NCBI GenBank assembly: GCA_900314355.1
Contig: OMUY01000079.1
Span: 1 to 58,635 of the forward strand
Direction: 5' to 3'
From: an uncultured Eubacteriales bacterium
GTDB taxonomy: Bacteria > Bacillota > Clostridia > Oscillospirales > Acutalibacteraceae
Length of the DNA stretch: 58,635 nucleotides
The notes under the pieces are model-generated. The model saw only the letters and a list, made by a program, of their open reading frames with translations, was not told where the DNA came from and did no database searches. The stretch's first letter is position 1, and every line of letters starts with the position of its first letter. The translations under genes were made by a program, and so were the position numbers. Shown piece by piece: positions 1 to 58,635 of the stretch.

Positions 1-1139
1 TCCTCACCGGATTTTAATTTTCTTGTTTCGCCTTTTGAATTTAAAGCCGAAGCATTAAATGTCACTTCTTCTTTAAGCGCGTTTTTTACTGTCTCACTGA
101 ATTTTTCCAGATTTGTTTTTTCTCTTTCGGATATCAGTCCGTGCCTGTCGACCGGAATATTTAAAAGCATTGAAGCGTTTCCGTACACAGTATTGAAATA
201 CACGTCCGCAAGCTCTGACGGCGTTTTTACAACACCGTGTTCAGGGTTTTTATAGTAATCGTCATCATGATAAAACCAACCCGATGTCATGGAAAGGTCA
301 GCCTCGGCAGGGTACCATACGAGGTCAGTTTTTCCTTTTATCTTTTCTCTTGAGCCTATATCCTCGTCCGTCTTGTCAAAGCTTGTAAGTTTTCCTGTAC
401 GGTTTTCTGAATGTTGTGATTTTTTCGCAGTATTTTCTACTGACTGATTTGCCCATGAAATTACATTGTATTCAGATTTCCTCGTTTTGCCCGCTTCATT
501 TCCAATCCACCTGACGTCCGGCCCGCAGATCGAAATTACTGCGTTCGGCTGATATTTTCTGATAACCGACCAATATCTCTCCCAATCGTAAACTTGCTTT
601 TTTCCGTTTGCACCCTCTCCGCAAGCCCCGTCGAACCAGAAGCAGAAAATTTCTCCGTAATTTTGACATAGCTCGGTTAATTGATTTACAAAAAAATCAT
701 TATATTTGTCTGTTCCGTAAGTCTTTTCGTGCCTGTCCCACGGAGAGAGATAAATTCCGAGCTTCAAGCCGTATTTCTTTGTGCTTTCGGAAAGCATTTT
801 TATTATGTCGTGAGGGTAAGACGAGTTCATAACGGTATGGTCAGTATATTTTGAGTCAAAGAGACAAAATCCGTCATGATGCTTCGCTGTTATAATTACA
901 CCGGAAGAACCGGATTTTTTTATTATGCCGCACCATTGATCTGTATTCAACTTGTCGGGAGCGAATATTTTTTCATCCTCTGTGCCGTCTCCCCATTCCC
1001 TGTCTGTAAATGTGTTTACTCCGAAATGAATAAAATTGTAGTATTTCATTTCACGGGAATATTTTAATTGTCTTTCGGACGGCACGACAGATATATATTT
1101 TTCGCATTCAACGTCAATAGTTTCATACCAATATTTCAT
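1..1139 (-). CDS. alpha-L-fucosidase, GH29 (3' end cut by window edge)
   Basis: Family GH29 retaining glycosidase that removes alpha-L-fucose from glycans. Translated from an ATG at 1139 on the minus strand, it is open at the window edge, with about 379 residues visible. Hallmarks are the conserved His of the HFG motif (residues 38-40), the KHHDGF motif (86-91), a YLSPWDRH segment (130-137) and WFDG (168-171), whose Asp is the expected nucleophile. There is no signal peptide, so it is probably cytoplasmic and acts on imported fucosylated oligosaccharides. A terminator (1155-1190) separates it from the PHP gene upstream, so it probably has its own promoter. A divergent paralogue lies at 31038-32432. 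Family assignment is firm; linkage specificity cannot be read from the sequence. Confidence 0.9.
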   Translation of the reverse strand, partial: MKYWYETIDVECEKYISVVPSERQLKYSREMKYYNFIHFGVNTFTDREWGDGTEDEKIFAPDKLNTDQWCGIIKKSGSSGVIITAKHHDGFCLFDSKYTDHTVMNSSYPHDIIKMLSESTKKYGLKLGIYLSPWDRHEKTYGTDKYNDFFVNQLTELCQNYGEIFCFWFDGACGEGANGKKQVYDWERYWSVIRKYQPNAVISICGPDVRWIGNEAGKTRKSEYNVISWANQSVENTAKKSQHSENRTGKLTSFDKTDEDIGSREKIKGKTDLVWYPAEADLSMTSGWFYHDDDYYKNPEHGVVKTPSELADVYFNTVYGNASMLLNIPVDRHGLISEREKTNLEKFSETVKNALKEEVTFNASALNSKGETRKLKSGE

Positions 1140-1154
1140 TTTTCAGCCTCTTAT

Positions 1155-1190
1155 AAAAAAGCCGAATCCTTTTGAAGAATCGGCTTTTTA
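1155..1190 (-). terminator. Rho-independent terminator of the PHP gene
   Basis: The inverted repeat AAAAAAGCCGA / TCGGCTTTTT has a 14-base loop and, read on the minus strand, runs into a U-rich stretch. It lies just past the stop codon at 1210 and upstream of the fucosidase start. Confidence 0.8.
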
Positions 1191-1209
1191 TATTATTTAA
1201 ATATCATTG

Positions 1210-2736
1210 TCAGCAAATTGACTTGAAAAATCTTCCAAGTCTTTCAAAAAGTGAGTTGAGAAGAGAGAAGATAAAATCAAATGAACCTAAATTGAAATAC
1301 GAAGGATTTGAATCGGAGTGGTTCTGTTCGGCGTTTATGGTGAATGACTCCGTATAAACAACTCCTCCTTCTCCGAAAATTTCAGCTCTTACATATCCTG
1401 ATAACTCATCTTTGTAATCATCAAGATCTATCTTTCCGTCGGATGAAGGAACAACGGCAATCTGTTTTCCGCCTGAAATAAATCTTACAATCAAAGCGTT
1501 TTCCGAATTTATCGTGATGGTATTGTCATTGTCGTCAACTTCTATTGAATCAACTTTTACCCTGGCGTTCTTGTTGAAATATCCGTCAGAATCAAGAGAA
1601 GTATAGCTTACTCCCACGTTGGATTTTTTGGCAGTCTTTGCTATTTTATCTCTTTCAGCTTCGTATTGTGATATTACGTTGTCAAGTTGTTTTGTAAATG
1701 AAGTTTCTCCGTAAAATTCCTTTATAGCGTTATTATAAGCTATAAGCTCGTCTACGTTTGCTATGCATGTCGACTGAGGAAGAATATGACCTTTTGACAG
1801 AGCGTCTTTGAATGACGCGGATGTCTTTTCGTCAGCGAGTACAATCGTGGAACCTGTATCGATTTTATTGAGCTGGTGCGCGTCGCTTGACGCGATAGCA
1901 GTTACGGTTCTTCCAGATTTTGCGGCCTCGGTTAACATTTCATCCCATAATTTTCTCTCGTATCTTGTTCTTCCGTCGCCTTTTGAGTTAATGTCGATTC
2001 CTATGCAGGACGGGTATTTCATAATAAGACCGTAGAATTTCTGGAAATAATACTTGTAAGACGCGTTTGAAAGGTTATACGCATCGTCGGTGTAAAGCTC
2101 ATATCTCGCCTGAGTGTATTCACCCGGATGGTTTATTACACTGAGACCGCCGAGCTTGTCGACGTCCTTAATGCACTGCTCGTAATCTGTTATATTATTG
2201 TTCTGGTATTTTACGAACCAAGAATTTACATGTGCGTTTACAGATACGGCGTTGTTCTCTATTCCGTAAGGTATTCTGAGAATATCGGAACCGTTTGACG
2301 ATTTGAGATAATAGTCGCCGCTCGGACCCTGAGAATACGTATATGTTATTCCGTCTGCAAATTCGCCCGAATCTCCGAGATATTCAAGATTGCCCTTGCT
2401 TCTGCCCATTGCCTGAAGAGTTTTTCCGGGAAATTCTCTTCCGGAAGTCGTAGCCCATCCGTCATCCGCATCGCCGTGGTCGGTGACGGCTACAGCGTCA
2501 AAGCCGGTTTCAACGTGTCTTTCAAGAACCTGTTTTAAAGTGTAATCGCCGTCTGAGGCGTTTGTGTGGCAGTGAAGAGCGGTTTTGTACTGATTTATGT
2601 TATCCCAGTCTATACCGGAATACGGATTTGTAATCGTGATGTCGTCGCCCGCTGCCGAAGCAATAACACAGAAAGCGGAAATAATTATTACCGCACTTAA
2701 AAATAATGATAATATTTTTGTAAATTTCCTCTTCAT
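1210..2736 (-). CDS. secreted PHP-domain protein
   Basis: A 508-residue protein with a clear N-terminal signal peptide: positive MKRK, a hydrophobic core to about residue 25, and an ASA-A-type cleavage site near 27-29. A PHP metallo-phosphoesterase domain follows, with HCHTNASDGD (about 55-64) and TDHGD (about 86-90) as metal-binding motifs. Later HP (in INHPGEY) and SDAH motifs also fit PHP. The last 25 residues are amphipathic and rich in Phe and Leu, and could hold the protein to the membrane. PHP proteins usually act in the cytoplasm on nucleotides or phosphosugars, so an exported copy is noteworthy. It is followed by its own terminator. The substrate is unknown. Confidence 0.8.
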   Translation of the reverse strand: MKRKFTKILSLFLSAVIIISAFCVIASAAGDDITITNPYSGIDWDNINQYKTALHCHTNASDGDYTLKQVLERHVETGFDAVAVTDHGDADDGWATTSGREFPGKTLQAMGRSKGNLEYLGDSGEFADGITYTYSQGPSGDYYLKSSNGSDILRIPYGIENNAVSVNAHVNSWFVKYQNNNITDYEQCIKDVDKLGGLSVINHPGEYTQARYELYTDDAYNLSNASYKYYFQKFYGLIMKYPSCIGIDINSKGDGRTRYERKLWDEMLTEAAKSGRTVTAIASSDAHQLNKIDTGSTIVLADEKTSASFKDALSKGHILPQSTCIANVDELIAYNNAIKEFYGETSFTKQLDNVISQYEAERDKIAKTAKKSNVGVSYTSLDSDGYFNKNARVKVDSIEVDDNDNTITINSENALIVRFISGGKQIAVVPSSDGKIDLDDYKDELSGYVRAEIFGEGGVVYTESFTINAEQNHSDSNPSYFNLGSFDFIFSLLNSLFERLGRFFKSIC

Positions 2737-2848
2737 ATTACATTACCTTTCGTTTATAAATATTTAATTAATTTAATTTTATCATAAACATAAAAATGTT
2801 TCAATAGTTTTTTGTTTAAATTGTAATAATTAATATTTAGATTTATCC

Positions 2849-2877
2849 TTGACAAAAATTGACATATTTGATAGAAT
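2849..2877 (+). promoter_or_regulatory. sigma-A promoter of tRNA-Leu
   Basis: TTGACA (2849-2854), a 17-base spacer, then TAGAAT (2872-2877), ending 11 bases before the tRNA 5' end. A second TTGACA at 2859 is too close to the -10 box to work with it. Confidence 0.85.
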
Positions 2878-2888
2878 AACGATGTTAT

Positions 2889-2975
2889 GCGGATATGGCG
2901 GAATTGGCAGACGCGTTAGATTCAGGTTCTAATGAATGCAAGTTCATGCAGGTTCAAGTCCTGTTATCCGCACCA
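2889..2975 (+). tRNA. tRNA-Leu (anticodon CAG)
   Basis: An 87-nt cloverleaf with encoded CCA. The acceptor arms GCGGATA and TATCCGC pair exactly. The anticodon stem TTAGA/TCTAA encloses loop TTCAGGT, giving anticodon CAG. A long variable arm (TGAATGCAAGTTCATGCA region) marks a class II tRNA. It reads CUG leucine codons. It stands alone between its own promoter and terminator. Confidence 0.95.
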
Positions 2976-2979
2976 ATCG

Positions 2980-3021
2980 AGAGCTTCGGCACGCAATTAG
3001 CGTAGTTGAGGCTCTTTTTTT
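2980..3021 (+). terminator. terminator of tRNA-Leu
   Basis: AGAGCTTC pairs with GAGGCTCT (one G-U) and is followed by seven Ts, five bases after the tRNA CCA end. Confidence 0.75.
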
Positions 3022-3325
3022 ACGGTTTTTATCCCGCGTTTCAAGTCCGTTATGAACAGTCAAACCAAAATTTACTACTGAGGTTTTAAAATTAACGCCG
3101 TTTTTTCTCCGTTATTGTCGGGAAATTTTTTTATGTCTAAAACAGGTAAATTAAATAATAAAAATATTTCTGCTATTAAATGTTTTTCCATAAATCAAAA
3201 AAACGGCTGACGCTCGAAAATAAAATTTTATTAATCAACTTATAATAATTTCGGATCGATTCTTATTCCGCGAAATATATACAAACTAAAGAGGAAAAAA
3301 ATTGGGAATTATTGAAAAATAATTC
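3022..3325. other. AT-rich spacer without a recognisable gene
   Basis: About 300 bases between the tRNA terminator and the GntR promoter. I see no open frame with a ribosome binding site, no strong hairpin and no repeat. Confidence 0.5.
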
Positions 3326-3354
3326 TTGACAAAAACGTATGTGTATGATATAGT
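3326..3354 (+). promoter_or_regulatory. promoter of the GntR/ABC operon
   Basis: TTGACA (3326-3331), 17 bases, TATAGT (3349-3354). The expected transcription start near 3361 falls inside the inverted repeat at 3359-3381, so bound repressor would block initiation. Confidence 0.85.
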
Positions 3355-3358
3355 CTAA

Positions 3359-3381
3359 CTGTATTAATACAAATAATACAG
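3359..3381 (+). promoter_or_regulatory. inverted-repeat operator for the GntR regulator
   Basis: A perfect 8-bp inverted repeat, CTGTATTA-N7-TAATACAG, overlaps the start of transcription. Such sites are typical of dimeric GntR-family repressors that control their own operon. Binding by the adjacent regulator is inferred from position. Confidence 0.7.
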
Positions 3382-3400
3382 ATAATACGGGGGTGATAAA

Positions 3401-3766
3401 ATGTTTACTGTGGACAAAATGTCCTCAATACCTATTTATGAACAACTGGAGACGCAGATAAAAAAATTTGTATTGTCCGGTCTGCTCTCGCCGGGAGACA
3501 GCCTGCCGTCCGTCAGAACAATTGCTACAGATTTGTCTGTAAATCCCAATACCGTACAAAGGGCGTTTGCCGATCTGAATCGGGACGGTATAACCGTATC
3601 TGTTCCGGGAAAAGGAAATTTTGTAACGAAAGAGGCAAACGACGTTCTGAAAAGTCAGGCTGTTGGGAGGCTTGAAAAACTTACGGATTTAGTTTCGTCT
3701 ATTTCAAAATCAGGCGTTTCGAGAGAGGAAATTCTCGATGCGGTGGAAAAGGGAATAATTAAATAA
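3401..3766 (+). CDS. GntR family regulator, YtrA subfamily
   Basis: A 121-residue repressor. An N-terminal winged helix-turn-helix (about 10-78) contains the family-typical SVRTIATDLSVNPNTVQRAF recognition region. It is followed by only about 45 residues of effector/dimerisation domain, as in the short YtrA subfamily. That subfamily usually sits first in operons for ABC transporters and answers to cell-envelope stress. The start ATG follows a GGGGGTG Shine-Dalgarno. The gene is followed after 44 bases by the ABC ATPase. Autoregulation through the inverted repeat at 3359-3381 is likely. Confidence 0.88.
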   Translation: MFTVDKMSSIPIYEQLETQIKKFVLSGLLSPGDSLPSVRTIATDLSVNPNTVQRAFADLNRDGITVSVPGKGNFVTKEANDVLKSQAVGRLEKLTDLVSSISKSGVSREEILDAVEKGIIK

Positions 3767-3810
3767 ACTTTCCTTTAACCTTAATTTCTGTTTAATTTAC
3801 GGAGGAAAAA

Positions 3811-4734
3811 ATGATAGAAATAAAATCGGTCACGAAAAAATTCGGCGATTTTACCGCGCTGAATAATATATCCTGCACTATAGAAAACGGTTCTGTTTTC
3901 GGACTTGTCGGAACAAACGGTGCAGGAAAATCAACACTCGTAAGGTGTATAGCTGGAGTATATAAGACTGACGAAGGCAGCATACTTATCGACGGGGAAA
4001 ACGTTTACGACAATCCTGCCGCAAAGGCTAAGGTGGTATACGTATCAGACGACATTTATTATCCGAATCCGGGCAATATAAACGATCTCGGAAAGTTATA
4101 CGCAAGAATGTATTCTTCGTTTAATTCCGATAAATATTTGAATCTGATTGATGAACTGCAGCTCAGCCGAAAGAAAAGCGTTTCTTCTTTTTCAAAGGGA
4201 ATGAGACGCCAGGCTGTCACGGCGGCGGCGCTTGCAGTGGAACCGGACTACATTATTTTTGACGAAACTTTCGACGGGCTTGATCCTTTGGTAAGAGATT
4301 TTTTCAAAAAGCTTATTATCAAAGAGGTCGCCGAGAGAAGTACTACGGCAATAATAACAAGTCATTCTCTCAGAGAACTTGAAGACACATGCGATAAACT
4401 CGCCATGCTTCATAAAGGCGGACTTATTCTTGAGTCGGACCTTTCAGAAATCGAATCGAATTATTTCAAAGTTCAGGTTGCGTTCAAGGAAGATTACGAC
4501 GAGAAAAAATTCAAAGACCTGAGTATCGCCGAGTTTAAGAAAAACGGAGCTATCTCAACGTTTATAGTAAACGGCGACAAGGATGAAACGACTCGAATAA
4601 TCGGCAATATGAATCCGCTTATTTTTGAAATCGTACCTATGTCTCTCGAGGAATTTTTCATAAATAAAGCGTCTAAAGCGGGTTACAATTTCGATTTAGA
4701 CAAATCTGACGAAAAAAAAGAAGGAAAGAAGTGA
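3811..4734 (+). CDS. ABC transporter ATP-binding protein
   Basis: A 307-residue ATPase that pairs with the permease 7 bases downstream. Walker A is GTNGAGKST (about 34-42). The signature region reads FSKGMRRQ in place of the usual LSGGQ. Walker B is YIIFDETFDGLD, with the catalytic Glu, and the H-loop His is in TSHSLRE. About 80 residues follow the nucleotide-binding domain. A strong GGAGGA site precedes the ATG at 3811. With a YtrA-type regulator, the set resembles ytr-like exporters associated with cell-wall-active compounds. The substrate is not identifiable. Confidence 0.9.
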   Translation: MIEIKSVTKKFGDFTALNNISCTIENGSVFGLVGTNGAGKSTLVRCIAGVYKTDEGSILIDGENVYDNPAAKAKVVYVSDDIYYPNPGNINDLGKLYARMYSSFNSDKYLNLIDELQLSRKKSVSSFSKGMRRQAVTAAALAVEPDYIIFDETFDGLDPLVRDFFKKLIIKEVAERSTTAIITSHSLRELEDTCDKLAMLHKGGLILESDLSEIESNYFKVQVAFKEDYDEKKFKDLSIAEFKKNGAISTFIVNGDKDETTRIIGNMNPLIFEIVPMSLEEFFINKASKAGYNFDLDKSDEKKEGKK

Positions 4735-4741
4735 TAATAAG

Positions 4742-6805
4742 ATGAAAAACAAAATATTTTCCAAGGGCATATATCTTGATACGTTCAGAAGAATAAAAAT
4801 AATCGGCATTATATTCGGCATATATCTGCTGATAAGCTGCGTATTCTTCGTCGGGACGGACAGAGTCGCGATGGCTCCGTTTGATTATCTGCGCCCTTTA
4901 TACATGGTTCCTTATGTAATAACCCCAGTTATTGCCGGAGTCGCGTTTAATATATATTCCAAACGAAAAACCTCGGATTTCTATTCGTCGCTTCCGGTTT
5001 CAAAATTTTCGAGAATGTTCTCCATATCGGCGGCGGTTGTTTCGGTTTTGATTGCAGGCATCTTATTGGGAGCTTTGGGCTCCATGGCTGTCATAGGTCT
5101 CGGAAAACCCATTCTTATCACCACCGGTATATGGGATGTTCTTCTTACTGTTATTTCATCGACTTTGTTCGCGTTTGCCGCGTTCGTCCTCGCGGAGGCT
5201 CTGACAGGAAATGTTCTTACTTTAATTATTTCTTATTTCGTAAATCTCTTTTTTGTCAGATATTTGTTTTACCTTATAAGATGGACTCTTCTTTCGGGTC
5301 AAAAAGCGCTTGATACAAAATTTTTCCTGAAGTTTTTCATGCCTGATATGAATACTTTTGTAGGCGGGTTTTTCAACGGAACTACATTCTTTGATATCAC
5401 ATCGAAAACTACATATGGAATATGCAATTTGAAAGAAGACCTTTGGACTGTCGCGGCTTCGGTTGTATTATTCGCGCTTGCTTGTGTTATTTTCTCAAAA
5501 AGACTCAGCGAAAAAGACTCGTCTTCTTTTACTTCAAACGGCGCGTTTTTCTATATTACAGGCGTTATTACTTTTGTTATTTCAACATTCCCAATCGCGA
5601 CGCGTTATCTAGTTGACGGTTCTATCCTTGATATGAATAAAACCACGGAAATTCTTTTGCTCTTTTTATTACCTGTAGCAATTCTTTCAATAGTCACTGT
5701 AATCTATTTTAAAAACGATAAAAGTAAAAAGAAAGTTTTGTTAAAAGAATTGCCGGCTTTAATTGCTGTAATCTTGATAAACGCTTCGATTTTCGCCGTA
5801 AACGGATACCTTCAAAATAATAAGATAAGAAAAAAAATAGCGGTCGGAGACATAAAATCCGTACAGCTCATTTTGGATTCTGACAGCAATTTTACTTCTT
5901 TTTCCGGAGCAAAGGATGATTTGGAAACAAGCGAGATTACCGATAAAGATTTTATCGCGAAAATATCCGAGTCTTACAATAAATCAGTCAACTTAAATTT
6001 ATACGATACGGAAGACGGAAACGAAGAATCCGTTATTTGTAAAATTAATACGAAAGACGGAAAAACCTACTATGGCAAAACAATCATGAACATTGAAGAT
6101 ATCGTTAAATTATCTTCAAAAGAAAAGAAAATCGAGAACTATATAAAAGAACTTCCGAAACCTGATTACAAAACATTCGTCGTCTATAATACCGGAATAT
6201 ACGGATATTACGGACGCAATGTTTTAAAAGCAGACGATGCGGAAAAGCTGTTCAAAACTATTCAGGATGAAATAAACGGATATACCGCGGAACAAGTTTA
6301 TTCGGATGTTTTTTCCGACAATTTGATTTCGATAATATATTATTCAAAATCCGGAATCGAAGTCGTTTTGAACTTATCTCCTATCACTCTTCCGAAAACG
6401 GTTAATGCGGCAATTTCTTATTTTAACGGCGGCAAAAAAATTGAAGACGTGAAAAAATGTATTTACGGAAACGATTTCCTTGTCGATGGCGTCTCGCTTT
6501 ATCTGAAAAATTCCGACGGAAAATATACCGAAAATACCAGATACATTCTCAAAGGATATACCGATGAAGATAATGAGCTGCCTGAAAAGACAAAAAAAAT
6601 TATTAATAATCTCGTTTCAAAAGCGCATTCCGATAAGGATTTCAGCTCCGGATATATGATAGTTGACGGTGAAATTACCGACAAGTCCTCTTCTGACAAT
6701 CAAGAATACGTATCATATATCATACCTGCTCCGTCTAATCTGACCGATGAAGAAATAAATAATATCAACGATCTCGTTGAAGAATCGTATAGTATTGATG
6801 AATAA
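4742..6805 (+). CDS. ABC-2 type permease with large C-terminal soluble domain
   Basis: A 687-residue membrane protein. Hydrophobic segments lie at about 18-38, 55-70, 90-118, 130-150, 155-180, 233-250, 268-287, 305-323 and 335-357. After the last one comes about 330 residues of polar, Lys/Asp/Ser-rich sequence, likely an extracytoplasmic domain as in YtrC/D-like permeases. It is the membrane partner of the ATPase at 3811 and is translationally close to it (7-base gap). Two hairpins terminate the operon. The family is clear, the transported molecule is not. Confidence 0.82.
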   Translation: MKNKIFSKGIYLDTFRRIKIIGIIFGIYLLISCVFFVGTDRVAMAPFDYLRPLYMVPYVITPVIAGVAFNIYSKRKTSDFYSSLPVSKFSRMFSISAAVVSVLIAGILLGALGSMAVIGLGKPILITTGIWDVLLTVISSTLFAFAAFVLAEALTGNVLTLIISYFVNLFFVRYLFYLIRWTLLSGQKALDTKFFLKFFMPDMNTFVGGFFNGTTFFDITSKTTYGICNLKEDLWTVAASVVLFALACVIFSKRLSEKDSSSFTSNGAFFYITGVITFVISTFPIATRYLVDGSILDMNKTTEILLLFLLPVAILSIVTVIYFKNDKSKKKVLLKELPALIAVILINASIFAVNGYLQNNKIRKKIAVGDIKSVQLILDSDSNFTSFSGAKDDLETSEITDKDFIAKISESYNKSVNLNLYDTEDGNEESVICKINTKDGKTYYGKTIMNIEDIVKLSSKEKKIENYIKELPKPDYKTFVVYNTGIYGYYGRNVLKADDAEKLFKTIQDEINGYTAEQVYSDVFSDNLISIIYYSKSGIEVVLNLSPITLPKTVNAAISYFNGGKKIEDVKKCIYGNDFLVDGVSLYLKNSDGKYTENTRYILKGYTDEDNELPEKTKKIINNLVSKAHSDKDFSSGYMIVDGEITDKSSSDNQEYVSYIIPAPSNLTDEEINNINDLVEESYSIDE

Positions 6806-6816
6806 AAAAATTTTGG

Positions 6817-6843
6817 CGGACGGGTTTAACCTGTCCGTCTTTT
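6817..6843 (+). terminator. terminator of the GntR/ABC operon
   Basis: CGGACGGG and CCTGTCCG form an 8-bp stem (one G-U), followed by TCTTTTA, 11 bases after the permease stop. Confidence 0.75.
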
Positions 6844-6853
6844 ATCCGGCAAA

Positions 6854-6883
6854 AATTACGGCCCGAAAAAACGGGTCGTAATT
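6854..6883 (-). terminator. terminator of the EF-G-like gene
   Basis: A 12-bp stem AATTACGGCCCG / CGGGTCGTAATT with an A6 loop. On the minus strand it is followed by five Us. It lies 14 bases past the EF-G paralogue stop and faces the hairpin at 6817, in a convergent gap. Confidence 0.8.
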
Positions 6884-6896
6884 ATTTATAAAATTT

Positions 6897-8945
6897 TTAT
6901 TCTTCTTCTTTGTTTGCCTCGTAATCGGATCTTACTTTTTCGGCTACGTTTTCCGGAGCTCTTTCGTAGCGCACAAAAGTGAAGTCGAATGATCCTCTGC
7001 CCTGAGTTACGGATCTGAGAACAGTAGCGAAATCGCCCATTTCTCCCATAGGAACTTCGGCTTCAAGTTTCTGCATTCCGGGCTCGTCTGCCGGTCCCAT
7101 GCCGAGAACTCTGCCGCGTCTTTTTGTTACGTCGCCCATAATGTCGCCGAGATTGTCGTCAGGCATATAAGCGTTTAATGTTCCGATTGGCTCCAAAATG
7201 GCCGGTCCGGCGACATCCGCCAATTTCTTGAACGCGAGTGACGCCGCGGTCTTGAACGCCATATCAGACGAGTCGACAGGGTGATAAGAGCCGTCGTAAA
7301 GAGTAGCTTTTACGCCCACTACGGGATAACCGGCGGTAAGACCCCTGAGGGTCGATTCTCTTAGACCTTTCTCAATAGCGGGGAAGTAGTTTTTGGGAAC
7401 AGAACCGCCGAAAACTTCCTCTGCGAATACGAGGTCGTCCGAATCGCACGGTTCAAATCTTATCCATACGTCGCCGAACTGACCGTGACCGCCGGACTGT
7501 TTTTTATGTCTTCCCTGAACTTCGACTTTCTTTGTAATAGTCTCTCTGTACGGGACCTTGGGAACTTTCAGCGAGACGTCAACGCCGAATTTATTCTTTA
7601 ACTTTGAGACGATCAGGTCAAGATGCTGCTCGCCGAGACCGGAAAGTATAGACTCCTTTGTTTCCTCGTTGAGTTCAAACGTAATTGAAGGATCTTCTTC
7701 TATAAGTTTTCTGAGACCTGAAGCCGCTTTCTCGTCTTCACCTTTTTTCGCAACCTCTACGGCCATAGAAAGGCAGGGCTTCGGGAAATCTACGCCTGGA
7801 AGCTCAACAGGGTTCTTTTCATCGCATATGGTGTCGCCTGTCTTGACTCCGGAAAGCTTTGTTACAACGCCTATATCTCCCGCGGAAATGCAGCTTGCAT
7901 CCTCCTGTTTTGAACCTCTTATTGTAATTATTTTGCCCATTCTTTCGGATTCGCCCGTTCTGAAATTGTATGCAGGCGTGTCTGATGTGATTTTTCCGGA
8001 TATTACCTTGAAATAGGACATTTTGCCTACAAAGGGATCTGCTACGGTTTTGAAGCATATTGCGGCGAGCGGCGCGTTTTCGTCGCATTTGACGTTGTTC
8101 TTTCCCTCGACTTTATCTGCGGCGGAAGGTCCGAAGTTCGCGATAGCGTTGAGCATAAGGTCTATAGCTTCGCAGTTGTAACCGTCGCACGCGAAAACAG
8201 GCATAATTGTTCCTTCCGTTATGCCTTTCTTCATTCCCTCGTAGATTTCCTCGTCCGTAAATTTTTCGCCGTCAAAGAATTTCATCATGAGGTCATCGTC
8301 CGCGGAAGCTACAGCCTCGTTCATTCCGTCTTTAAGACTCTCAATTTCAGCGTCATCCGGAAGTGCGGCTTCCGAAACTTTACCATTTGAGTACGAATAA
8401 GCTTTGTTCACGGATAAATCCACATAAGATTTAACTTTGCCGCCTTCTACATGAGGAACAATGACAGGGCATACGTTTTTGCCGTATTTTGCCTGAATAG
8501 CCGCATATGTTTTATAGAAATCCGCGTTATCGGAGTTGCATTTTGTAATTGCGAACATTATCGAATTTCCTGTCTTTGACGCGGCCTTGTAAGCTTTTTC
8601 GGCTCCGACGTCAATATCTCCGCCTGCCTGCAATACTATAAGAGCCGAACCTGCCGCTCTCATACCCTCGGCAAGTCCTTCCGCGAAATCGAAAAGACCG
8701 GGAGTGTCAATTATATTGATTTTTTTGTTGAGCCATTCAAGCGGCGCGACGGACGCCTGAACAGTTACCTGTCTTTTCTTTGATTCCGGATCGGAATCCA
8801 TAACGGTGTTTCCGTCAGCTACTCTGCCCAGTCTGTCGGTAGCTTTTGCCGTGTAGAGCATAGCCTCCGCAAGAGTAGTCTTGCCTCTGCCCGAATGGCC
8901 GGCTATACAGATGTTTTTGATATTGTCCGGTGTGTACTTTTTCAA
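6897..8945 (-). CDS. elongation factor G-like translational GTPase
   Basis: 682 residues with EF-G domain order. The P-loop is GHSGRGKT (16-23) and G3 is DTPG (80-83). Domain IV carries GGHGQFGDVWIRF, and a C-terminal EF-G domain V is present. It differs from housekeeping EF-G: the switch I region reads RQVTVQAS (58-65) rather than RGITI, and the G4 motif NKxD reads TKCN (134-137). These mark the EF-G-2/EF-G-like paralogue group, whose role is poorly defined. The start is TTG at 8945, preceded by GGAGGA with 7-base spacing. It is monocistronic. The canonical fusA, normally in the str operon, is not in this window. Confidence 0.85.
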   Translation of the reverse strand: MKKYTPDNIKNICIAGHSGRGKTTLAEAMLYTAKATDRLGRVADGNTVMDSDPESKKRQVTVQASVAPLEWLNKKINIIDTPGLFDFAEGLAEGMRAAGSALIVLQAGGDIDVGAEKAYKAASKTGNSIMFAITKCNSDNADFYKTYAAIQAKYGKNVCPVIVPHVEGGKVKSYVDLSVNKAYSYSNGKVSEAALPDDAEIESLKDGMNEAVASADDDLMMKFFDGEKFTDEEIYEGMKKGITEGTIMPVFACDGYNCEAIDLMLNAIANFGPSAADKVEGKNNVKCDENAPLAAICFKTVADPFVGKMSYFKVISGKITSDTPAYNFRTGESERMGKIITIRGSKQEDASCISAGDIGVVTKLSGVKTGDTICDEKNPVELPGVDFPKPCLSMAVEVAKKGEDEKAASGLRKLIEEDPSITFELNEETKESILSGLGEQHLDLIVSKLKNKFGVDVSLKVPKVPYRETITKKVEVQGRHKKQSGGHGQFGDVWIRFEPCDSDDLVFAEEVFGGSVPKNYFPAIEKGLRESTLRGLTAGYPVVGVKATLYDGSYHPVDSSDMAFKTAASLAFKKLADVAGPAILEPIGTLNAYMPDDNLGDIMGDVTKRRGRVLGMGPADEPGMQKLEAEVPMGEMGDFATVLRSVTQGRGSFDFTFVRYERAPENVAEKVRSDYEANKEEE

Positions 8946-9234
8946 AATTTTATCCTCCGTCTGATATTTTTTACGTTGTAAGTCGCAAAAATTATTTTAT
9001 TATCTATCGCATAAAAATGTATTTAAGAAAAAATATATAATAAAATCTCTGCAATAATTTTACATATGTATTGATTTGTAAATTTTCTAAACCATATTAC
9101 CACAAAATTTTTCAAATATCAATCTTTATTTTACAGATTTAATAAAAACTTTGAAACGAATTATAAAAATTATGTCAATCAGGTTGATGTTTTTAAAATT
9201 CGGCTGTTTTTGGGTTTATTTTGTTTAAATGTAT

Positions 9235-9262
9235 TTGAAATAATTTGTTTAATTGGTATAAT
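9235..9262 (+). promoter_or_regulatory. promoter of the cyclophilin operon
   Basis: TTGAAA (9235-9240), 16 bases, TATAAT (9257-9262), about 80 bases upstream of the ATG. The rest of the 8946-9341 divergent gap is AT-rich and shows no gene. Confidence 0.65.
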
Positions 9263-9341
9263 TAAGCTTAATTAAAGAGCATTATTATAAACTTTTAATT
9301 CAAAGATATTAATACATTAAATTGACGAGGAGACGAAATTT

Positions 9342-9818
9342 ATGCATAAAATAAGAATTGAAATGGAAGACGGCGGAGTTATCGAGGCTCAGCTTTATCC
9401 CGAGATTGCGCCAAAGACAGTCGCGAACTTTGAAAAGCTCGTGTCCGAAGGATTTTACGACGGACTTATTTTTCACAGAGTTATTCCCGGATTTATGATT
9501 CAGGGCGGCGATCCTCTCGGCTCGGGATTCGGCGGTTCGGATGAGACCGTTGTCGGTGAGTTTAAATCAAACGGATTTGACAACAATCTTTCACATGTCA
9601 GGGGCGTTCTTTCAATGGCGAGGGCGCAGGATCCCAATTCCGCTTCATCTCAGTTTTTTATAATGCACGACGATGCGCCTTATCTTGACGGCAATTACGC
9701 TGCGTTCGGCAAAGTTATTTCCGGAATAGAAGAGGTTGATAAAATAGCTCAAGTTGAAACCGATTTGATGGATAAACCGCTTGAAGAACAGAAAATGAAA
9801 AAGGTGACTATTGAATAA
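9342..9818 (+). CDS. peptidyl-prolyl cis-trans isomerase, cyclophilin type
   Basis: A 158-residue single-domain cyclophilin that speeds proline isomerisation in protein folding. Active-site hallmarks are FHRVIPGFMIQGGDP (about 46-60), SSQFFIMHDDAPYLDG (about 105-120) and FGKVISG. There is no signal peptide, so it is cytoplasmic. A GAGGAG Shine-Dalgarno precedes the ATG. It is first gene of an operon with a DUF6472-like protein, an M48/YgjP-like protein and a SecB-like chaperone, a plausible protein-quality grouping. Its stop TAA shares its last base with the next start (TAATG). Confidence 0.95.
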   Translation: MHKIRIEMEDGGVIEAQLYPEIAPKTVANFEKLVSEGFYDGLIFHRVIPGFMIQGGDPLGSGFGGSDETVVGEFKSNGFDNNLSHVRGVLSMARAQDPNSASSQFFIMHDDAPYLDGNYAAFGKVISGIEEVDKIAQVETDLMDKPLEEQKMKKVTIE

Positions 9819-9991
9819 TGCACTCCTGCGAATACTGCGCTTATTTCATCTATGACGAAGACAGCGAATCATATTACTGCGATATTGATTTGGACGAGGA
9901 CGACTATTATAATTTCATAAAGTCTTCGGGACGAAATTGCCCTTATTTCAGAAACGGCGATGAATACGGAGTCGTAAAACATCAGATGTAA
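9818..9991 (+). CDS. small DUF6472-like cysteine protein
   Basis: A 57-residue, very acidic protein translationally coupled to the cyclophilin gene (TAATG). It has an N-terminal CxxC (HSCEYCAYF), a third Cys in YYCD and a fourth in CPYF, a likely Zn-binding knuckle, and ends VVKHQM. From memory it matches the DUF6472 family found in many clostridia; the function is unknown. The next gene begins 12 bases later. It is too short for many gene callers, but the coupling and conserved Cys pattern make it convincing. Confidence 0.8.
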   Translation: MHSCEYCAYFIYDEDSESYYCDIDLDEDDYYNFIKSSGRNCPYFRNGDEYGVVKHQM

Positions 9992-10003
9992 AAAGCGGAA
10001 ATT

Positions 10004-10561
10004 ATGAATTACAAAAATGCCGATAATTCACAAACTTACAAAATTATAAGGTCAGACCGCAGGACTGTTTCGCTGTCAGTTAAACTTGACGGGACGGTTG
10101 AAGTAAGAGCGCCTGTTAATATGCCAAAGTCCAAAATAGACGGCTTTGTCTCAAGCCACTCGGATTGGATTGAAAAGGTCATTGAGGAAAACAAAAACCG
10201 TCGCAGAAATTATTCAAAATACTCAATAGATGATTCCGAGCTTGATTATTATATAAAATACGCGAAAAAGACCGTTCCGGAAAGAGTTGAATACTGGTCG
10301 TCGGCGACAGGCCTTAAACCTTCAAAAGTTTCAATCTCCAAGGCAAAGACAAGACACGGTTCATGTTCGTCCACTGGACATATCAATATATCGGTTTATA
10401 TAATGAAATATCCTCCCGAATGCATTGACTACGTCATCATTCATGAACTTTGCCATCTGAAATATTTCAATCATTCCAAAGACTTTTGGAATTTAGTTGG
10501 AATATACTGCCCTGACTATAAAAATATAAAAAAAATTTTGAACGGTCAGACAAAGAAATGA
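10004..10561 (+). CDS. M48/YgjP-like metallopeptidase (DUF45)
   Basis: A 185-residue cytoplasmic protein of the YgjP/WSS1-like group. The zinc site is HELCHLKYFNHSKDFW (about 146-161): HExxH with a third His at the typical distance. Upstream it shows SKAKTRHGSCSSTGHINIS, the usual YgjP signature. Members are putative metal-dependent peptidases without signal peptide or membrane segment. It is the third gene of the cyclophilin operon, with a weak ribosome site before the ATG. Confidence 0.85.
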   Translation: MNYKNADNSQTYKIIRSDRRTVSLSVKLDGTVEVRAPVNMPKSKIDGFVSSHSDWIEKVIEENKNRRRNYSKYSIDDSELDYYIKYAKKTVPERVEYWSSATGLKPSKVSISKAKTRHGSCSSTGHINISVYIMKYPPECIDYVIIHELCHLKYFNHSKDFWNLVGIYCPDYKNIKKILNGQTKK

Positions 10562-10601
10562 AGCAGTCAATAATTTTTTCGCGAATCGAGGAAAATTTAA
10601 A

Positions 10602-11060
10602 ATGGATGTAAAACTTTTAAAAGTAATAGTAAAAAATATTGATTTCAATAACGATACCGAAAAACCCATGAAGCTTGAGCTGAAAAGCTCATATTCATAC
10701 GGCGTGAGATATCTGTCGGGTAAAAATATTTGCAGGTGCGAGCTTACGGCGAAGACTGAGGCAAAGGGAATAGAAGAAAAATTCCATATTCATATCGTTC
10801 TGGAGGGAATTTTCGAGTTTGATCCTTCGGTTAAGAAAGAGACTCTTCATGTCGAGACTTACGATCAGCTTTTTCCGTATCTGCGTTCAACAGTTACAGC
10901 GATAACCGCGAATGCCGGAATCGCCCCCGTGATTCCTCCTTATATCGATATTTCCAAACAAAATATATACAGGGTCGATATGAATAAAATGCACGATCAG
11001 ACAACAAATAACGACGGGGACGATTTTGTTTTTCCGGACGACGATGACGAAAAAAAATAA
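10602..11060 (+). CDS. SecB-like chaperone
   Basis: 152 residues. The segment PYLRSTVTAITANAGIAPVI (about 88-107), followed by PPYIDI, is the most conserved region of the SecB/DUF1149 fold, which binds unfolded precursors as a tetramer. The N-terminal strand pattern also fits, and an acidic tail (DDFVFPDDDDE) ends the protein. Classical SecB belongs to proteobacteria. Gram-positive SecB-like proteins occur and can serve export, folding or toxin-antitoxin roles. No toxin or antitoxin gene is adjacent. The neighbouring cyclophilin supports a folding role. The exact subfamily is uncertain. Confidence 0.65.
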   Translation: MDVKLLKVIVKNIDFNNDTEKPMKLELKSSYSYGVRYLSGKNICRCELTAKTEAKGIEEKFHIHIVLEGIFEFDPSVKKETLHVETYDQLFPYLRSTVTAITANAGIAPVIPPYIDISKQNIYRVDMNKMHDQTTNNDGDDFVFPDDDDEKK

Positions 11061-11068
11061 AAAACACC

Positions 11069-11097
11069 TTGATAATTGCCTAAAATAGGAATATCAT
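11069..11097 (+). promoter_or_regulatory. promoter of the DapA-family gene
   Basis: TTGATA (11069-11074), 17 bases, TATCAT (11092-11097). A leader of about 60 bases follows, with a small TTGAGT/ACTCAA hairpin. Confidence 0.55.
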
Positions 11098-11165
11098 AGC
11101 ATTGTTTGAGTTATTAAATCAAAACTCAAAAATTTATTGATTTTTTTTCGGAGGAAAGAAATAAA

Positions 11166-12068
11166 ATGAGCAAACCGCTGTCGGAAAACATCGAGGGAAT
11201 TTATCCTCTGATGCTTACGCCTTTTAACGACGATCTTACCATTGACTACAAAACGTACGAAGAATACTGCGATTTTCAGGTATCAAAAGGCACCGCGCAT
11301 CTTTTCTGCGTCTGCGGATCAAGCGAAATGAAAGAATTGACTCTTGACGAGAGAGTAAAACTTGCGACTCTTACGGCAAAGCATAAACAGGATTTGACGA
11401 TTGTAGCATCGGCAAACCTCGAAAGCACTCAGGAAAAGAGGATTGAAGAGGTAAAGAGAATGTCTCAGACGGGAGTCGACGGACTCGTATTTACCGTCAG
11501 AGATATGGGCGATAAGCCCGATGAGCTTGTGGCGCATGTAAAGGAGCTCGAGTCTTACACCGACCTTCCTATTTTTATGTACGAGTACCCCGGATTTGAC
11601 AATCATCTTATCTCCGGCGATACATATGGCAGACTTGTCAGGGAATGTAAAATCAAAGGAATTAAGGATACGACTTGCACAATGGAAGGAATAACGGCAA
11701 AACTAGCCCGTAAAGGCGATTCCGTAGTAATTCAGGCAAATATGCCGTTCCTCTACAAAGCTTACGAAGCGGGTTCAAGAGGTGTAATGGCTACTCCCAC
11801 GTCGTGCGGAGCTCAGTATTTCCAGAGATTCCACGACGCTTTCGTATCAGGCGATAAAGAAAAAGCCAAGCAGTATTTTTACGATATCATCAATCTTGAC
11901 GATGCTATTGACAACGGATTCAACGTATCCGCTAAATACCTTGTGTATCTTCAGGGAGTCAAAGGCTTCAAGCCTATAAACAGATCAAAGAGAACTCTTT
12001 CTCCGGCAAGACTTGAATCTCTCAGAGCTTATCACGATTACGCAAAGTATATGGGATTAATGGATTGA
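11166..12068 (+). CDS. DHDPS/NAL family class I aldolase (dihydrodipicolinate synthase-like)
   Basis: A 300-residue TIM-barrel lyase that forms a Schiff base with pyruvate-type substrates. The Schiff-base Lys is in IKGIKDTT (about 160-167), and the catalytic Tyr in IFMYEYPG (about 137-144). The pyruvate-binding GTT-type loop reads CGSSEMKEL rather than GTTGE. That suggests a non-lysine-pathway member, such as a sugar-acid aldolase or an N-acetylneuraminate lyase-like enzyme. A strong GGAGGA site precedes the ATG. It is monocistronic between a promoter and a 13-bp bidirectional terminator. No other lysine or sialate gene is nearby, so the substrate is open. Confidence 0.85.
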   Translation: MSKPLSENIEGIYPLMLTPFNDDLTIDYKTYEEYCDFQVSKGTAHLFCVCGSSEMKELTLDERVKLATLTAKHKQDLTIVASANLESTQEKRIEEVKRMSQTGVDGLVFTVRDMGDKPDELVAHVKELESYTDLPIFMYEYPGFDNHLISGDTYGRLVRECKIKGIKDTTCTMEGITAKLARKGDSVVIQANMPFLYKAYEAGSRGVMATPTSCGAQYFQRFHDAFVSGDKEKAKQYFYDIINLDDAIDNGFNVSAKYLVYLQGVKGFKPINRSKRTLSPARLESLRAYHDYAKYMGLMD

Positions 12069-12083
12069 TAGGTATAAGATAAA

Positions 12084-12117
12084 AAAACAGAAGCCGTTTT
12101 GATGCGGCTTCTGTTTT
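12084..12117. terminator. bidirectional terminator
   Basis: A perfect 13-bp stem AAAACAGAAGCCG / CGGCTTCTGTTTT with an 8-base loop, flanked by A-rich and T-rich sequence. It serves both the DapA-family gene and the convergent dus gene. Confidence 0.9.
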
Positions 12118-12120
12118 CTT

Positions 12121-13092
12121 TTATGAATTTTCTGTCATTATTTTATATGCTATTTCTTCGAGTTCTTCAATCGAGTTCATCTCGGACATTTTCCGTCTGT
12201 ACTCCGCGGAACCTCTCAATCCCTTCGTATACCACAGAGCGTGTTTTCTTGCCTCGTTAATTCCTCTCTTTTCACCCTTGTACTCGATAATTTTTTTGAC
12301 ATGTTCTATCATTATTCTCATTTTTTCCGAAACAGGAGGATCAGGAAAAGAATACCCGTTTTTCTTCAGGCTTGATATCTGATAAAACAGCCATGGATTG
12401 CCAAGCGCTCCTCTTGCAACCATAACTAAGTCGCATCCGGTTTCGGTATACATTTTTCCGGCGTCAGAGGCGGAATATATATTTCCGTTCCCGATTACGG
12501 GTATTTTTAAATTTTTCTTTACAAGTTCTATTGATTTTAAATCGACGGGAGGGGAGTACATCTGCTCCCTTGTTCTTCCGTGAACTGTTATCGCGTCCGC
12601 TCCGCCTGATTCGCAGGCCTTCGCACAGTCTAAAACACGGCTTGCATCCGACCAGCCTGTTCTGATTTTTGCCGTTACCGGCACGCCGACGCTTGATTTT
12701 ACGGCATACACTATTTTTTCAATATTTTCCGGAGATTTTAATAAAGCGCTGCCGGAGCCGGATTTTGTGATTTTAGGAGCAGGACATCCGAAATTTATGT
12801 CTATGAAATCAGGTAAAAATTCCATTGCGAGTTTTGACGCTTCCGCCATTGTTTTCGGGTCTGCACCGAAAAGCTGAACTCCCTGAGGAACATCCGATTT
12901 TATTCTTTTTAAAAGCTGTTTTGATTTTTCGTCGCCGAAAGTCAGTGCTTTTGCGGATACCATTTCAGATACCGTCATTGACGCCCCGAAACCGGAGCAA
13001 AGTTCTCTGAAAGCCCTGTCGCTCACTCCGGCCATCGGCGCAAGACATGATGTTCTCTCGACGGAAATAGATCCGATTTTTAGTTTTTCCAA
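12121..13092 (-). CDS. dusB: tRNA-dihydrouridine synthase
   Basis: A 323-residue FMN-dependent enzyme that reduces uridines in the tRNA D-loop. The FMN-binding start LAPMAGVSDRAFREL (about 17-31), DINFGCPAPKITKSGSGSALL with the catalytic Cys (about 97-117), and VHGRTREQMYSPP are all present. It starts at TTG (13092) after a GGGAC ribosome site, so it may be weakly translated. It is convergent with the DapA-family gene. The subfamily is DusB-like, as in most Firmicutes. Confidence 0.92.
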   Translation of the reverse strand: MEKLKIGSISVERTSCLAPMAGVSDRAFRELCSGFGASMTVSEMVSAKALTFGDEKSKQLLKRIKSDVPQGVQLFGADPKTMAEASKLAMEFLPDFIDINFGCPAPKITKSGSGSALLKSPENIEKIVYAVKSSVGVPVTAKIRTGWSDASRVLDCAKACESGGADAITVHGRTREQMYSPPVDLKSIELVKKNLKIPVIGNGNIYSASDAGKMYTETGCDLVMVARGALGNPWLFYQISSLKKNGYSFPDPPVSEKMRIMIEHVKKIIEYKGEKRGINEARKHALWYTKGLRGSAEYRRKMSEMNSIEELEEIAYKIMTENS

Positions 13093-13180
13093 TTCTATCG
13101 TCCCTGAAAATTATTTAATACTTAAATTATAATTGTGAAAATCTTCATATTATTACAAATAGGCAAATTGATAAAAATAC

Positions 13181-13208
13181 TTGAAAATGAGAAAAATTGT
13201 GATATAAT
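13181..13208 (+). promoter_or_regulatory. promoter of tRNA-Val
   Basis: TTGAAA (13181-13186), 16 bases, TATAAT (13203-13208), 11 bases before the tRNA. Confidence 0.8.
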
Positions 13209-13219
13209 TACATTGTTAC

Positions 13220-13296
13220 GGAGGCTTAGCTCAGCTGGTCAGAGCGTTTGCTTCACACGCAAGAGGTCGACGGTTCGAGCCCGCCAGTCTCCACCA
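13220..13296 (+). tRNA. tRNA-Val (anticodon CAC)
   Basis: A 77-nt cloverleaf with encoded CCA. The acceptor stem GGAGGCT/AGTCTCC has one G-U pair. Anticodon loop TTCACAC gives CAC, which reads GUG. The T-loop is CGGTTCGAGCCCG. It is a solitary gene. Confidence 0.95.
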
Positions 13297-13307
13297 AAAT
13301 ATATTTT

Positions 13308-13332
13308 TCGGCTTTTTATCAGCCGATTTTTT
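13308..13332 (+). terminator. terminator of tRNA-Val
   Basis: TCGGCT/AGCCGA hairpin followed directly by six Ts. Confidence 0.85.
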
Positions 13333-13471
13333 ATTGTAAATATATTTCCTGTATTTATAAATACAATGATTGCCGGATATTTCGCGTATTTTGAGTATAA
13401 TATATTATTTGATGCAAATTAAAATAATTAAAATTTTCGTTGACAAGGCAAAATTAATTTATCTTAGATCG

Positions 13472-13644
13472 AAGATAGAAGACAGTAATTGAATATGATC
13501 TAAAATCAGAATGAAATTGCGTCGACCCTTGCAGCCGCCCGCTGTGGGATTTCGGTTGTATCGAAGACGCAGGCAGTAAATTATTTCCGGTTTAGACAAA
13601 AGGGCATACGGGATTTAAAGATTTTCCTGTCTGTCAATTTTTTT
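13472..13644 (+). ncRNA. candidate structured small RNA (6S-like size)
   Basis: A GC-richer island in an AT-rich gap. The ends pair (GACAG at 13481 with CTGTC at 13631). Inward stems are TCTAAA/TTTAGA (13499/13591), GAAAT/ATTTC (13513/13583) and TGCGTC/GACGCA (13518/13566). Inside these are two hairpins: CCC-GCAGC/GCTGT-GGG (13526-13548) and TTCG/CGAA (13551-13565). A T7 run follows the closing stem. TTGACA at 13440 could be its -35 box, but the -10 box is weak. Length (about 170 nt), closed ends and U-run resemble 6S RNA, but I cannot confirm the family. Confidence 0.4.
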
Positions 13645-13712
13645 CATTGATCAGTTTAGAATAATATAAAAAAATTCCGATTTTTTTGAAAAAAATCCCA
13701 AAAAAATAATTT

Positions 13713-13728
13713 TGTTGTTAGTACAACA
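13713..13728 (+). promoter_or_regulatory. Crp/Fnr-type palindrome upstream of the DUF438 gene
   Basis: TGTTGT-TAGT-ACAACA, the same half-sites as the palindrome at 16383-16398 next to the Crp/Fnr regulator gene. Its centre lies about 42 bases before the predicted transcription start, the usual class II activator position. Confidence 0.75.
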
Positions 13729-13750
13729 GATTTGTGGTAATTACATATGA

Positions 13751-13756
13751 TATAAT
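13751..13756 (+). promoter_or_regulatory. -10 box of the DUF438 gene
   Basis: A perfect TATAAT with no recognisable -35 box at 16-18 bases upstream, as expected for a promoter that needs the activator bound at 13713-13728. Confidence 0.65.
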
Positions 13757-13792
13757 ACAGACACAAGATAAAAAAGGGAGCGCGAAAATAAA

Positions 13793-15301
13793 ATGAGAAA
13801 AAAAATTGATTTAAATAAATCTGTTTATGAATTGGCGAAAGAATATCCCGAGCTTATCGATATTATGGCGAATCTCGGATTTACGGAGATAAAAAAGAAA
13901 TCCGTCTTGAACTCCGTTGGAAAAATAATGACTGTTCCAAAGGGGTCCAAGATGAAAAATATTCCTATGTCGGATGTAATCGCCGCTTTTAATGCAAACG
14001 GATTTGATATTGAAGGTGGAATGCCCGGCGCTGACGAAAGCAAAAAGCCGGACGAGCCTCAAAAAAGTCTGAAGTCGGACGACAGCACGGAAAAGCTTAA
14101 ATCTTATCTCCGCAGACTTTCCGGCGGCGAGGATTTGGAGAGCGTAAGGGCGGATTTTGTCCGTGAGTTCGGAGATGCGGACGCGTCTGATATTATGAAA
14201 GCCGAGCAGGAGCTTATTAAGGAGGGCGCTCCGCTGTCGGAAGTTCAGCGGCTGTGCGACGTTCATTCGGCGCTGTTTCACGGCAAGACAAGAGAAGAAA
14301 AGATTGCCAATGCGGAAAAAGCTGTTGAAGACTCCCTAAAGCGTGAAAAAATCAAACAGAAAATAGCTAAGGCGGATTCCTATCCGAAAAAAGACTATAC
14401 GGACAAGAAAGCAATGGCGGCAAAGCTTGAAGAGTATAAAGGTCATCCTCTCCGTACTTTGACGAGGGAAAACGATAAACTCTCGGAGCTTCTGTCAAAA
14501 TTTAAAAACACTCATGATTTGACGATTCTTCGTGATATTCGCGGACTTTCCGTCCATTACGCGAAAAAAGGAGACCTTTTATATCCGCTTCTCAAAGTTA
14601 AGTACGGCATATCGGGACCGTCCGATGTGATGTGGACTGTCGATGACGAAATCAGAGATGAAATAAGCGGGCTCGATAAAGAAACAGACCGTAATGAACA
14701 GTGGAACGAGAGGCTTGACGCTGTTGTGACGCGAGCGGAGGAAATGATTTATAAAGAAAAGAATATTCTTTTTCCGATATGCGCCGTCAATTTTACGGAA
14801 GACGAGTGGAAAGGTATTTATAAAGATTCTAAGGATTACGACGTATGCTTCGGCGTGGAAAGCGAAATATGGGAAGACGCGGAAAAATCCGCCGATGATT
14901 CGTCTTTCTTTGACGGAGAGGTAGTTATGTCGGGCGGTCATATGACTGTTGAACAGCTGACAGCTCTGTTAAACACGATTCCTATGGAAATTACTTTTGT
15001 TGACGCGGACAATATCAACCGCTTCTTCAACGAAGGGCATAAGGTTTTCAAGCGTCCGGGAATGGCTGTTGACCGTGAAGTTTTTTCGTGCCATCCGCCT
15101 AAAGTCGAGCCGATTGTAAGAAAAATTATCGATGAGTTCAGGTCGGGCAAAAACGACGTAGTTCCGATATGGATGGAAAAAGGCGGCAGAACGATGCTTG
15201 TCAGATATATGGCTGTACGCGGCAAAAACGGAGAATATCTCGGAACTGCCGAACTCGTACAGGATATGGAATTTGCCAAAGAACATTTTTGTAAAGATTG
15301 A
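13793..15301 (+). CDS. DUF1858-DUF438-hemerythrin-PAS sensor protein
   Basis: A 502-residue cytoplasmic protein with four parts: a DUF1858 domain (about 1-70); DUF438 (about 80-165, sequence around LRRLSGGEDLESVRADFVREFG); a hemerythrin-like helical domain (about 215-345, with His residues in HPLRTLTREND, THDLT and HYAKKGD and Glu residues in YKEKNILFP) that may bind a di-iron centre; and a PAS domain (about 375-500, containing the CHPPKV motif). Such proteins are linked to oxygen or nitric-oxide sensing or detoxification in anaerobes. The upstream palindrome places it in the same regulon as the hcp operon. The ribosome site is GGGAG. The protein is complete. Confidence 0.88.
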   Translation: MRKKIDLNKSVYELAKEYPELIDIMANLGFTEIKKKSVLNSVGKIMTVPKGSKMKNIPMSDVIAAFNANGFDIEGGMPGADESKKPDEPQKSLKSDDSTEKLKSYLRRLSGGEDLESVRADFVREFGDADASDIMKAEQELIKEGAPLSEVQRLCDVHSALFHGKTREEKIANAEKAVEDSLKREKIKQKIAKADSYPKKDYTDKKAMAAKLEEYKGHPLRTLTRENDKLSELLSKFKNTHDLTILRDIRGLSVHYAKKGDLLYPLLKVKYGISGPSDVMWTVDDEIRDEISGLDKETDRNEQWNERLDAVVTRAEEMIYKEKNILFPICAVNFTEDEWKGIYKDSKDYDVCFGVESEIWEDAEKSADDSSFFDGEVVMSGGHMTVEQLTALLNTIPMEITFVDADNINRFFNEGHKVFKRPGMAVDREVFSCHPPKVEPIVRKIIDEFRSGKNDVVPIWMEKGGRTMLVRYMAVRGKNGEYLGTAELVQDMEFAKEHFCKD

Positions 15302-15332
15302 AAGTAAGACAAAAACAAATGCCGGGGCGCAG

Positions 15333-15707
15333 TTATCGCGCCTCGGTTTTTTCTTCCAACCATTTTTTCAAAACGACGGCGTTATTATATACCGTGTCTC
15401 GGGAACCGTACAAAATCGTTACATTTCCGTCTTTCAACCGCGTCTTTATCAAATCGATAAAATCGGATTTGCCGGGATTCAGTTCCAACTCTTCTCTGTA
15501 TCGTTCGGAAAACCCGTTAAATTTTTCGGGTATATGACTGAACCATTTGCGCAATTCGTTTGAAGGTGCAAACTCTTTAGCCCAAAAATCTATGCCGGCT
15601 TTCTCTTTTTTTATCCCGCGCGGCCAGAGACGGTCGGCAAGGACGCGAAAACCGTCGTTTTCATCTGCAGCGTCGTATATTCGTTTGCAAATAATTTTAT
15701 TCATCAT
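15333..15707 (-). CDS. DUF488 family protein
   Basis: A 124-residue protein with the DUF488 signature: ICKRIYDAADENDGFRVLAD followed by RLWPRGIKKE. RVLADRLWPRG and EFAPSNELRKWFSH are the conserved blocks. The function of the family is unknown; members often sit with stress or redox genes. Its ATG lies inside the end of the Crp/Fnr gene (11-base overlap), so the two are translationally coupled and share the promoter at 16413-16441. Confidence 0.88.
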   Translation of the reverse strand: MMNKIICKRIYDAADENDGFRVLADRLWPRGIKKEKAGIDFWAKEFAPSNELRKWFSHIPEKFNGFSERYREELELNPGKSDFIDLIKTRLKDGNVTILYGSRDTVYNNAVVLKKWLEEKTEAR

Positions 15708-16368
15708 TATTATCTTCTTTCAGTGTAAATTCATTTTTGCGGTAAGTTATCAAGCCATCCTTTTGCATTTTGCTCAATTCATTTGACATTGCGCTTCTGT
15801 CAACGCCTAAGTATTCCGCCAACTGTCTGCGGTCATACGGAATAACAAAATGAACGCTGTTGTTTATCATCGCCTGTTCCGAAAGATAAGACAGAAGACG
15901 CTCGCGAAGGGTTTTCGGCGCGATATGCATCATTCTCGTGGAAAGACCTATGTTTTTCTGAGCCGATATTTTAAGAAGGTTTTGAATAAGCCTGTTGTGA
16001 AAAGAACATCCGTTGGAACAGACTGTAGTAATATTGCTCATATTTAAAAAAAGTATTTTAGAGTCCTCGGCGGCGACAACATCGCATAAAAGTTCCTGCC
16101 CCGGAATTGCGGCATAATTTTCTCCGAAAATCGAACCTATATCAACATGACCGAATATGTTGCTCGTACCCCATTGAAAATTCACTACAATATTCGCGCT
16201 GCCCGATTCCACCAATCCGATTTCGGATAAAGTGTCGCCGGCGCGCAAAATTATCTCATCTTTTTTATAGTTTTTTTCGTGGGCTCGAAGACATGACATC
16301 ATCGACTTTATCTCGTCTTCGCGCATCCCATGAAACAGAGGAGTTTTTGAAAGAAAAAAAGAATTCAT
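15697..16368 (-). CDS. Crp/Fnr family transcriptional regulator
   Basis: 223 residues: a cyclic-nucleotide-binding-type sensor fold (about 1-130) and a C-terminal winged helix (about 145-215) with recognition helix DRRQLAEYLGVDRSAMSNELSKM. Cysteines in LMSCLR-type and TVCSNGCSFH segments (two Cys, about 114-119) could sense redox or NO or carry a cofactor; there is no N-terminal FNR-type Cys cluster. It is divergent from the hcp operon. The palindrome TGTTGT-TTAA-ACAACG lies between them, downstream of its own start site, which predicts autorepression. HcpR-like in context; ligand unknown. Confidence 0.88.
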   Translation of the reverse strand: MNSFFLSKTPLFHGMREDEIKSMMSCLRAHEKNYKKDEIILRAGDTLSEIGLVESGSANIVVNFQWGTSNIFGHVDIGSIFGENYAAIPGQELLCDVVAAEDSKILFLNMSNITTVCSNGCSFHNRLIQNLLKISAQKNIGLSTRMMHIAPKTLRERLLSYLSEQAMINNSVHFVIPYDRRQLAEYLGVDRSAMSNELSKMQKDGLITYRKNEFTLKEDNNDE

Positions 16369-16382
16369 AAAATTTACCTCTT

Positions 16383-16398
16383 TGTTGTTTAAACAACG
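16383..16398. promoter_or_regulatory. Crp/Fnr-type palindrome in the divergent hcp/regulator region
   Basis: TGTTGT-TTAA-ACAACG. Relative to the plus-strand TATACT box (16420-16425) the centre is at about -41.5, the activating position for the hcp operon. Relative to the regulator's own minus-strand promoter it is at about +8 to +23, a repressing position. Confidence 0.75.
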
Positions 16399-16414
16399 TA
16401 TTTTATGATTTAAT

Positions 16415-16425
16415 TATAGTATACT
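16415..16425 (+). promoter_or_regulatory. -10 region of the hcp operon
   Basis: Overlapping TATAGT (16415-16420) and TATACT (16420-16425) with no good -35 box. The palindrome at 16383-16398 replaces it. The box overlaps the regulator's -10 box on the other strand, so the two promoters exclude each other. Confidence 0.6.
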
Positions 16426-16438
16426 TACGTCAGTAAGT
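16423..16438. promoter_or_regulatory. second inverted repeat at the divergent promoters
   Basis: ACTTAC-GTCA-GTAAGT, a perfect 6-bp inverted repeat with a 4-base spacer. It covers the hcp transcription start and the regulator's -35 box. A second operator is possible, by position only. Confidence 0.4.
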
Positions 16439-16460
16439 CAAGCGAACGGAGGAAAAAAAT

Positions 16461-16682
16461 ATGACTGCGTCAAGTATTACGGAAAAAACTCTTGTCGGGG
16501 ATCTTGTCAGAAGACACCCCGAAACTGCCGAAGTGCTTTTCGGCATCGGTTTCAGCTGCCTCGGCTGCCCGGCGTCGCAGAATGAATCATTAGAAGATGC
16601 CTGCGCCGTACACGGCTTCAGCGCAGAAGAGGTTGTCAGAAGAATAAACGAAGTTATTGCATTGTCGGAAAAGGAGAATTGA
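16461..16682 (+). CDS. DUF1858 hybrid-cluster-associated redox disulfide protein
   Basis: A 73-residue single DUF1858 domain with the redox-type motif FSCLGCPAS (Cys33 and Cys36) followed by SLEDACAVHG. This small family (prismane-associated) is commonly encoded beside hcp, and its CxxC is thought to have a redox or cluster-handling role. The start ATG follows GGAGG. Its stop TGA overlaps the next ATG (TGATG), giving translational coupling. It is first gene of the hcp operon. Confidence 0.9.
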   Translation: MTASSITEKTLVGDLVRRHPETAEVLFGIGFSCLGCPASQNESLEDACAVHGFSAEEVVRRINEVIALSEKEN

Positions 16683-17260
16683 TGAGCGCTTTTTTGGGAC
16701 CGATACATTATTGGCTTTACAATAAAATCGGAAATCAGGAAGAGTTGACGAGGGAAATTGCCGATTACGCGGCGGATGAAAATTTGATTGACGACGCGGA
16801 AAAGTACACGAAGCGGCTTCCTCGGTTGGAAACGGTAATAGACGAAGGCAACATACACGGGTGGCTTCAAAATTGTATTTCGGACGCTGAAAAGCGTTAT
16901 GCGGATTTGGTGGGCGAAATTATTTCAAATGATTGTGAAAAACTTAAAGAGCTTGAAAAAGTCGCGTTCGAGTTCGGAAAAAAACACAGTATTTGTTGCG
17001 ACGACGCGGCGGAAATATATAAATCGTTTGAGGATTTTTTTGTAAACGGAATGCCGTGCGACCGAATAAATACCGTTACTGAAAGTTTTTCGGATAAAGT
17101 GTCATGGGAAATGACTCAGGATATTCATTTTAACTATTGGGACAAAGACAGCGAGCCGTATTATGTTCTTCGCAAAAAAGTGATGGACGGAATGCTTGCT
17201 GAATCTGATTTCAAAGTTGAAATGTTTGATAAAGCGCATTATATGATAATAAAAAAATAA
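16682..17260 (+). CDS. conserved hypothetical protein of the hcp operon
   Basis: 192 residues, starting at the ATG in TGATGA with AAGGAG five bases upstream; an in-frame TTG one codon earlier is poorly spaced. I do not recognise a named domain. Visible features are an N-terminal MSAFLGPIHYWLYNKI block with a conserved-looking His/Trp pair, a second HGW (about 57-59), a CC pair in HSICCDDAAE (about 108-109), a GMPCD Cys, and a C-terminal HFNYW block. It is mostly helical and acidic, and soluble. Its place between the DUF1858 protein and Hcp suggests a role in Hcp maturation, metal binding or sensing; this is inference. Confidence 0.8.
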   Translation: MSAFLGPIHYWLYNKIGNQEELTREIADYAADENLIDDAEKYTKRLPRLETVIDEGNIHGWLQNCISDAEKRYADLVGEIISNDCEKLKELEKVAFEFGKKHSICCDDAAEIYKSFEDFFVNGMPCDRINTVTESFSDKVSWEMTQDIHFNYWDKDSEPYYVLRKKVMDGMLAESDFKVEMFDKAHYMIIKK

Positions 17261-17277
17261 TTTTCGGAGGGAAAAAT

Positions 17278-18873
17278 ATGGATAGCAAAATGTTTTGTTT
17301 TCAGTGTGAACAGACAGCCGGCGGATGCGGCTGCAAAGGAAAGGCCGGAGTATGCGGAAAAAGCGCCGATGTCGCGGGTCTTCAGGACGAACTCACCGGA
17401 GCGCTGATAGGTTTAGCCCGTGCGGCAGACTCAAATGAGAATGTGTCAAAAAATACTTACAAGATAATAATTAAAGGTCTTTTTACGACAATCACAAACG
17501 TAAACTTTAACTCGGCAACGATTTCCGAACTTATTGATGAAGTTCATAAAGAGAAAAGTCATCTTGTGCCCGGCTGTTCTTCATGCGGCGTCACGTGCAG
17601 AAAGAGCGATGATTACGATATGAAAAACCTTTGGAACGCTGATGAAGATATTCGTTCTCTCAAGTCTCTTATATTATTCGGTATTAGAGGCATGGCGGCA
17701 TACGCTTATCACGCCGGAGTTTTAGGCTATACCGATGAAGATGTAAACAAGTTTTTTGTAAAAGCTCTTTTCGCTATCGGCGAAGATTGGGATACGAATG
17801 AGCTTCTTCCCATCGTCATGGAAGTGGGTCAGGTAAACTTCAAGTGCATGGAAATGCTTGACAGAGCCAACACTGAGACTTTTGGCAATCCCGTACCTGT
17901 CAAAGTACCGCTGAAAGTTGAAAAAGGTCCGTTCATAGTTATAAGCGGACACGACCTCTTAGATTTAAAGCTTCTTCTCGAACAGACAAAAGACAAGGGC
18001 GTTGATGTCTACACGCACGGCGAAATGCTCCCGGCGCACGGTTATCCTGAGCTGAAAAAATATCCCAACTTAAAAGGCAATTTCGGTACGGCATGGCAGA
18101 ACCAGCAGAAGGAATTTGCAAATATTCCGGCTCCGGTACTTTTTACGACAAACTGCCTCATGCCTCCGAAGGAAAGCTATAAGGACAGAGTTTTTACAAC
18201 CGAGGTCGTTTCTTATCCCGAGATAGTTCATATCGGCGAGGATAAGGATTTTACCCCGGTTATTGAGAAAGCTCTCGAACTCGGCGGATACAGCGAGGAC
18301 ACTCAGTTCACGGGTATCAACGGCGGCGAAAGCGTAATGACCGGATTCGCTCACGGAACTGTTCTCGGCATTGCCGACAAAGTAGTTGACGCGGTAAAGA
18401 AAGGCGAAATCAAGCGTTTTCTTTTAGTCGGCGGATGTGACGGAGCAAAGCCCGGCAGAAATTACTATACGGAGCTTGTAAAGAATACGCCTTCGGATAC
18501 TGTGGTTTTAACGCTTGCCTGCGGAAAATATCGTTTCAACGACCTTGATTTGGGAACTGTCGCCGGTCTTCCGAGAATACTCGATATGGGTCAGTGCAAC
18601 GACGCGTACAGCGCGGTCAAGGTAGCTCTCGCTCTTGCCGACGCTTTCGGCTGCGGAGTAAACGAGCTTCCTCTCACGATAGTTCTTTCATGGTACGAAC
18701 AGAAGGCTGTCTGCGTTCTTCTTTCTCTTCTTTCCTTAGGAATAAAAAATATCCGTCTCGGACCTACTCTTCCCGCTTTCGTGTCTCCCAACGTTCTCAA
18801 ATATCTTGTTGATAATTTCAACCTTTCTCCCACTGGCGAAGTTGACGACGACTTAAAAGCAATTTTCGGGTAA
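17278..18873 (+). CDS. hcp: hydroxylamine reductase / hybrid cluster protein
   Basis: 531 residues. The N-terminal Cys motif (Cys7, Cys10, Cys19, Cys26) binds the cubane cluster. The C-terminal half carries the hybrid-cluster ligands in GGCDGAKPGRNYYTEL and LACGKYRFN, with further conserved Glu and His in INGGESVMTGFAHG. Hcp reduces NO to N2O and/or hydroxylamine to ammonia and acts in nitrosative-stress defence. A strong GGAGGG site precedes the ATG. The gene is central to the operon driven from 16415-16425 and is likely activated by the divergent Crp/Fnr protein. Confidence 0.96.
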   Translation: MDSKMFCFQCEQTAGGCGCKGKAGVCGKSADVAGLQDELTGALIGLARAADSNENVSKNTYKIIIKGLFTTITNVNFNSATISELIDEVHKEKSHLVPGCSSCGVTCRKSDDYDMKNLWNADEDIRSLKSLILFGIRGMAAYAYHAGVLGYTDEDVNKFFVKALFAIGEDWDTNELLPIVMEVGQVNFKCMEMLDRANTETFGNPVPVKVPLKVEKGPFIVISGHDLLDLKLLLEQTKDKGVDVYTHGEMLPAHGYPELKKYPNLKGNFGTAWQNQQKEFANIPAPVLFTTNCLMPPKESYKDRVFTTEVVSYPEIVHIGEDKDFTPVIEKALELGGYSEDTQFTGINGGESVMTGFAHGTVLGIADKVVDAVKKGEIKRFLLVGGCDGAKPGRNYYTELVKNTPSDTVVLTLACGKYRFNDLDLGTVAGLPRILDMGQCNDAYSAVKVALALADAFGCGVNELPLTIVLSWYEQKAVCVLLSLLSLGIKNIRLGPTLPAFVSPNVLKYLVDNFNLSPTGEVDDDLKAIFG

Positions 18874-18877
18874 TTTA

Positions 18878-19531
18878 ATGAAAGAAAAAAAAGGAGAGGT
18901 ATTCTCTGTTGCGTATGACAATATGCCGGTTCCGGGCTGTACAGTGTCAAAAACGGTTCGGACAGGCCGCAACGACATAATTTATTTTTCACTTGCGAAA
19001 AATACGGATATAAGCGCGGAGATATATCGGTACTACAAATTTATTTTAGTTTTGTACGGAAAAATTGAAGTGTACGGCGGCGAAAGTTTTTTGAAAAAGC
19101 TTTCTCCCGGCGATGCGTTTTTGACGCCGATCGGGATTCCGGTAGGAATCAGAACCGATGAGGGAGCCGTCTACACTGAATTTTCGGTCAGAAAGGATGA
19201 TAATATGAACGAAGCGGTCAAAGCTGGCGAGATTTTCAATCTTGCAGAACTTGTACCTTACGCCGATGGCAGAATAGTCAATATGGATGTGGCGCACAAC
19301 GACAATATGAAATTTGTCGTTATGTCGTTTGACGAGGGAACAGGTCTTTCGGAGCACGCGGCGCCCGGCGACGCTCTTGTATTCGCGCTTGACGGAGAAG
19401 CCGTGATAGGATATGAAGGAAAAAATTTCCGTATCAAAGCAGGCGAAAATTTTTGTTTCGCAAAAGGCGGTCTTCATTCCGTAAAGGCGGATAAAAAGTT
19501 CAAAATGGCGCTTCTTCTTACGTTGGATTGA
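18878..19531 (+). CDS. cupin domain protein
   Basis: 217 residues with two cupin-like halves. The first (about 35-95) carries SPGDAFLTPIGIPVG. The second (about 125-210) carries the better-preserved motif GLSEHAAPGDALVFALDGEA and ends FCFAKGGLHSVKA, with the metal-type His in each motif. It begins four bases after hcp and has no obvious ribosome site of its own, so it is probably coupled to hcp. It may bind a small ligand or metal. Cupins accompany hcp in some clostridia; no enzymatic role can be read. Confidence 0.85.
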   Translation: MKEKKGEVFSVAYDNMPVPGCTVSKTVRTGRNDIIYFSLAKNTDISAEIYRYYKFILVLYGKIEVYGGESFLKKLSPGDAFLTPIGIPVGIRTDEGAVYTEFSVRKDDNMNEAVKAGEIFNLAELVPYADGRIVNMDVAHNDNMKFVVMSFDEGTGLSEHAAPGDALVFALDGEAVIGYEGKNFRIKAGENFCFAKGGLHSVKADKKFKMALLLTLD

Positions 19532-19563
19532 TATCGTTAAAAAAGTTTCAGAGGTGATTTTCA

Positions 19564-20601
19564 ATGATTAAAGTTGCGTTTTACGACACAAAGCCGTATG
19601 ATATCCCTTCATTTGAAAAATATGGGAAAATGCGTGGCGTTGCATATAAATTTCTGGAGACAAAACTTAACGAGGACACTGCGGAGCTTGCGAGAGGATG
19701 TGAAGTCGTATGCGTTTTCGTCAATGACGATGTGAATAAAGCTGTAATAGAAAAACTTTACGGCATGGGCGTGAAGTTGATTGCCCTTCGTTCGGCAGGA
19801 TACAACAATGTAGACGTCAAAGCGTGTTTCGGTAAAATTCACGTCGTTCATGTTCCGGCGTATTCGCCTTATTCCGTTGCCGAGCACGCAATGGCGCTGC
19901 TGCTTACATCTGTCCGCCGTATTCACAAGGCGTATAACCGTACAAGGGAATTTAATTTTTCTCTTAACGGCTTGACTGGATTTGATTTGCACGGCAAGAC
20001 TGTCGGCGTTGTAGGCACAGGAAGAATCGGAAAAATTTTTATAGATATATGCCGCGGATTCGGAATGAACGTATTGGCGTACGACCGCTTTCCGTCGGCA
20101 GAAGGCGACATAAAATACGTTCCGCTTGACGAGCTTTTTTCTGAAAGCGACGTTATCTCTCTTCATTGCCCGTTGACCGCAGAAACAAAGCATATGATTA
20201 ACGCCGAAAGCATCAAAAAGATGAAAAAAGGTGTTGTCATAGTCAACACGTCCAGAGGCGGACTTGTCGATGCAGAGGCTCTGCTTGAAGGTATAAAGGA
20301 CAGAAAAATCGGTGCGGCGTGCCTTGACGTATATGAAGAAGAGGCCGATATATTCTTTGAGGATTTGTCCGGACATATCCTGAACGACGACCTTCTTTCA
20401 AGGCTTATTTCCATGCCGAATGTGATAGTGACTTCTCATCAGGCATTTCTAACGGACGACGCGTTGAACAATATTGCGGATACGACGGTAAACAATATTT
20501 TGTCCTATTTTGAAAAGGACGGAATTTGCGACAATGAATTGTGTTATAGATGCGGCAACATCGAGCAATGTAAAAAAGAAAGAAACGAAAGATGTTTTTA
20601 A
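19564..20601 (+). CDS. D-isomer specific 2-hydroxyacid dehydrogenase with Cys-rich tail
   Basis: 345 residues of the D-lactate dehydrogenase (LdhA-like) group, which reduces 2-keto acids with NADH. Features are LRSAGYN with the substrate Arg, SVAEHAMALLL, Rossmann motif GTGRIGK (about 146-152), NTSRGGLVD, CLDVYEEE and the catalytic TSHQAFLT His. A tail of about 25 residues adds Cys residues (CDNELCYRCGN, EQCKKE, RCF), unlike typical D-LDH, and could bind a metal or respond to thiol stress. A clear AGAGGTGA site precedes the ATG. It is in the hcp operon, where D-LDH could keep NADH turnover going when other routes are poisoned by NO. Confidence 0.88.
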   Translation: MIKVAFYDTKPYDIPSFEKYGKMRGVAYKFLETKLNEDTAELARGCEVVCVFVNDDVNKAVIEKLYGMGVKLIALRSAGYNNVDVKACFGKIHVVHVPAYSPYSVAEHAMALLLTSVRRIHKAYNRTREFNFSLNGLTGFDLHGKTVGVVGTGRIGKIFIDICRGFGMNVLAYDRFPSAEGDIKYVPLDELFSESDVISLHCPLTAETKHMINAESIKKMKKGVVIVNTSRGGLVDAEALLEGIKDRKIGAACLDVYEEEADIFFEDLSGHILNDDLLSRLISMPNVIVTSHQAFLTDDALNNIADTTVNNILSYFEKDGICDNELCYRCGNIEQCKKERNERCF

Positions 20602-20614
20602 GGAGGAAATAACG

Positions 20615-20803
20615 ATGAAATATTTTGTAAACGAAGATTGCATAGGATGCGGACTTTGTGAATCAACGTGCCCTGAAGTTTTTTCAATAGGCGATGAAGG
20701 TAAGGCGGCCGCTGTCGATTCCGAGGTATCGGATGAATTTCTTGATGCAGCTGCCGAGGCAAAAGAAAACTGCCCCGTAGGCGCGATTGAGGAAAAGGAA
20801 TAA
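20615..20803 (+). CDS. ferredoxin, single [4Fe-4S]
   Basis: A 62-residue electron carrier. CIGCGLCESTCP (about 9-20) supplies three ligands and their following Cys; CPVGAI (about 53-58) supplies the last, as in one-cluster ferredoxins. The ATG at 20615 is fixed by AGGAGG eight bases upstream; an in-frame extension further upstream would overlap the dehydrogenase gene. It is the likely electron donor to Hcp and the last gene of the operon. Confidence 0.92.
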   Translation: MKYFVNEDCIGCGLCESTCPEVFSIGDEGKAAAVDSEVSDEFLDAAAEAKENCPVGAIEEKE

Positions 20804-20897
20804 TTTCTCAACAAGCGGGTTCAACGAAATTTGAAAATTCTCAACCAAATACACGCCTGTTAAAATACAAAAAAATTTGAAATAATATACAGATTGA

Positions 20898-20940
20898 CGC
20901 CCTTGGGTTTAGACCGTTCGGGCGCTTCTGTATTTTCTTT
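20898..20940 (+). terminator. possible terminator of the hcp operon
   Basis: CGCCC/GGGCG stem enclosing GGT/ACC, then a T-rich tract (TTCTGTATTTTCTTT). It is weaker than the other terminators here. The rest of 20804-21067 is AT-rich and shows no gene. Confidence 0.4.
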
Positions 20941-21067
20941 CAATGTGTATTTGTTTTTTCTCAAAATCATGCGGCATTTTTTTGATTGATAAGCAATGTA
21001 ACGATTTTCAAATGTTAATTTATTAAATTTTTTATTTATATTGAAAACATGCTTGTTATGATATCAG

Positions 21068-21098
21068 TTAATAACAAGGTGTTATTAAATATTATAAT
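21068..21098 (+). promoter_or_regulatory. operator and -10 box of the ROK-type gene
   Basis: A perfect inverted repeat TTAATAAC-AAGGT-GTTATTAA (21068-21088), then TATAAT (21093-21098). The repeat covers the spacer/-35 position, as expected for repression. The likely binder is the ROK-type HTH encoded just downstream. Confidence 0.6.
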
Positions 21099-21119
21099 AT
21101 ATGGGAAGGGAAAAATTCT

Positions 21120-21443
21120 GTGAACGGAACAGCCGATATGTCAAGTGTAAAGCTTGCCAACTACAGATTAATATGCAATTATGTTCACAATCACGGAGCG
21201 GTTACCATTCCCCAGGTATCTCTTGCGACAGGTTTAAGTCTTCCTACCGTTACAAGAGCGATTGATTACAGCATTGAAAACGGCATTATGCGCACGTGCG
21301 GAATTGTCGGAGGGGAGATTGGACGCAAGGCGCAGGTATATTCTTTTAATCCGGATTATATACATTTTCTTTTTATTTCCCTCCACTGCCACAAACTTTA
21401 TTATCAGTCTCTCAATTTTTTAAATATATTCCCCGTAAGGTAA
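21120..21443 (+). pseudogene. ROK-family repressor, truncated to the HTH part
   Basis: A 107-residue frame from GTG (21120), with GGGAAGGG nine bases upstream. Residues about 10-80 are the MarR-like winged helix of ROK repressors (ANYRLICNYVHNHGAVTIP, then TGLSLPTVTRAIDYSIENG), ending in GRKAQVYSFNPDY, the normal junction to the sugar-kinase-like domain. The roughly 300-residue ROK domain that should follow is missing, replaced by a short unrelated tail. The HTH could still bind the intact operator at 21068-21088, but effector sensing is lost. Confidence 0.75.
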
Positions 21444-21544
21444 ATTACCTTGTTATCAGATTTGCCATCACATTTGCGAATTTATTTTATCCGCTTTTCA
21501 ATATGAAAGGCTGCTGAAAAAAGATATTGTCATTTTCCGTTTAA

Positions 21545-21582
21545 TCAGGCGCCGTCTTTGATAATAAGACCGTTTCGCCTGA
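21545..21582. repeat. nested palindrome containing a motif shared with 56451-56472
   Basis: Outer stem TCAGGCG/CGCCTGA and inner stem GTCTT/AAGAC. Its left part (AATCAGGCGCCGTCTTTGATA from 21543) recurs almost exactly at 56451-56472, upstream of hsdM. Confidence 0.5.
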
Positions 21583-21621
21583 GATGTACGGAGAATAATA
21601 ATTAACGAATTTAAAAATAAT

Positions 21622-21662
21622 CGGGCGGCTGCCGCGGATGTCCTACATCTGCAAGCCGCCCG
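21622..21662. repeat. strong intergenic hairpin
   Basis: Two stacked stems: CGGGCGGCT/AGCCGCCCG (9 bp) and GCGGATGT/ACATCTGC (8 bp, one G-U) with a 3-base loop. Read on the minus strand a U-rich stretch follows. It could be a terminator or a palindromic element left in the decayed 21444-21826 gap. No gene is seen there. Confidence 0.5.
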
Positions 21663-21826
21663 AAAATATTTAATTAACCGGAGATTTAATGATTTTCGGT
21701 TCTTTTTACATGACCGCCGAGATAACAAAAGAATTGAATCCGCCTTTTTTGGAAGAAAATACGCGGTTGATTGTGATAGAATTTATCTTGAAAAGTAAAA
21801 TAAAAAAGAGACAAAGGTGTCAAATT

Positions 21827-22879
21827 ATGAATAACGATGAAATGTGGAAGGCTGTTAAAGAATGTGACGCCTCATGTGACGGAAAGTTTTTTTACGGTGT
21901 GAAAACAACCGGTATTTACTGCCGCCCGTCATGTAAATCAAAGCTTCCTAACAGAGAAAATGTCGTTTTTTTCAAGACAAGGCGGGAAGCCGAAAATGAA
22001 GGTTTTCGTCCGTGCAAGCGCTGCCGACCGGATTTGGTGCAATATGACCCTGCCGCGGATCTGTCGGAAAGAACAAAGAAATTGCTTGATAGCTATTTCA
22101 GCGATCGAATGAAACTTGAAAGCGATATGAGAGAAATGGGAGTGAGCAGAAAACATCTGACAGAGATCTTCAAACAGCAGTATGACATCACGCCATCCGA
22201 ATATTTGACACAGGTAAGGATCGCCGCCGCAAGAAGTCTGCTGCAGGACGGATATTCCGTCACGGACGCCGCCGGTATGGCAGGGTATGAAAATCTGTCG
22301 GAATTTTACGATTATTTCCGCCGGCAGACAGGAATGACGCCGGCAAGATATCGTCAGATTTTCGCTGATAATATCAGTCGAAGCGTTATGGAAACTCCTA
22401 TCGGGTCTTTAAGGATTATAGCCTCGCAGGATGCCGTTCTCTGCGTAGAACAGGAAAAAAAGGAAAGTTCAGACGCAGGCGCGCAGGTCGTCGATATTCC
22501 TGCCGACCGCATTATAACAGGCGATCCCTCAGGTGAATTGGTGAAAGACTGCAAGGCTCAGCTCAACGAATATTTTGCCGGAAAAAGACGAAAATTTGAC
22601 CTGCCGGTTAACCCCGAGGGAACGGATTTTCAGAAAAATGTATGGGAACATCTCACAGACATCCCTTACGGACAGACGCGCACTTACGGAGAGCTTGCCG
22701 CGATTACTGGTAATAAAAAAGCTTCACGGGCGATAGGAATGGCCAACCACATTAATCCGATTTTGATTTTGATTCCCTGCCACCGTGTCATTGGCGCCGA
22801 CGGCAGTCTTACCGGATACGCAGCCGGTATTGAAGCGAAAAAATATCTTCTAACAATGGAAAGAAAATATTCTCTGTGA
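21827..22879 (+). CDS. ada: bifunctional Ada: methylated-DNA methyltransferase and AraC-type activator
   Basis: 350 residues with three parts. The N-terminal Ada zinc domain carries Cys32, Cys36, Cys63 and Cys66; the methylphosphotriester acceptor is expected among the Zn-binding Cys, in GIYCRPSC. An AraC helix-turn-helix spans about 90-180. The C-terminal O6-methylguanine methyltransferase has active site PCHRV (Cys318). Start at 21827 (MNNDEMW) gives the normal family length and has AAAGGTG upstream; an earlier in-frame start would add 46 unrelated residues. Its stop overlaps the start of a broken alkA, an alkylation-repair operon. All catalytic residues are intact. Confidence 0.92.
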   Translation: MNNDEMWKAVKECDASCDGKFFYGVKTTGIYCRPSCKSKLPNRENVVFFKTRREAENEGFRPCKRCRPDLVQYDPAADLSERTKKLLDSYFSDRMKLESDMREMGVSRKHLTEIFKQQYDITPSEYLTQVRIAAARSLLQDGYSVTDAAGMAGYENLSEFYDYFRRQTGMTPARYRQIFADNISRSVMETPIGSLRIIASQDAVLCVEQEKKESSDAGAQVVDIPADRIITGDPSGELVKDCKAQLNEYFAGKRRKFDLPVNPEGTDFQKNVWEHLTDIPYGQTRTYGELAAITGNKKASRAIGMANHINPILILIPCHRVIGADGSLTGYAAGIEAKKYLLTMERKYSL

Positions 22880-23527
22880 AAGATGAATATTTTCCATTCG
22901 GAGAGCGGTAAATTTCCTGGCTTAAAAATAGGGATCCGCAGTTGGGCGAGGTCATTTCCAAAATGGGAAAGCCGAAAAGAAATCTGTTTCCAAACATTTT
23001 TTCGGGACTTGTTTTCTATATAATTTCGCAGCAGATCTCGGCAAAAGCGGCTGAAACAGAATGGAAACGGTTTCAAGAACTGTGTTCACCTGTCAAGCCG
23101 GAAAATACCCGCCGCTTTACGCCGGAGAAAATACAAAAGTGCGGTACGACTCTTCGCAGGGCTGGATATATCAGACTGATTGCAGAAAAGCTTGCGGACA
23201 ATACTATTGACGTGAATTCACTTATTAAAGAAGATGACGCAGAATTTATCAAAAAAAATCACAAAATTGCCGGATGTCGGAGAATGGACAGCTCAGATGC
23301 TTCTGATTCATATGCTGAAAAGACCGAATGTCATCAGTTTCAAGGATGTGGCTGTTCTTAGGGAAATGTGTATGGTTTATCGGGTTTCGTATATCCGCCG
23401 GGAATTTTTTGAACAGAAAAAAGATATTTATTCCCCATATTCGACAACCGCAAGCATCTATTTCTGGACAATTTCAACCCGGAAAACCGCCGATAAAGCA
23501 GAAAATCAGAGAGCAGAGAACAAATAA
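22876..23527 (+). pseudogene. DNA-3-methyladenine glycosylase (AlkA/HhH-GPD), disrupted
   Basis: The reading frame starts at GTG 22876, overlapping the ada stop. It gives the usual N-terminus (KDEYFPFGER) but meets TAA at 22909-22911, then continues with the family sequence ISWLKNRDPQLGEVISKMGK, later SGLVFYIISQQISAKAAE. At an A8 run (23251-23258) the frame shifts by one extra base, after which ITKLPDVGEWTAQMLL and the C-terminal half (YSPYSTTASIYFWTIS) follow in the next frame. The family HhH-GPD catalytic Asp would lie in the KDVAVLRE region. Nonsense plus frameshift means no full protein unless both are sequence errors. Confidence 0.85.
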
Positions 23528-23553
23528 ACAAAATCTTCAAGGAGGATCATATT

Positions 23554-23943
23554 ATGCAACACAGAATGAGAGAATTTCAGATGGATAAGAAATCGGTTGA
23601 TAAAGTTCTGACAGAAAACCGAGTAGGTCACGTTGCTGCGATCGGAACCGATGGTTTCTCGTATGTGGCGCCGGTGTTTTTTTGTACCGGAGCGGTAAAA
23701 TATATTTTCACGGTCTGAAGGTTGGACAAAAACTCGAAAATATAAAAACAAATTCCTATGTAGGTTTTGAAACGGTAGAATTTAAAGAAGTCATTAAAGA
23801 AAAACTTGACTGTCCCTGCGATGCGGACGCGGTATATCAGAGTGTCGTTGTTCGCGGAAAAGCAAGGATACTTGATGACGTGACAAAGAAGGAAGAAATT
23901 CTCAGGGCAATTTTGAAAAAGTACGCACCCGATTCATTTTGTG
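23554..23943 (+). pseudogene. pyridoxamine 5'-phosphate oxidase-like (NimA-type) protein, frameshifted and truncated
   Basis: An ATG at 23554 after a good AGGAGG site starts MQHRMREFQMDKKSVDKVL, then GHVAAIGTDGFSYVAPVFF, typical of split-barrel flavin-binding proteins. At a T7 run (23677-23683) one base is missing. The family sequence continues in another frame (YRSGKIYFHGLKVGQKLENI, then VGFETVEF and VVVRGKARILDD). It stops resembling the family near residue 125 and runs without a stop into AT-rich DNA and the next gene. It is thus broken by an indel and lacks its C-terminus. Confidence 0.8.
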
Positions 23944-24212
23944 TATTATTTAATATATTTTATTATTATACTCTAATATACTCTAATTTCGCGGTTAATT
24001 TTTTTGTTATTCCGTCAACCGTAAACATACAGACGACTTTTTGTCGGATAAAAATAATAGTTGCATTTATTTTGTATTTTGCTTATAATCTAATAGATAT
24101 GCCGATTGATAATTCAGTCAGTTGTTTTTTTTGCGGAAAAAAAGAGATTTTTGAGATAACAAATTTCCTGTTATTATATATTAAATTTTTGAATGAAAGA
24201 GGTATTCAGACT
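23944..24212 (+). promoter_or_regulatory. AT-rich gap with the epimerase promoter
   Basis: TTGCAT (24061-24066), 17 bases, TATAAT (24084-24089). A leader of about 120 bases leads to AAAGAGG upstream of the ATG at 24213. The part before the promoter is very AT-rich and without a recognisable gene, although it happens to have no in-frame stop relative to the gene below. Confidence 0.65.
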
Positions 24213-25226
24213 ATGAAAGTATTCATGATTGGCGGAACGGGACTGTTAGGCAGCGAAGCCGCGAGACAGTTTATCGATGCCGGAGATGAAGTTACAACGC
24301 TCGCTCTTCCTCCTCTGCCGGAAGGCGCTCCAATTCCCAAGGAGATGAACATCATCTTTGCCAACTATCTTGAAAAAACGGATGAGGAAATCGCCGAACT
24401 TATGAAAGGCTGCGATACATTCATTTTCGCGGCAGGTGTTGACGAGAGAGTTGAGTTTCCCGCTCCCGTATACGAGGCTTACAGAAAATATAACATCGAG
24501 CCCGTCAGAAGACTTCTGACTATTGCGAAAAAAGCAGGCATAAAGCACGCTGTCATTCTCGGTTCCTACTTCTCTTATTTCGCGAAAGAATTCCCGGATA
24601 TGAGACTTACCGAAAAGCATCCTTATATCCGCTCCAGAATAGAGCAGGAAGAGGTAGCTATGAGCTTTGCTCAGGACGGAACCATGGACGTAGCTGTAGT
24701 TGAACTTCCGTACATTTTCGGCACTCAGCCCGGAAGAAAACCTGTTTGGGTTATCCTTGTCGAGCAGATTAAGAACATGGGACCCGTTACAATGTTCCCG
24801 AAGGGCGGCACTACAATGGTAACAGTTCGTCAGGTAGGACAGGTTATTGTCGGTGCGGCGAAGAAAAACAAGGGAGCCAACTGCATTCCCGTAGGCTACT
24901 ACAACCTCACATGGAACGATTTCCTTCACATCGTACACGCCGCAATGGGCGATCCCAAGAGACCTATAATAAATATTCATAAGCTTTCATTCCAGCTTTT
25001 TGGCTTCTCAATGCGCGCTCAGTATAAGAAAAAGGGCATACAGAGCGGTATTGACCCCGTAGGACTTGCCGACATCATGTGCATGAACACATGGATTGAC
25101 AAAAAGTACTGCCAGGCTTACGGCGTAACAGACGACGACATCAAGTCGGCTATCTTTGATTCCGTCAAGCTTTCAGTTGACGCTTACGAGGGCAAGCAGA
25201 AGCTAATCGAGATGCGCGGAGAATAA
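24213..25226 (+). CDS. NAD-dependent epimerase/dehydratase family protein
   Basis: 337 residues of the extended/atypical short-chain dehydrogenase group. The Rossmann motif GGTGLLG is at 7-13. A loop with YFSYFAKEFPD replaces the classical Ser...YxxxK. HPYIRSRIEQEE supplies a possible Tyr/Arg pair, and VELPYIFGTQPGRKP is the typical epimerase substrate region. The start at 24213 (MKVFMIGG) is fixed by the promoter, ribosome site and family length; the frame is open upstream for 500 bases but that part is pseudogene. A terminator follows. The substrate is probably a nucleotide sugar or small carbonyl; not determinable. Confidence 0.85.
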   Translation: MKVFMIGGTGLLGSEAARQFIDAGDEVTTLALPPLPEGAPIPKEMNIIFANYLEKTDEEIAELMKGCDTFIFAAGVDERVEFPAPVYEAYRKYNIEPVRRLLTIAKKAGIKHAVILGSYFSYFAKEFPDMRLTEKHPYIRSRIEQEEVAMSFAQDGTMDVAVVELPYIFGTQPGRKPVWVILVEQIKNMGPVTMFPKGGTTMVTVRQVGQVIVGAAKKNKGANCIPVGYYNLTWNDFLHIVHAAMGDPKRPIINIHKLSFQLFGFSMRAQYKKKGIQSGIDPVGLADIMCMNTWIDKKYCQAYGVTDDDIKSAIFDSVKLSVDAYEGKQKLIEMRGE

Positions 25227-25293
25227 TTTTTGCGGTGATTTCAATATTTTGTTTTTTGAAATTATTGTAAAAAATAAATAAAAAAATATAATA

Positions 25294-25328
25294 ACAGACC
25301 GTAGTTTTACTTGACTATGGTCTGTTTT
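25294..25328 (+). terminator. terminator of the epimerase gene / possible leader hairpin
   Basis: An 11-bp stem ACAGACCGTAG/CTATGGTCTGT (one G-U), then TTTTCGTT. A possible promoter (TTGTAA at 25265, TATAAT at 25287) would start transcription inside this hairpin, so it may also shape the 5' end of the operon below. Confidence 0.75.
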
Positions 25329-25356
25329 CGTTATAAAATTAATTTAGGTGAGTTTA

Positions 25357-26061
25357 TTGAAAATTTATCATAAGGGTTTCAACTATTCACAGGACGGACC
25401 TGGAAACAGGCTTGTATATCATATGCAGGGATGCAATTTCAAATGTAAATGGTGTTCCAATTACGACTCAATTCCGTTTGATTCTCCCGACGCGTTTGAA
25501 ATGACGCCTGACGAGATTTTGAACGAAGTGATGAGGTCAAAGATGATTTTTTTCTCGGGCGGCGGAGTCACTTTCACAGGAGGAGAACCAACAGTTCAGT
25601 TTGAAGAGCTGAAAAAAACGCTTATTCTTCTGAAAGAAAACGGGATTTCCACTTGTATAGAAAACAACGGCTCGAGTCCTCGTCTTAAGGAACTGTCGGA
25701 CTATATAGATTTCCTGATAATGGATTTAAAGATTGTCGATGAGAAAAAGCATATGTATTATACAGGCGCGTCAAACAGCCGGACGCTCGAAAATATAAGG
25801 TATTTTTCAAAAATCGGCAGACAGCTCCATCTGAGAATACCTATGATAAACGGCATAAACGACGACCCGCATGAATTTATCGATTTTCTCAAGCCGTTAA
25901 ACTACAAAAATCTCACATTGGAGGTACTAAAATACCACGAATACGGAAAAGAAAAATGGGGAGATAAATACGAAATTAAAAACGGTTTCGTATCAGATGA
26001 GCAGTTTAACGATTTCAGAAACGAATTGATTAAATCCGGCATCCAGATAGCGGATTACTGA
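25357..26061 (+). CDS. glycyl radical enzyme activase (radical SAM)
   Basis: 234 residues from TTG 25357, chosen because TAGGTGAG lies five bases upstream; GTG 25348 would give 237. Cys26, Cys30 and Cys33 form the CxxxCxxC that binds the SAM-cleaving [4Fe-4S] cluster, preceded by SQDGPGNR as in PflA-type activases. VTFTGGEPTVQ is the SAM-binding GGE motif. There is no ferredoxin-like insert, so it is of the short PflA-like type. Its job is to install the glycyl radical on the enzyme encoded 35 bases downstream. Confidence 0.93.
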   Translation: MKIYHKGFNYSQDGPGNRLVYHMQGCNFKCKWCSNYDSIPFDSPDAFEMTPDEILNEVMRSKMIFFSGGGVTFTGGEPTVQFEELKKTLILLKENGISTCIENNGSSPRLKELSDYIDFLIMDLKIVDEKKHMYYTGASNSRTLENIRYFSKIGRQLHLRIPMINGINDDPHEFIDFLKPLNYKNLTLEVLKYHEYGKEKWGDKYEIKNGFVSDEQFNDFRNELIKSGIQIADY

Positions 26062-26096
26062 ATTGTTTTATTTTTTAAGAAAGAGGCATTTTTAAA

Positions 26097-28427
26097 ATGA
26101 TCTTTGATAATTACACTCCGGAAAAAATAACCGAACTTGCGAAAAAACAGTTTAAATACGAAAGGGCGAAAAAGCGTCTTGACGGCTGGTTCCTCGCGAA
26201 AGAGGAAGAGGTTAAGCTGTATGACAAATATAAAGGCGTAGAGCCTGAACTTCAAAAGGCATATATCCTGAATGAGATAATATCCGACATTCCGCTCACA
26301 ATAGATCCTTACGTTATTTTTGCCGGAACTCAGGACGATGCTTTTGCGAGAAGCTATGCTCTTATAAATCCTTCATTTAAAGTGGAGGAGTTCTGCGGCT
26401 ACTGCGATACGAGCGCTGTTTTCGGCGATATTGAACCTTCCAAAGAAATACCGCAGGAGAGGATAGACAAAGTAAGAGACGAATTTGCGAAGACTAAATA
26501 TTCAAAAGACCTGTCAAAAGTTTACGGAAAATACGAACCGTATACTAAAGAAGTCGTATTTTTCATGGAACAGGTCACAGGTCATATGATTCCGGATTTA
26601 AGGTATGTCATTAAATACGGCGTAAAGAAAATGAGGAAGGAACTTGACGCGAAAGAAGGCAGAAATTTCGCGGCGTTCTCCATGGCTTTGGGCGCCGTGC
26701 AGGTTCTTGCGCAGAGATACAAAAAAATTGCCGAGACACAGGCGTCATTAGCGTCGGACGAAGACAGACCGAGACTTGAGCTAATCGCGAAAACTTTGGC
26801 GAAAGTGCCGGATGAAGGCGCGTCGAATATGTATGAGGCCATGCAGACTTTTATACTCGTATGGCAGGTTATGTGCCTTGAACAGGCGCCCAATCCTTTT
26901 GCGTTCTCCGTGGGAAACGCCGACAGAATTTTTGAACCATACAGAAAAAATCTGTCGAGGAATGAAGTCGCTGCTCTGTTTAAACATTTTCTCGTATTTT
27001 TCAACGTCGCGGACAGAAGCTGGGCTATTTCGCAGAATGTTCTTCTCTCCGGAAAGGATAAGGACGGAAACGACCTTACTAATTTCACAACTTACGCTAT
27101 TTTGGACGCGTACTACGATATGAACCTGCCGCAGCCGATTTTGTCTGTAAAACTTCATAAAAATACTCCGAAAAAACTTTATGAAGAACTCGGAAGATTT
27201 TTCTTCTCGGCCGGCAAACTTACGCCGTCACTTTTCAACGACGATTCTCTTTGGACTGTTCTCGGAAAGACAAGGGATGAGGAAGATCTTCCGGATATTT
27301 CCGTCGCAGGATGTCAAGAGCCTCTTATCATGGGCAAAGACAACGGAAATACGACAAACAGCTGGCTGAATCTCGGCAAAATACTCGAATTGACTATCAC
27401 AGGCGGCGTATCCACAGTCACAGGTGAAAAACTGTTTGACGATATGAAACCGTGCGATCTTCATAACGTTAAAGAAGAGTTTTTGAAAAATACAAAGAGA
27501 TTTGCCGATGTCATGGCAGAAGCCGCAAACGGTGTATCTAAAGCTTTGTGGAATGTCAGAACTCCGTTCCTTTCATGCCTTATGGGCGGTATGGAGTCCG
27601 GTTATGACGTCAGAGATGTGGAAAACCAGGGCAGCAAGTACAACGGCTCGGGATGCTTAATACACGGAATTACGGTAGTCGCCGATTCTATCTCTGCCAT
27701 TGACAAGCTTTTAAAAGAGCGTCCCGAAGACGCGGATAAACTTATACCGGCGATGATGGCGGATTTCAACGGATATGAGGATCTTCAGAAATTCCTGCTT
27801 TCCGCAGACAAGTACGGAAATAACATCGAAGGCGTCGACAAACTTGCAGGCGAGCTTGCTTCCGATGTGGCGGACATTGTGTCGTCTGAGAAAAACTATC
27901 TCGGCAATCCGTTCAGAGTCGACTACTCCACGCCGTCTACGCACCTTCTCTACGGCTACTGGGTAGGCGCGACGCCCGACGGAAGGAAAGCGAGAACAGA
28001 GCTTAACTACGGCGTTGATCCGCTTTTCGGCAGCGCGGAGAACGGACTCGGATTCAGAATACTTTCCAATATGAATATGCCTTTTGAAAAATTTGACGGA
28101 GGATATGCCCAGCATCTCGGAGTAGACCCGAAGTATTTCAAGGCCGGCACAATGGAGGGCAAAGGGCTTGAATTTGATGAAAAAATTGTGGAGCCTCTTT
28201 TCTTTAATCCTGAAAAGAAGGGAGTTTCACCTTTCTATCTTTATGTAAACGTCACAACGGCTGAAATACTGAAAAAAGTTCTCGCCGAACCGGAGGTTTA
28301 CGCGCCCTCGGGAATTTACATTATGAGAATACACGGAACTTTTGTGAATTTCCTTGACCTGTCTCCGGCTATACAGCAGGATATTATCGCAAGACTTGAC
28401 CCCGCGGCTTCAAAAATCGGCTGCTGA
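26097..28427 (+). CDS. glycyl radical enzyme of unassigned specificity
   Basis: A 776-residue PFL-family enzyme. The active-site loop VAGCQEP has Cys406 and Glu408, a Cys-x-Glu arrangement used by dehydratase, C-N, C-S or C-O lyase members, unlike the Cys-Cys of pyruvate formate-lyase. The radical-bearing Gly747 is in RIHGTFVNF (the family motif RxxG[YFT]). So it is not PFL. It lies between its activase and a sugar kinase, pointing to a sugar- or polyol-type substrate or its phosphate. The activase-lyase-kinase trio resembles reported routes in which a radical lyase opens or dehydrates a (phospho)polyol; the specific reaction is inference. Confidence 0.93.
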   Translation: MIFDNYTPEKITELAKKQFKYERAKKRLDGWFLAKEEEVKLYDKYKGVEPELQKAYILNEIISDIPLTIDPYVIFAGTQDDAFARSYALINPSFKVEEFCGYCDTSAVFGDIEPSKEIPQERIDKVRDEFAKTKYSKDLSKVYGKYEPYTKEVVFFMEQVTGHMIPDLRYVIKYGVKKMRKELDAKEGRNFAAFSMALGAVQVLAQRYKKIAETQASLASDEDRPRLELIAKTLAKVPDEGASNMYEAMQTFILVWQVMCLEQAPNPFAFSVGNADRIFEPYRKNLSRNEVAALFKHFLVFFNVADRSWAISQNVLLSGKDKDGNDLTNFTTYAILDAYYDMNLPQPILSVKLHKNTPKKLYEELGRFFFSAGKLTPSLFNDDSLWTVLGKTRDEEDLPDISVAGCQEPLIMGKDNGNTTNSWLNLGKILELTITGGVSTVTGEKLFDDMKPCDLHNVKEEFLKNTKRFADVMAEAANGVSKALWNVRTPFLSCLMGGMESGYDVRDVENQGSKYNGSGCLIHGITVVADSISAIDKLLKERPEDADKLIPAMMADFNGYEDLQKFLLSADKYGNNIEGVDKLAGELASDVADIVSSEKNYLGNPFRVDYSTPSTHLLYGYWVGATPDGRKARTELNYGVDPLFGSAENGLGFRILSNMNMPFEKFDGGYAQHLGVDPKYFKAGTMEGKGLEFDEKIVEPLFFNPEKKGVSPFYLYVNVTTAEILKKVLAEPEVYAPSGIYIMRIHGTFVNFLDLSPAIQQDIIARLDPAASKIGC

Positions 28428-28436
28428 AATCAGATT

Positions 28437-29750
28437 ATGAACTCAATAGGTTTAGACATAGGTACGACAAGTGTCTGCGCGATAAAAGCAGACGCTTTGT
28501 CGGGTGAAATAACAGATATTAAAACGCGTCCGAATAATTCTTTTATTAATACGGATAAGCCGTTTGAAAAAATCCAGGATCCCGAAAAAATATTGAATAT
28601 ATGCAGAGAGCTCCTCGATTCCATAATTGACACAGACACGGTATCAATCGGAATAAGCACTCAGATGCACGGTATTTTATACGTAGATAAATTCGGTAAA
28701 TCCCTCAGCCCTTTTTATATCTGGCAGGATATGAGAGGCGATAAGATTTTTAAAGACGGAAAGACGTACGCCGGAGTTCTTAATACTTTTCCGGGATACG
28801 GTTCTTCTACCCACCTTTATAATAAAGTAAACGGTCTTATTCCGCACGACGCGAAAAAATTTACATCAATCGGCGATTACGTCGCGATGAATTTGACTGG
28901 CAATAACAGGCCGGCGGTAAATATTACGGTCGCCGCGAGTTTCGGTTGTTTCGACGAAGAAAAAAATAAATTTAAAAATTCCGAAGAAAACTTTCCTGAC
29001 GAATATTTTCCCGATGTAATTTCCGATTTCTCACCGGTCGGAAAATATAAAAATATAATTGTAACGCCGTCTATAGGCGATAACCAGGCAGGTTTCCTCG
29101 GTGCTGTGGGGAACAGCAAAGACATTCTTTTAAATGTCGGCACCGGCTCTCAGGTTTCGCTCATTTCCGATTATCCTTCTTCATCGCCGTCGCTTGAGAC
29201 AAGACCGTATGACGGAAAAAGATATCTTCTCGCCGGATGCGCGCTTTGCGGCGGCAGAGCGTTTTCAGACGTTGTTAAATTTATCGGCGAATGCGCGACT
29301 GTAATTACAGGTGAAAAATACGACAATATTTATCCGTTTGTCGATAAACTTATGAGCGGCAGCAACGGAACGGCTGAAAATAAACCGATTAAATTTGACA
29401 CGAGGTTCTGCGGAACAAGAAGGGATTCTTCCGTCACAGGGTCGATTACGGGAATTACGGAAAATAATCTTACTCCTTATACTTTTCTCGTAGGCGCACT
29501 TGACGGCATGGCAGAGGAACTTTTTGATTATTATTCATCGTCAGGCGTCTCGGCAAAAGAGGCGGTAGCGACCGGAAACGGCGTCAGAAAAAACAAGAAG
29601 CTGAAGGAAATCTTTGAACGGAAATTTAATATGCCGGTTAAGATTCCAAAAGTAAGGGAGGAAGCGGCGTTCGGAGCTTTTCTTTCGTCGCTTATCGGAA
29701 TAGGAAAAATTACATTCGACGACACAAAGAAATATATCTCGTACGAATGA
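28437..29750 (+). CDS. FGGY-family carbohydrate kinase (sedoheptulokinase-like)
   Basis: 437 residues, starting nine bases after the glycyl radical enzyme. Phosphate-1 motif is LDIGTTSVCAIK, then ISTQMHGI; FYIWQDMRG holds the catalytic Asp (WQD). Phosphate-2 is NVGTGSQVSLIS and the adenosine motif ATGNGVRKNKKLKEIF. It is somewhat shorter than typical FGGY kinases (about 480-520). The overall pattern is closest to sedoheptulokinase-type members. It phosphorylates a sugar or polyol either before or after the radical step. It is last gene of the operon; hairpins at 29762-29775 and in the repeat that follows terminate it. Confidence 0.88.
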   Translation: MNSIGLDIGTTSVCAIKADALSGEITDIKTRPNNSFINTDKPFEKIQDPEKILNICRELLDSIIDTDTVSIGISTQMHGILYVDKFGKSLSPFYIWQDMRGDKIFKDGKTYAGVLNTFPGYGSSTHLYNKVNGLIPHDAKKFTSIGDYVAMNLTGNNRPAVNITVAASFGCFDEEKNKFKNSEENFPDEYFPDVISDFSPVGKYKNIIVTPSIGDNQAGFLGAVGNSKDILLNVGTGSQVSLISDYPSSSPSLETRPYDGKRYLLAGCALCGGRAFSDVVKFIGECATVITGEKYDNIYPFVDKLMSGSNGTAENKPIKFDTRFCGTRRDSSVTGSITGITENNLTPYTFLVGALDGMAEELFDYYSSSGVSAKEAVATGNGVRKNKKLKEIFERKFNMPVKIPKVREEAAFGAFLSSLIGIGKITFDDTKKYISYE

Positions 29751-29782
29751 AAATAAAAAAAGGCTTTAAAAAGCCCCTAAAG

Positions 29783-29880
29783 AAAACAAGACTGCAAACT
29801 TGCGAAAGAGCGGGAATGCAGTCTTTTTTTGTAAATAATTTCTTGATATGAAAAAATATCACGCGAATATTTTAATCAAT
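29783..29880 (+). repeat. 98-bp direct repeat, copy A (contains a terminator)
   Basis: About 95% identical to 30604-30701 over 98 bases. It contains AGACTGCA...TGCAGTCT followed by seven Ts, a terminator that would serve the kinase operon and, on the other strand, the 179-residue gene. The two copies bracket the gene at 29896-30435 in the same orientation. Confidence 0.85.
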
Positions 29881-29895
29881 TAAATTTAAATTAAA

Positions 29896-30435
29896 TCATA
29901 CCGCTTCTTTTATTTTTACCACAGTCCATTTGCCATTGATTTTCTTTATTTTCCAATAACAAAGTATATCATCTGAACCGCTCAATTTATTTCCTTGACT
30001 ATCACAATGCCAGTCGGAATAGACGACCCACATAAATCCGCTGTTGTGTCTAACTTTTGCTGTTATTAAGTCTAATTTAAGATTAACATGATCTATCTCA
30101 TAGGATGGTGCAGAAAAAATATAATATCTCGATAATTCACCGACATTTTTATCTGCATCTTTTTCAGATCCTGTATATGTGAAAACCTTTTTTGCAGTTT
30201 CCATTACACCTGCTACTTCTTCTTTTTCTTCTTTGCTGCATTTATAATCGATAGTTGAATAGGTTATCGGATCGAAATCGCCGCGTTTCTGCAGATATTT
30301 GTATTTATAGTAGTATTCAGTGTGATTTGTTGTACAGAAAGAGAAAACTAATATAATACCCAGACATACGGATAAAATTATAAAAATCTTGGTTTTCTTT
30401 AAATTAAATTTCTTTGACGTAATTTTTTCTTTCAT
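29896..30435 (-). CDS. hypothetical membrane-anchored protein, NTF2-like C-terminus
   Basis: 179 residues: a Lys-rich start, one hydrophobic segment (about 17-36) and then an extracytoplasmic part rich in Tyr, Lys and Asp. The C-terminus alternates strands (ILCYWKIKKINGKWTVVKIKE) in the manner of NTF2/SnoaL-like or lipoprotein-associated folds. No lipobox is certain, although FSFCTTN gives a Cys at 34. Codon use is AT-rich like its surroundings. The gene is an isolated orphan flanked by 98-bp direct repeats, so it may have arrived or been duplicated as a unit. Function unknown. Confidence 0.7.
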   Translation of the reverse strand: MKEKITSKKFNLKKTKIFIILSVCLGIILVFSFCTTNHTEYYYKYKYLQKRGDFDPITYSTIDYKCSKEEKEEVAGVMETAKKVFTYTGSEKDADKNVGELSRYYIFSAPSYEIDHVNLKLDLITAKVRHNSGFMWVVYSDWHCDSQGNKLSGSDDILCYWKIKKINGKWTVVKIKEAV

Positions 30436-30603
30436 GTAAATTCTTCCTTTCTTTTAAAAAAATAAGATAAATTTACTAAAACAGAAATCTTAAAATCCTA
30501 AAATTTTCTCTTTAATTCATTTATATCATAAAATATAAATGAATGCAATAGGTAAAATTTAAATTATTTAATGAAATTTTTACAATAATTCATCGAACTT
30601 AAA

Positions 30604-30701
30604 AAAACAAGACTGCAAACTTGCGAAAGAATGGGAATGCAGTCTTTTTTTGTATACAATTTCTTGATATGAAAAAATATCACGCGAATATTTTAATAAA
30701 T
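30604..30701 (+). repeat. 98-bp direct repeat, copy B
   Basis: Matches 29783-29880 with about five substitutions and no indel, including the AGACTGCA/TGCAGTCT hairpin and T7. It lies about 170 bases upstream of the orphan gene's start, with no gene for it to terminate on the plus strand, which suggests duplication. Confidence 0.85.
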
Positions 30702-30712
30702 ATCAATTTAAA

Positions 30713-30789
30713 ACTCCGCCGGAAATTTCAAAAAATTACAGATATTTCCTAATCGGTGTATATATTCGGTAATGAGAAATTGGCGGAGT
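30713..30789. repeat. long imperfect hairpin
   Basis: ACTCCGCC (30713-30720) pairs with GGCGGAGT (30782-30789), continued by AATTTC/GAAATT across a 3-base bulge. The rest of 30790-30960 holds no recognisable gene. Confidence 0.45.
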
Positions 30790-30960
30790 ACAAAAAAAGC
30801 CGAAAAAATAAGCGTGAAATATACGTATCCGCGGTTTGGAGCGGAACATTTTTAAGATAAACCGCAACGCAGCGTTCATTAGAGAAAAGCGGGATCTAAT
30901 GTTAAGCGACCGGCTCTTGCCCGTTTATAACCTCCTGTTCGGCACTTGTCCGGTTTGAGT

Positions 30961-30997
30961 AAAAAAAAACGAGGTTCACCTCTTTTGGTGAATCTCG
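30961..30997 (-). terminator. terminator of the second GH29 gene
   Basis: CGAGGTTCACC/GGTGAATCTCG, an 11-bp stem with one G-U; nine Us follow on the minus strand. Confidence 0.88.
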
Positions 30998-31037
30998 GCT
31001 TTCTCGGCGCTGTTTTTTTCGCCCGGATTTTTTTATG

Positions 31038-32432
31038 TCAATTTACCTGAAAATAAGATATCTGAGGCGTTTTTCTGAATTTTTCAAATACTACCATTAC
31101 TGCCTGAGATTCGACTGTTTTCCCGGAGCATATTTTTTTGTGTCCGACAGTCGTGCCTTCGTCGTATTTTTTCCATTTTCCGCCGTCATCGTAATAAACG
31201 GTAAACTGTTCTACCTGTTGTCCCGAACGTATATGTTCCTTTATCACTATTTTATTGAAAAGTTCGGGCTTTTCAAATCTCACCGTAAGCGACGGACTTT
31301 CATCGCTGTCGTCCGGACGCCAGAATGAATCGTTGTCGTCGTTTAAAACGTTTTCCGCCTTGAACATTGAGTTAAGCTCAGTTGATGGATTTATCTGAGC
31401 GTCATGCGCGAGATTATATCCGAAAACAACATGAATTTCGTGACCTGTTGATTTGAAAATCTGCATCTCGGTGTCGGTGAATTTTCCGAATTTGTTCGGA
31501 CTTAAATCAAAAATCAGATTTGAATTATTCCCGACCGATCTGTAATAAATGTCGAGAATTTTGTCCTTTGTCTTTGAAGAATAGTCATCATCGGGAATGT
31601 AGAAACGGTGTTTTCTCAGTTTTGTGTATACCTCGCAGGGAGACCAGATGAAATCCGTCTCCTTTTTAATGGATTTTCTCGAACCGATGTCATTTTCCCA
31701 TTTTCCTTCTTTCGGACCGCAGACCGAAAGAAGCCTGTCGCCGTTTTCAGAATAACCGTATCCGGCGGGTACTACGCACCATTCGCTTTTTCTTGTGACT
31801 CCCTGGTCGTTTCCGAGATATCTCGCGTCGGGACCTCTGAATGCTATAGCGCAGTCGGGCTGATATTTTCTGATAATTGAGTATATTCTGCCGTAGTCTA
31901 TATCAAAATTTACAGGCGTCTCACTTCTGTCGTCAATGAAAAATTCAAACAGAGGACCGTAATTATTTACAAGTTCCCAAACTTGTTTTTCAACATACTC
32001 GGAGAAGGGAAGACCCGAGTCGTGAAAAGTCTGCTCGTGCCTGTCCCGCAAAGCGTAATAAATTCCGAATTTAAGACCGCTTTCCAAAGCGGATTTTTGA
32101 GCGGATTTCAGAATATCCCCTTTTCCGTCGAGCCACTTTGATTTTTTTACGGAATAATCAGTTGTGTCGGTCTGCCAGACGCAGAATCCGTCGTAATACT
32201 TTGCGGTCACCATAAGACCTTTCATCATGCTGATTTTTGCTGTCTCGCACCAGATATCTGTGTCAAGGTCTATAGGAAAAAAAGTTTCCGGAGGCGCGCA
32301 GCCGTCTTCGGTGAGTGAAAAAGTCGGCATGGAATATGATATCAACGCGTAGTATTCCATATCCTGCCATTTCAGTTGTCTTTCGCTCGGAACTATTTCC
32401 GCCGCTGTTTCAAATGATTTTTTATTGCTCAT
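31038..32432 (-). CDS. divergent GH29 (fucosidase-like) protein with C-terminal discoidin-type domain
   Basis: 464 residues, similar along its first 330 to the fucosidase at the window start (shared VPSERQLK, DGF, GIYY, RHE, RKYQPD blocks). Key positions differ: HFG becomes SYS (32-34), KHHDGF becomes KYYDGF (78-83) and WFDG becomes FIDDR (165-169). About 130 C-terminal residues (NPSTELNSMFKAENVLNDDN onward, ending in QISYFQVN) look like an F5/8 type C/CBM32-type module. There is no signal peptide. It may have a different specificity or be a non-catalytic carbohydrate binder. It is followed by its own terminator. Confidence 0.78.
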   Translation of the reverse strand: MSNKKSFETAAEIVPSERQLKWQDMEYYALISYSMPTFSLTEDGCAPPETFFPIDLDTDIWCETAKISMMKGLMVTAKYYDGFCVWQTDTTDYSVKKSKWLDGKGDILKSAQKSALESGLKFGIYYALRDRHEQTFHDSGLPFSEYVEKQVWELVNNYGPLFEFFIDDRSETPVNFDIDYGRIYSIIRKYQPDCAIAFRGPDARYLGNDQGVTRKSEWCVVPAGYGYSENGDRLLSVCGPKEGKWENDIGSRKSIKKETDFIWSPCEVYTKLRKHRFYIPDDDYSSKTKDKILDIYYRSVGNNSNLIFDLSPNKFGKFTDTEMQIFKSTGHEIHVVFGYNLAHDAQINPSTELNSMFKAENVLNDDNDSFWRPDDSDESPSLTVRFEKPELFNKIVIKEHIRSGQQVEQFTVYYDDGGKWKKYDEGTTVGHKKICSGKTVESQAVMVVFEKFRKTPQISYFQVN

Positions 32433-32549
32433 ATATTAAATAATTTCCGATTATTTATTTTATTAAATTAATGAATGAAAGTTAATTGCTTTTTTTTCAT
32501 CCGTGACATAATGTTTATATTAATCTATTTATATTACATAAGTGTTAAG

Positions 32550-32565
32550 TTTGTGTTAACACAAA
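32550..32565. promoter_or_regulatory. 16-bp perfect palindrome upstream of the GH29-like gene
   Basis: TTTGTGTTAACACAAA lies about 118 bases upstream of the minus-strand start at 32432 and just past the terminator of the glp-like operon. It is probably an operator for the GH29-like gene. No regulator gene is adjacent. Confidence 0.5.
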
Positions 32566-32574
32566 TTTTATGGT

Positions 32575-32608
32575 CAAAAAAAAATCGCCGTCATATTGCA
32601 GACGGCGA
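32575..32608 (-). terminator. terminator of the GlpA-like/FAD/DUF1667 operon
   Basis: TCGCCGTC/GACGGCGA, an 8-bp stem; on the minus strand a U-run follows (ten As at 32575-32584 on the plus strand). Confidence 0.85.
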
Positions 32609-32621
32609 ATATTTAGTTTTT

Positions 32622-32984
32622 TTATTTTCCGGAATCGTTGTTTGTGCAGACGATATCAACGCCTGTTCCGCATACGTCTTTTATAAAGACGTCGCCGATT
32701 TTTACGGGAGCTTTTACGGTTACTTTGTCAATTTCCTTCATTACGTCAAAAATCTTTCCCTTCGGAATAGGTGATGACGTTTTGCAGGGAACTACGGGAT
32801 TTTTTCCTCCGATAAGTTTCACTGTTGAGTGAATATTTCTTTCGGGATTTACAATCTCCGTCCTCGCGTATTTTTCTCCTCTCGGGCAAGTATTGCCTGT
32901 GACGGAAATAACGTTTGTACCCTCATATTCTACCGTAATATTGCAGCCTCTGGGGCATGTTACGCAAATCATGTCTTTTTTCAT
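32622..32984 (-). CDS. DUF1667 domain protein
   Basis: 120 residues with CVTCPRGC (about 7-14) and CPRGEKYA (about 33-40), then a further Cys in VPCKTSSPI and a VCGTGVDIVCTN end. The Cys pattern suggests an Fe-S or metal site. DUF1667 proteins are the usual third partner of a GlpA-like dehydrogenase and a TrxB-like FAD protein in clostridia, here three bases after the FAD gene. It is probably the electron-transfer subunit of the complex. Confidence 0.9.
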   Translation of the reverse strand: MKKDMICVTCPRGCNITVEYEGTNVISVTGNTCPRGEKYARTEIVNPERNIHSTVKLIGGKNPVVPCKTSSPIPKGKIFDVMKEIDKVTVKAPVKIGDVFIKDVCGTGVDIVCTNNDSGK

Positions 32985-32987
32985 CGT

Positions 32988-34247
32988 TTATGCCTCCTCT
33001 ACATATACAGAAACCTTGCTGTCCTGATTCAAGCCGTCAATAACGTCTTTTGGAAGGAGAACGTCTTCCATCTCACCGGGAGCGAGCTTTATGTGTTTTT
33101 TGTTTGAAACAATCTTGCCGTCAGCTTCTACTACAAGTCTCGCGTTTTTGTAGATAGCTCCGACTCTCAAATAAAGCTTGATGTCCTCACCCGATTTGAT
33201 GTTTATTCTCTGGGGAACGATGTATCTGACGCCATGGCCGGGAGTTGTATTGATATATACTTTCTCCTTAGGTCCTTCGCCGAGGATATATTTAGCGGCG
33301 CCTTCACCGGCGAGCTGAGCTTCTCTTGTGACGAAATCTACGAGGTCGTGAACCTGAAGTACGTTTCCACACGCGAATATTCCGTCTTTCTCGGTCTCTC
33401 TCATCTCATTTACGACAGCGCCCTTTGTAACTCTGTCAAGCGGTATATTCGCCTGCTTTGTCAGCTCGTTTTCCGGTATAAGACCGACAGAAAGAAGGAG
33501 AAGATCGCAGTCTATATATTCTTCCGTTCCCGGAATAGGCTGCATTTTGTCGTCTACTTTGGCGATTGTAACGCCCTCGAGCCTCTCTTTTCCGTGAGTA
33601 GCGACTACCGTGGTGGAAAGTTTTAACGGAATATTGTAGTCGTTAAGGCACTGAACTATATTTCTCGTAAGTCCGCCTGAGAAAGGCATAATTTCGCATA
33701 CAACCTTGACCTCCGCGCCTTCAAGCGTCATTCTTCTTGCCATGATAAGACCGATATCTCCGGAGCCGAGGATTACGACTTTTTTACCGGGCATGTATCC
33801 TTCAATATTTACATATCTCTGAGCTGTTCCGGCAGTCATGATTCCCGACGGACGAGTGCCTGCCATCTGAAGAGCTCCTCTCGGTCTTTCTCTGCATCCC
33901 ATAGCGAGAACTATTGCTTTCGCCTGAATTTTCAGAAGACCCTCGTCCGAAGACGCGGCAGTGACTACTTTGTTGTCGTCAATCGAAAGAACCATAGTGT
34001 TCAATTTCACGTCTACGGTCGATTTTTTAACGAGCTGAATAAATCTGTCGGCATATTCCGGTCCCGAAAGCTCTTCTCCGAAATAATCAAGTCCGAAACC
34101 TGTGTGAATGCACTGTTCAAGTATTCCGCCGAGTGATTCCGCTCTTTCAAGAATAACGATTTTCTTGACTCCACATTCTTCCGCTTTGAGGGCTGCCGCC
34201 ATTCCGGCAGGACCTCCGCCGATAACTACCAAATCATAATTTATCAT
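32988..34247 (-). CDS. FAD/NAD-dependent oxidoreductase of a glycerol-3-phosphate dehydrogenase set
   Basis: 419 residues. FAD-binding GGGPAGMAA (about 9-17); an NAD-binding GSGDIGLIMARR motif (about 157-168); and GIFACGNVLQVHDLVDFV near 290, the usual FAD end motif. The CIHTGF motif after the FAD site is typical of this family. The C-terminal 90 residues are beta-rich. It probably passes electrons between the GlpA-like subunit and NAD or another carrier. It is encoded between GlpA-like (12-base gap) and DUF1667 (3-base gap) proteins. Confidence 0.9.
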   Translation of the reverse strand: MINYDLVVIGGGPAGMAAALKAEECGVKKIVILERAESLGGILEQCIHTGFGLDYFGEELSGPEYADRFIQLVKKSTVDVKLNTMVLSIDDNKVVTAASSDEGLLKIQAKAIVLAMGCRERPRGALQMAGTRPSGIMTAGTAQRYVNIEGYMPGKKVVILGSGDIGLIMARRMTLEGAEVKVVCEIMPFSGGLTRNIVQCLNDYNIPLKLSTTVVATHGKERLEGVTIAKVDDKMQPIPGTEEYIDCDLLLLSVGLIPENELTKQANIPLDRVTKGAVVNEMRETEKDGIFACGNVLQVHDLVDFVTREAQLAGEGAAKYILGEGPKEKVYINTTPGHGVRYIVPQRINIKSGEDIKLYLRVGAIYKNARLVVEADGKIVSNKKHIKLAPGEMEDVLLPKDVIDGLNQDSKVSVYVEEA

Positions 34248-34259
34248 TATTCCCGCACC

Positions 34260-35693
34260 TCACTTTGTCTTTCCGATGACGATTTTTGAATTTCCGCCGA
34301 ATTTTGTAATCTCGTCAATATCGACACCGAGTTCCTTGGCGAGAATAGAAACGACTTTCGTGCCGCAGAAGCCGCCCTGGCATCTGCCCATACCGGCTCT
34401 CGTTCTTCTCTTTACTCCGTCAACGTCTCTTGCGCCGGCCGGTGCGTGGATCGCGTCTAATATTTCACCTTCGGTGACAGTCTCGCATCTGCAGATTATT
34501 CTGCCGTAAGCGGGATTTTTCTTAATAAGTTCGGCTCTTTGTTCGTCGGTCATATGTCTGAATCTGACAGGCTCTTTTCTCGAATCGTCGTAATCGGATT
34601 TTACCTGAACGTCGGGTATGAGTTTTTCTACTATTCCGGCAATTCTTTGAGCGATAGCCGGAGCAGATGAAAGTCCAGGCGACTCAATTCCGGCAGCATT
34701 AATAAGTCTCGGATTTTTCTTTGACTGTTCTACAATAAATTCGTGAGCGAGGCTGTGAGCTCTGAGTCCGGTGAACGATGTGATGGCGTCTCTCGCGGAA
34801 ACCTGAGGAACGGATTTTGTGGCGATTGATTTAACTTTGTTCAATCCTTCCCATGTTGTGCCCAAGTCGGACTTGTCGTCAACGTCTTCGCTTGTAGGTC
34901 CCAAAAGAAGGTTGCCGTCGACAGTCTGAGCCACAAGTATACCTTTGCCCATTTTTGTGGGACACTGAAAGATAGTGTGATTTACCGTATTGCCTACAGA
35001 TCTGTCAAGAAGGAAATATTCTCCTCTTCTCGCAACGATTTTAATTGTGTCGTCGCCTGCCATTTTTGCTATTTCATCCGCGTAAACGCCTGCCGCGTTA
35101 ATGATGTATTTAGCCTTTATTTCACCCTGAGTAGTGTCAAGTGTGAGCTCGTCTTTTCCTGTCGATATTCCCTTTACTTCGCAGTTTCTGATAAACTCAA
35201 CGCCGTTTGTGACAGCGCATTCCGCAGCCGCGATAGTCAATTCGTAAGGGCACACTATTCCGGCGGTAGGAGCGTAAAGAGCCGCCATAGCCGCATCGGA
35301 AATATTCGGCTCCATTTCTTTGAGTTCCTTTTTTGATATTATTCTCATATCCGGAACTCCGTTTTTAACGCCTCTTTCGTAAAGTTCATTCAGGTGGTCT
35401 ACTTCCTCATCAGAAAAAGCGATTACAAGAGAGCCGTTGTTCTTGTAGGGAACATGAAGCTTTTCGCATGTTTCCTTCATCATAGAACAGCCTTTTACGT
35501 TCATTTCCGCCATGAGCGAACCGGGTTCCGCGTCAAAGCCTGCATGAACGATGCCGCTGTTCGCCTTAGACGAACCCATGGCGACGTCGTTAGCTTTTTC
35601 AAGCAGCGCGACTTTGAGGTTGAACTTTGAAACAGCTCTTGCGGTCATCGCTCCGGTGACTCCGGCGCCTATAATCGCGATGTCATAAGTCAT
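34260..35693 (-). CDS. GlpA-like FAD-dependent dehydrogenase with BFD-type [2Fe-2S] domain
   Basis: 477 residues. N-terminal FAD motif GAGVTGAMTARAV (about 7-19), then MGSSKANSGIVHAGFDAEPG as in DAO-family glycerol-3-phosphate and 2-hydroxyglutarate dehydrogenases. A C-terminal BFD-like domain holds four Cys (ICRCETV and MGRCQGGFCGTKV, about 404-450). With the two partners it forms the clostridial three-component anaerobic glycerol-3-phosphate dehydrogenase; direct experimental substrate is not known for this one. AAGGAG precedes the ATG, and a good promoter lies at 35781-35809. Confidence 0.9.
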   Translation of the reverse strand: MTYDIAIIGAGVTGAMTARAVSKFNLKVALLEKANDVAMGSSKANSGIVHAGFDAEPGSLMAEMNVKGCSMMKETCEKLHVPYKNNGSLVIAFSDEEVDHLNELYERGVKNGVPDMRIISKKELKEMEPNISDAAMAALYAPTAGIVCPYELTIAAAECAVTNGVEFIRNCEVKGISTGKDELTLDTTQGEIKAKYIINAAGVYADEIAKMAGDDTIKIVARRGEYFLLDRSVGNTVNHTIFQCPTKMGKGILVAQTVDGNLLLGPTSEDVDDKSDLGTTWEGLNKVKSIATKSVPQVSARDAITSFTGLRAHSLAHEFIVEQSKKNPRLINAAGIESPGLSSAPAIAQRIAGIVEKLIPDVQVKSDYDDSRKEPVRFRHMTDEQRAELIKKNPAYGRIICRCETVTEGEILDAIHAPAGARDVDGVKRRTRAGMGRCQGGFCGTKVVSILAKELGVDIDEITKFGGNSKIVIGKTK

Positions 35694-35780
35694 TTCGAGA
35701 TTTCTCCTTAAAAATATTATAAATTATTTTCTTAAATAATATGCTGATGCGCACTTAGTTATTATTTTAACAAATAAGAT

Positions 35781-35809
35781 ATTATATTTCAACAGTTAAT
35801 TCAATTAAA
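35781..35809 (-). promoter_or_regulatory. promoter of the GlpA-like operon
   Basis: On the minus strand TTTAAT (35809-35804), 17 bases, TATAAT (35786-35781), about 88 bases upstream of the ATG. Confidence 0.65.
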
Positions 35810-35818
35810 TTGCGGCGA

Positions 35819-36652
35819 TTATTTTAAAATTTTGTCTAGAAGAGTATAAGGAACTTTAAAATCTTTATCGGCAAGACCTAATTCATGACCAGGTCTGAAT
35901 TCTCCGTGAAAATCAGAGCCGCCCGACAGGATTAAATCGAGCTTTTCCGCCCATCCGCAGAATTTTTTGATTTCTTCGTGAGTATATTCGGCGTAATATC
36001 CTTCTATGCCGTCAAGTCCTTTTTCTTTTAAAGATTTTAGGTATTCAAATTTTCTTTCATCGTCAAATTTCATCTGGTTTAGATGTGCCGCTATCGCTTT
36101 TCCTCCGGATAAGTGAATTAAATTGATTGCCTCTTCGTCGGTGACCGATTCCCTCGGGATAAATGCCGGCGCCCCTTTTTTCAGATATTTTTCAAACGCC
36201 TCAGGAACCGATTTACAATATCCCTTTTCCACAAGCGCCATAGCGATATGGCTCCTGCCTGTGAAATGAGTCGGCGATAGTTTCTTTACATCGTCAAAAG
36301 TTATGTCTAAACCGAGACTTTCAAGTTTTTTAACCATGGCCTCGTTTCGTTCGTTTCTTTTCATTACAAGGTAATCAAGCTTTTTTTTAATAGGCTCCGG
36401 ATCGTCTCTGAAGTTTAGTCCCACCATATGAACCTCTGAATCGGGATTTGTTACAGAAAACTCTATGCCGTTTATGAATAACAGATTTTTTCCGGCGGCT
36501 GCTTTTCTCGCTTCTTCAAGCCCGGAAATCGTGTCGTGGTCTGTCAGCGCAAGTGCGTACAGCCCGAGTTTTTCGGCTTTTTCCACAAGCTTCGTCGGGG
36601 TATATATACCGTCTGAAAATGTTGAATGAGTATGAAGATCTATATATTTCAT
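35819..36652 (-). CDS. PHP-domain phosphoesterase (RNase AM/TrpH-like)
   Basis: 277 residues. Metal-binding motifs are DLHTHSTFSDG (about 5-15), TDHDT (about 37-41), INGIEFS (Glu, about 60-66), a mid-domain His in IAAHLNQ and GGSDFHG near the end. This is the layout of cytoplasmic PHP enzymes that hydrolyse 3',5'-bisphosphonucleotides or trim RNA 5' ends. It follows the Cys-cluster gene by 27 bases and probably shares its transcript. Confidence 0.9.
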   Translation of the reverse strand: MKYIDLHTHSTFSDGIYTPTKLVEKAEKLGLYALALTDHDTISGLEEARKAAAGKNLLFINGIEFSVTNPDSEVHMVGLNFRDDPEPIKKKLDYLVMKRNERNEAMVKKLESLGLDITFDDVKKLSPTHFTGRSHIAMALVEKGYCKSVPEAFEKYLKKGAPAFIPRESVTDEEAINLIHLSGGKAIAAHLNQMKFDDERKFEYLKSLKEKGLDGIEGYYAEYTHEEIKKFCGWAEKLDLILSGGSDFHGEFRPGHELGLADKDFKVPYTLLDKILK

Positions 36653-36679
36653 TTTTCCTCTTTCTATTTCTGTAATTTA

Positions 36680-37165
36680 TTATTTTCCGAAAAGCATTTC
36701 CGTCAATTTTTCCGCATCATCTATTTCTTCGTTTGTCTCGTCTATAAATTTTTTGATTTCAGGGCTTTGAAAAAGATATTTTTCCGCACGAAAAACAGCT
36801 CTGACAAATTTTCTGTCGGGCTTTATGAATCCGTTTACAAGAGGGCAGATGGAATAAGCCCTTAAATCAAATCTTATGTCGGCATTTTTCTCTGTCATAA
36901 CGGGGAAGAACGGGAAAATCATACATGAAAGCGGTCTGTCGACCCTTTCGCAATTACCGCCGCAAAATACGGTATTTCCGATTATCTTGAATTTGTTGTC
37001 CGTAACTTTTTCTCCGGGAAAGAGCCTCATGCCTTTTTCATCCGGACCCTTGCAGCATAATTTGCCGCACATTTTTCCGCAGTCCGACTTTAGCGGAGTA
37101 ACATTTTTTAAAATATCTTTGGCTTTTTTTACCAGGATTTCAGGGTTTGTTATTTTGTCTGTCAT
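36680..37165 (-). CDS. cysteine-cluster protein (YkgJ-like)
   Basis: 161 residues with DCGKMCGKLCCKGPDEKGM (five Cys, about 28-40), FCGGNCERVDRPLSCMIFPF (three Cys) and SICPL, the pattern of the YkgJ-type zinc/iron cysteine cluster family with unknown function. LFPGE is typical of clostridial members. There is no signal peptide. The ATG at 37165 has only a weak ribosome site. It is upstream partner of the PHP gene. Confidence 0.8.
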   Translation of the reverse strand: MTDKITNPEILVKKAKDILKNVTPLKSDCGKMCGKLCCKGPDEKGMRLFPGEKVTDNKFKIIGNTVFCGGNCERVDRPLSCMIFPFFPVMTEKNADIRFDLRAYSICPLVNGFIKPDRKFVRAVFRAEKYLFQSPEIKKFIDETNEEIDDAEKLTEMLFGK

Positions 37166-37296
37166 CTTTTTGAAAATATAATATGTGAAAAATTTATTAT
37201 ATTATATAAATTATAATAAACCATGTCAAATATTTGTCTTTATAAAAAAATCCATGAAATTTTTCGAGCCCGGTTGTTAAAATTCGTTTTTGTCAC

Positions 37297-37325
37297 TTGA
37301 TAATAAATCTTCTGTATGTTAATAT
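37297..37325 (+). promoter_or_regulatory. promoter of the ABC exporter pair
   Basis: TTGATA (37297-37302), 17 bases, TAATAT (37320-37325), about 90 bases before the first ATG. Confidence 0.6.
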
Positions 37326-37421
37326 TACATATATTTTAAAGGTTAACTAAATAAGATTTTTTAATAATTTTATTTTATGGTCAAAAATAGGCGAATTTTT
37401 TTGTTGTAAAGCTGTGAATAT

Positions 37422-39398
37422 ATGAAAAAGATTTTTAAAATGCTCAAGCCGTTCAAGGGAACGCTTATAGCGGCGATAATTTTTTCGGCGCTGTATTCTC
37501 TTTTGCAGATACTTCTGCCTGTCTACACGAAAGAGATAATGTCAAAAGGTATAATCGCCGGAGATATGAATGAGATAATCAGGTATGGTCTTATTATGCT
37601 CGGACTTACTCTGATAGGCGTAGCGACGTCAATATTAAATACGTATTTTTCTACTAAGACGTCGGTAAATTATGCGATGAATATCAGAAATCAGGTGTTT
37701 ACAAAAGTCTCTTACCTCGCGCAGTCCGATGTCGATAAAATAGGCGTCTCGTCGCTTATGACGAGGACTACAAACGATGTTGTTCAGGTTCACAATTTTA
37801 TATTGTCGGCAATGAAATCAATTCTGCCTGTGCCTATTATGCTAATCGGCGGACTCGTAATGGCTCATTCCGTAAACGCTAAACTTCTTAAACTTATTTT
37901 AATAGTGATTCCTGTTCTTCTTGTAATATTGATTGTAATACTGATTTTCATCATGCCGATGTATTCTAAAATACAGAAACTGCTTGATCAGATTAATTTC
38001 GTTATGAGAGGAAAAATCGGCGGAATAAGAGTCATAAGAGCGTTCAACAAGACAAAATACGAGGACGACAGGTTTGACGACGCAAACGGTAAGCTTACAA
38101 AACTTTCTCTTAAAGCGTCGAGAATAATGTATTCGCTTCTGCCGATTCTTATGATTTTCGCTTTCGGACTTATCGCTTACATTATTTATATGTGCGTTAT
38201 GGATGCGACTAAGCCCGGAGTCGGCAAGCAGGCGATACTTGACACCATTCCAAACATGTATATGTTCCTCGCTTATTTCACAATGATTATTTCGGCTATT
38301 TCGACTGCAATGACACTTTTTGTTTCTTGGCCGAAAGCGAATATCAGCGCAAAAAGAATAAGCGAAATACTTGATTCGGAAACTGAAATAAAAGATCCCG
38401 AAAATCCCGTGGAACCCGACCCCGAAATAAAAGGAGAGGTTGAGTTTGACAACGTTTCATTCAGATACAAACCCATAAAAAAAGAAGAAAAGAAAAAGCG
38501 CAGGCGTGCGAAATCCAAACCGTCAAAAAATAAAAGCGCGTCTGCCGGGGAAGAAAATAAATCTGATGAAAATAACGGGAAGAAAGAAGAAAATACTTCT
38601 CCCGATGAAAAGGTAACCGAAGAGGAGAAGGAACAGGCGCGTAAAAAAGCCGAGATAATAGCTGCGGACGCGGAAAAAAAGAAAAAGCTTACGGACAGGG
38701 ACGCTGTCCACGACGTTTCTTTCGTTTCGCATAAAGGCGAATACACGGCTGTAATAGGAATTACGGGCTGCGGAAAATCGAGTCTGATAAATCTTATACC
38801 CAGACTTTACGATGTTACTTCCGGCTCTGTTAAAATCGACGGCGTTGACGTAAGAAATATGAAGGCCGAACATCTTCACAAAAAAATAGCTTACATTCCT
38901 CAGCAGAGCTATCTTTTCTCCGGCACAGTCAGGGATAACATAAAATTCGGCAACCCGGACGCTACCGACGCTCAGGTATGGAAAGCCCTTGAGATAGCGC
39001 AGGCCAAGACTTTTGTCTCCGAAATGCCGGAAGGACTTGACTCTCAGATTTCGCAGTCGGGCAAAAACCTTTCCGGAGGACAGAAACAGAGGCTTTGCAT
39101 TGCGAGAGCTATTGTAAAAAATGCGGAAATATATCTTTTTGACGACAGTTTTTCGGCGCTCGATTTGGCGACCGACGCCAGACTTCGTTCGTCGCTCAGA
39201 GCGAATCTGCCGGATGCTGATATTTTTATCGTCGCTCAGAGAGTCGGCACTGTAATAAATGCAGACAGAATAATCGTAATGGACGACGGCAGAGCTGTCG
39301 GCATAGGAACGCATAAGGAACTGATTGAAACTTGCGGCGTGTACAGGGATATAGTTGCGTCTCAGGTTGGTTTGGGCAATGAGGAGGCGGTTTCATGA
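37422..39398 (+). CDS. ABC exporter half, degenerate-site subunit
   Basis: 658 residues: six-helix membrane domain (about 10-310) fused to a nucleotide-binding domain. Walker A is GITGCGKSS (446-454) and the signature LSGGQ (550-554). Walker B ends FDD (573-575) where catalytic Glu is expected, and the H-loop position is Gln (VAQRV, 606). These losses mark the non-hydrolytic site of a heterodimer. An insertion of about 75 residues rich in Lys and Glu (351-427) splits the start of the ATPase domain, between SFRYK and the AVHDVSF strand. The gene overlaps the partner by 4 bases (ATGA). Confidence 0.92.
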   Translation: MKKIFKMLKPFKGTLIAAIIFSALYSLLQILLPVYTKEIMSKGIIAGDMNEIIRYGLIMLGLTLIGVATSILNTYFSTKTSVNYAMNIRNQVFTKVSYLAQSDVDKIGVSSLMTRTTNDVVQVHNFILSAMKSILPVPIMLIGGLVMAHSVNAKLLKLILIVIPVLLVILIVILIFIMPMYSKIQKLLDQINFVMRGKIGGIRVIRAFNKTKYEDDRFDDANGKLTKLSLKASRIMYSLLPILMIFAFGLIAYIIYMCVMDATKPGVGKQAILDTIPNMYMFLAYFTMIISAISTAMTLFVSWPKANISAKRISEILDSETEIKDPENPVEPDPEIKGEVEFDNVSFRYKPIKKEEKKKRRRAKSKPSKNKSASAGEENKSDENNGKKEENTSPDEKVTEEEKEQARKKAEIIAADAEKKKKLTDRDAVHDVSFVSHKGEYTAVIGITGCGKSSLINLIPRLYDVTSGSVKIDGVDVRNMKAEHLHKKIAYIPQQSYLFSGTVRDNIKFGNPDATDAQVWKALEIAQAKTFVSEMPEGLDSQISQSGKNLSGGQKQRLCIARAIVKNAEIYLFDDSFSALDLATDARLRSSLRANLPDADIFIVAQRVGTVINADRIIVMDDGRAVGIGTHKELIETCGVYRDIVASQVGLGNEEAVS

Positions 39399-41347
39399 GC
39401 AGAAAGAACAAAGTCAAGACGGAAGACGAGATGATGTACTCGGATGAGATGCGACTTGAAGCCAAATACTCATCTTACAACAAACGTTCATCGAATAAAA
39501 ATCAGGTAAAAGATGCCAAAGGCACGTTCAGACGCTTTATATTGTTATTGAAACCTTATTCCGTGTCTGTTATTTTCGTTCTTATCTGTTCGATAGGCGT
39601 AACTCTTGTCGACGTTGTCTCTCCGGATTTTATGGCGAATGTAATAGACACGTTGCAGACGTCTATTGAAAATTTCGCAAATAACGGCACTCCGATTTCA
39701 TTCGGTTCTGTTGCACAGAAAGGCACGGTCTGGTACGAGCTGTTTTTAATAGGCTTGCTATATGTCGGTCAGTCGATACTCACGTTTTTACAGCAGTTTG
39801 TAGGCGCGGGAATTTCCCAGAAACTTGTTTTCAATTTGAGAAAAGACGCCAACGAAAAACTTTCAAGAGTCCCGTTAAGCTATTTCGACAACAACACAAA
39901 AGGCGAAATAATCTCCAAGGTTGTAAATGATATCGACAACGTATCCGGCTCTCTTCAGTCTACGTTCATCTCTGTAATCACAGCCGCAATAAAGGTTGTC
40001 GGTTCTCTTTACATGATGCTCAGGACAGGGAACTTTGTAATGACTTTAGTCGCGATTATTCTTGTTCCGGTAAGCGGACTTCTTTCTTACAAGGTTTCGA
40101 GAATTTCAAAAAAATGGTTCAAAAAATATTGGGCGTCTATGGGAGCTCTTACCGGTCATGTGGAGGAGATGTTTACCGGTCACAACATAGTCAGAATATT
40201 CAATCACGAAAAACAGTCGATAAAGGAATTTAAGGAAATAAACTATAATTTAAAACACAATTCCTTTGTCGCCAATATGATTTCAGGAATTTTAAATCCC
40301 GTTTTGACTCTCATTTCAAATGTAAACTATGTTCTTCTCTGCATATTCGGAGGCTGCTATTATATAGGCACATGGTTTTTGTCGGGCAGAAAAATACCCG
40401 TCGGCAATAGAATGGGACTCGGTTCGATTCAGGCTTTTCTGAGCTATTCGTCAAATTTCTCGTCGCCTATTCTGTCAATTTCATCTATGATAAACTCAAT
40501 CCAGTCATCGCTCGCGTCGGCGGAGAGAGTTTTCGCCCTGCTCGACGAAAAGGAAATGTCTAAAGACGATACGACAAACGACAATAAGGAAAATCTCAAC
40601 AGCGAAGTTAAATTTGAAAATGTCTCCTTCAGGTATCTTCCCGATAAGCCTTTGATAGAAAATTTCAATCTTACCGCGGAGCCGGGCGAGACTGTCGCCA
40701 TAGTCGGGCCTACAGGAGCCGGAAAGACTACAATAGTAAATCTTTTGATGAGATTTTACGAGGTCGATTCCGGCGCAATACTTCTTGACGGAGTTGATAT
40801 CAGAACAATGTCAAGAGATAAACTCAGAGAAAACTTCGGTATGGTTCTTCAGGACACGTGGCTTTTCAAGGGAACCATAAAGGAAAATATATCTTACGGC
40901 TGTGACGGCGCTACTGACGAGCAGATTATTGAGGCGGCGAAGGTCGCAAATATTCATGATTATATCATGACTATGAAAAAAGGCTATGACACGGAGATTA
41001 CAGAAGACGGAACAAATCTTTCGCAGGGTCAGAGACAGCTTATTACAATAGCGAGAGCCGTACTCAGAAATCCGAAGGTTTTGATTCTTGACGAAGCCAC
41101 ATCGTCTGTAGATACAAGAACGGAAATCCTTATTCAGGAAGCTATGGACAAGCTTATGGAGAACAGAACCGCGTTTGTAATTGCACACAGACTTACTACG
41201 ATAAAAAATGCCGATAAAATAATCGTAATGAGAAAAGGCAGAATTGTTGAGACCGGAAATCATGAATCTCTGATGAAAGAAAACGGATTTTACGCGTCGC
41301 TTTACAATTCGCAGTACACGGGCGGTATACCAGAAGACGCCGAATAA
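39395..41347 (+). CDS. ABC exporter half, catalytic subunit
   Basis: 650 residues: a basic N-terminal extension of about 45 residues, six transmembrane helices and a complete ATPase. Walker A is GPTGAGKTT, the signature LSQGQRQ, Walker B VLILDEATSSVD with the catalytic Glu, and H-loop IAHRLTT. With the preceding gene it forms a heterodimeric multidrug- or lipid-type exporter. The signature here reads LSQGQ rather than LSGGQ. No regulator is adjacent; the substrate is unknown. Confidence 0.93.
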   Translation: MSRKNKVKTEDEMMYSDEMRLEAKYSSYNKRSSNKNQVKDAKGTFRRFILLLKPYSVSVIFVLICSIGVTLVDVVSPDFMANVIDTLQTSIENFANNGTPISFGSVAQKGTVWYELFLIGLLYVGQSILTFLQQFVGAGISQKLVFNLRKDANEKLSRVPLSYFDNNTKGEIISKVVNDIDNVSGSLQSTFISVITAAIKVVGSLYMMLRTGNFVMTLVAIILVPVSGLLSYKVSRISKKWFKKYWASMGALTGHVEEMFTGHNIVRIFNHEKQSIKEFKEINYNLKHNSFVANMISGILNPVLTLISNVNYVLLCIFGGCYYIGTWFLSGRKIPVGNRMGLGSIQAFLSYSSNFSSPILSISSMINSIQSSLASAERVFALLDEKEMSKDDTTNDNKENLNSEVKFENVSFRYLPDKPLIENFNLTAEPGETVAIVGPTGAGKTTIVNLLMRFYEVDSGAILLDGVDIRTMSRDKLRENFGMVLQDTWLFKGTIKENISYGCDGATDEQIIEAAKVANIHDYIMTMKKGYDTEITEDGTNLSQGQRQLITIARAVLRNPKVLILDEATSSVDTRTEILIQEAMDKLMENRTAFVIAHRLTTIKNADKIIVMRKGRIVETGNHESLMKENGFYASLYNSQYTGGIPEDAE

Positions 41348-41356
41348 TAATTAATC

Positions 41357-41390
41357 AAAAAAGGAGACGCCGAAAGACGTCTCTTTTTTA
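41357..41390 (+). terminator. terminator of the ABC exporter operon
   Basis: AGGAGACG/CGTCTCTT stem continued by A/T pairs, then a T6 run. Confidence 0.85.
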
Positions 41391-41434
41391 AATAGCACTT
41401 TATGCCGTCGATTGCTAAAATTTTAAAAAAACAC

Positions 41435-41463
41435 TTGACAAATAAAACGGCAGAGTGTATATT
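41435..41463 (+). promoter_or_regulatory. heat-shock operon promoter
   Basis: TTGACA (41435-41440), 17 bases, TATATT (41458-41463), directly upstream of the CIRCE element. Confidence 0.9.
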
Positions 41464-41473
41464 ATAGATAAAG

Positions 41474-41500
41474 TTAGCACTCAAACATATAGAGTGCTAA
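41474..41500 (+). promoter_or_regulatory. CIRCE operator
   Basis: The canonical TTAGCACTC-N9-GAGTGCTAA with no mismatch, beginning four to five bases after the expected transcription start. HrcA dimers bind it and repress the operon until heat shock titrates GroEL-assisted HrcA folding. Confidence 0.97.
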
Positions 41501-41520
41501 CAAATAAAGAGGATAATAAA

Positions 41521-42540
41521 ATGAAATTGACTGACAGACAAAAGAAAATACTTTCCGGCGTTGTGGAAAAGTATATATCTACCGGTGAACCTGTAGGCTC
41601 TAAAGTTATCTGTCAGGATCTGAACGTGTCATCGGCAACTGTCAGGAATGATATGGCTGTTTTAACATCCGAAGGTTTTCTTGAGCAGACGCATACGTCA
41701 TCCGGCAGGATTCCTTCATCGGAAGGCATCAAGTTTTATATTAACAATCTGATGGGACGTTATGACATTTCCGACAAGGACAGACAGGGTTTAAGTGCGA
41801 GGCTTTCTGAAATAGAGGGCGAACCGAAAGACGTTTTAAAACGGGCTGCCGGTATTTTATCCGAGCTTACGGGCATGACGGCTATAGCATCCACACCGTT
41901 TGATTCAAGGGCTGTTATAAAAAAAGCCGAGCTTGTGCCCCTCAGTGCCCATTCGGCGCTTGTTGTCGTTATGATGTCGACCGGCGTAGTAAAAACAGAG
42001 CTTTGCAGGTCTGATACGGAAATTGACATGAACGCCGGCAGGCTTTTCTACTCTGTTGTAAATTCAAGATTTGTCGGTCATATGATATCCGATATTAGCG
42101 TTGCCGATATTCAGTCTATATCTCTCTCGCTCGGGGACAGAGTTTTTCAGATGACGCCGTTTCTTTCATCGGTAGTCGAGCTTTCCAAAAAGGCGACTGT
42201 AAGCGATATGATAGTTGAAGGAAAGGAAAAGCTGTTGAATTTCGGAGATCTCAGTGCAAATGTCACAGAGCTGATCGACGTTTTGGCAAATTCCAATAAG
42301 ATGGCTACGTATTTCAACAATCAGAAAGAGCAGACAAAAGTATATATAGGTTCCGAAAATTTCAATCCTGCTTTTTTGAACACGGCTATGATAATCTCAA
42401 AGTACAGCATTAATTCAAGGCAGTCGGGAGTTATCGGGGTTATCGGACCGGTAAGACTTGATTATTCAAGAATGATACCCGCTGTGAAGTATCTGACGTC
42501 AAGGGTAAGCGATGTTCTTACCGAATCGGTTTCGGATTAA
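41521..42540 (+). CDS. hrcA: heat-inducible transcription repressor HrcA
   Basis: 339 residues: N-terminal winged helix (about 1-75, with SSATVRNDMAVLTSEGFLEQ), then the GAF-like and dimerisation domain ending IGVIGPVRLDYSRMIPAVKYL. The start at ATG 41521 follows AGAGGAT; the frame extends upstream through CIRCE but that region is untranslated operator. It represses its own operon through CIRCE. It is first gene of hrcA-grpE-dnaK-dnaJ, the standard Gram-positive class I heat-shock order. Confidence 0.97.
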   Translation: MKLTDRQKKILSGVVEKYISTGEPVGSKVICQDLNVSSATVRNDMAVLTSEGFLEQTHTSSGRIPSSEGIKFYINNLMGRYDISDKDRQGLSARLSEIEGEPKDVLKRAAGILSELTGMTAIASTPFDSRAVIKKAELVPLSAHSALVVVMMSTGVVKTELCRSDTEIDMNAGRLFYSVVNSRFVGHMISDISVADIQSISLSLGDRVFQMTPFLSSVVELSKKATVSDMIVEGKEKLLNFGDLSANVTELIDVLANSNKMATYFNNQKEQTKVYIGSENFNPAFLNTAMIISKYSINSRQSGVIGVIGPVRLDYSRMIPAVKYLTSRVSDVLTESVSD

Positions 42541-42588
42541 CATGGAATTATACTTTAATTTTTAAACATTGATTTAGGAGAAAACAAT

Positions 42589-43209
42589 ATGGCGGACAAA
42601 GACGACAACAAAGTAGAGATAAACAGGGAAGAAAAGAAATCCGCGGAAAAGGAAACTAAGAAAGCAGATAAATCTTCCGAAAATAATAAAGCGGAAAAAA
42701 AATCAGGCTCTCAGAGTAAAAAGCCCGAACCGAAAAAAAGCGAATCAAAAAAATCAGACGGCGACAAGGAAAAAATCAAGGAGCTTGAGAAAAAATATGA
42801 TGAGCTCAACGACAAATACCTCAGAATGGCAGCCGAGTATGAAAATTACAGAAAAAGGACAACCAAGGAGCTTGCGGAGAGGGTAGTCGACACAAGGATA
42901 AAAGTAGTATCCGAAATAATTCCCGTAGTTGACAATTTTGAAAGAGCGGCGGAATCAACGACAGACGACATTACGGTTTATAAAAAGGGCGTCGAAATGA
43001 CGGAAAAACAGCTTAAAGACGTTCTTTCAAAACTCGGAGTTGAGTCTTTCGGCGAAGAGGGCGACGAGTTCGACCCCAATATTCACAGCGCTATGATGCA
43101 CACAGAAAACGACGACGAGCCCGAAAACAGCGTAAGTCAGGTATTTATGAAAGGCTACAAGATAGGCGATAAAATAATACGTCCTGCGGCGGTAAAGGTA
43201 AATAAATAG
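42589..43209 (+). CDS. grpE: nucleotide exchange factor GrpE
   Basis: 206 residues. The first 60 are very rich in Lys, Glu and Ser. A coiled coil follows (about 62-100, KYDELNDKYLRMAAEYENYRK without break), then the beta-domain with FDPNIHSAMMHTEND and the end GYKIGDKIIRPAAVKVNK. It drives ADP release from DnaK. AGGAGA precedes the ATG, 48 bases after hrcA. Confidence 0.97.
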   Translation: MADKDDNKVEINREEKKSAEKETKKADKSSENNKAEKKSGSQSKKPEPKKSESKKSDGDKEKIKELEKKYDELNDKYLRMAAEYENYRKRTTKELAERVVDTRIKVVSEIIPVVDNFERAAESTTDDITVYKKGVEMTEKQLKDVLSKLGVESFGEEGDEFDPNIHSAMMHTENDDEPENSVSQVFMKGYKIGDKIIRPAAVKVNK

Positions 43210-43271
43210 CTTTTTCACCGGTTCTGAAAATGAATCGTTCAAAATAAAAATTAATTTTTTTAAGAAATTGA

Positions 43272-45173
<1,902 letters not shown>

Positions 45174-45190
45174 TGAATTTTGATAAGGCG

Positions 45191-45249
45191 TTCCTCGTCA
45201 TATTTTCGACGGGGAATTTGCCGTAAAATAATATCCCTATTCGGATATT
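45191..45249 (+). other. two hairpins between dnaK and dnaJ
   Basis: TTCCTCGTC/GACGGGGAA (45191-45216) and AATATCC/GGATATT (45230-45249), neither followed by a clean T-run. They may stabilise or attenuate the transcript between dnaK and dnaJ. Confidence 0.5.
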
Positions 45250-45279
45250 TTCATCAGCGGTATAATTTAAGGTATTCAA

Positions 45280-46464
45280 ATGGCAGAGAAAAGAGATTAT
45301 TATGAAGTTCTCGGGATCGATAAAAGCGCTTCGGAGGATGAAATAAAAAAGGCCTACAGACAAAAAGCCAAAATGTATCATCCGGATCTTCACCCCGGCG
45401 ACAAGGACTGTGAGGAGAAATTCAAGGAAGTAAACGAAGCGTATGAGGTTCTGTCTGATCCTTCAAAAAAGGATCGTTATGACAGATTCGGAATGGCGGG
45501 TGTAGATCCGAGTTACGGCGCAGGACAGCCGGGAGCAGGCGGATTCCAGGATATAAACGTTGATTTCGGCGATATAGGCGATATATTCAGTTCATTTTTC
45601 GGCGGATTCGGCGGCGGTCAAAGGAGAGATCCAAATGCACCTCAGAGAGGTTCGGATATTTCGACCGGCGTAACGCTTTCTTTTGAAGAGGCTGCAAAGG
45701 GCTGCAGGAAAACGGTTGACGTTATGAGGATAGACGTATGTGACGAATGTTCCGGCTCAGGCGCGGCAAAGGGCACGTCAACTCAGACATGTCCCGACTG
45801 CGGAGGAAAAGGAACGGTTACAACGTCGCAGAGAACTGCATTCGGAATGTTCCAGACGTCAAAACAGTGCCCGAGGTGCGGCGGCAGGGGAATTATTATT
45901 CCTAATCCGTGTCCAAAGTGCAAGGGCAGAGGCAGAATAAGACATTCTGTTAAAATCGATGTCGATATCCCTGCAGGAATCAACGACGGTCAGGTTTTCG
46001 TCGTCAGAAATAAAGGCAACAAGGGAATTAACGGCGGCCCGGCCGGTGATTTAAGAGTCGGCGTTTCCGTCAGACCTCACCCGTTCTTTGAAAGAGACGG
46101 CAACAACGTATGGTGCGATGTAACGGTAAGTTTTGCTCAGGCGGCGCTCGGCGCGGAGCTTATGGTTCCGACTCTTGACGGAAGAGTAAAGTATTCTATT
46201 CCGGCCGGCACTCAGCCCGGAGACGTATTCAAATTAAAGGGCAGAGGCATACAGGACGTAAACGGAAGAGGAAAGGGCGATCAGCTCGTAAGAATAATTG
46301 TTTCTGTCCCCAGAAAGCTTTCAAACGAGCAGAAGGAACTTCTGAAACAGTTTGATTCAGGCTTAAACGATTCGTCTCCGTTTACGGCGTCCAAATACGG
46401 CGCCGGCTCCGGACAGTATTCCGACGACAAAAAAGGCTTTTTCGGAAGAAATAAGAAAAAGTGA
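45280..46464 (+). CDS. dnaJ: co-chaperone DnaJ (Hsp40)
   Basis: 394 residues: J-domain with YHPDLHPGD (HPD at about 34-36); a Gly-rich linker (GAGQPGAGG region); and four zinc-finger repeats (CDECSGSG, CPDCGGKG, CPRCGGRG, CPKCKGRG; about 150-215) of CxxCxGxG type. The C-terminal substrate-binding domain is complete. It stimulates DnaK ATPase. It is last gene of the operon and is followed by a terminator. Confidence 0.98.
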   Translation: MAEKRDYYEVLGIDKSASEDEIKKAYRQKAKMYHPDLHPGDKDCEEKFKEVNEAYEVLSDPSKKDRYDRFGMAGVDPSYGAGQPGAGGFQDINVDFGDIGDIFSSFFGGFGGGQRRDPNAPQRGSDISTGVTLSFEEAAKGCRKTVDVMRIDVCDECSGSGAAKGTSTQTCPDCGGKGTVTTSQRTAFGMFQTSKQCPRCGGRGIIIPNPCPKCKGRGRIRHSVKIDVDIPAGINDGQVFVVRNKGNKGINGGPAGDLRVGVSVRPHPFFERDGNNVWCDVTVSFAQAALGAELMVPTLDGRVKYSIPAGTQPGDVFKLKGRGIQDVNGRGKGDQLVRIIVSVPRKLSNEQKELLKQFDSGLNDSSPFTASKYGAGSGQYSDDKKGFFGRNKKK

Positions 46465-46477
46465 CAAGCAAAAAATT

Positions 46478-46511
46478 ATCTCCCTCGGTTTTCGCCGAAG
46501 GAGATTTTTTT
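46478..46511. terminator. bidirectional terminator after dnaJ
   Basis: ATCTCC-N-TCGG/CCGA-N-GGAGAT with T7 on the plus side and A6 on the other. It serves dnaJ and the convergent LRR gene. Confidence 0.8.
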
Positions 46512-46535
46512 ATATATCCGTCAACCCGATAAAGA

Positions 46536-48257
46536 TTATCCTTCTCTTTCAAATTTATTATCAAGTTTCGCTGAATATCTTAAAATCTGTCTTGCGTTCA
46601 GCGCGGAAATTTCGTTTGATTTCAAAACTTTCGCCGCTTCAAGCTGAACATCCGAAAATGACTCAAGTTTTGCCGATAATCTTAAAACAAGTCTCGCGTC
46701 TGATGAGTTTACTTTGCCGTCGAGATTTACATCACCGAGAATTGCTGTGATGTACGCGTTTTTGCCGGTATTTATTCTGTCTCCGGAGTAAACAGAATCA
46801 TCGTCTGATTTTTCATTTCCGGCTGCGTCTGTGACAGTGTATGAAGAATGTCCGATTTTGGTTAACAGCGTCTTAACATCTGTCGCTGAATAAATTACTG
46901 CAATTTGTTTTGAGCCGTCTGATGATTTTACTATTTCGCCTTTAGCATTGCCTAAATCGAATTTTGTCTCAGGTTCTTTTGAAGGTTGCTCTTCAGTATT
47001 CGGTTCAGTTATAGGCTCTGTGCTGGGTTCAGTAGGTTTTACAACCTCTTTGCAGTGAATTGACGCCTTATTCAAAGAATCGTTGTTTGAACCTATTGAA
47101 ATTTTTTCCCAATCGGTGTGGTATCCGGAATAATTTACATCTTTCAAACTGTTGCATGAATAAAACGCCGAGTTCTCGATGTCTGTGACAGATACAGGAA
47201 TCGAGACAGTTTTCAAGGCTGTACAGCCTGAAAACGCTCCCTTGCCTATACTTGAAACTGAGCTGCCGATTGTAACAGATGTCAAGGCGTCGCAGTAGGC
47301 AAATGCCCAACCGCCTATGCTTGTGACAGAATCGGGAATTGTTACAGATTTAAGTCCTTTGCAGTTGTCAAAAGCGTGGCTTTCTATTTTCTCAACTGAA
47401 TCCGGAATTAAAACAAATTCCAAATCCGTGGCGTTGTTAAAAGCGAATGCCCGTATTGTTACTATAGTAGATGGAATTTGATATTTTCCCGATTTTCCCA
47501 TAGGGAATTGAATAAGTTCTGACTTGTCTTTGTTGAATAATATTCCGTCAGCAGATGAGTAGTTCGGATTGTCGTGAGCTGTTTCGATAGACTTCGAGCA
47601 GCTTAAAAATGCGCATTCACCGATTTTAGTGACAGAAGCGGGAATTTTTATTGATTTGATCCCAGTACAATTGTAAAACGCCGAACTTCCGATGTCTGTG
47701 ACGGAATCAGGTATTGTGACAGATGTCAGACCTAAGCAGGAATTAAAAGCGTTTTTGCCGATGCTCTTTACTGAATCTGGAATCAAGTATTCTCCGGTTT
47801 TCCCCTCGGGGAATTTGATTAATTCAGTTTTGTCCTTGTTGAATAAAACGCCGCTGTCAGATGAAAAATAAGGGTTGTCATCAGCAACATTAATCGCCGT
47901 CAAAGCATTACAGTCGTCAAACGCGTTTGAGGCCATTTTTTCGACAGAAGATGAAATCGTAACAGAGGAGAGATTGTTACACCAGAAAAAGGCGGATTCA
48001 CCGATGCTTGTGACCGGATACCAGCTCAAAGTATCGGGAAGCACGACGTTTCCGGAAGGTTTCCCGACAGTGCCGACAATTTCAGCTTTGCCGTCGGTTA
48101 CGGTATATTTGTAACTTCCATCTGTAAAAACATCAGCTGCGTCAGCGTTTTGAATAATTCCGTTTGAATTAAAGCTGCCACCGAAAAAAGCGAACGATGT
48201 AACGATAAGAATAGCCGCAGTTATAATCGACAGCGTCTTTTTAGCAAAAGTTTTCAT
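46536..48257 (-). CDS. secreted BspA-type leucine-rich repeat protein with C-terminal dockerin
   Basis: 573 residues from ATG 48257, the start set by GGAGGACT eight bases upstream (an ATG five codons earlier overlaps that site). A signal peptide (about 1-40) precedes LRR_5/BspA repeats (about 60-350, units such as SVTIPDSVTSIGGWAFAYCD). A Thr/Glu/Pro linker follows, then a short beta domain and a dockerin (about 505-565). The first Ca-binding loop is good, DVNLDGKVNSSDARLVLRL; the second is degenerate (KSNEISALNARQILRY). Likely docks to a cohesin at the cell surface or in a complex. LRR_5 proteins bind host or plant surfaces in known cases. Confidence 0.88.
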   Translation of the reverse strand: MKTFAKKTLSIITAAILIVTSFAFFGGSFNSNGIIQNADAADVFTDGSYKYTVTDGKAEIVGTVGKPSGNVVLPDTLSWYPVTSIGESAFFWCNNLSSVTISSSVEKMASNAFDDCNALTAINVADDNPYFSSDSGVLFNKDKTELIKFPEGKTGEYLIPDSVKSIGKNAFNSCLGLTSVTIPDSVTDIGSSAFYNCTGIKSIKIPASVTKIGECAFLSCSKSIETAHDNPNYSSADGILFNKDKSELIQFPMGKSGKYQIPSTIVTIRAFAFNNATDLEFVLIPDSVEKIESHAFDNCKGLKSVTIPDSVTSIGGWAFAYCDALTSVTIGSSVSSIGKGAFSGCTALKTVSIPVSVTDIENSAFYSCNSLKDVNYSGYHTDWEKISIGSNNDSLNKASIHCKEVVKPTEPSTEPITEPNTEEQPSKEPETKFDLGNAKGEIVKSSDGSKQIAVIYSATDVKTLLTKIGHSSYTVTDAAGNEKSDDDSVYSGDRINTGKNAYITAILGDVNLDGKVNSSDARLVLRLSAKLESFSDVQLEAAKVLKSNEISALNARQILRYSAKLDNKFEREG

Positions 48258-48328
48258 ATTTAAGTCCTCCATGTAATATTATTCCGGCGAAAAGGTCGGA
48301 AATATTTTCGCAAACTCTTTTTTTTTCG

Positions 48329-48357
48329 ATTTTATCACTTTTGAAGAATAAATGCAA
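48329..48357 (-). promoter_or_regulatory. promoter of the LRR-dockerin gene
   Basis: On the minus strand TTGCAT (48357-48352), 17 bases, TAAAAT (48334-48329). Confidence 0.65.
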
Positions 48358-48440
48358 GAGTCTGACGACAGTATTTTTGCGAATTGCCGAAAAATCACCG
48401 GCGAGAAAATTTTAAATTTAAAAAGTTTCGATAATAAAAT

Positions 48441-48480
48441 AAAAATCTCCTCCGATAATTAAACCGAAGAAGATTTTTTT
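48441..48480. terminator. terminator of the ftsEX operon
   Basis: AAAATCTCCTCCG and CGAAGAAGATTTT pair with two mismatches around a 10-base loop; T/A-rich flanks on both sides. It lies just past the S41 gene stop. Confidence 0.65.
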
Positions 48481-48493
48481 TAATTTTACTGCC

Positions 48494-49441
48494 TTACATA
48501 TTTATATATGCGTAACTTTGAAGAAAAGCGGCATCTTTATTTATGTCATTATCGTTTTTGACAGGTTCAGTTTTCACTTTGTAGTCCGGTTCAACGCCTT
48601 TGCCGTCGTAGCTTTCTGAAGTATACGGTTTTACATAACCTGTCGTGAGGACTATCGCATTGTCGTCCGACAACTCAAAAACCTGTTGATATGTCCCCGA
48701 ACCTTTTGTTTTTTCTCCGACAGAAACGCCTTTCCCGAAATCTTTTACATCCTGAGCCAACAGTTCGCCCGCGCCGGCGGTATTTTCATCCGTGATAACT
48801 GCTATTTTAAAATTCACTGTGTCCGAATCTGATGAAAAAGTTTTGACGGTATCGCCGTTCTTTGAGACTATCGTCGCTATTGACTGCGTTCCTTCGTCGG
48901 CTACCGGGACTAAAATATCGATTATTTCCGCGGCGTCGTCTAAGTTAAAGCTCTGAACGCCTCTTACATCTATAATAATTCCGGTCACATTGTCGGACTT
49001 AAAAGTTTTGACCGCGTTTGAAAATTCGTCAACACTCGAATGATAAAATGCCGATATTCTGATATATCCGACAGAACCTATCGTCTTTGAACTTACTGTT
49101 TTGATAGTTTCTCCCGTATCCGGATCTATGCCCTGTATTCTCTGCTTGTACTCCGAATAAGCCTCGCTGTCCATGAAATAATTTGTGCCGACCGTAAGAC
49201 CTTTCAGATATCCGTCGGCGGATGCGGCTTTAACTTTTTCGGAATCAACGTCGCCCGCGTAATTTTCCCTGACGATTGAATCAGTCTCGGAAAGCAGAGA
49301 GTACATCTGCTCCTTTGCGGGAAGATCCTCCATAGCATAATTCTGTTTTACTGTCATAACCGATATTGTTATGACGCATGTCAGCAGAACGGAGACAATT
49401 ATCAAAGTCAACGCAACGCCGACTGAAATTTTTTTGCTCAT
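48494..49441 (-). CDS. S41 peptidase-like protein, catalytic residues lost
   Basis: 315 residues: N-terminal membrane anchor (about 8-30), then an S41/CtpA-like core without a PDZ domain. The strand GSVGYIRISAFY and GIIIDVRG are typical. The nucleophile motif expected as TASASE reads TAGAGE (221-226), so Ser is replaced by Gly. The Lys motif expected as GKG reads GSG (247-249 in EKTKGSGTYQQ), so the general base Lys is absent. It is probably a non-proteolytic, outward-facing binder. It is last of the ftsE-ftsX-M23 operon, where S41 proteases commonly regulate the cell-wall hydrolase. Confidence 0.85.
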   Translation of the reverse strand: MSKKISVGVALTLIIVSVLLTCVITISVMTVKQNYAMEDLPAKEQMYSLLSETDSIVRENYAGDVDSEKVKAASADGYLKGLTVGTNYFMDSEAYSEYKQRIQGIDPDTGETIKTVSSKTIGSVGYIRISAFYHSSVDEFSNAVKTFKSDNVTGIIIDVRGVQSFNLDDAAEIIDILVPVADEGTQSIATIVSKNGDTVKTFSSDSDTVNFKIAVITDENTAGAGELLAQDVKDFGKGVSVGEKTKGSGTYQQVFELSDDNAIVLTTGYVKPYTSESYDGKGVEPDYKVKTEPVKNDNDINKDAAFLQSYAYINM

Positions 49442-49465
49442 TATCTTTTATAATAAAATTCTGAT

Positions 49466-50845
49466 TTACACTGGAACATAACCTGCCGGATTTACTCTCG
49501 AGCCGTTTACCCATACCTCTACGTGAAGATGAGGTCCGGTAGAATACCCTGTGGAGCCGACATATCCTATTGTCTGTCCCTGAGATACCGACTGACCTGC
49601 CGAAACGGCAAATCCGCTTAAATGCGCGTAAAGCGTAGCCAGACCGTTGCCGTGGTCTATTAAAATATAATTGCCCCAGCTGTAATGATATGTTGCCGTG
49701 ACTACAGTTCCTGACGCGCATGCGAGAACTGAGTGTCCGTAGCATCCGCCTGCTGTCAGGTCTAATCCTCCGTGGTGTTCCGATGCTCCCGTGATGGGAT
49801 TTGTCCTGTAGTAGTAGCCTGAGCTTACGTAGACGCCGGACATTTGAAGCGGGCAGATAAATCCCTGTGAACTCGTTCCTGTTCCGGAGGACGTCGAGGA
49901 ATTTCCGCCCGACGACGAACCTCCGCCAGATGACGAATTTTTCGCCGCCTGCTGAGCCGCCGCGCGCTGCTTCAAAATAGAAGAAATCTGGTTGTCAAGA
50001 GCGTCAATATCGCTTTTGTATGAGCTTATAATACTCTTGTAGTTGGCGGAGTCGGATTTGAGCTGAGACAGGTAGCTGTTTGACTTGTCGGCTTTCTCCT
50101 GAATCTTATCCTGATTTTCCTGAACTTTCTTTTTGTCGGCCTCTACGTCGCTTTCAAGACTTTCTATCTGCTTAATCTTGTCTTCAATCTGCGATTTCAG
50201 CTTTTCAATGCTCGCTTTTTCTTCATCGATTTTTTTAATAGTGTCGTTTATTGAAGCAATATCGGCATTAATAGAGTCGATAAGGCTCTGCTGGTAATCG
50301 GCGACAGAGGAGTTGAACTGAAGCCTTGTCAGATAATCGGAAAAATCATCCGAACACAGAAGAACTTCGAGAGACGACGTGTCGCCTGTCATGTAGTTTT
50401 GCCTGATAAGTTTTTTAAGCTGCGAATATTTGGCGTTTACCTGAGTTTTAAGCTCTTGTATCTGCTTGTTGTATTCGTTGATTTTTTTATTTAAATCGTC
50501 TATCTGCGACTGAAGATCGTCCTTTTGTTTCTCGTAGTCTGAAATTTTATTTTCGTATGCCGTTATCTGGTCGTTGTAAGCGTCAATCTGGTTTTGATAT
50601 TCGTCAATCTGAGAATCAAGCTCCGAAATATATTCTTTTGTTTTGCTTATATCTCCGGCAAGAGAATCGAGCTTATCCTGAGCGCTGTCGATTTTGTCCT
50701 GGTAATCGTTGATTTTATCCTGAAGAGAGTTGATTGAATCTGTACCCGACGCAAAAACGGCGGAAGATACGATACAGACTAACGCCAGTACGACAGATAA
50801 AATCCTTTTATATGATGATTTTGAAAAAATATTGTGCTTTGTCAT
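49466..50845 (-). CDS. peptidoglycan hydrolase with coiled coil and M23 (LytM) domain
   Basis: 459 residues. A signal peptide/anchor (about 10-30) is followed by a long coiled coil (about 30-310, DKINDYQDKIDSAQDKLDSL and similar heptads), a Ser/Gly linker, and a C-terminal M23 domain. HHGGLD (357-362) and HLHVE (439-443) supply the zinc ligands, with a YAHL motif between them; all residues for activity are present. It is EnvC/PcsB/CwlO-like, expected to be switched on by FtsEX through the coiled coil. It is encoded 30 bases after ftsX. Confidence 0.93.
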   Translation of the reverse strand: MTKHNIFSKSSYKRILSVVLALVCIVSSAVFASGTDSINSLQDKINDYQDKIDSAQDKLDSLAGDISKTKEYISELDSQIDEYQNQIDAYNDQITAYENKISDYEKQKDDLQSQIDDLNKKINEYNKQIQELKTQVNAKYSQLKKLIRQNYMTGDTSSLEVLLCSDDFSDYLTRLQFNSSVADYQQSLIDSINADIASINDTIKKIDEEKASIEKLKSQIEDKIKQIESLESDVEADKKKVQENQDKIQEKADKSNSYLSQLKSDSANYKSIISSYKSDIDALDNQISSILKQRAAAQQAAKNSSSGGGSSSGGNSSTSSGTGTSSQGFICPLQMSGVYVSSGYYYRTNPITGASEHHGGLDLTAGGCYGHSVLACASGTVVTATYHYSWGNYILIDHGNGLATLYAHLSGFAVSAGQSVSQGQTIGYVGSTGYSTGPHLHVEVWVNGSRVNPAGYVPV

Positions 50846-50875
50846 ACTTTCACCTTTCAGATTAAATATGATTTG

Positions 50876-51835
50876 TCAATTTGCGTCGTCCACTACTTTT
50901 CCGTGTTCCTTCAAATACCTGCTGAGGGAAATCGAGCTGCCTACGGCGCCTGTGATTACGCTTAAAACCACAAAAGCTATCGCGATGACAATCATGGTTT
51001 TCTTAAAATCTACCGTCGCTGTTCCGAGTATCGAGAACATATCGGCGAATATTTTTTCTGCGCCGTAATAAAGACCGAACATTACGCCGAAACCTATGAC
51101 GGCGGCGATGAATCCGAGAACTACGCCTTCTATGATAAAAGGCCACCTGATAAATGAATTTGTAGCTCCCACGGCTTTCATTATTGAAATTTCAAGGGAT
51201 CTCGAATACATGGTAATTCTTACGGTGTTTGAAATGATGAAAACCGATACTATTAGTAAAATAAGGGTCACGGCAACGCCCAAAAGGCTTACCTGATTTT
51301 GAATTTTATTCAGTTTGTCGGCAAGTTCGCTGTTTTCTCTGACCGAAAGAACGTTGTCATATGTCTTTATCTTCGCCACGGTCGATGAAAAAAGCGACAT
51401 GTCCTTTATTGTGACTTTGTATGCGTCGGGAAGAAAATCCGAATTAATTCCGGACATTACTTCTTTCTGGTTGCCCATATCGTAAAGTATCTGCTGATAT
51501 GACTGTTCTTTTGAAACAAAAGAAATATCATTTATATTTGATGTATTTTTCAGGTCGCTCAAAAGTTTTTGTTCCTCGCTGTCGGTAGCATCGTCCTGAA
51601 TGAAGACCATTATTACGTTCTGCTTGCCGACTTTGTCAATTACAGCCTGAACGTTTATATAAATAAGATACGCGCAGCCCATAAGAAGAAGACAGCAAAG
51701 CATTACGGTGATTGACGCGATGGACATCAGTTTGTGAGTTCTTACGTTTCTGAAACCTTCTTTTGTAAGGTATTTTAAGCTGAAACCCGATTTAGCCGAA
51801 TCTTTTTTCGGAGTATGGTTCTCTTTTTTACTCAT
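50876..51835 (-). CDS. ftsX: cell division permease-like protein FtsX
   Basis: 319 residues from ATG 51835, chosen because GGAGGTGA is five bases upstream; an in-frame GTG three codons earlier lies inside that site. Four transmembrane segments (about 33-60, 183-210, 232-262, 282-305) enclose an extracellular loop (about 65-180), and SISLSRYLKEHGKV ends the protein. With FtsE it transmits ATP hydrolysis across the membrane to the cell-wall hydrolase. It overlaps ftsE by eight bases. Confidence 0.95.
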   Translation of the reverse strand: MSKKENHTPKKDSAKSGFSLKYLTKEGFRNVRTHKLMSIASITVMLCCLLLMGCAYLIYINVQAVIDKVGKQNVIMVFIQDDATDSEEQKLLSDLKNTSNINDISFVSKEQSYQQILYDMGNQKEVMSGINSDFLPDAYKVTIKDMSLFSSTVAKIKTYDNVLSVRENSELADKLNKIQNQVSLLGVAVTLILLIVSVFIISNTVRITMYSRSLEISIMKAVGATNSFIRWPFIIEGVVLGFIAAVIGFGVMFGLYYGAEKIFADMFSILGTATVDFKKTMIVIAIAFVVLSVITGAVGSSISLSRYLKEHGKVVDDAN

Positions 51836-53075
51836 CAAAATCACCTCCGTTTACGCCGTCATCATTTTCCGTTTTTTCGCTTTGTTCCTGCTCGTCAATA
51901 CCTTCCGCCGCTTTCGGATTAAAGCTGAACGATTCTATAACTTTTTCCTCGTTCGGAAGGGGAGCGTTGTAATTTTGAGCCGGATTTTCCTTATTTGCCG
52001 CGGTCTCGGGCGAAATCTGTTCAGTCTCATTATTTTCGGAATTTGTGTCAAGTTTTTCGGCAACCGAAGTTCCGCTCATAAACGCATCGAGGTCTAAATC
52101 TGTAAGATTATTTTTGGAATTTTCAATGACGTGGCCTGTCAGGCTGTTGTCATATAGGTTATCGCTGTCGGCGTCCGCGGTGTTTTCTTCCGCCGAAATA
52201 AATTCAGGCTTTGGTTTTGAATCCGCGCGGTTTTTTTCTTTTTCTTTCGTGTTGTCGTCTTGAATGTGATCGTCTGTCTGATCGCTGCTGCCCTTGTCAT
52301 AAGAGAAAATGAAATTATCAATCTCTTTGTTCTCCGCCGGAGCGTCGTAATAGCCCGTATCAGACGTTTCCGTTTCGTCTTTGAGCTGTGACAAAATAAG
52401 ATTTTTATCGTAGCCGTCCGCGATAATTTCTCCGTTTTTAAGAGCTATGACTCTGTGATCGAACCTTTTTACAAGGTCGTGGGCGTGAGTCACCATGACA
52501 ATAGTCGTACCTGAATTTCTGTTAATGTCGTTTAACAGTTTTACTATTTCATAAGACATCTGCGGGTCAACGTTTCCGGTAGGCTCGTCGGCTATTATCA
52601 TTTTGGGGTCGTTTACGAGGGCTCTCGCAATAGCGACACGCTGCTGCTCGCCGCCGGAAAGCTCCTGCGGCAGTGCGGAAGTTTTTGAAATAAGTCCGAC
52701 CATTCCGAGAGCGTGGTAAACTCTTGTTCTTACGTCTTTTTCCTTAGCTCCGGTAACTCTCAAAGTGAACGCAACGTTGTCGTACACTTTCATGTCCGGA
52801 ATAAGTCTGAAATCCTGAAAGATAATTCCGAGAGTTCTTCTGAAATAAGGTATCTGTTTTCTTTTCATCAGGTTCAGATTGTAATCATTTATTACAACCG
52901 TTCCCGTCGTCGGCACTTCCTCCCTCATGCAAAGCTTTAAAAACGTGCTTTTGCCCGCTCCGGACGCGCCTACTACGAAAACAAACTCACCATTGTTTAT
53001 TTTTAAATTTATATTTTTCAGCGCGTAAAAATCGCCGTTGTATACTTTTGATACATTTGTAAACTCAACTATGAT
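51828..53075 (-). CDS. ftsE: FtsE ATPase with long acidic C-terminal tail; non-canonical start
   Basis: About 415 residues. Walker [10 protein letters not shown] (36-44), signature LSGGEQQR (139-146), Walker [10 protein letters not shown] and H-loop VTHAHD. The frame extends upstream past the first Met (52928) through the essential Walker A, to a TGA at 53081. Codons after it are AAA ATC ATA GTT GAG. The ribosome site AGGAG is seven bases before ATC (53075), which would give the normal N-terminus (M)[13 protein letters not shown]. No ATG, GTG or TTG exists in frame there; an ATG (53082) is one base out of frame. Residues about 233-415 are a Glu/Asp/Asn-rich disordered tail, nearly as long as the ATPase. 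Confidence 0.88.
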
Positions 53076-53138
53076 TTTTCATCTCCTGAAATTCATCATA
53101 TTATTTTCCGAAATAAACTACATATTAAAAACCGCTTG

Positions 53139-53167
53139 TTTAAAATATATATTTTCTGTATTGACAA
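53139..53167 (-). promoter_or_regulatory. possible promoter of the ftsEX operon
   Basis: On the minus strand TTGTCA (53167-53162), 17 bases, TTTAAA (53144-53139). The match is modest. Confidence 0.35.
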
Positions 53168-53243
53168 ATCTGAAAATCAATTTATTTTAAGAATTAAAAT
53201 AACTTTTAAAAAAAGATATTTTAAAGCCCCTTTAAACCACAAA

Positions 53244-53274
53244 TGATACTACCATTTTATGATAGTATCATTTA
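53244..53274. repeat. inverted repeat between the PucR-type gene and ftsE
   Basis: AATGATACTA/TAGTATCATT, a perfect 10-bp stem with an 11-base loop. Without a U-run it is a poor terminator. It may end the regulator transcript or act as an operator for the ftsE promoter. Confidence 0.5.
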
Positions 53275-53328
53275 AATTAGCTAAAAATATGCAATTATAA
53301 TTCTGATAACGCATATTTATTGTCTGTG

Positions 53329-54417
53329 TCAAAGTCTGACCGGACGAGCGTCAAGATATTTCTTGACCATCAGCGCGACTTTGAAAACAATAGCGTCGTC
53401 AAATTCTCTTAAATCAAGACCTGTAAGCTTTCTGATTTTTTCAAGTCTGTAGACGAGAGTATTTCTGTGTACGAAAAGTTTTCTTGAAGTTTCCGACACG
53501 TTCAGATTGTTCTCGAAAAATTTCTGAATAGTGAAAAGTGTTTCGTTGTCAAGGCTTTCGATAGAACCTCTCTTGAATACTTCCTTTAAAAACGCCTCGC
53601 AGAGTGTCGTCGGAAGCTGATAGATAAGCCTCGCTATGCCGAGATTGTCGTAAGAAATAATCGTCTTTTCCGTGTCGAAAACTTTTCCGACCTCAAGAGC
53701 TACCTGCGACTCCTTGAACGACTGAGCGATTTCTTTTATTCCGGTGACGACAGTTCCGATGCCGACAAACGTATGAGTGAAATATTCAGAGCCGAAATTG
53801 TCGGCGATTGAAGTCGCGAGTTTTTCAAGATCTCTCGTATCCTGGTTCTGATGAACCTCCTTGACTATGGCGATGTCGGTGTCGGATACGTTTATTACGA
53901 AATCCTTTGACCTGTCGGGGAAAAGGGCCTGAATAGTGTCAAACGCCTGTGAATTGTCGACGCCGAGTATTCTGACAAGCAGAACGACTCTTGAAACGTC
54001 GTTTGAAAAATGAAGCTCCTTCGCTTTTATCGCTATGTCTCCGGGAAGAACATTGTCAAGCATTACGTTCTTAATAAAATGCGCCTTGTCGTATTTTTCA
54101 TCGTAATACTGCTTTATTGAACTGATTGTGGTGGAAAGAATACCGGCGTAGCTTGCGGCGAGGTCATCTGTTCCTTCCACAAAAATCGCGTATTCGGGAT
54201 GAACGGGCATTCCGAAAGTTTTGAATGTGTAGTTGTCCGCGGTTACAAACTCCGTCGAAGCGAAAACCTCGTCGAGAGAACCTGCCGGTCTGACTGTGCC
54301 TACAAGATTTAAGTCGCTGCACGCCAGAACGGCGCCGCTTTTGTCAACTATTCCTATAGTTCTGTTTACCGAGTCTTTTATCTGATGAATTACGCTCTGA
54401 AATAATGTGTTTGCCAT
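53329..54417 (-). CDS. PucR/CdaR-family transcriptional regulator
   Basis: 362 residues from ATG 54417, with GGGAG five bases upstream (an ATG seven codons earlier would place that site inside the gene). N-terminal sensor region (about 1-130), a GGDEF-like middle, and a C-terminal PucR-type helix-turn-helix (about 300-358: FFENNLNVSETSRKLFVHRN, then TLVYRLEKIRKLTGLDLR). The family responds to sugar acids, purines or amino acids. Here it is monocistronic and no target is obvious nearby. Confidence 0.88.
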   Translation of the reverse strand: MANTLFQSVIHQIKDSVNRTIGIVDKSGAVLACSDLNLVGTVRPAGSLDEVFASTEFVTADNYTFKTFGMPVHPEYAIFVEGTDDLAASYAGILSTTISSIKQYYDEKYDKAHFIKNVMLDNVLPGDIAIKAKELHFSNDVSRVVLLVRILGVDNSQAFDTIQALFPDRSKDFVINVSDTDIAIVKEVHQNQDTRDLEKLATSIADNFGSEYFTHTFVGIGTVVTGIKEIAQSFKESQVALEVGKVFDTEKTIISYDNLGIARLIYQLPTTLCEAFLKEVFKRGSIESLDNETLFTIQKFFENNLNVSETSRKLFVHRNTLVYRLEKIRKLTGLDLREFDDAIVFKVALMVKKYLDARPVRL

Positions 54418-54490
54418 AATTTCTCCCTTCGCCCTCATCGGAGCATATCTTAAAATAAGAAATTTAATCGCGTTTCATTTTGTCTTAATT

Positions 54491-54519
54491 ATTGTACACT
54501 ATACGAAAACAAAAATCAA
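54491..54519 (-). promoter_or_regulatory. promoter of the PucR-type regulator
   Basis: On the minus strand TTGATT (54519-54514), 17 bases, TACAAT (54496-54491). Confidence 0.65.
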
Positions 54520-54652
54520 GCAAAATATACAAAATTTTTATATATGTATTGTTGATAATTCCGAATGCAAAGAAAAACAGACCTCAAAAAAAAGTTTTTT
54601 TATAGATTTTATATAAACCATAAAGAAACTAGACGGCAAATATCCGGTTTGT

Positions 54653-54684
54653 AAAAAAAATCGGGGCTTATTTTACGGCCCCGA
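54653..54684 (-). terminator. terminator of glyS
   Basis: TCGGGGC/GCCCCGA, a 7-bp stem; eight Us follow on the minus strand. Confidence 0.85.
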
Positions 54685-54733
54685 ACTTATATTTTTGATA
54701 ATGTTAAGACGCCGATTTCCTGAAAAAAATTTA

Positions 54734-56119
54734 TTATTCGTATTTTATTTTTTCGGAAATGTAATCGGCGACCTCGTCAATAGGCATTCTGACCTGAGTC
54801 ATTGAATCCCTGTCTCTGACTGTTGCACAGTTGTCCTCGAGAGAATCAAAATCGAATGTCACGCAGAAAGGCGTTCCGATTTCATCTTCTCTTCTGTATC
54901 TTTTTCCTATGGATCCCGTTTCGTCAAAATCAGTCATAAATCTTGACTCGAGTTTTGAATATACTTTCTCAAAAGCGTCTTTTGAAAGCTTTTTTGAAAG
55001 GGGAAGAACAGCCGCTTTGTAAGGAGCTATTGAGGGAGCGAAATGAAGAACTACCCTCGTATCGTTTTTCTCTTTGTCGAGAACTTCTTCGTCGTACGCC
55101 TCGCATATAAGCGCCAAAACTGTTCTGTCCATTCCGTAAGTCGATTCGACTATGAACGGTATGTATTTTTCATTTGTGTCGGGATCGAGATATTCGAGTG
55201 ATTTTCCGGAATATTCCTGATGTCTTGAAAGATCGAAGTTCGTCCTGTTGTGGGTTCCGTTTATTTCTCCCCAGCCGAACGGGAAAAGAAATTCGATATC
55301 GCAGGCCGCTTTCGCGTAGTGGGCGAGCTTTTCGTGATCGTGATATCTGAGATGATCTTCTTTCAATCCTAAGCTCTCAAAGTAGCTTTTTCCGAATTTT
55401 TTGAAATACTCGTAAAATTCCTCATCCTGACCCTCTTTGCAGAAAGTCTGAAATTCCGCCTGCTCAAATTCTATTGTTCTGAATGTGAAGTTGCCGGGTG
55501 TTATTTCGTTTCTGAACGCCTTGCCTATCTGCCCTATGGAAAACGGGAGCTTCGCTCTCATAGACCTCTGAACGTTTAAAAAATTCACGTATTCGCCCTG
55601 AGCGTTTTCGGGACGAAGATAAATTACGGATTTCGCGTCGTTTGTAACGCCCCTGAACGTCTGGAACATCAGATTAAATTCTCTTATGTCGGTGAAATTA
55701 TGTTTGCCGCAGTTAGGGCATGGAATATGATGCTCTTTTATGAAATCAAACATCTGAGTTTTTGTCATGCCGTCGGCGTGAGCGTCGGGAAAAGCCGCGT
55801 CGATAATGTCGTCGGCTCTGAATCTCATTTTGCACTCTTTGCAGTCTATCAAAGGATCGGAGAACGACTGAACATGACCGGACGCCTCCCATACTCTCGG
55901 ATGCATTAAAATATCGGCGTCAACCTCGTACGCGTTGCTTCTTTCCTGGATAAATCTTTTTCTCCAAGTGTCTTTGACGTTGTTTTTCAGTCTCGTTCCG
56001 AGCGGACCGTAATCCCAAGTGTTTGCGAGACCGCCGTAAATTTCGCTGCCGGGAAATATAAAACCTCTGTTTTTGCAGAGAGCGACAATTTTTTCCATGC
56101 TTTTTTCAGTGTTTTCCAT
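54734..56119 (-). CDS. glyS: glycyl-tRNA synthetase, homodimeric type
   Basis: 461 residues of a class II synthetase. Motif 1 region has GFIFPGSEIYGG and DYGPLG, motif 2 FRNEITPGNFTFRTIEFEQAE (read as FRNE...FRT...EFEQAEF) and motif 3 GMDRTVLALI. The anticodon-binding domain holds APYKAAVLPLS. A Cys4-type pair (CKECKMRF and CPNCGKHN, about 93-140) may bind zinc. Being the single-chain eukaryote/Gram-positive type, it needs no beta subunit. The 60-odd-base leader is too short for a T-box. Confidence 0.97.
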   Translation of the reverse strand: MENTEKSMEKIVALCKNRGFIFPGSEIYGGLANTWDYGPLGTRLKNNVKDTWRKRFIQERSNAYEVDADILMHPRVWEASGHVQSFSDPLIDCKECKMRFRADDIIDAAFPDAHADGMTKTQMFDFIKEHHIPCPNCGKHNFTDIREFNLMFQTFRGVTNDAKSVIYLRPENAQGEYVNFLNVQRSMRAKLPFSIGQIGKAFRNEITPGNFTFRTIEFEQAEFQTFCKEGQDEEFYEYFKKFGKSYFESLGLKEDHLRYHDHEKLAHYAKAACDIEFLFPFGWGEINGTHNRTNFDLSRHQEYSGKSLEYLDPDTNEKYIPFIVESTYGMDRTVLALICEAYDEEVLDKEKNDTRVVLHFAPSIAPYKAAVLPLSKKLSKDAFEKVYSKLESRFMTDFDETGSIGKRYRREDEIGTPFCVTFDFDSLEDNCATVRDRDSMTQVRMPIDEVADYISEKIKYE

Positions 56120-56163
56120 GTGCCTTTTGTCCTCGTTGAAAAATTTTTGAATAATCTTATGAA

Positions 56164-56192
56164 ATTCTATATTAATTTAATTTATTTGTCAA
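56164..56192 (-). promoter_or_regulatory. promoter of glyS
   Basis: On the minus strand TTGACA (56192-56187), 17 bases, TAGAAT (56169-56164), the same sequence as the tRNA-Leu promoter core. Confidence 0.85.
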
Positions 56193-56360
56193 GGAGCAAT
56201 AATTTCATTTCATATTCAGTCTGTTTATAATTCTGTTTTCCCGATTTTTAACCGAATAAAAATCATTAAAAATAAAATTTCGGCAAAACCCCCAATTTTA
56301 CGAAAAAGTTGAATTTTCTTTACCGACAGCAAAATTTAATTTAGAAATTGATTTAAACTA

Positions 56361-56390
56361 TTGTATTTGCGCGATGAAAAATTATATAAT
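56361..56390 (+). promoter_or_regulatory. promoter of hsdM
   Basis: TTGTAT (56361-56366), 18 bases, TATAAT (56385-56390). This leaves a leader of about 175 bases with hairpins. Confidence 0.55.
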
Positions 56391-56450
56391 AATAAACAAA
56401 TGGTTAAGTTTAAAATATTAATTACGCGCGTATATACGTCTTGAGTTTCA

Positions 56451-56524
56451 AATCAGGCGCCGTCTTTTGATATTTTTGCGGACTGTCTGCCCGACGGCGT
56501 TATTCTGTCCTTTTTTGGGAACAG
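56451..56524 (+). repeat. hsdM leader hairpins, with the motif shared with 21543-21563
   Basis: AATCAGGCGCCGTCTTTTGATA (56451-56472; split: AATCAGGCGCC + GTCTTTTGATA) repeats the motif at 21543. CGCCGTC (56458-56464) pairs with GACGGCG (56493-56499). A second small hairpin CTGTCC-T6-GGGAACAG (56505-56524) follows. They could attenuate or stabilise the hsdM message. Confidence 0.45.
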
Positions 56525-56572
56525 AAAATCAGTATAATAAAAATAATATTATAATAGAATCGTAGGATAATT

Positions 56573-58635
56573 ATGAACAAACAGCAGTTGGCGGCTAAGA
56601 TTTGGGAATCCGCGAATAAAATGCGTTCCAAGATAGAAGCTAATGAATATAAAGATTATATTTTAGGATTTATTTTTTATAAATTCCTATCCGAAAAGGA
56701 AGTAAAGTATCTTAAAGAAAACGATTGGACCGACGACTATCTTCCCGAGCTTACCGAGGAAGATACCGAAACAGTCGAAAGCGTTCAAAAGAATTTGGGA
56801 TATTTCATCTCTTATGATAATCTTTTTTCAACCTGGCTCGAAAAAGGCAGAGATTTCAGCGTTCAGGATGTCCGTGACGCTCTTTCCGCTTTCAACCGTT
56901 TGATCAACGCAACTCATAAAAAAGTATTCGAGGGCATTTTTGACACTCTTCAGACAGGACTTTCAAAACTCGGCGACAGCGCCGCTTCTCAGTCAAAAGC
57001 TGTCAGAGACCTAATTCATTTGATTAAAGATATACCGATGGACGGTAAGCAGGATTACGATGTTCTCGGCTTTATCTATGAATATCTTATCGGCATGTTC
57101 GCGGCGAACGCCGGCAAAAAAGCCGGTGAGTTTTATACTCCTCACGAAGTGTCGCTTCTTATGTCTGAAATCGTCGCCGAACACTTAAAAGACAGGAATG
57201 AAATTAAAATATACGACCCGACAAGCGGTTCAGGTTCTTTGCTTATCAATATCGGTAAGAGCGTGGCTAAGTTTATCGATAATGAAAACAACATAAAATA
57301 TTATGCTCAGGAATTAAAGCGCAATACATATAACCTAACTCGTATGAATTTGGTTATGCGTGGTATTCTGCCCGATAACATTGTCACTCGCAACGGAGAT
57401 ACTTTGGAGGACGACTGGCCGTATTTCGATGAAAACGACCCGATTGGCACTTATGACCCGCTGTATGTCGATGCGGTAGTTTCTAATCCTCCTTATTCTC
57501 AGGCTTGGAATCCCGCCGATAAAGAAAATGACCCCCGATTTGCTCGTTTTGGTCTCGCGCCGAAAGGCAAAGCCGATTACGCGTTTTTACTGCACGACCT
57601 TTTTCATCTTAAAAGCGACGGTATTATGACTATTGTCCTTCCGCACGGCGTTTTGTTCAGAGGCGGCGAAGAAGGAGAAATACGCAAAAACCTGATTGAA
57701 CAGAATCACATTGACGCGATTATCGGATTGCCGGCAAATATATTCTACGGAACAGGCATTCCCACAATTATTATGGTTCTGAAACAGAAGCGGCCAAATA
57801 CTGATGTGCTTATCGTCGACGCTTCAAAAGGATTTGAAAAGGCAGGCAAAAACAATAAACTGCGCGCGTCCGATATTAAGAGAATTGTTGACGTCGTATC
57901 CGCCCGTGAAAGTATAGATAAATTTTCAAGAGCTGTCGCAAGGGATGAGATAAGGAAAAATGAATATAATCTCAACATACCGAGATATGTTGACTCGTCA
58001 GAAGCCGCCGAGTCCTGGGATATTTACGCTTCAATGTTCGGCGGAATTCCTCTTTCCGAATTAAACGAGCTCAAAGATTATTGGGCAGCTTTCCCGGAGC
58101 TTAAAACAGCGCTTTTTGAAAACACGTCTTCTTCTTATTGCGCCTTGAAGGTTGAAAACATTCAAAAGGCGGTAAATGAACATCCCGACATCGGCTCATT
58201 TGAGAAAAAATATCGTGACGCGTTCGGCGGATTTGACGATTTTCTTTATAATGAACTCATTGAGAAGATGAATACTTTGAATATTTCAAAAGCGGAAGCT
58301 GATATTTCCGCCGATATATTCGACCGTTTAAAAGATATTCCGCTTGTCGATAAGTATGAAGCCTATCAGCTTCTTGACGATACTTGGAAGAAAATCAGTG
58401 TCGATTTGGAAATAATTCAAACCGAAGGGTTTGAAGCAACTAAAAGAGTTGACCCCAATATGGTCATCAAGAAAAAGGACGGAAAAGAGCAAGAAGTTCA
58501 GGAGGGCTGGGTAGGTCGTATTATTCCGTTTGATTTGATTCAGGATACGCTTCTTGCTGATGACAGAGCCGCGTTAAAAGCGAAGGAAAACCGTTTGACT
58601 GAAATTGCTTCAGAATATGAGGAACTGTTTGATTC
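56573..58635 (+). CDS. hsdM: type I restriction-modification methylase subunit HsdM (3' end cut by window edge)
   Basis: At least 687 residues from ATG 56573 (AGGA upstream). An N-terminal HsdM helical domain (MNKQQLAAKIWESANKMRSK) precedes the N6-adenine methylase core: motif I region FYTPHEV...DPTSGSGSLLI and motif IV SNPPYS (about 304-309), with GLPANIFYGTGIPT after. Past 470 it carries a helical C-terminal region. It methylates the target adenine with HsdS and is the core of the restriction complex; hsdS and hsdR would be expected beyond the window. Open at the edge. Confidence 0.94.
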   Translation, partial: MNKQQLAAKIWESANKMRSKIEANEYKDYILGFIFYKFLSEKEVKYLKENDWTDDYLPELTEEDTETVESVQKNLGYFISYDNLFSTWLEKGRDFSVQDVRDALSAFNRLINATHKKVFEGIFDTLQTGLSKLGDSAASQSKAVRDLIHLIKDIPMDGKQDYDVLGFIYEYLIGMFAANAGKKAGEFYTPHEVSLLMSEIVAEHLKDRNEIKIYDPTSGSGSLLINIGKSVAKFIDNENNIKYYAQELKRNTYNLTRMNLVMRGILPDNIVTRNGDTLEDDWPYFDENDPIGTYDPLYVDAVVSNPPYSQAWNPADKENDPRFARFGLAPKGKADYAFLLHDLFHLKSDGIMTIVLPHGVLFRGGEEGEIRKNLIEQNHIDAIIGLPANIFYGTGIPTIIMVLKQKRPNTDVLIVDASKGFEKAGKNNKLRASDIKRIVDVVSARESIDKFSRAVARDEIRKNEYNLNIPRYVDSSEAAESWDIYASMFGGIPLSELNELKDYWAAFPELKTALFENTSSSYCALKVENIQKAVNEHPDIGSFEKKYRDAFGGFDDFLYNELIEKMNTLNISKAEADISADIFDRLKDIPLVDKYEAYQLLDDTWKKISVDLEIIQTEGFEATKRVDPNMVIKKKDGKEQEVQEGWVGRIIPFDLIQDTLLADDRAALKAKENRLTEIASEYEELFD

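Follow-up and report, generated by a model that had tools for sequence, protein, structure and literature searches.

Gene layout of the locus

The window, i.e. the whole stretch of 58,635 nucleotides that was analysed, holds a run of three genes on the + strand: a radical SAM activase of 234 aa with a TTG start at 25357 (25357..26061), a glycyl radical enzyme (GRE) of 776 aa (26097..28427), the member of the subfamily under study, and a short FGGY-family sugar kinase of 437 aa (28437..29750). The gaps are 35 b between activase and GRE and 9 b between GRE and kinase, and each product has a Pfam match over cut-off (activase, Radical_SAM, 94 bits; GRE, PFL-like, 308.6 bits; kinase, FGGY_N, 52.7 bits). 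The activase carries the [4Fe-4S]-SAM motif CxxxCxxC at residues 26-33 (25432..25455, + strand). In the GRE, the proposed thiyl and base lie in Cys406-Gln407-Glu408 (27312..27320, + strand), and RIHGTF, the putative glycyl-radical motif with Gly747, lies at 28326..28343 (+ strand), while the kinase has QMHG at residues 76-79 and its catalytic Asp215 in GDNQ. Folding of the sequence 3' of the kinase (29752-29835; MFE -26.8 kcal/mol, z -4.8) placed a stem-loop followed by a T run at 29788..29825 on the + strand, a likely intrinsic terminator of the operon. Just 5' of the activase, a consensus scan found a stem-loop of 14 pairs with a T-rich tail (25293..25326, + strand), which may be the terminator of the upstream gene or a leader; the region has four terminator-like sites against a shuffle mean of 5.3, i.e. 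no excess. The motif-bearing activase, the 776-aa GRE with Cys406, Glu408 and Gly747, the kinase, the two gaps and the 3' hairpin had all been described in an earlier note on this DNA, and all were found again. Because the same arrangement recurs in dozens of genomes, it is not due to chance.

The glycyl radical enzyme and its activase

The 80 GRE relatives that were fetched (the best 80 of 111) are 57-71% identical to the window GRE. Cys406, Glu408, Gly747 and His163 are invariant in 77/77 aligned GREs of the subfamily, the alignment covering 77 of 81 sequences after the truncated or broken L038, L041, L099 and L112 were left out. RIHGTF, present in 77/77 as well, departs from the RV(A/S/T)G(Y/W/F) of the other GREs compared and does not fit the usual GRE glycyl motif, R-[IV]-[ASCT]-G-[YWF]. 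The residue after the glycyl Gly is Thr in the subfamily and Tyr, Trp or Phe in every other GRE with a readable motif (in L004, L028 and L031 the motif could not be read by pattern), and the window GRE had no PF01228 match at E 0.001. An AlphaFold2 model of the GRE (pLDDT 85, pTM 0.90) comes closest in fold to the B12-independent glycerol dehydratase (1r8w), to 2f3o and to propanediol dehydratase (9rcq), with TM 0.81-0.82. Judged from sequence and model, the protein belongs to the GRE superfamily: it combines a PFL-like barrel, a central Cys and a C-terminal Gly loop with a dedicated radical-SAM activase. Its earlier description as a Cys-x-Glu GRE of unassigned substrate, with Cys-x-Glu in place of the Cys-Cys of PFL, is upheld.

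The GRE scored below every reported NCBIfam equivalog cut-off, with HypD, CutC, HpsG/HpfG, IAD, HPAD and PFL far below. NF007437, which we take to be the PflD-type model, gave 153 bits against a cut-off of 1109, and the PFL model 61 bits against 994; the window's genome also encodes a separate PFL-like protein (697 bits). On the NCBIfam cut-offs, PFL or another known equivalog was rejected. In a tree of 34 of the 77 full-length subfamily members and 31 other sequences, from which the outsiders L008 (near-duplicate) and L028 (fragment) were left out, 34/34 subfamily rows fell on one side of a branch with support 100 and a stem of 1.54, away from YbiW and PflD of E. coli. The earlier note had named clustering with a characterised GRE as speaking against its reading; no such clustering was observed, the subfamily forming a separate clade among the GREs compared. 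The second-best match in both fold and sequence is Archaeoglobus fulgidus PFL2 (2f3o), with about 23% identity and the motif RVAGWS; to our knowledge it has no assigned function. We found no description of the subfamily in open-licence PMC literature, a scope outside which most subscription papers fall. Published similarity networks may already contain it as a cluster without a name. Homologues on plasmids were only distant GREs (139 records, all <60% identity). The hosts of the subfamily include many Clostridia, and the titles of their records mention gut samples from ruminants, horse, rabbit and chicken. On sequence grounds, the GRE belongs to a distinct, conserved and apparently uncharacterised subfamily of these oxygen-sensitive enzymes.

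The activase has a signature of its own. In the window it reads QDGPGNRLVYH, and the subfamily form is DGxGNRLVYH, as against DGPG(I/V/L/C)R in other activases; no ferredoxin-type insert was seen. An activase lies within about 300 b of the GRE in 73/77 loci (from the best 80 of 111 relatives), and we propose that it is co-adapted to the GRE subfamily.

Kinase, isomerase and other neighbours

The kinase was present in 52/70 loci with enough flank (from the best 80 of 111 relatives), and activase, GRE and kinase were all present in 5/5 further loci, with GREs that share at most 66-81% identity with any of the first 80. The earlier suggestion of a conserved activase-lyase-kinase trio is therefore borne out by its presence in most loci, and absence of the kinase from homologous loci, which would have counted against it, was not the rule. 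Among the 18/70 testable loci that lack the kinase, 11 are Lachnospiraceae by title or genus and at least 10 have a different FGGY kinase nearby; 12/14 tested genomes of such loci are also without the ManA-like isomerase described below. The kinase belongs to the FGGY family by fold, by its PF00370 match (52.7 bits) and by Asp215, invariant in an alignment of 36 of 58 kinases, while the Pfam search reported no match to PF02782, the C-terminal half. Its QMHG, which is XylB-like and stands where GlpK reads QRE, and the catalytic Asp are kept, and by fold it comes closest to xylulose, gluconate and glycerol kinases. XylB-type kinases resemble it in fold (TM 0.81-0.84), in QMH and in the catalytic Asp, but they are only 16-20% identical to it and some 50 residues longer, and XylB, its best NCBIfam match, reached 70 bits, well short of the cut-off of 380. 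Neither NCBIfam nor Pfam reported a sedoheptulokinase model, and the label "sedoheptulokinase-like" in the earlier note is left without support, with nothing directly for or against it. The kinase family also occurs in 12/240 sampled genomes without the GRE, so it is not exclusive to the GRE and may take its substrate from another source. In 11 of these 12 genomes the contexts were viewed; they include MerR-kinase fusions and GH32-like neighbours and give no clear substrate.

A ManA-like isomerase is encoded in 32/80 loci (best 80 of 111), in 30 of the 32 within the same predicted gene run. In a survey of the order, a close orthologue (490 bits or more) was found in 5/6 genomes with the GRE and in 0 of about 234 without it (Fisher p 9e-10, in a test that treats related genomes as independent, G519 and G598 being of the same genus). 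The isomerase lies a few kb from the GRE in three of the five co-occurring genomes and is unlinked to it in the window's own genome and in G415. Aligned with ManA, 25/25 of the ManA-like proteins compared (25 of 32) have Q107, H109, E127 and H190, presumably the metal ligands of class I mannose-6-phosphate isomerase. These putative ligands (QxH, E, H) are thus kept, and the isomerase of L033, the one member tested, is over the Pfam MPI_cupin_dom cut-off but stays at 75.7 bits under the NCBIfam manA cut-off of 116.2. The Arg in "DATYR" of B. subtilis PMI is an invariant Gln in the ManA-like partner.

Some loci have glycosidases in the same predicted operon as the GRE, namely GH38 (L033, L034, L035, L039, L064, L109), GH32 (L109) and DUF2961 (L107), which we take to be GH172; such neighbours are few and mixed. 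TIGR00875 (FSA) matched in 23 of 44 GRE genomes, over cut-off in 14, and the lack of any match in the other 21 speaks against FSA as a universal GRE partner. Among 30 neighbouring proteins scanned, none fell into aldehyde dehydrogenase or shell-protein families, in agreement with the earlier view that this is no typical diol-dehydratase setting. In one locus, L126, the strand opposite the activase carries, about 3 kb away from it, an 870-aa gene that by eye resembles a bifunctional aldehyde-alcohol dehydrogenase. The 816-aa neighbour in L060 had no PDB match at E 0.1.

Possible reaction and pathway

A precedent for a radical step on a related substrate comes from YbiW and PflD of E. coli, which, according to PMC12441222, are GREs acting on 1,5-anhydroglucitol-/anhydromannitol-6-phosphate. 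PDB titles give 8id7 as YbiW with 1,5-anhydroglucitol-6-phosphate and 8id0 as PflD with 1,5-anhydromannitol-6-phosphate; in E. coli, fsaA is a neighbour of ybiW, while fsaB and gldA are found near pflD. The earlier note had named such a lyase, and the precedent is real, but the window GRE falls outside both clades and the aligned active-site residues differ, His-Asp of PflD at positions 419-420 being Thr-Thr. Common to them are Cys-x-Glu, a sugar-polyol theme and, in a few loci here, a nearby FSA-family aldolase, whereas the two E. coli enzymes have RVAGYS, a PTS in place of the kinase and, for YbiW's activase YbiY, the signature DGPGIR instead of DGxGNRLVYH. We consider it unlikely that the FGGY kinase, and not a PTS, makes the anhydrohexitol 6-phosphate, that the GRE opens its ring to 1-deoxyfructose-6-phosphate and that an FSA-type aldolase cleaves the product. 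An FSA-family protein with FsaA-like Gln59/Tyr131 near the GRE in four Lachnospiraceae loci (L094, L098, L102, L103) would fit this route, as would the TAL/FSA gene in the L056 operon, except that the latter is of the Glu/Phe type. The window's genome (86% complete) likewise has only a Glu/Phe transaldolase-type match, located elsewhere, 21/44 GRE genomes have no TIGR00875 match, and the ManA-like partner would be left without an evident role. We know of no FGGY kinase that phosphorylates an anhydropyranose at O6.

Isomerases and FGGY kinases are classic partners, and kinase and ManA-like protein could simply form a route from mannose via fructose to fructose phosphate, with the GRE a glycerol- or propanediol-like dehydratase that acts on some unconnected small product of fermentation and is co-transcribed only for use under anaerobic conditions. 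Glycerol and propanediol dehydratases are indeed the closest folds (1r8w, 9rcq, 5i2g; TM 0.80-0.82), 1r8w gives the best profile score (282 bits), Cys-x-Glu and a Gly-His near residue 163 are common to both, some loci have mannose- or fructose-releasing glycosidases nearby, and the dehydrogenase-like gene of L126 would also suit this reading. Against it, Asp447 and Ser282 of 1r8w, presumably diol-binding residues, align with Thr420 and Ala269, the equivalog scores are far below cut-off and the 30 scanned neighbours, a part of all neighbours, lack the aldehyde dehydrogenase and microcompartment families. The GRE also differs from these dehydratases in its glycyl motif RIHGTF and in about 11-12 residues that are missing before residue 308. 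Moreover, in the order sample the close orthologue of the isomerase is confined to genomes with the GRE, even where the two are unlinked; a plain route for mannose would not require this. We regard the explanation as quite improbable. It is more doubtful still, to the point of being very improbable, that the GRE cleaves C-C bonds in the manner of PFL, or is some other C-C/C-N lyase, with a keto compound derived from a sugar as its substrate: the enzyme does lie in the PFL-like Pfam family, but Gly-Cys406-Gln-Glu408 with its invariant Glu408 replaces the Cys-Cys of PFL, the PFL model scores far under its cut-off and the genome has its separate PFL-like protein.

The GRE is most likely a radical C-O lyase or dehydratase that feeds, or is fed by, the ketose-type kinase, and we think it probable that the subfamily works in a sugar/polyol catabolic module. 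Its partners there would be the ketose-type FGGY kinase, an activase co-adapted to it and, as a further member in many lineages, a ManA-like isomerase whose gene may lie at another place in the genome. The kinase motifs and some of the neighbours point to a sugar or polyol at the mannose/fructose level, in line with the sugar/polyol theme of the earlier note. Genes, residues, conservation, clade and the co-occurrence of the partners are observed; C-O cleavage, the substrate class and the order of the pathway are parts of the model that we infer. In this model, the activase would make a glycyl radical at Gly747, which would turn Cys406 into a thiyl that abstracts the H of a carbinol carbon in the substrate; Glu408 would deprotonate the hydroxyl, a neighbouring C-O bond (OH or ring ether) would be expelled, and Cys406 would return the H. 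Either the product or the substrate of the GRE would be at the mannose/fructose level, where the isomerase could interconvert aldose and ketose and the kinase, by phosphorylating the ketose, would commit it to glycolysis. New relative to the earlier note are the ManA-like partner, the glycyl motif as a trait of the whole family and the activase signature.

Assigning a function to a GRE has time and again revealed a hidden anaerobic pathway, as with choline, hydroxyproline, isethionate and anhydrosugars. Cultured hosts of the present subfamily exist, among them Sporanaerobium hydrogeniformans, Claveliimonas bilis and Extibacter muris, and its kinase and isomerase can be assayed quickly. The change on both sides of the presumed radical Gly also raises the question which features of a glycyl loop and its activase are indispensable. 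Tentatively, the subfamily, with its distinct radical loop (His-Gly-Thr against Ala/Ser-Gly-aromatic) and a co-evolved activase pocket (DGxGNRLVYH), may catalyse a so far unrecorded radical reaction whose substrate is a sugar or polyol at the mannose/fructose level. It would act either ahead of the FGGY kinase or behind it and together with a dedicated ManA-like isomerase, which would amount to a new radical route of sugar catabolism in Clostridia of gut and rumen.

Layout and conservation of the trio

The activase, glycyl radical enzyme (GRE) and FGGY kinase genes lie on the forward strand where the earlier note had placed them, separated by gaps of 35 and 9 bases. The activase (25357–26061; Pfam Radical_SAM over cut-off) starts with TTG after AGGTGA, with an alternative longer reading from a GTG at 25348, and is followed by the GRE (26097–28427; Pfam PFL-like over cut-off) and the kinase (28437–29750; Pfam FGGY_N over cut-off). 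A hairpin with a T tail was indeed found 3' of the kinase, and a second hairpin (25293–25326, forward strand) lies 5' of the activase. The active-site residues had likewise been read correctly: GRE residues 404–410 are AGCQEPL, with Cys406 and Glu408, and Gly747 falls within RIHGTF. Outside the operon, the opposite strand encodes an alpha-L-fucosidase-like protein (PF01120) with an F5/8 type C domain (31038–32432). Short overlapping ORFs at 22942–23588, downstream of a gene that is Ada-like by eye (21689–22879), look like a single frameshift-broken gene, DNA-glycosylase-like by eye. The long ORF at 23682–25226 begins with a match to a nitroimidazole-reductase/pyridoxamine-oxidase-like domain and continues with one to an NAD-dependent epimerase, and may be two genes joined in one frame.

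A scan of genome_contigs with one genome per species (84,980 species) returned 111 relatives of the GRE, of which the best 80 were kept. These 80 are 57–71% identical to the window GRE, mostly metagenome-assembled, and titled Clostridia, Clostridiales, Lachnospiraceae, Oscillospiraceae, Ruminococcaceae or other Firmicutes. Comparing neighbourhoods, as had been proposed, shows the trio to be conserved. Among 77 loci with 800 bases or more of upstream sequence, 73 have the activase within about 300 bases of the GRE; in L108 it is 1.4 kb away, and none was detected in L035, L096 and L099. The kinase is present in 52 of the 70 loci having more than 1,500 bases downstream, and in 57 of all 80, the L035 copy being upstream of the GRE; where it is downstream (56 loci), it starts at most 39 bases from the GRE end or overlaps it in 48. 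Eleven of the 18 loci without the trio kinase are Lachnospiraceae by title or genus, and at least 10 of the 18 have a different FGGY kinase nearby, that of L094 passing the XylB cut-off with 480 bits. The same arrangement holds in the five other GRE genomes from the survey of the order, where identity to the 80 peaks at 66–81%: all five have the activase (in L125, at 6252–6992, located through its motif) and a kinase that adjoins the GRE or is one gene off.

A separate GRE subfamily

The GRE is not the pyruvate formate-lyase (PFL) of the cell, as a separate PFL-like protein on another contig scores 697 bits vs 309 for the GRE. It falls under all NCBIfam equivalog cut-offs reported, its best match being the general PFL2-3 subfamily model (223 bits vs a cut-off of 678). 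The family is sparse, since the best match listed in 398 genomes drawn evenly from the phylum, own genome excluded, has 33% identity; within the order, 6 of 245 genomes carry the GRE, the window's own included. In a FastTree tree of 34 family rows and 31 other GREs, all family rows lie on one side of a single branch (support 100, stem of 1.54 changes per column) that sets them apart from PFL and from the E. coli lyases YbiW and PflD; FastTree warned of long branches meeting (family with PFL), so that the tree supports the unity of the family and leaves its joining point unsettled. No description of the family was found in open-licence papers. As far as we can tell, these GREs form a new subfamily within a known superfamily.

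The AlphaFold2 model of the GRE (77 sequences, mean pLDDT 85, pTM 0.90) is closest to glycerol dehydratase 1r8w, followed by 2f3o and propanediol dehydratase 9rcq (TM 0.81–0.82), while 8id0 (PflD with 1,5-anhydromannitol-6-phosphate) and 8id7 (YbiW with 1,5-anhydroglucitol-6-phosphate) rank 33 and 38. Profile-search scores agree, with 1r8w best in both (282 bits; 2f3o 250, 9rco 247, 8id0 220, 8id7 160). His163 aligns with the conserved Gly-His of GREs, and the family lacks about 11–12 residues between 307 and 308 that other GREs of the same alignment possess. All five family members shown in the alignment have Ala, Ser and Thr at positions 269, 312 and 420, where YbiW has Ser, Tyr and Gly and PflD has Ser, Gly and Asp. 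YbiW, however, has one extra residue in the stretch with position 420, and an ungapped count from the Cys gives Thr at +14, as in the family, so YbiW may yet resemble the family at Thr420.

In the glycyl loop, RIHGTF is invariant in the 77 aligned family GREs and in five of five further members, whereas other fetched GREs carry RV(A/S/T)G(Y/W/F) wherever the pattern was readable (it was not in L004, L028 and L031). On the activase side, DGxGNR[LF][VI]xH occurs in 73 of 75 family members; the two exceptions are L086, a reading with a wrong start whose DNA does encode DGPGNR, and L087, N-masked after DGPGNR. The 22 other activase motifs (L001–L032 and E. coli loci) all read DGPG[I/V/C/L]R, the search pattern itself demanding GPG. 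These motifs, altered in the activase as well as in the loop that receives the radical, suggest that GRE loop and activase are co-adapted. A ferredoxin insert is absent from the window activase and, by a crude pattern, present in 8 of 75 family activases, all among the longer ones. In L128, a second, conventional DGPGIR-type activase (5525–6358) is encoded 3' of the kinase, on its strand, with no second GRE seen nearby.

The kinase and a ManA-like partner

The kinase model (pLDDT 93) has xylulose and gluconate kinases as its nearest structural matches. With XylB the trio kinase shares QMHG and the catalytic Asp, where GlpK has QRE; such residues bind ketose-type substrates. Twelve of 240 genomes have the kinase family but no GRE (379–496 bits vs 530–632 in GRE genomes), which counts against a pathway where the GRE alone supplies the kinase substrate; that substrate probably exists without the GRE. 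Among the GRE-free contexts (11 of 12 fetched), GH32-like proteins adjoin the kinase in three checked by Pfam (L163, L166, L168). Some GRE-free kinases bear an N-terminal MerR-type DNA-binding domain (L163:8506–10260 by Pfam; L159, L162 and L166 by eye), possibly a kinase-regulator fusion, and adjoin a 400-aa protein that Pfam marks as GH32-like in L163 and L166 and that looks similar by eye in L159.

A class I phosphomannose-isomerase-family (ManA-like) protein is encoded in 32 of the 80 loci, in 31 on the GRE strand and in 30 within the same predicted gene run. It retains the class I metal-ligand pattern; an invariant Gln aligns with the Arg of DATYR in the B. subtilis phosphomannose isomerase, and the one member tested (L033) is over the Pfam MPI cupin cut-off and under that of NCBIfam manA. 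The window itself lacks the gene, which is found on another contig of its genome (502 bits), adjoining a membrane-protein gene with no evident sugar operon. Across 240 genomes of the order, matches of at least 490 bits occur in five of six GRE genomes (G000, G415, G503, G519, G598); the sixth, G601, has 282 bits, and the five GRE-free genomes with a match have 226–270 bits. Fisher's exact p for this co-occurrence is 9e-10, uncorrected for kinship and assuming that the 240 genomes lie within the 245. At E 1e-60 the protein was found in 29 of 44 GRE genomes, nine of the 15 lacking it being Lachnospiraceae by title or genus. In L060 (4923–7373; cluster mate in L074) an 816-aa protein with no Pfam or PDB match follows the ManA-like gene.

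Reaction and substrate

In Cys-x-Glu GREs the thiyl Cys abstracts a hydrogen, the Glu takes the hydroxyl proton and the beta C-O bond leaves. By analogy, Cys406 would abstract hydrogen from the substrate and Glu408 would take the hydroxyl proton as the beta C-O bond leaves; given a working GRE, C-O cleavage is quite likely. The precedent named in the earlier note, a lyase of 1,5-anhydroglucitol 6-phosphate, is real: according to PMC12441222, Ma et al. showed that YbiW and PflD cleave 1,5-anhydroglucitol-6-phosphate and 1,5-anhydromannitol-6-phosphate to 1-deoxyfructose-6-phosphate. The family perhaps works like them but falls outside their clades. Genes for FsaA/FsaB-type (FSA) aldolases lie near both ybiW and pflD in E. 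coli, and no such aldolase was found in about half of the GRE genomes tested. As to the order of steps, the E. coli precedent of PTS phosphorylation slightly favours the kinase acting first and the GRE on the phosphate; the ketose-type kinase site slightly favours a kinase acting in parallel or second, after a GRE that works on a free sugar or polyol.

The neighbours offer clues to the substrate. Several predicted operons that contain the GRE also encode glycosidases. GH38 alpha-mannosidase is assigned by Pfam in L034, L035 and L109 and by sequence cluster in L033, L039 and L064; L109 has GH32 as well, L107 has DUF2961 (GH172), and L069 carries a gene resembling alpha-L-arabinofuranosidase, as does L076 by cluster. 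Near the L128 genes are a ROK kinase and a GH2-type gene, and in L105 a periplasmic sugar-binding-type protein follows. Lachnospiraceae loci have nearby genes that by eye resemble a ribose-type ABC transporter and a zinc alcohol dehydrogenase, the latter matched by Pfam in L100. Other neighbours have no connection with sugars, among them MurB, RapZ and WhiA in L092 and citrate synthase in L096. In L126, an 870-aa protein (12185–14797), resembling by eye a bifunctional aldehyde-alcohol dehydrogenase, is encoded about 3 kb from the activase on the other strand. Away from the GRE, contig C34 of the window's own genome (L117:479–3609) carries a transaldolase-type TAL/FSA gene with a Glu/Phe pair, in a row with hydroxyisobutyrate-dehydrogenase-like and sugar-symporter-like genes (by eye) that is reminiscent of sulfosugar transaldolase operons. 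In four Lachnospiraceae loci, an FSA-family protein near the GRE has the pair Gln59/Tyr131, an FsaA-type signature. Since released mannose, once isomerised, yields fructose, GH32 releases fructose and FSA cleaves fructose-6-phosphate-like ketoses, the mannose/fructose level would be the simplest common denominator of these clues, drawn from few loci, for the substrate of the family.
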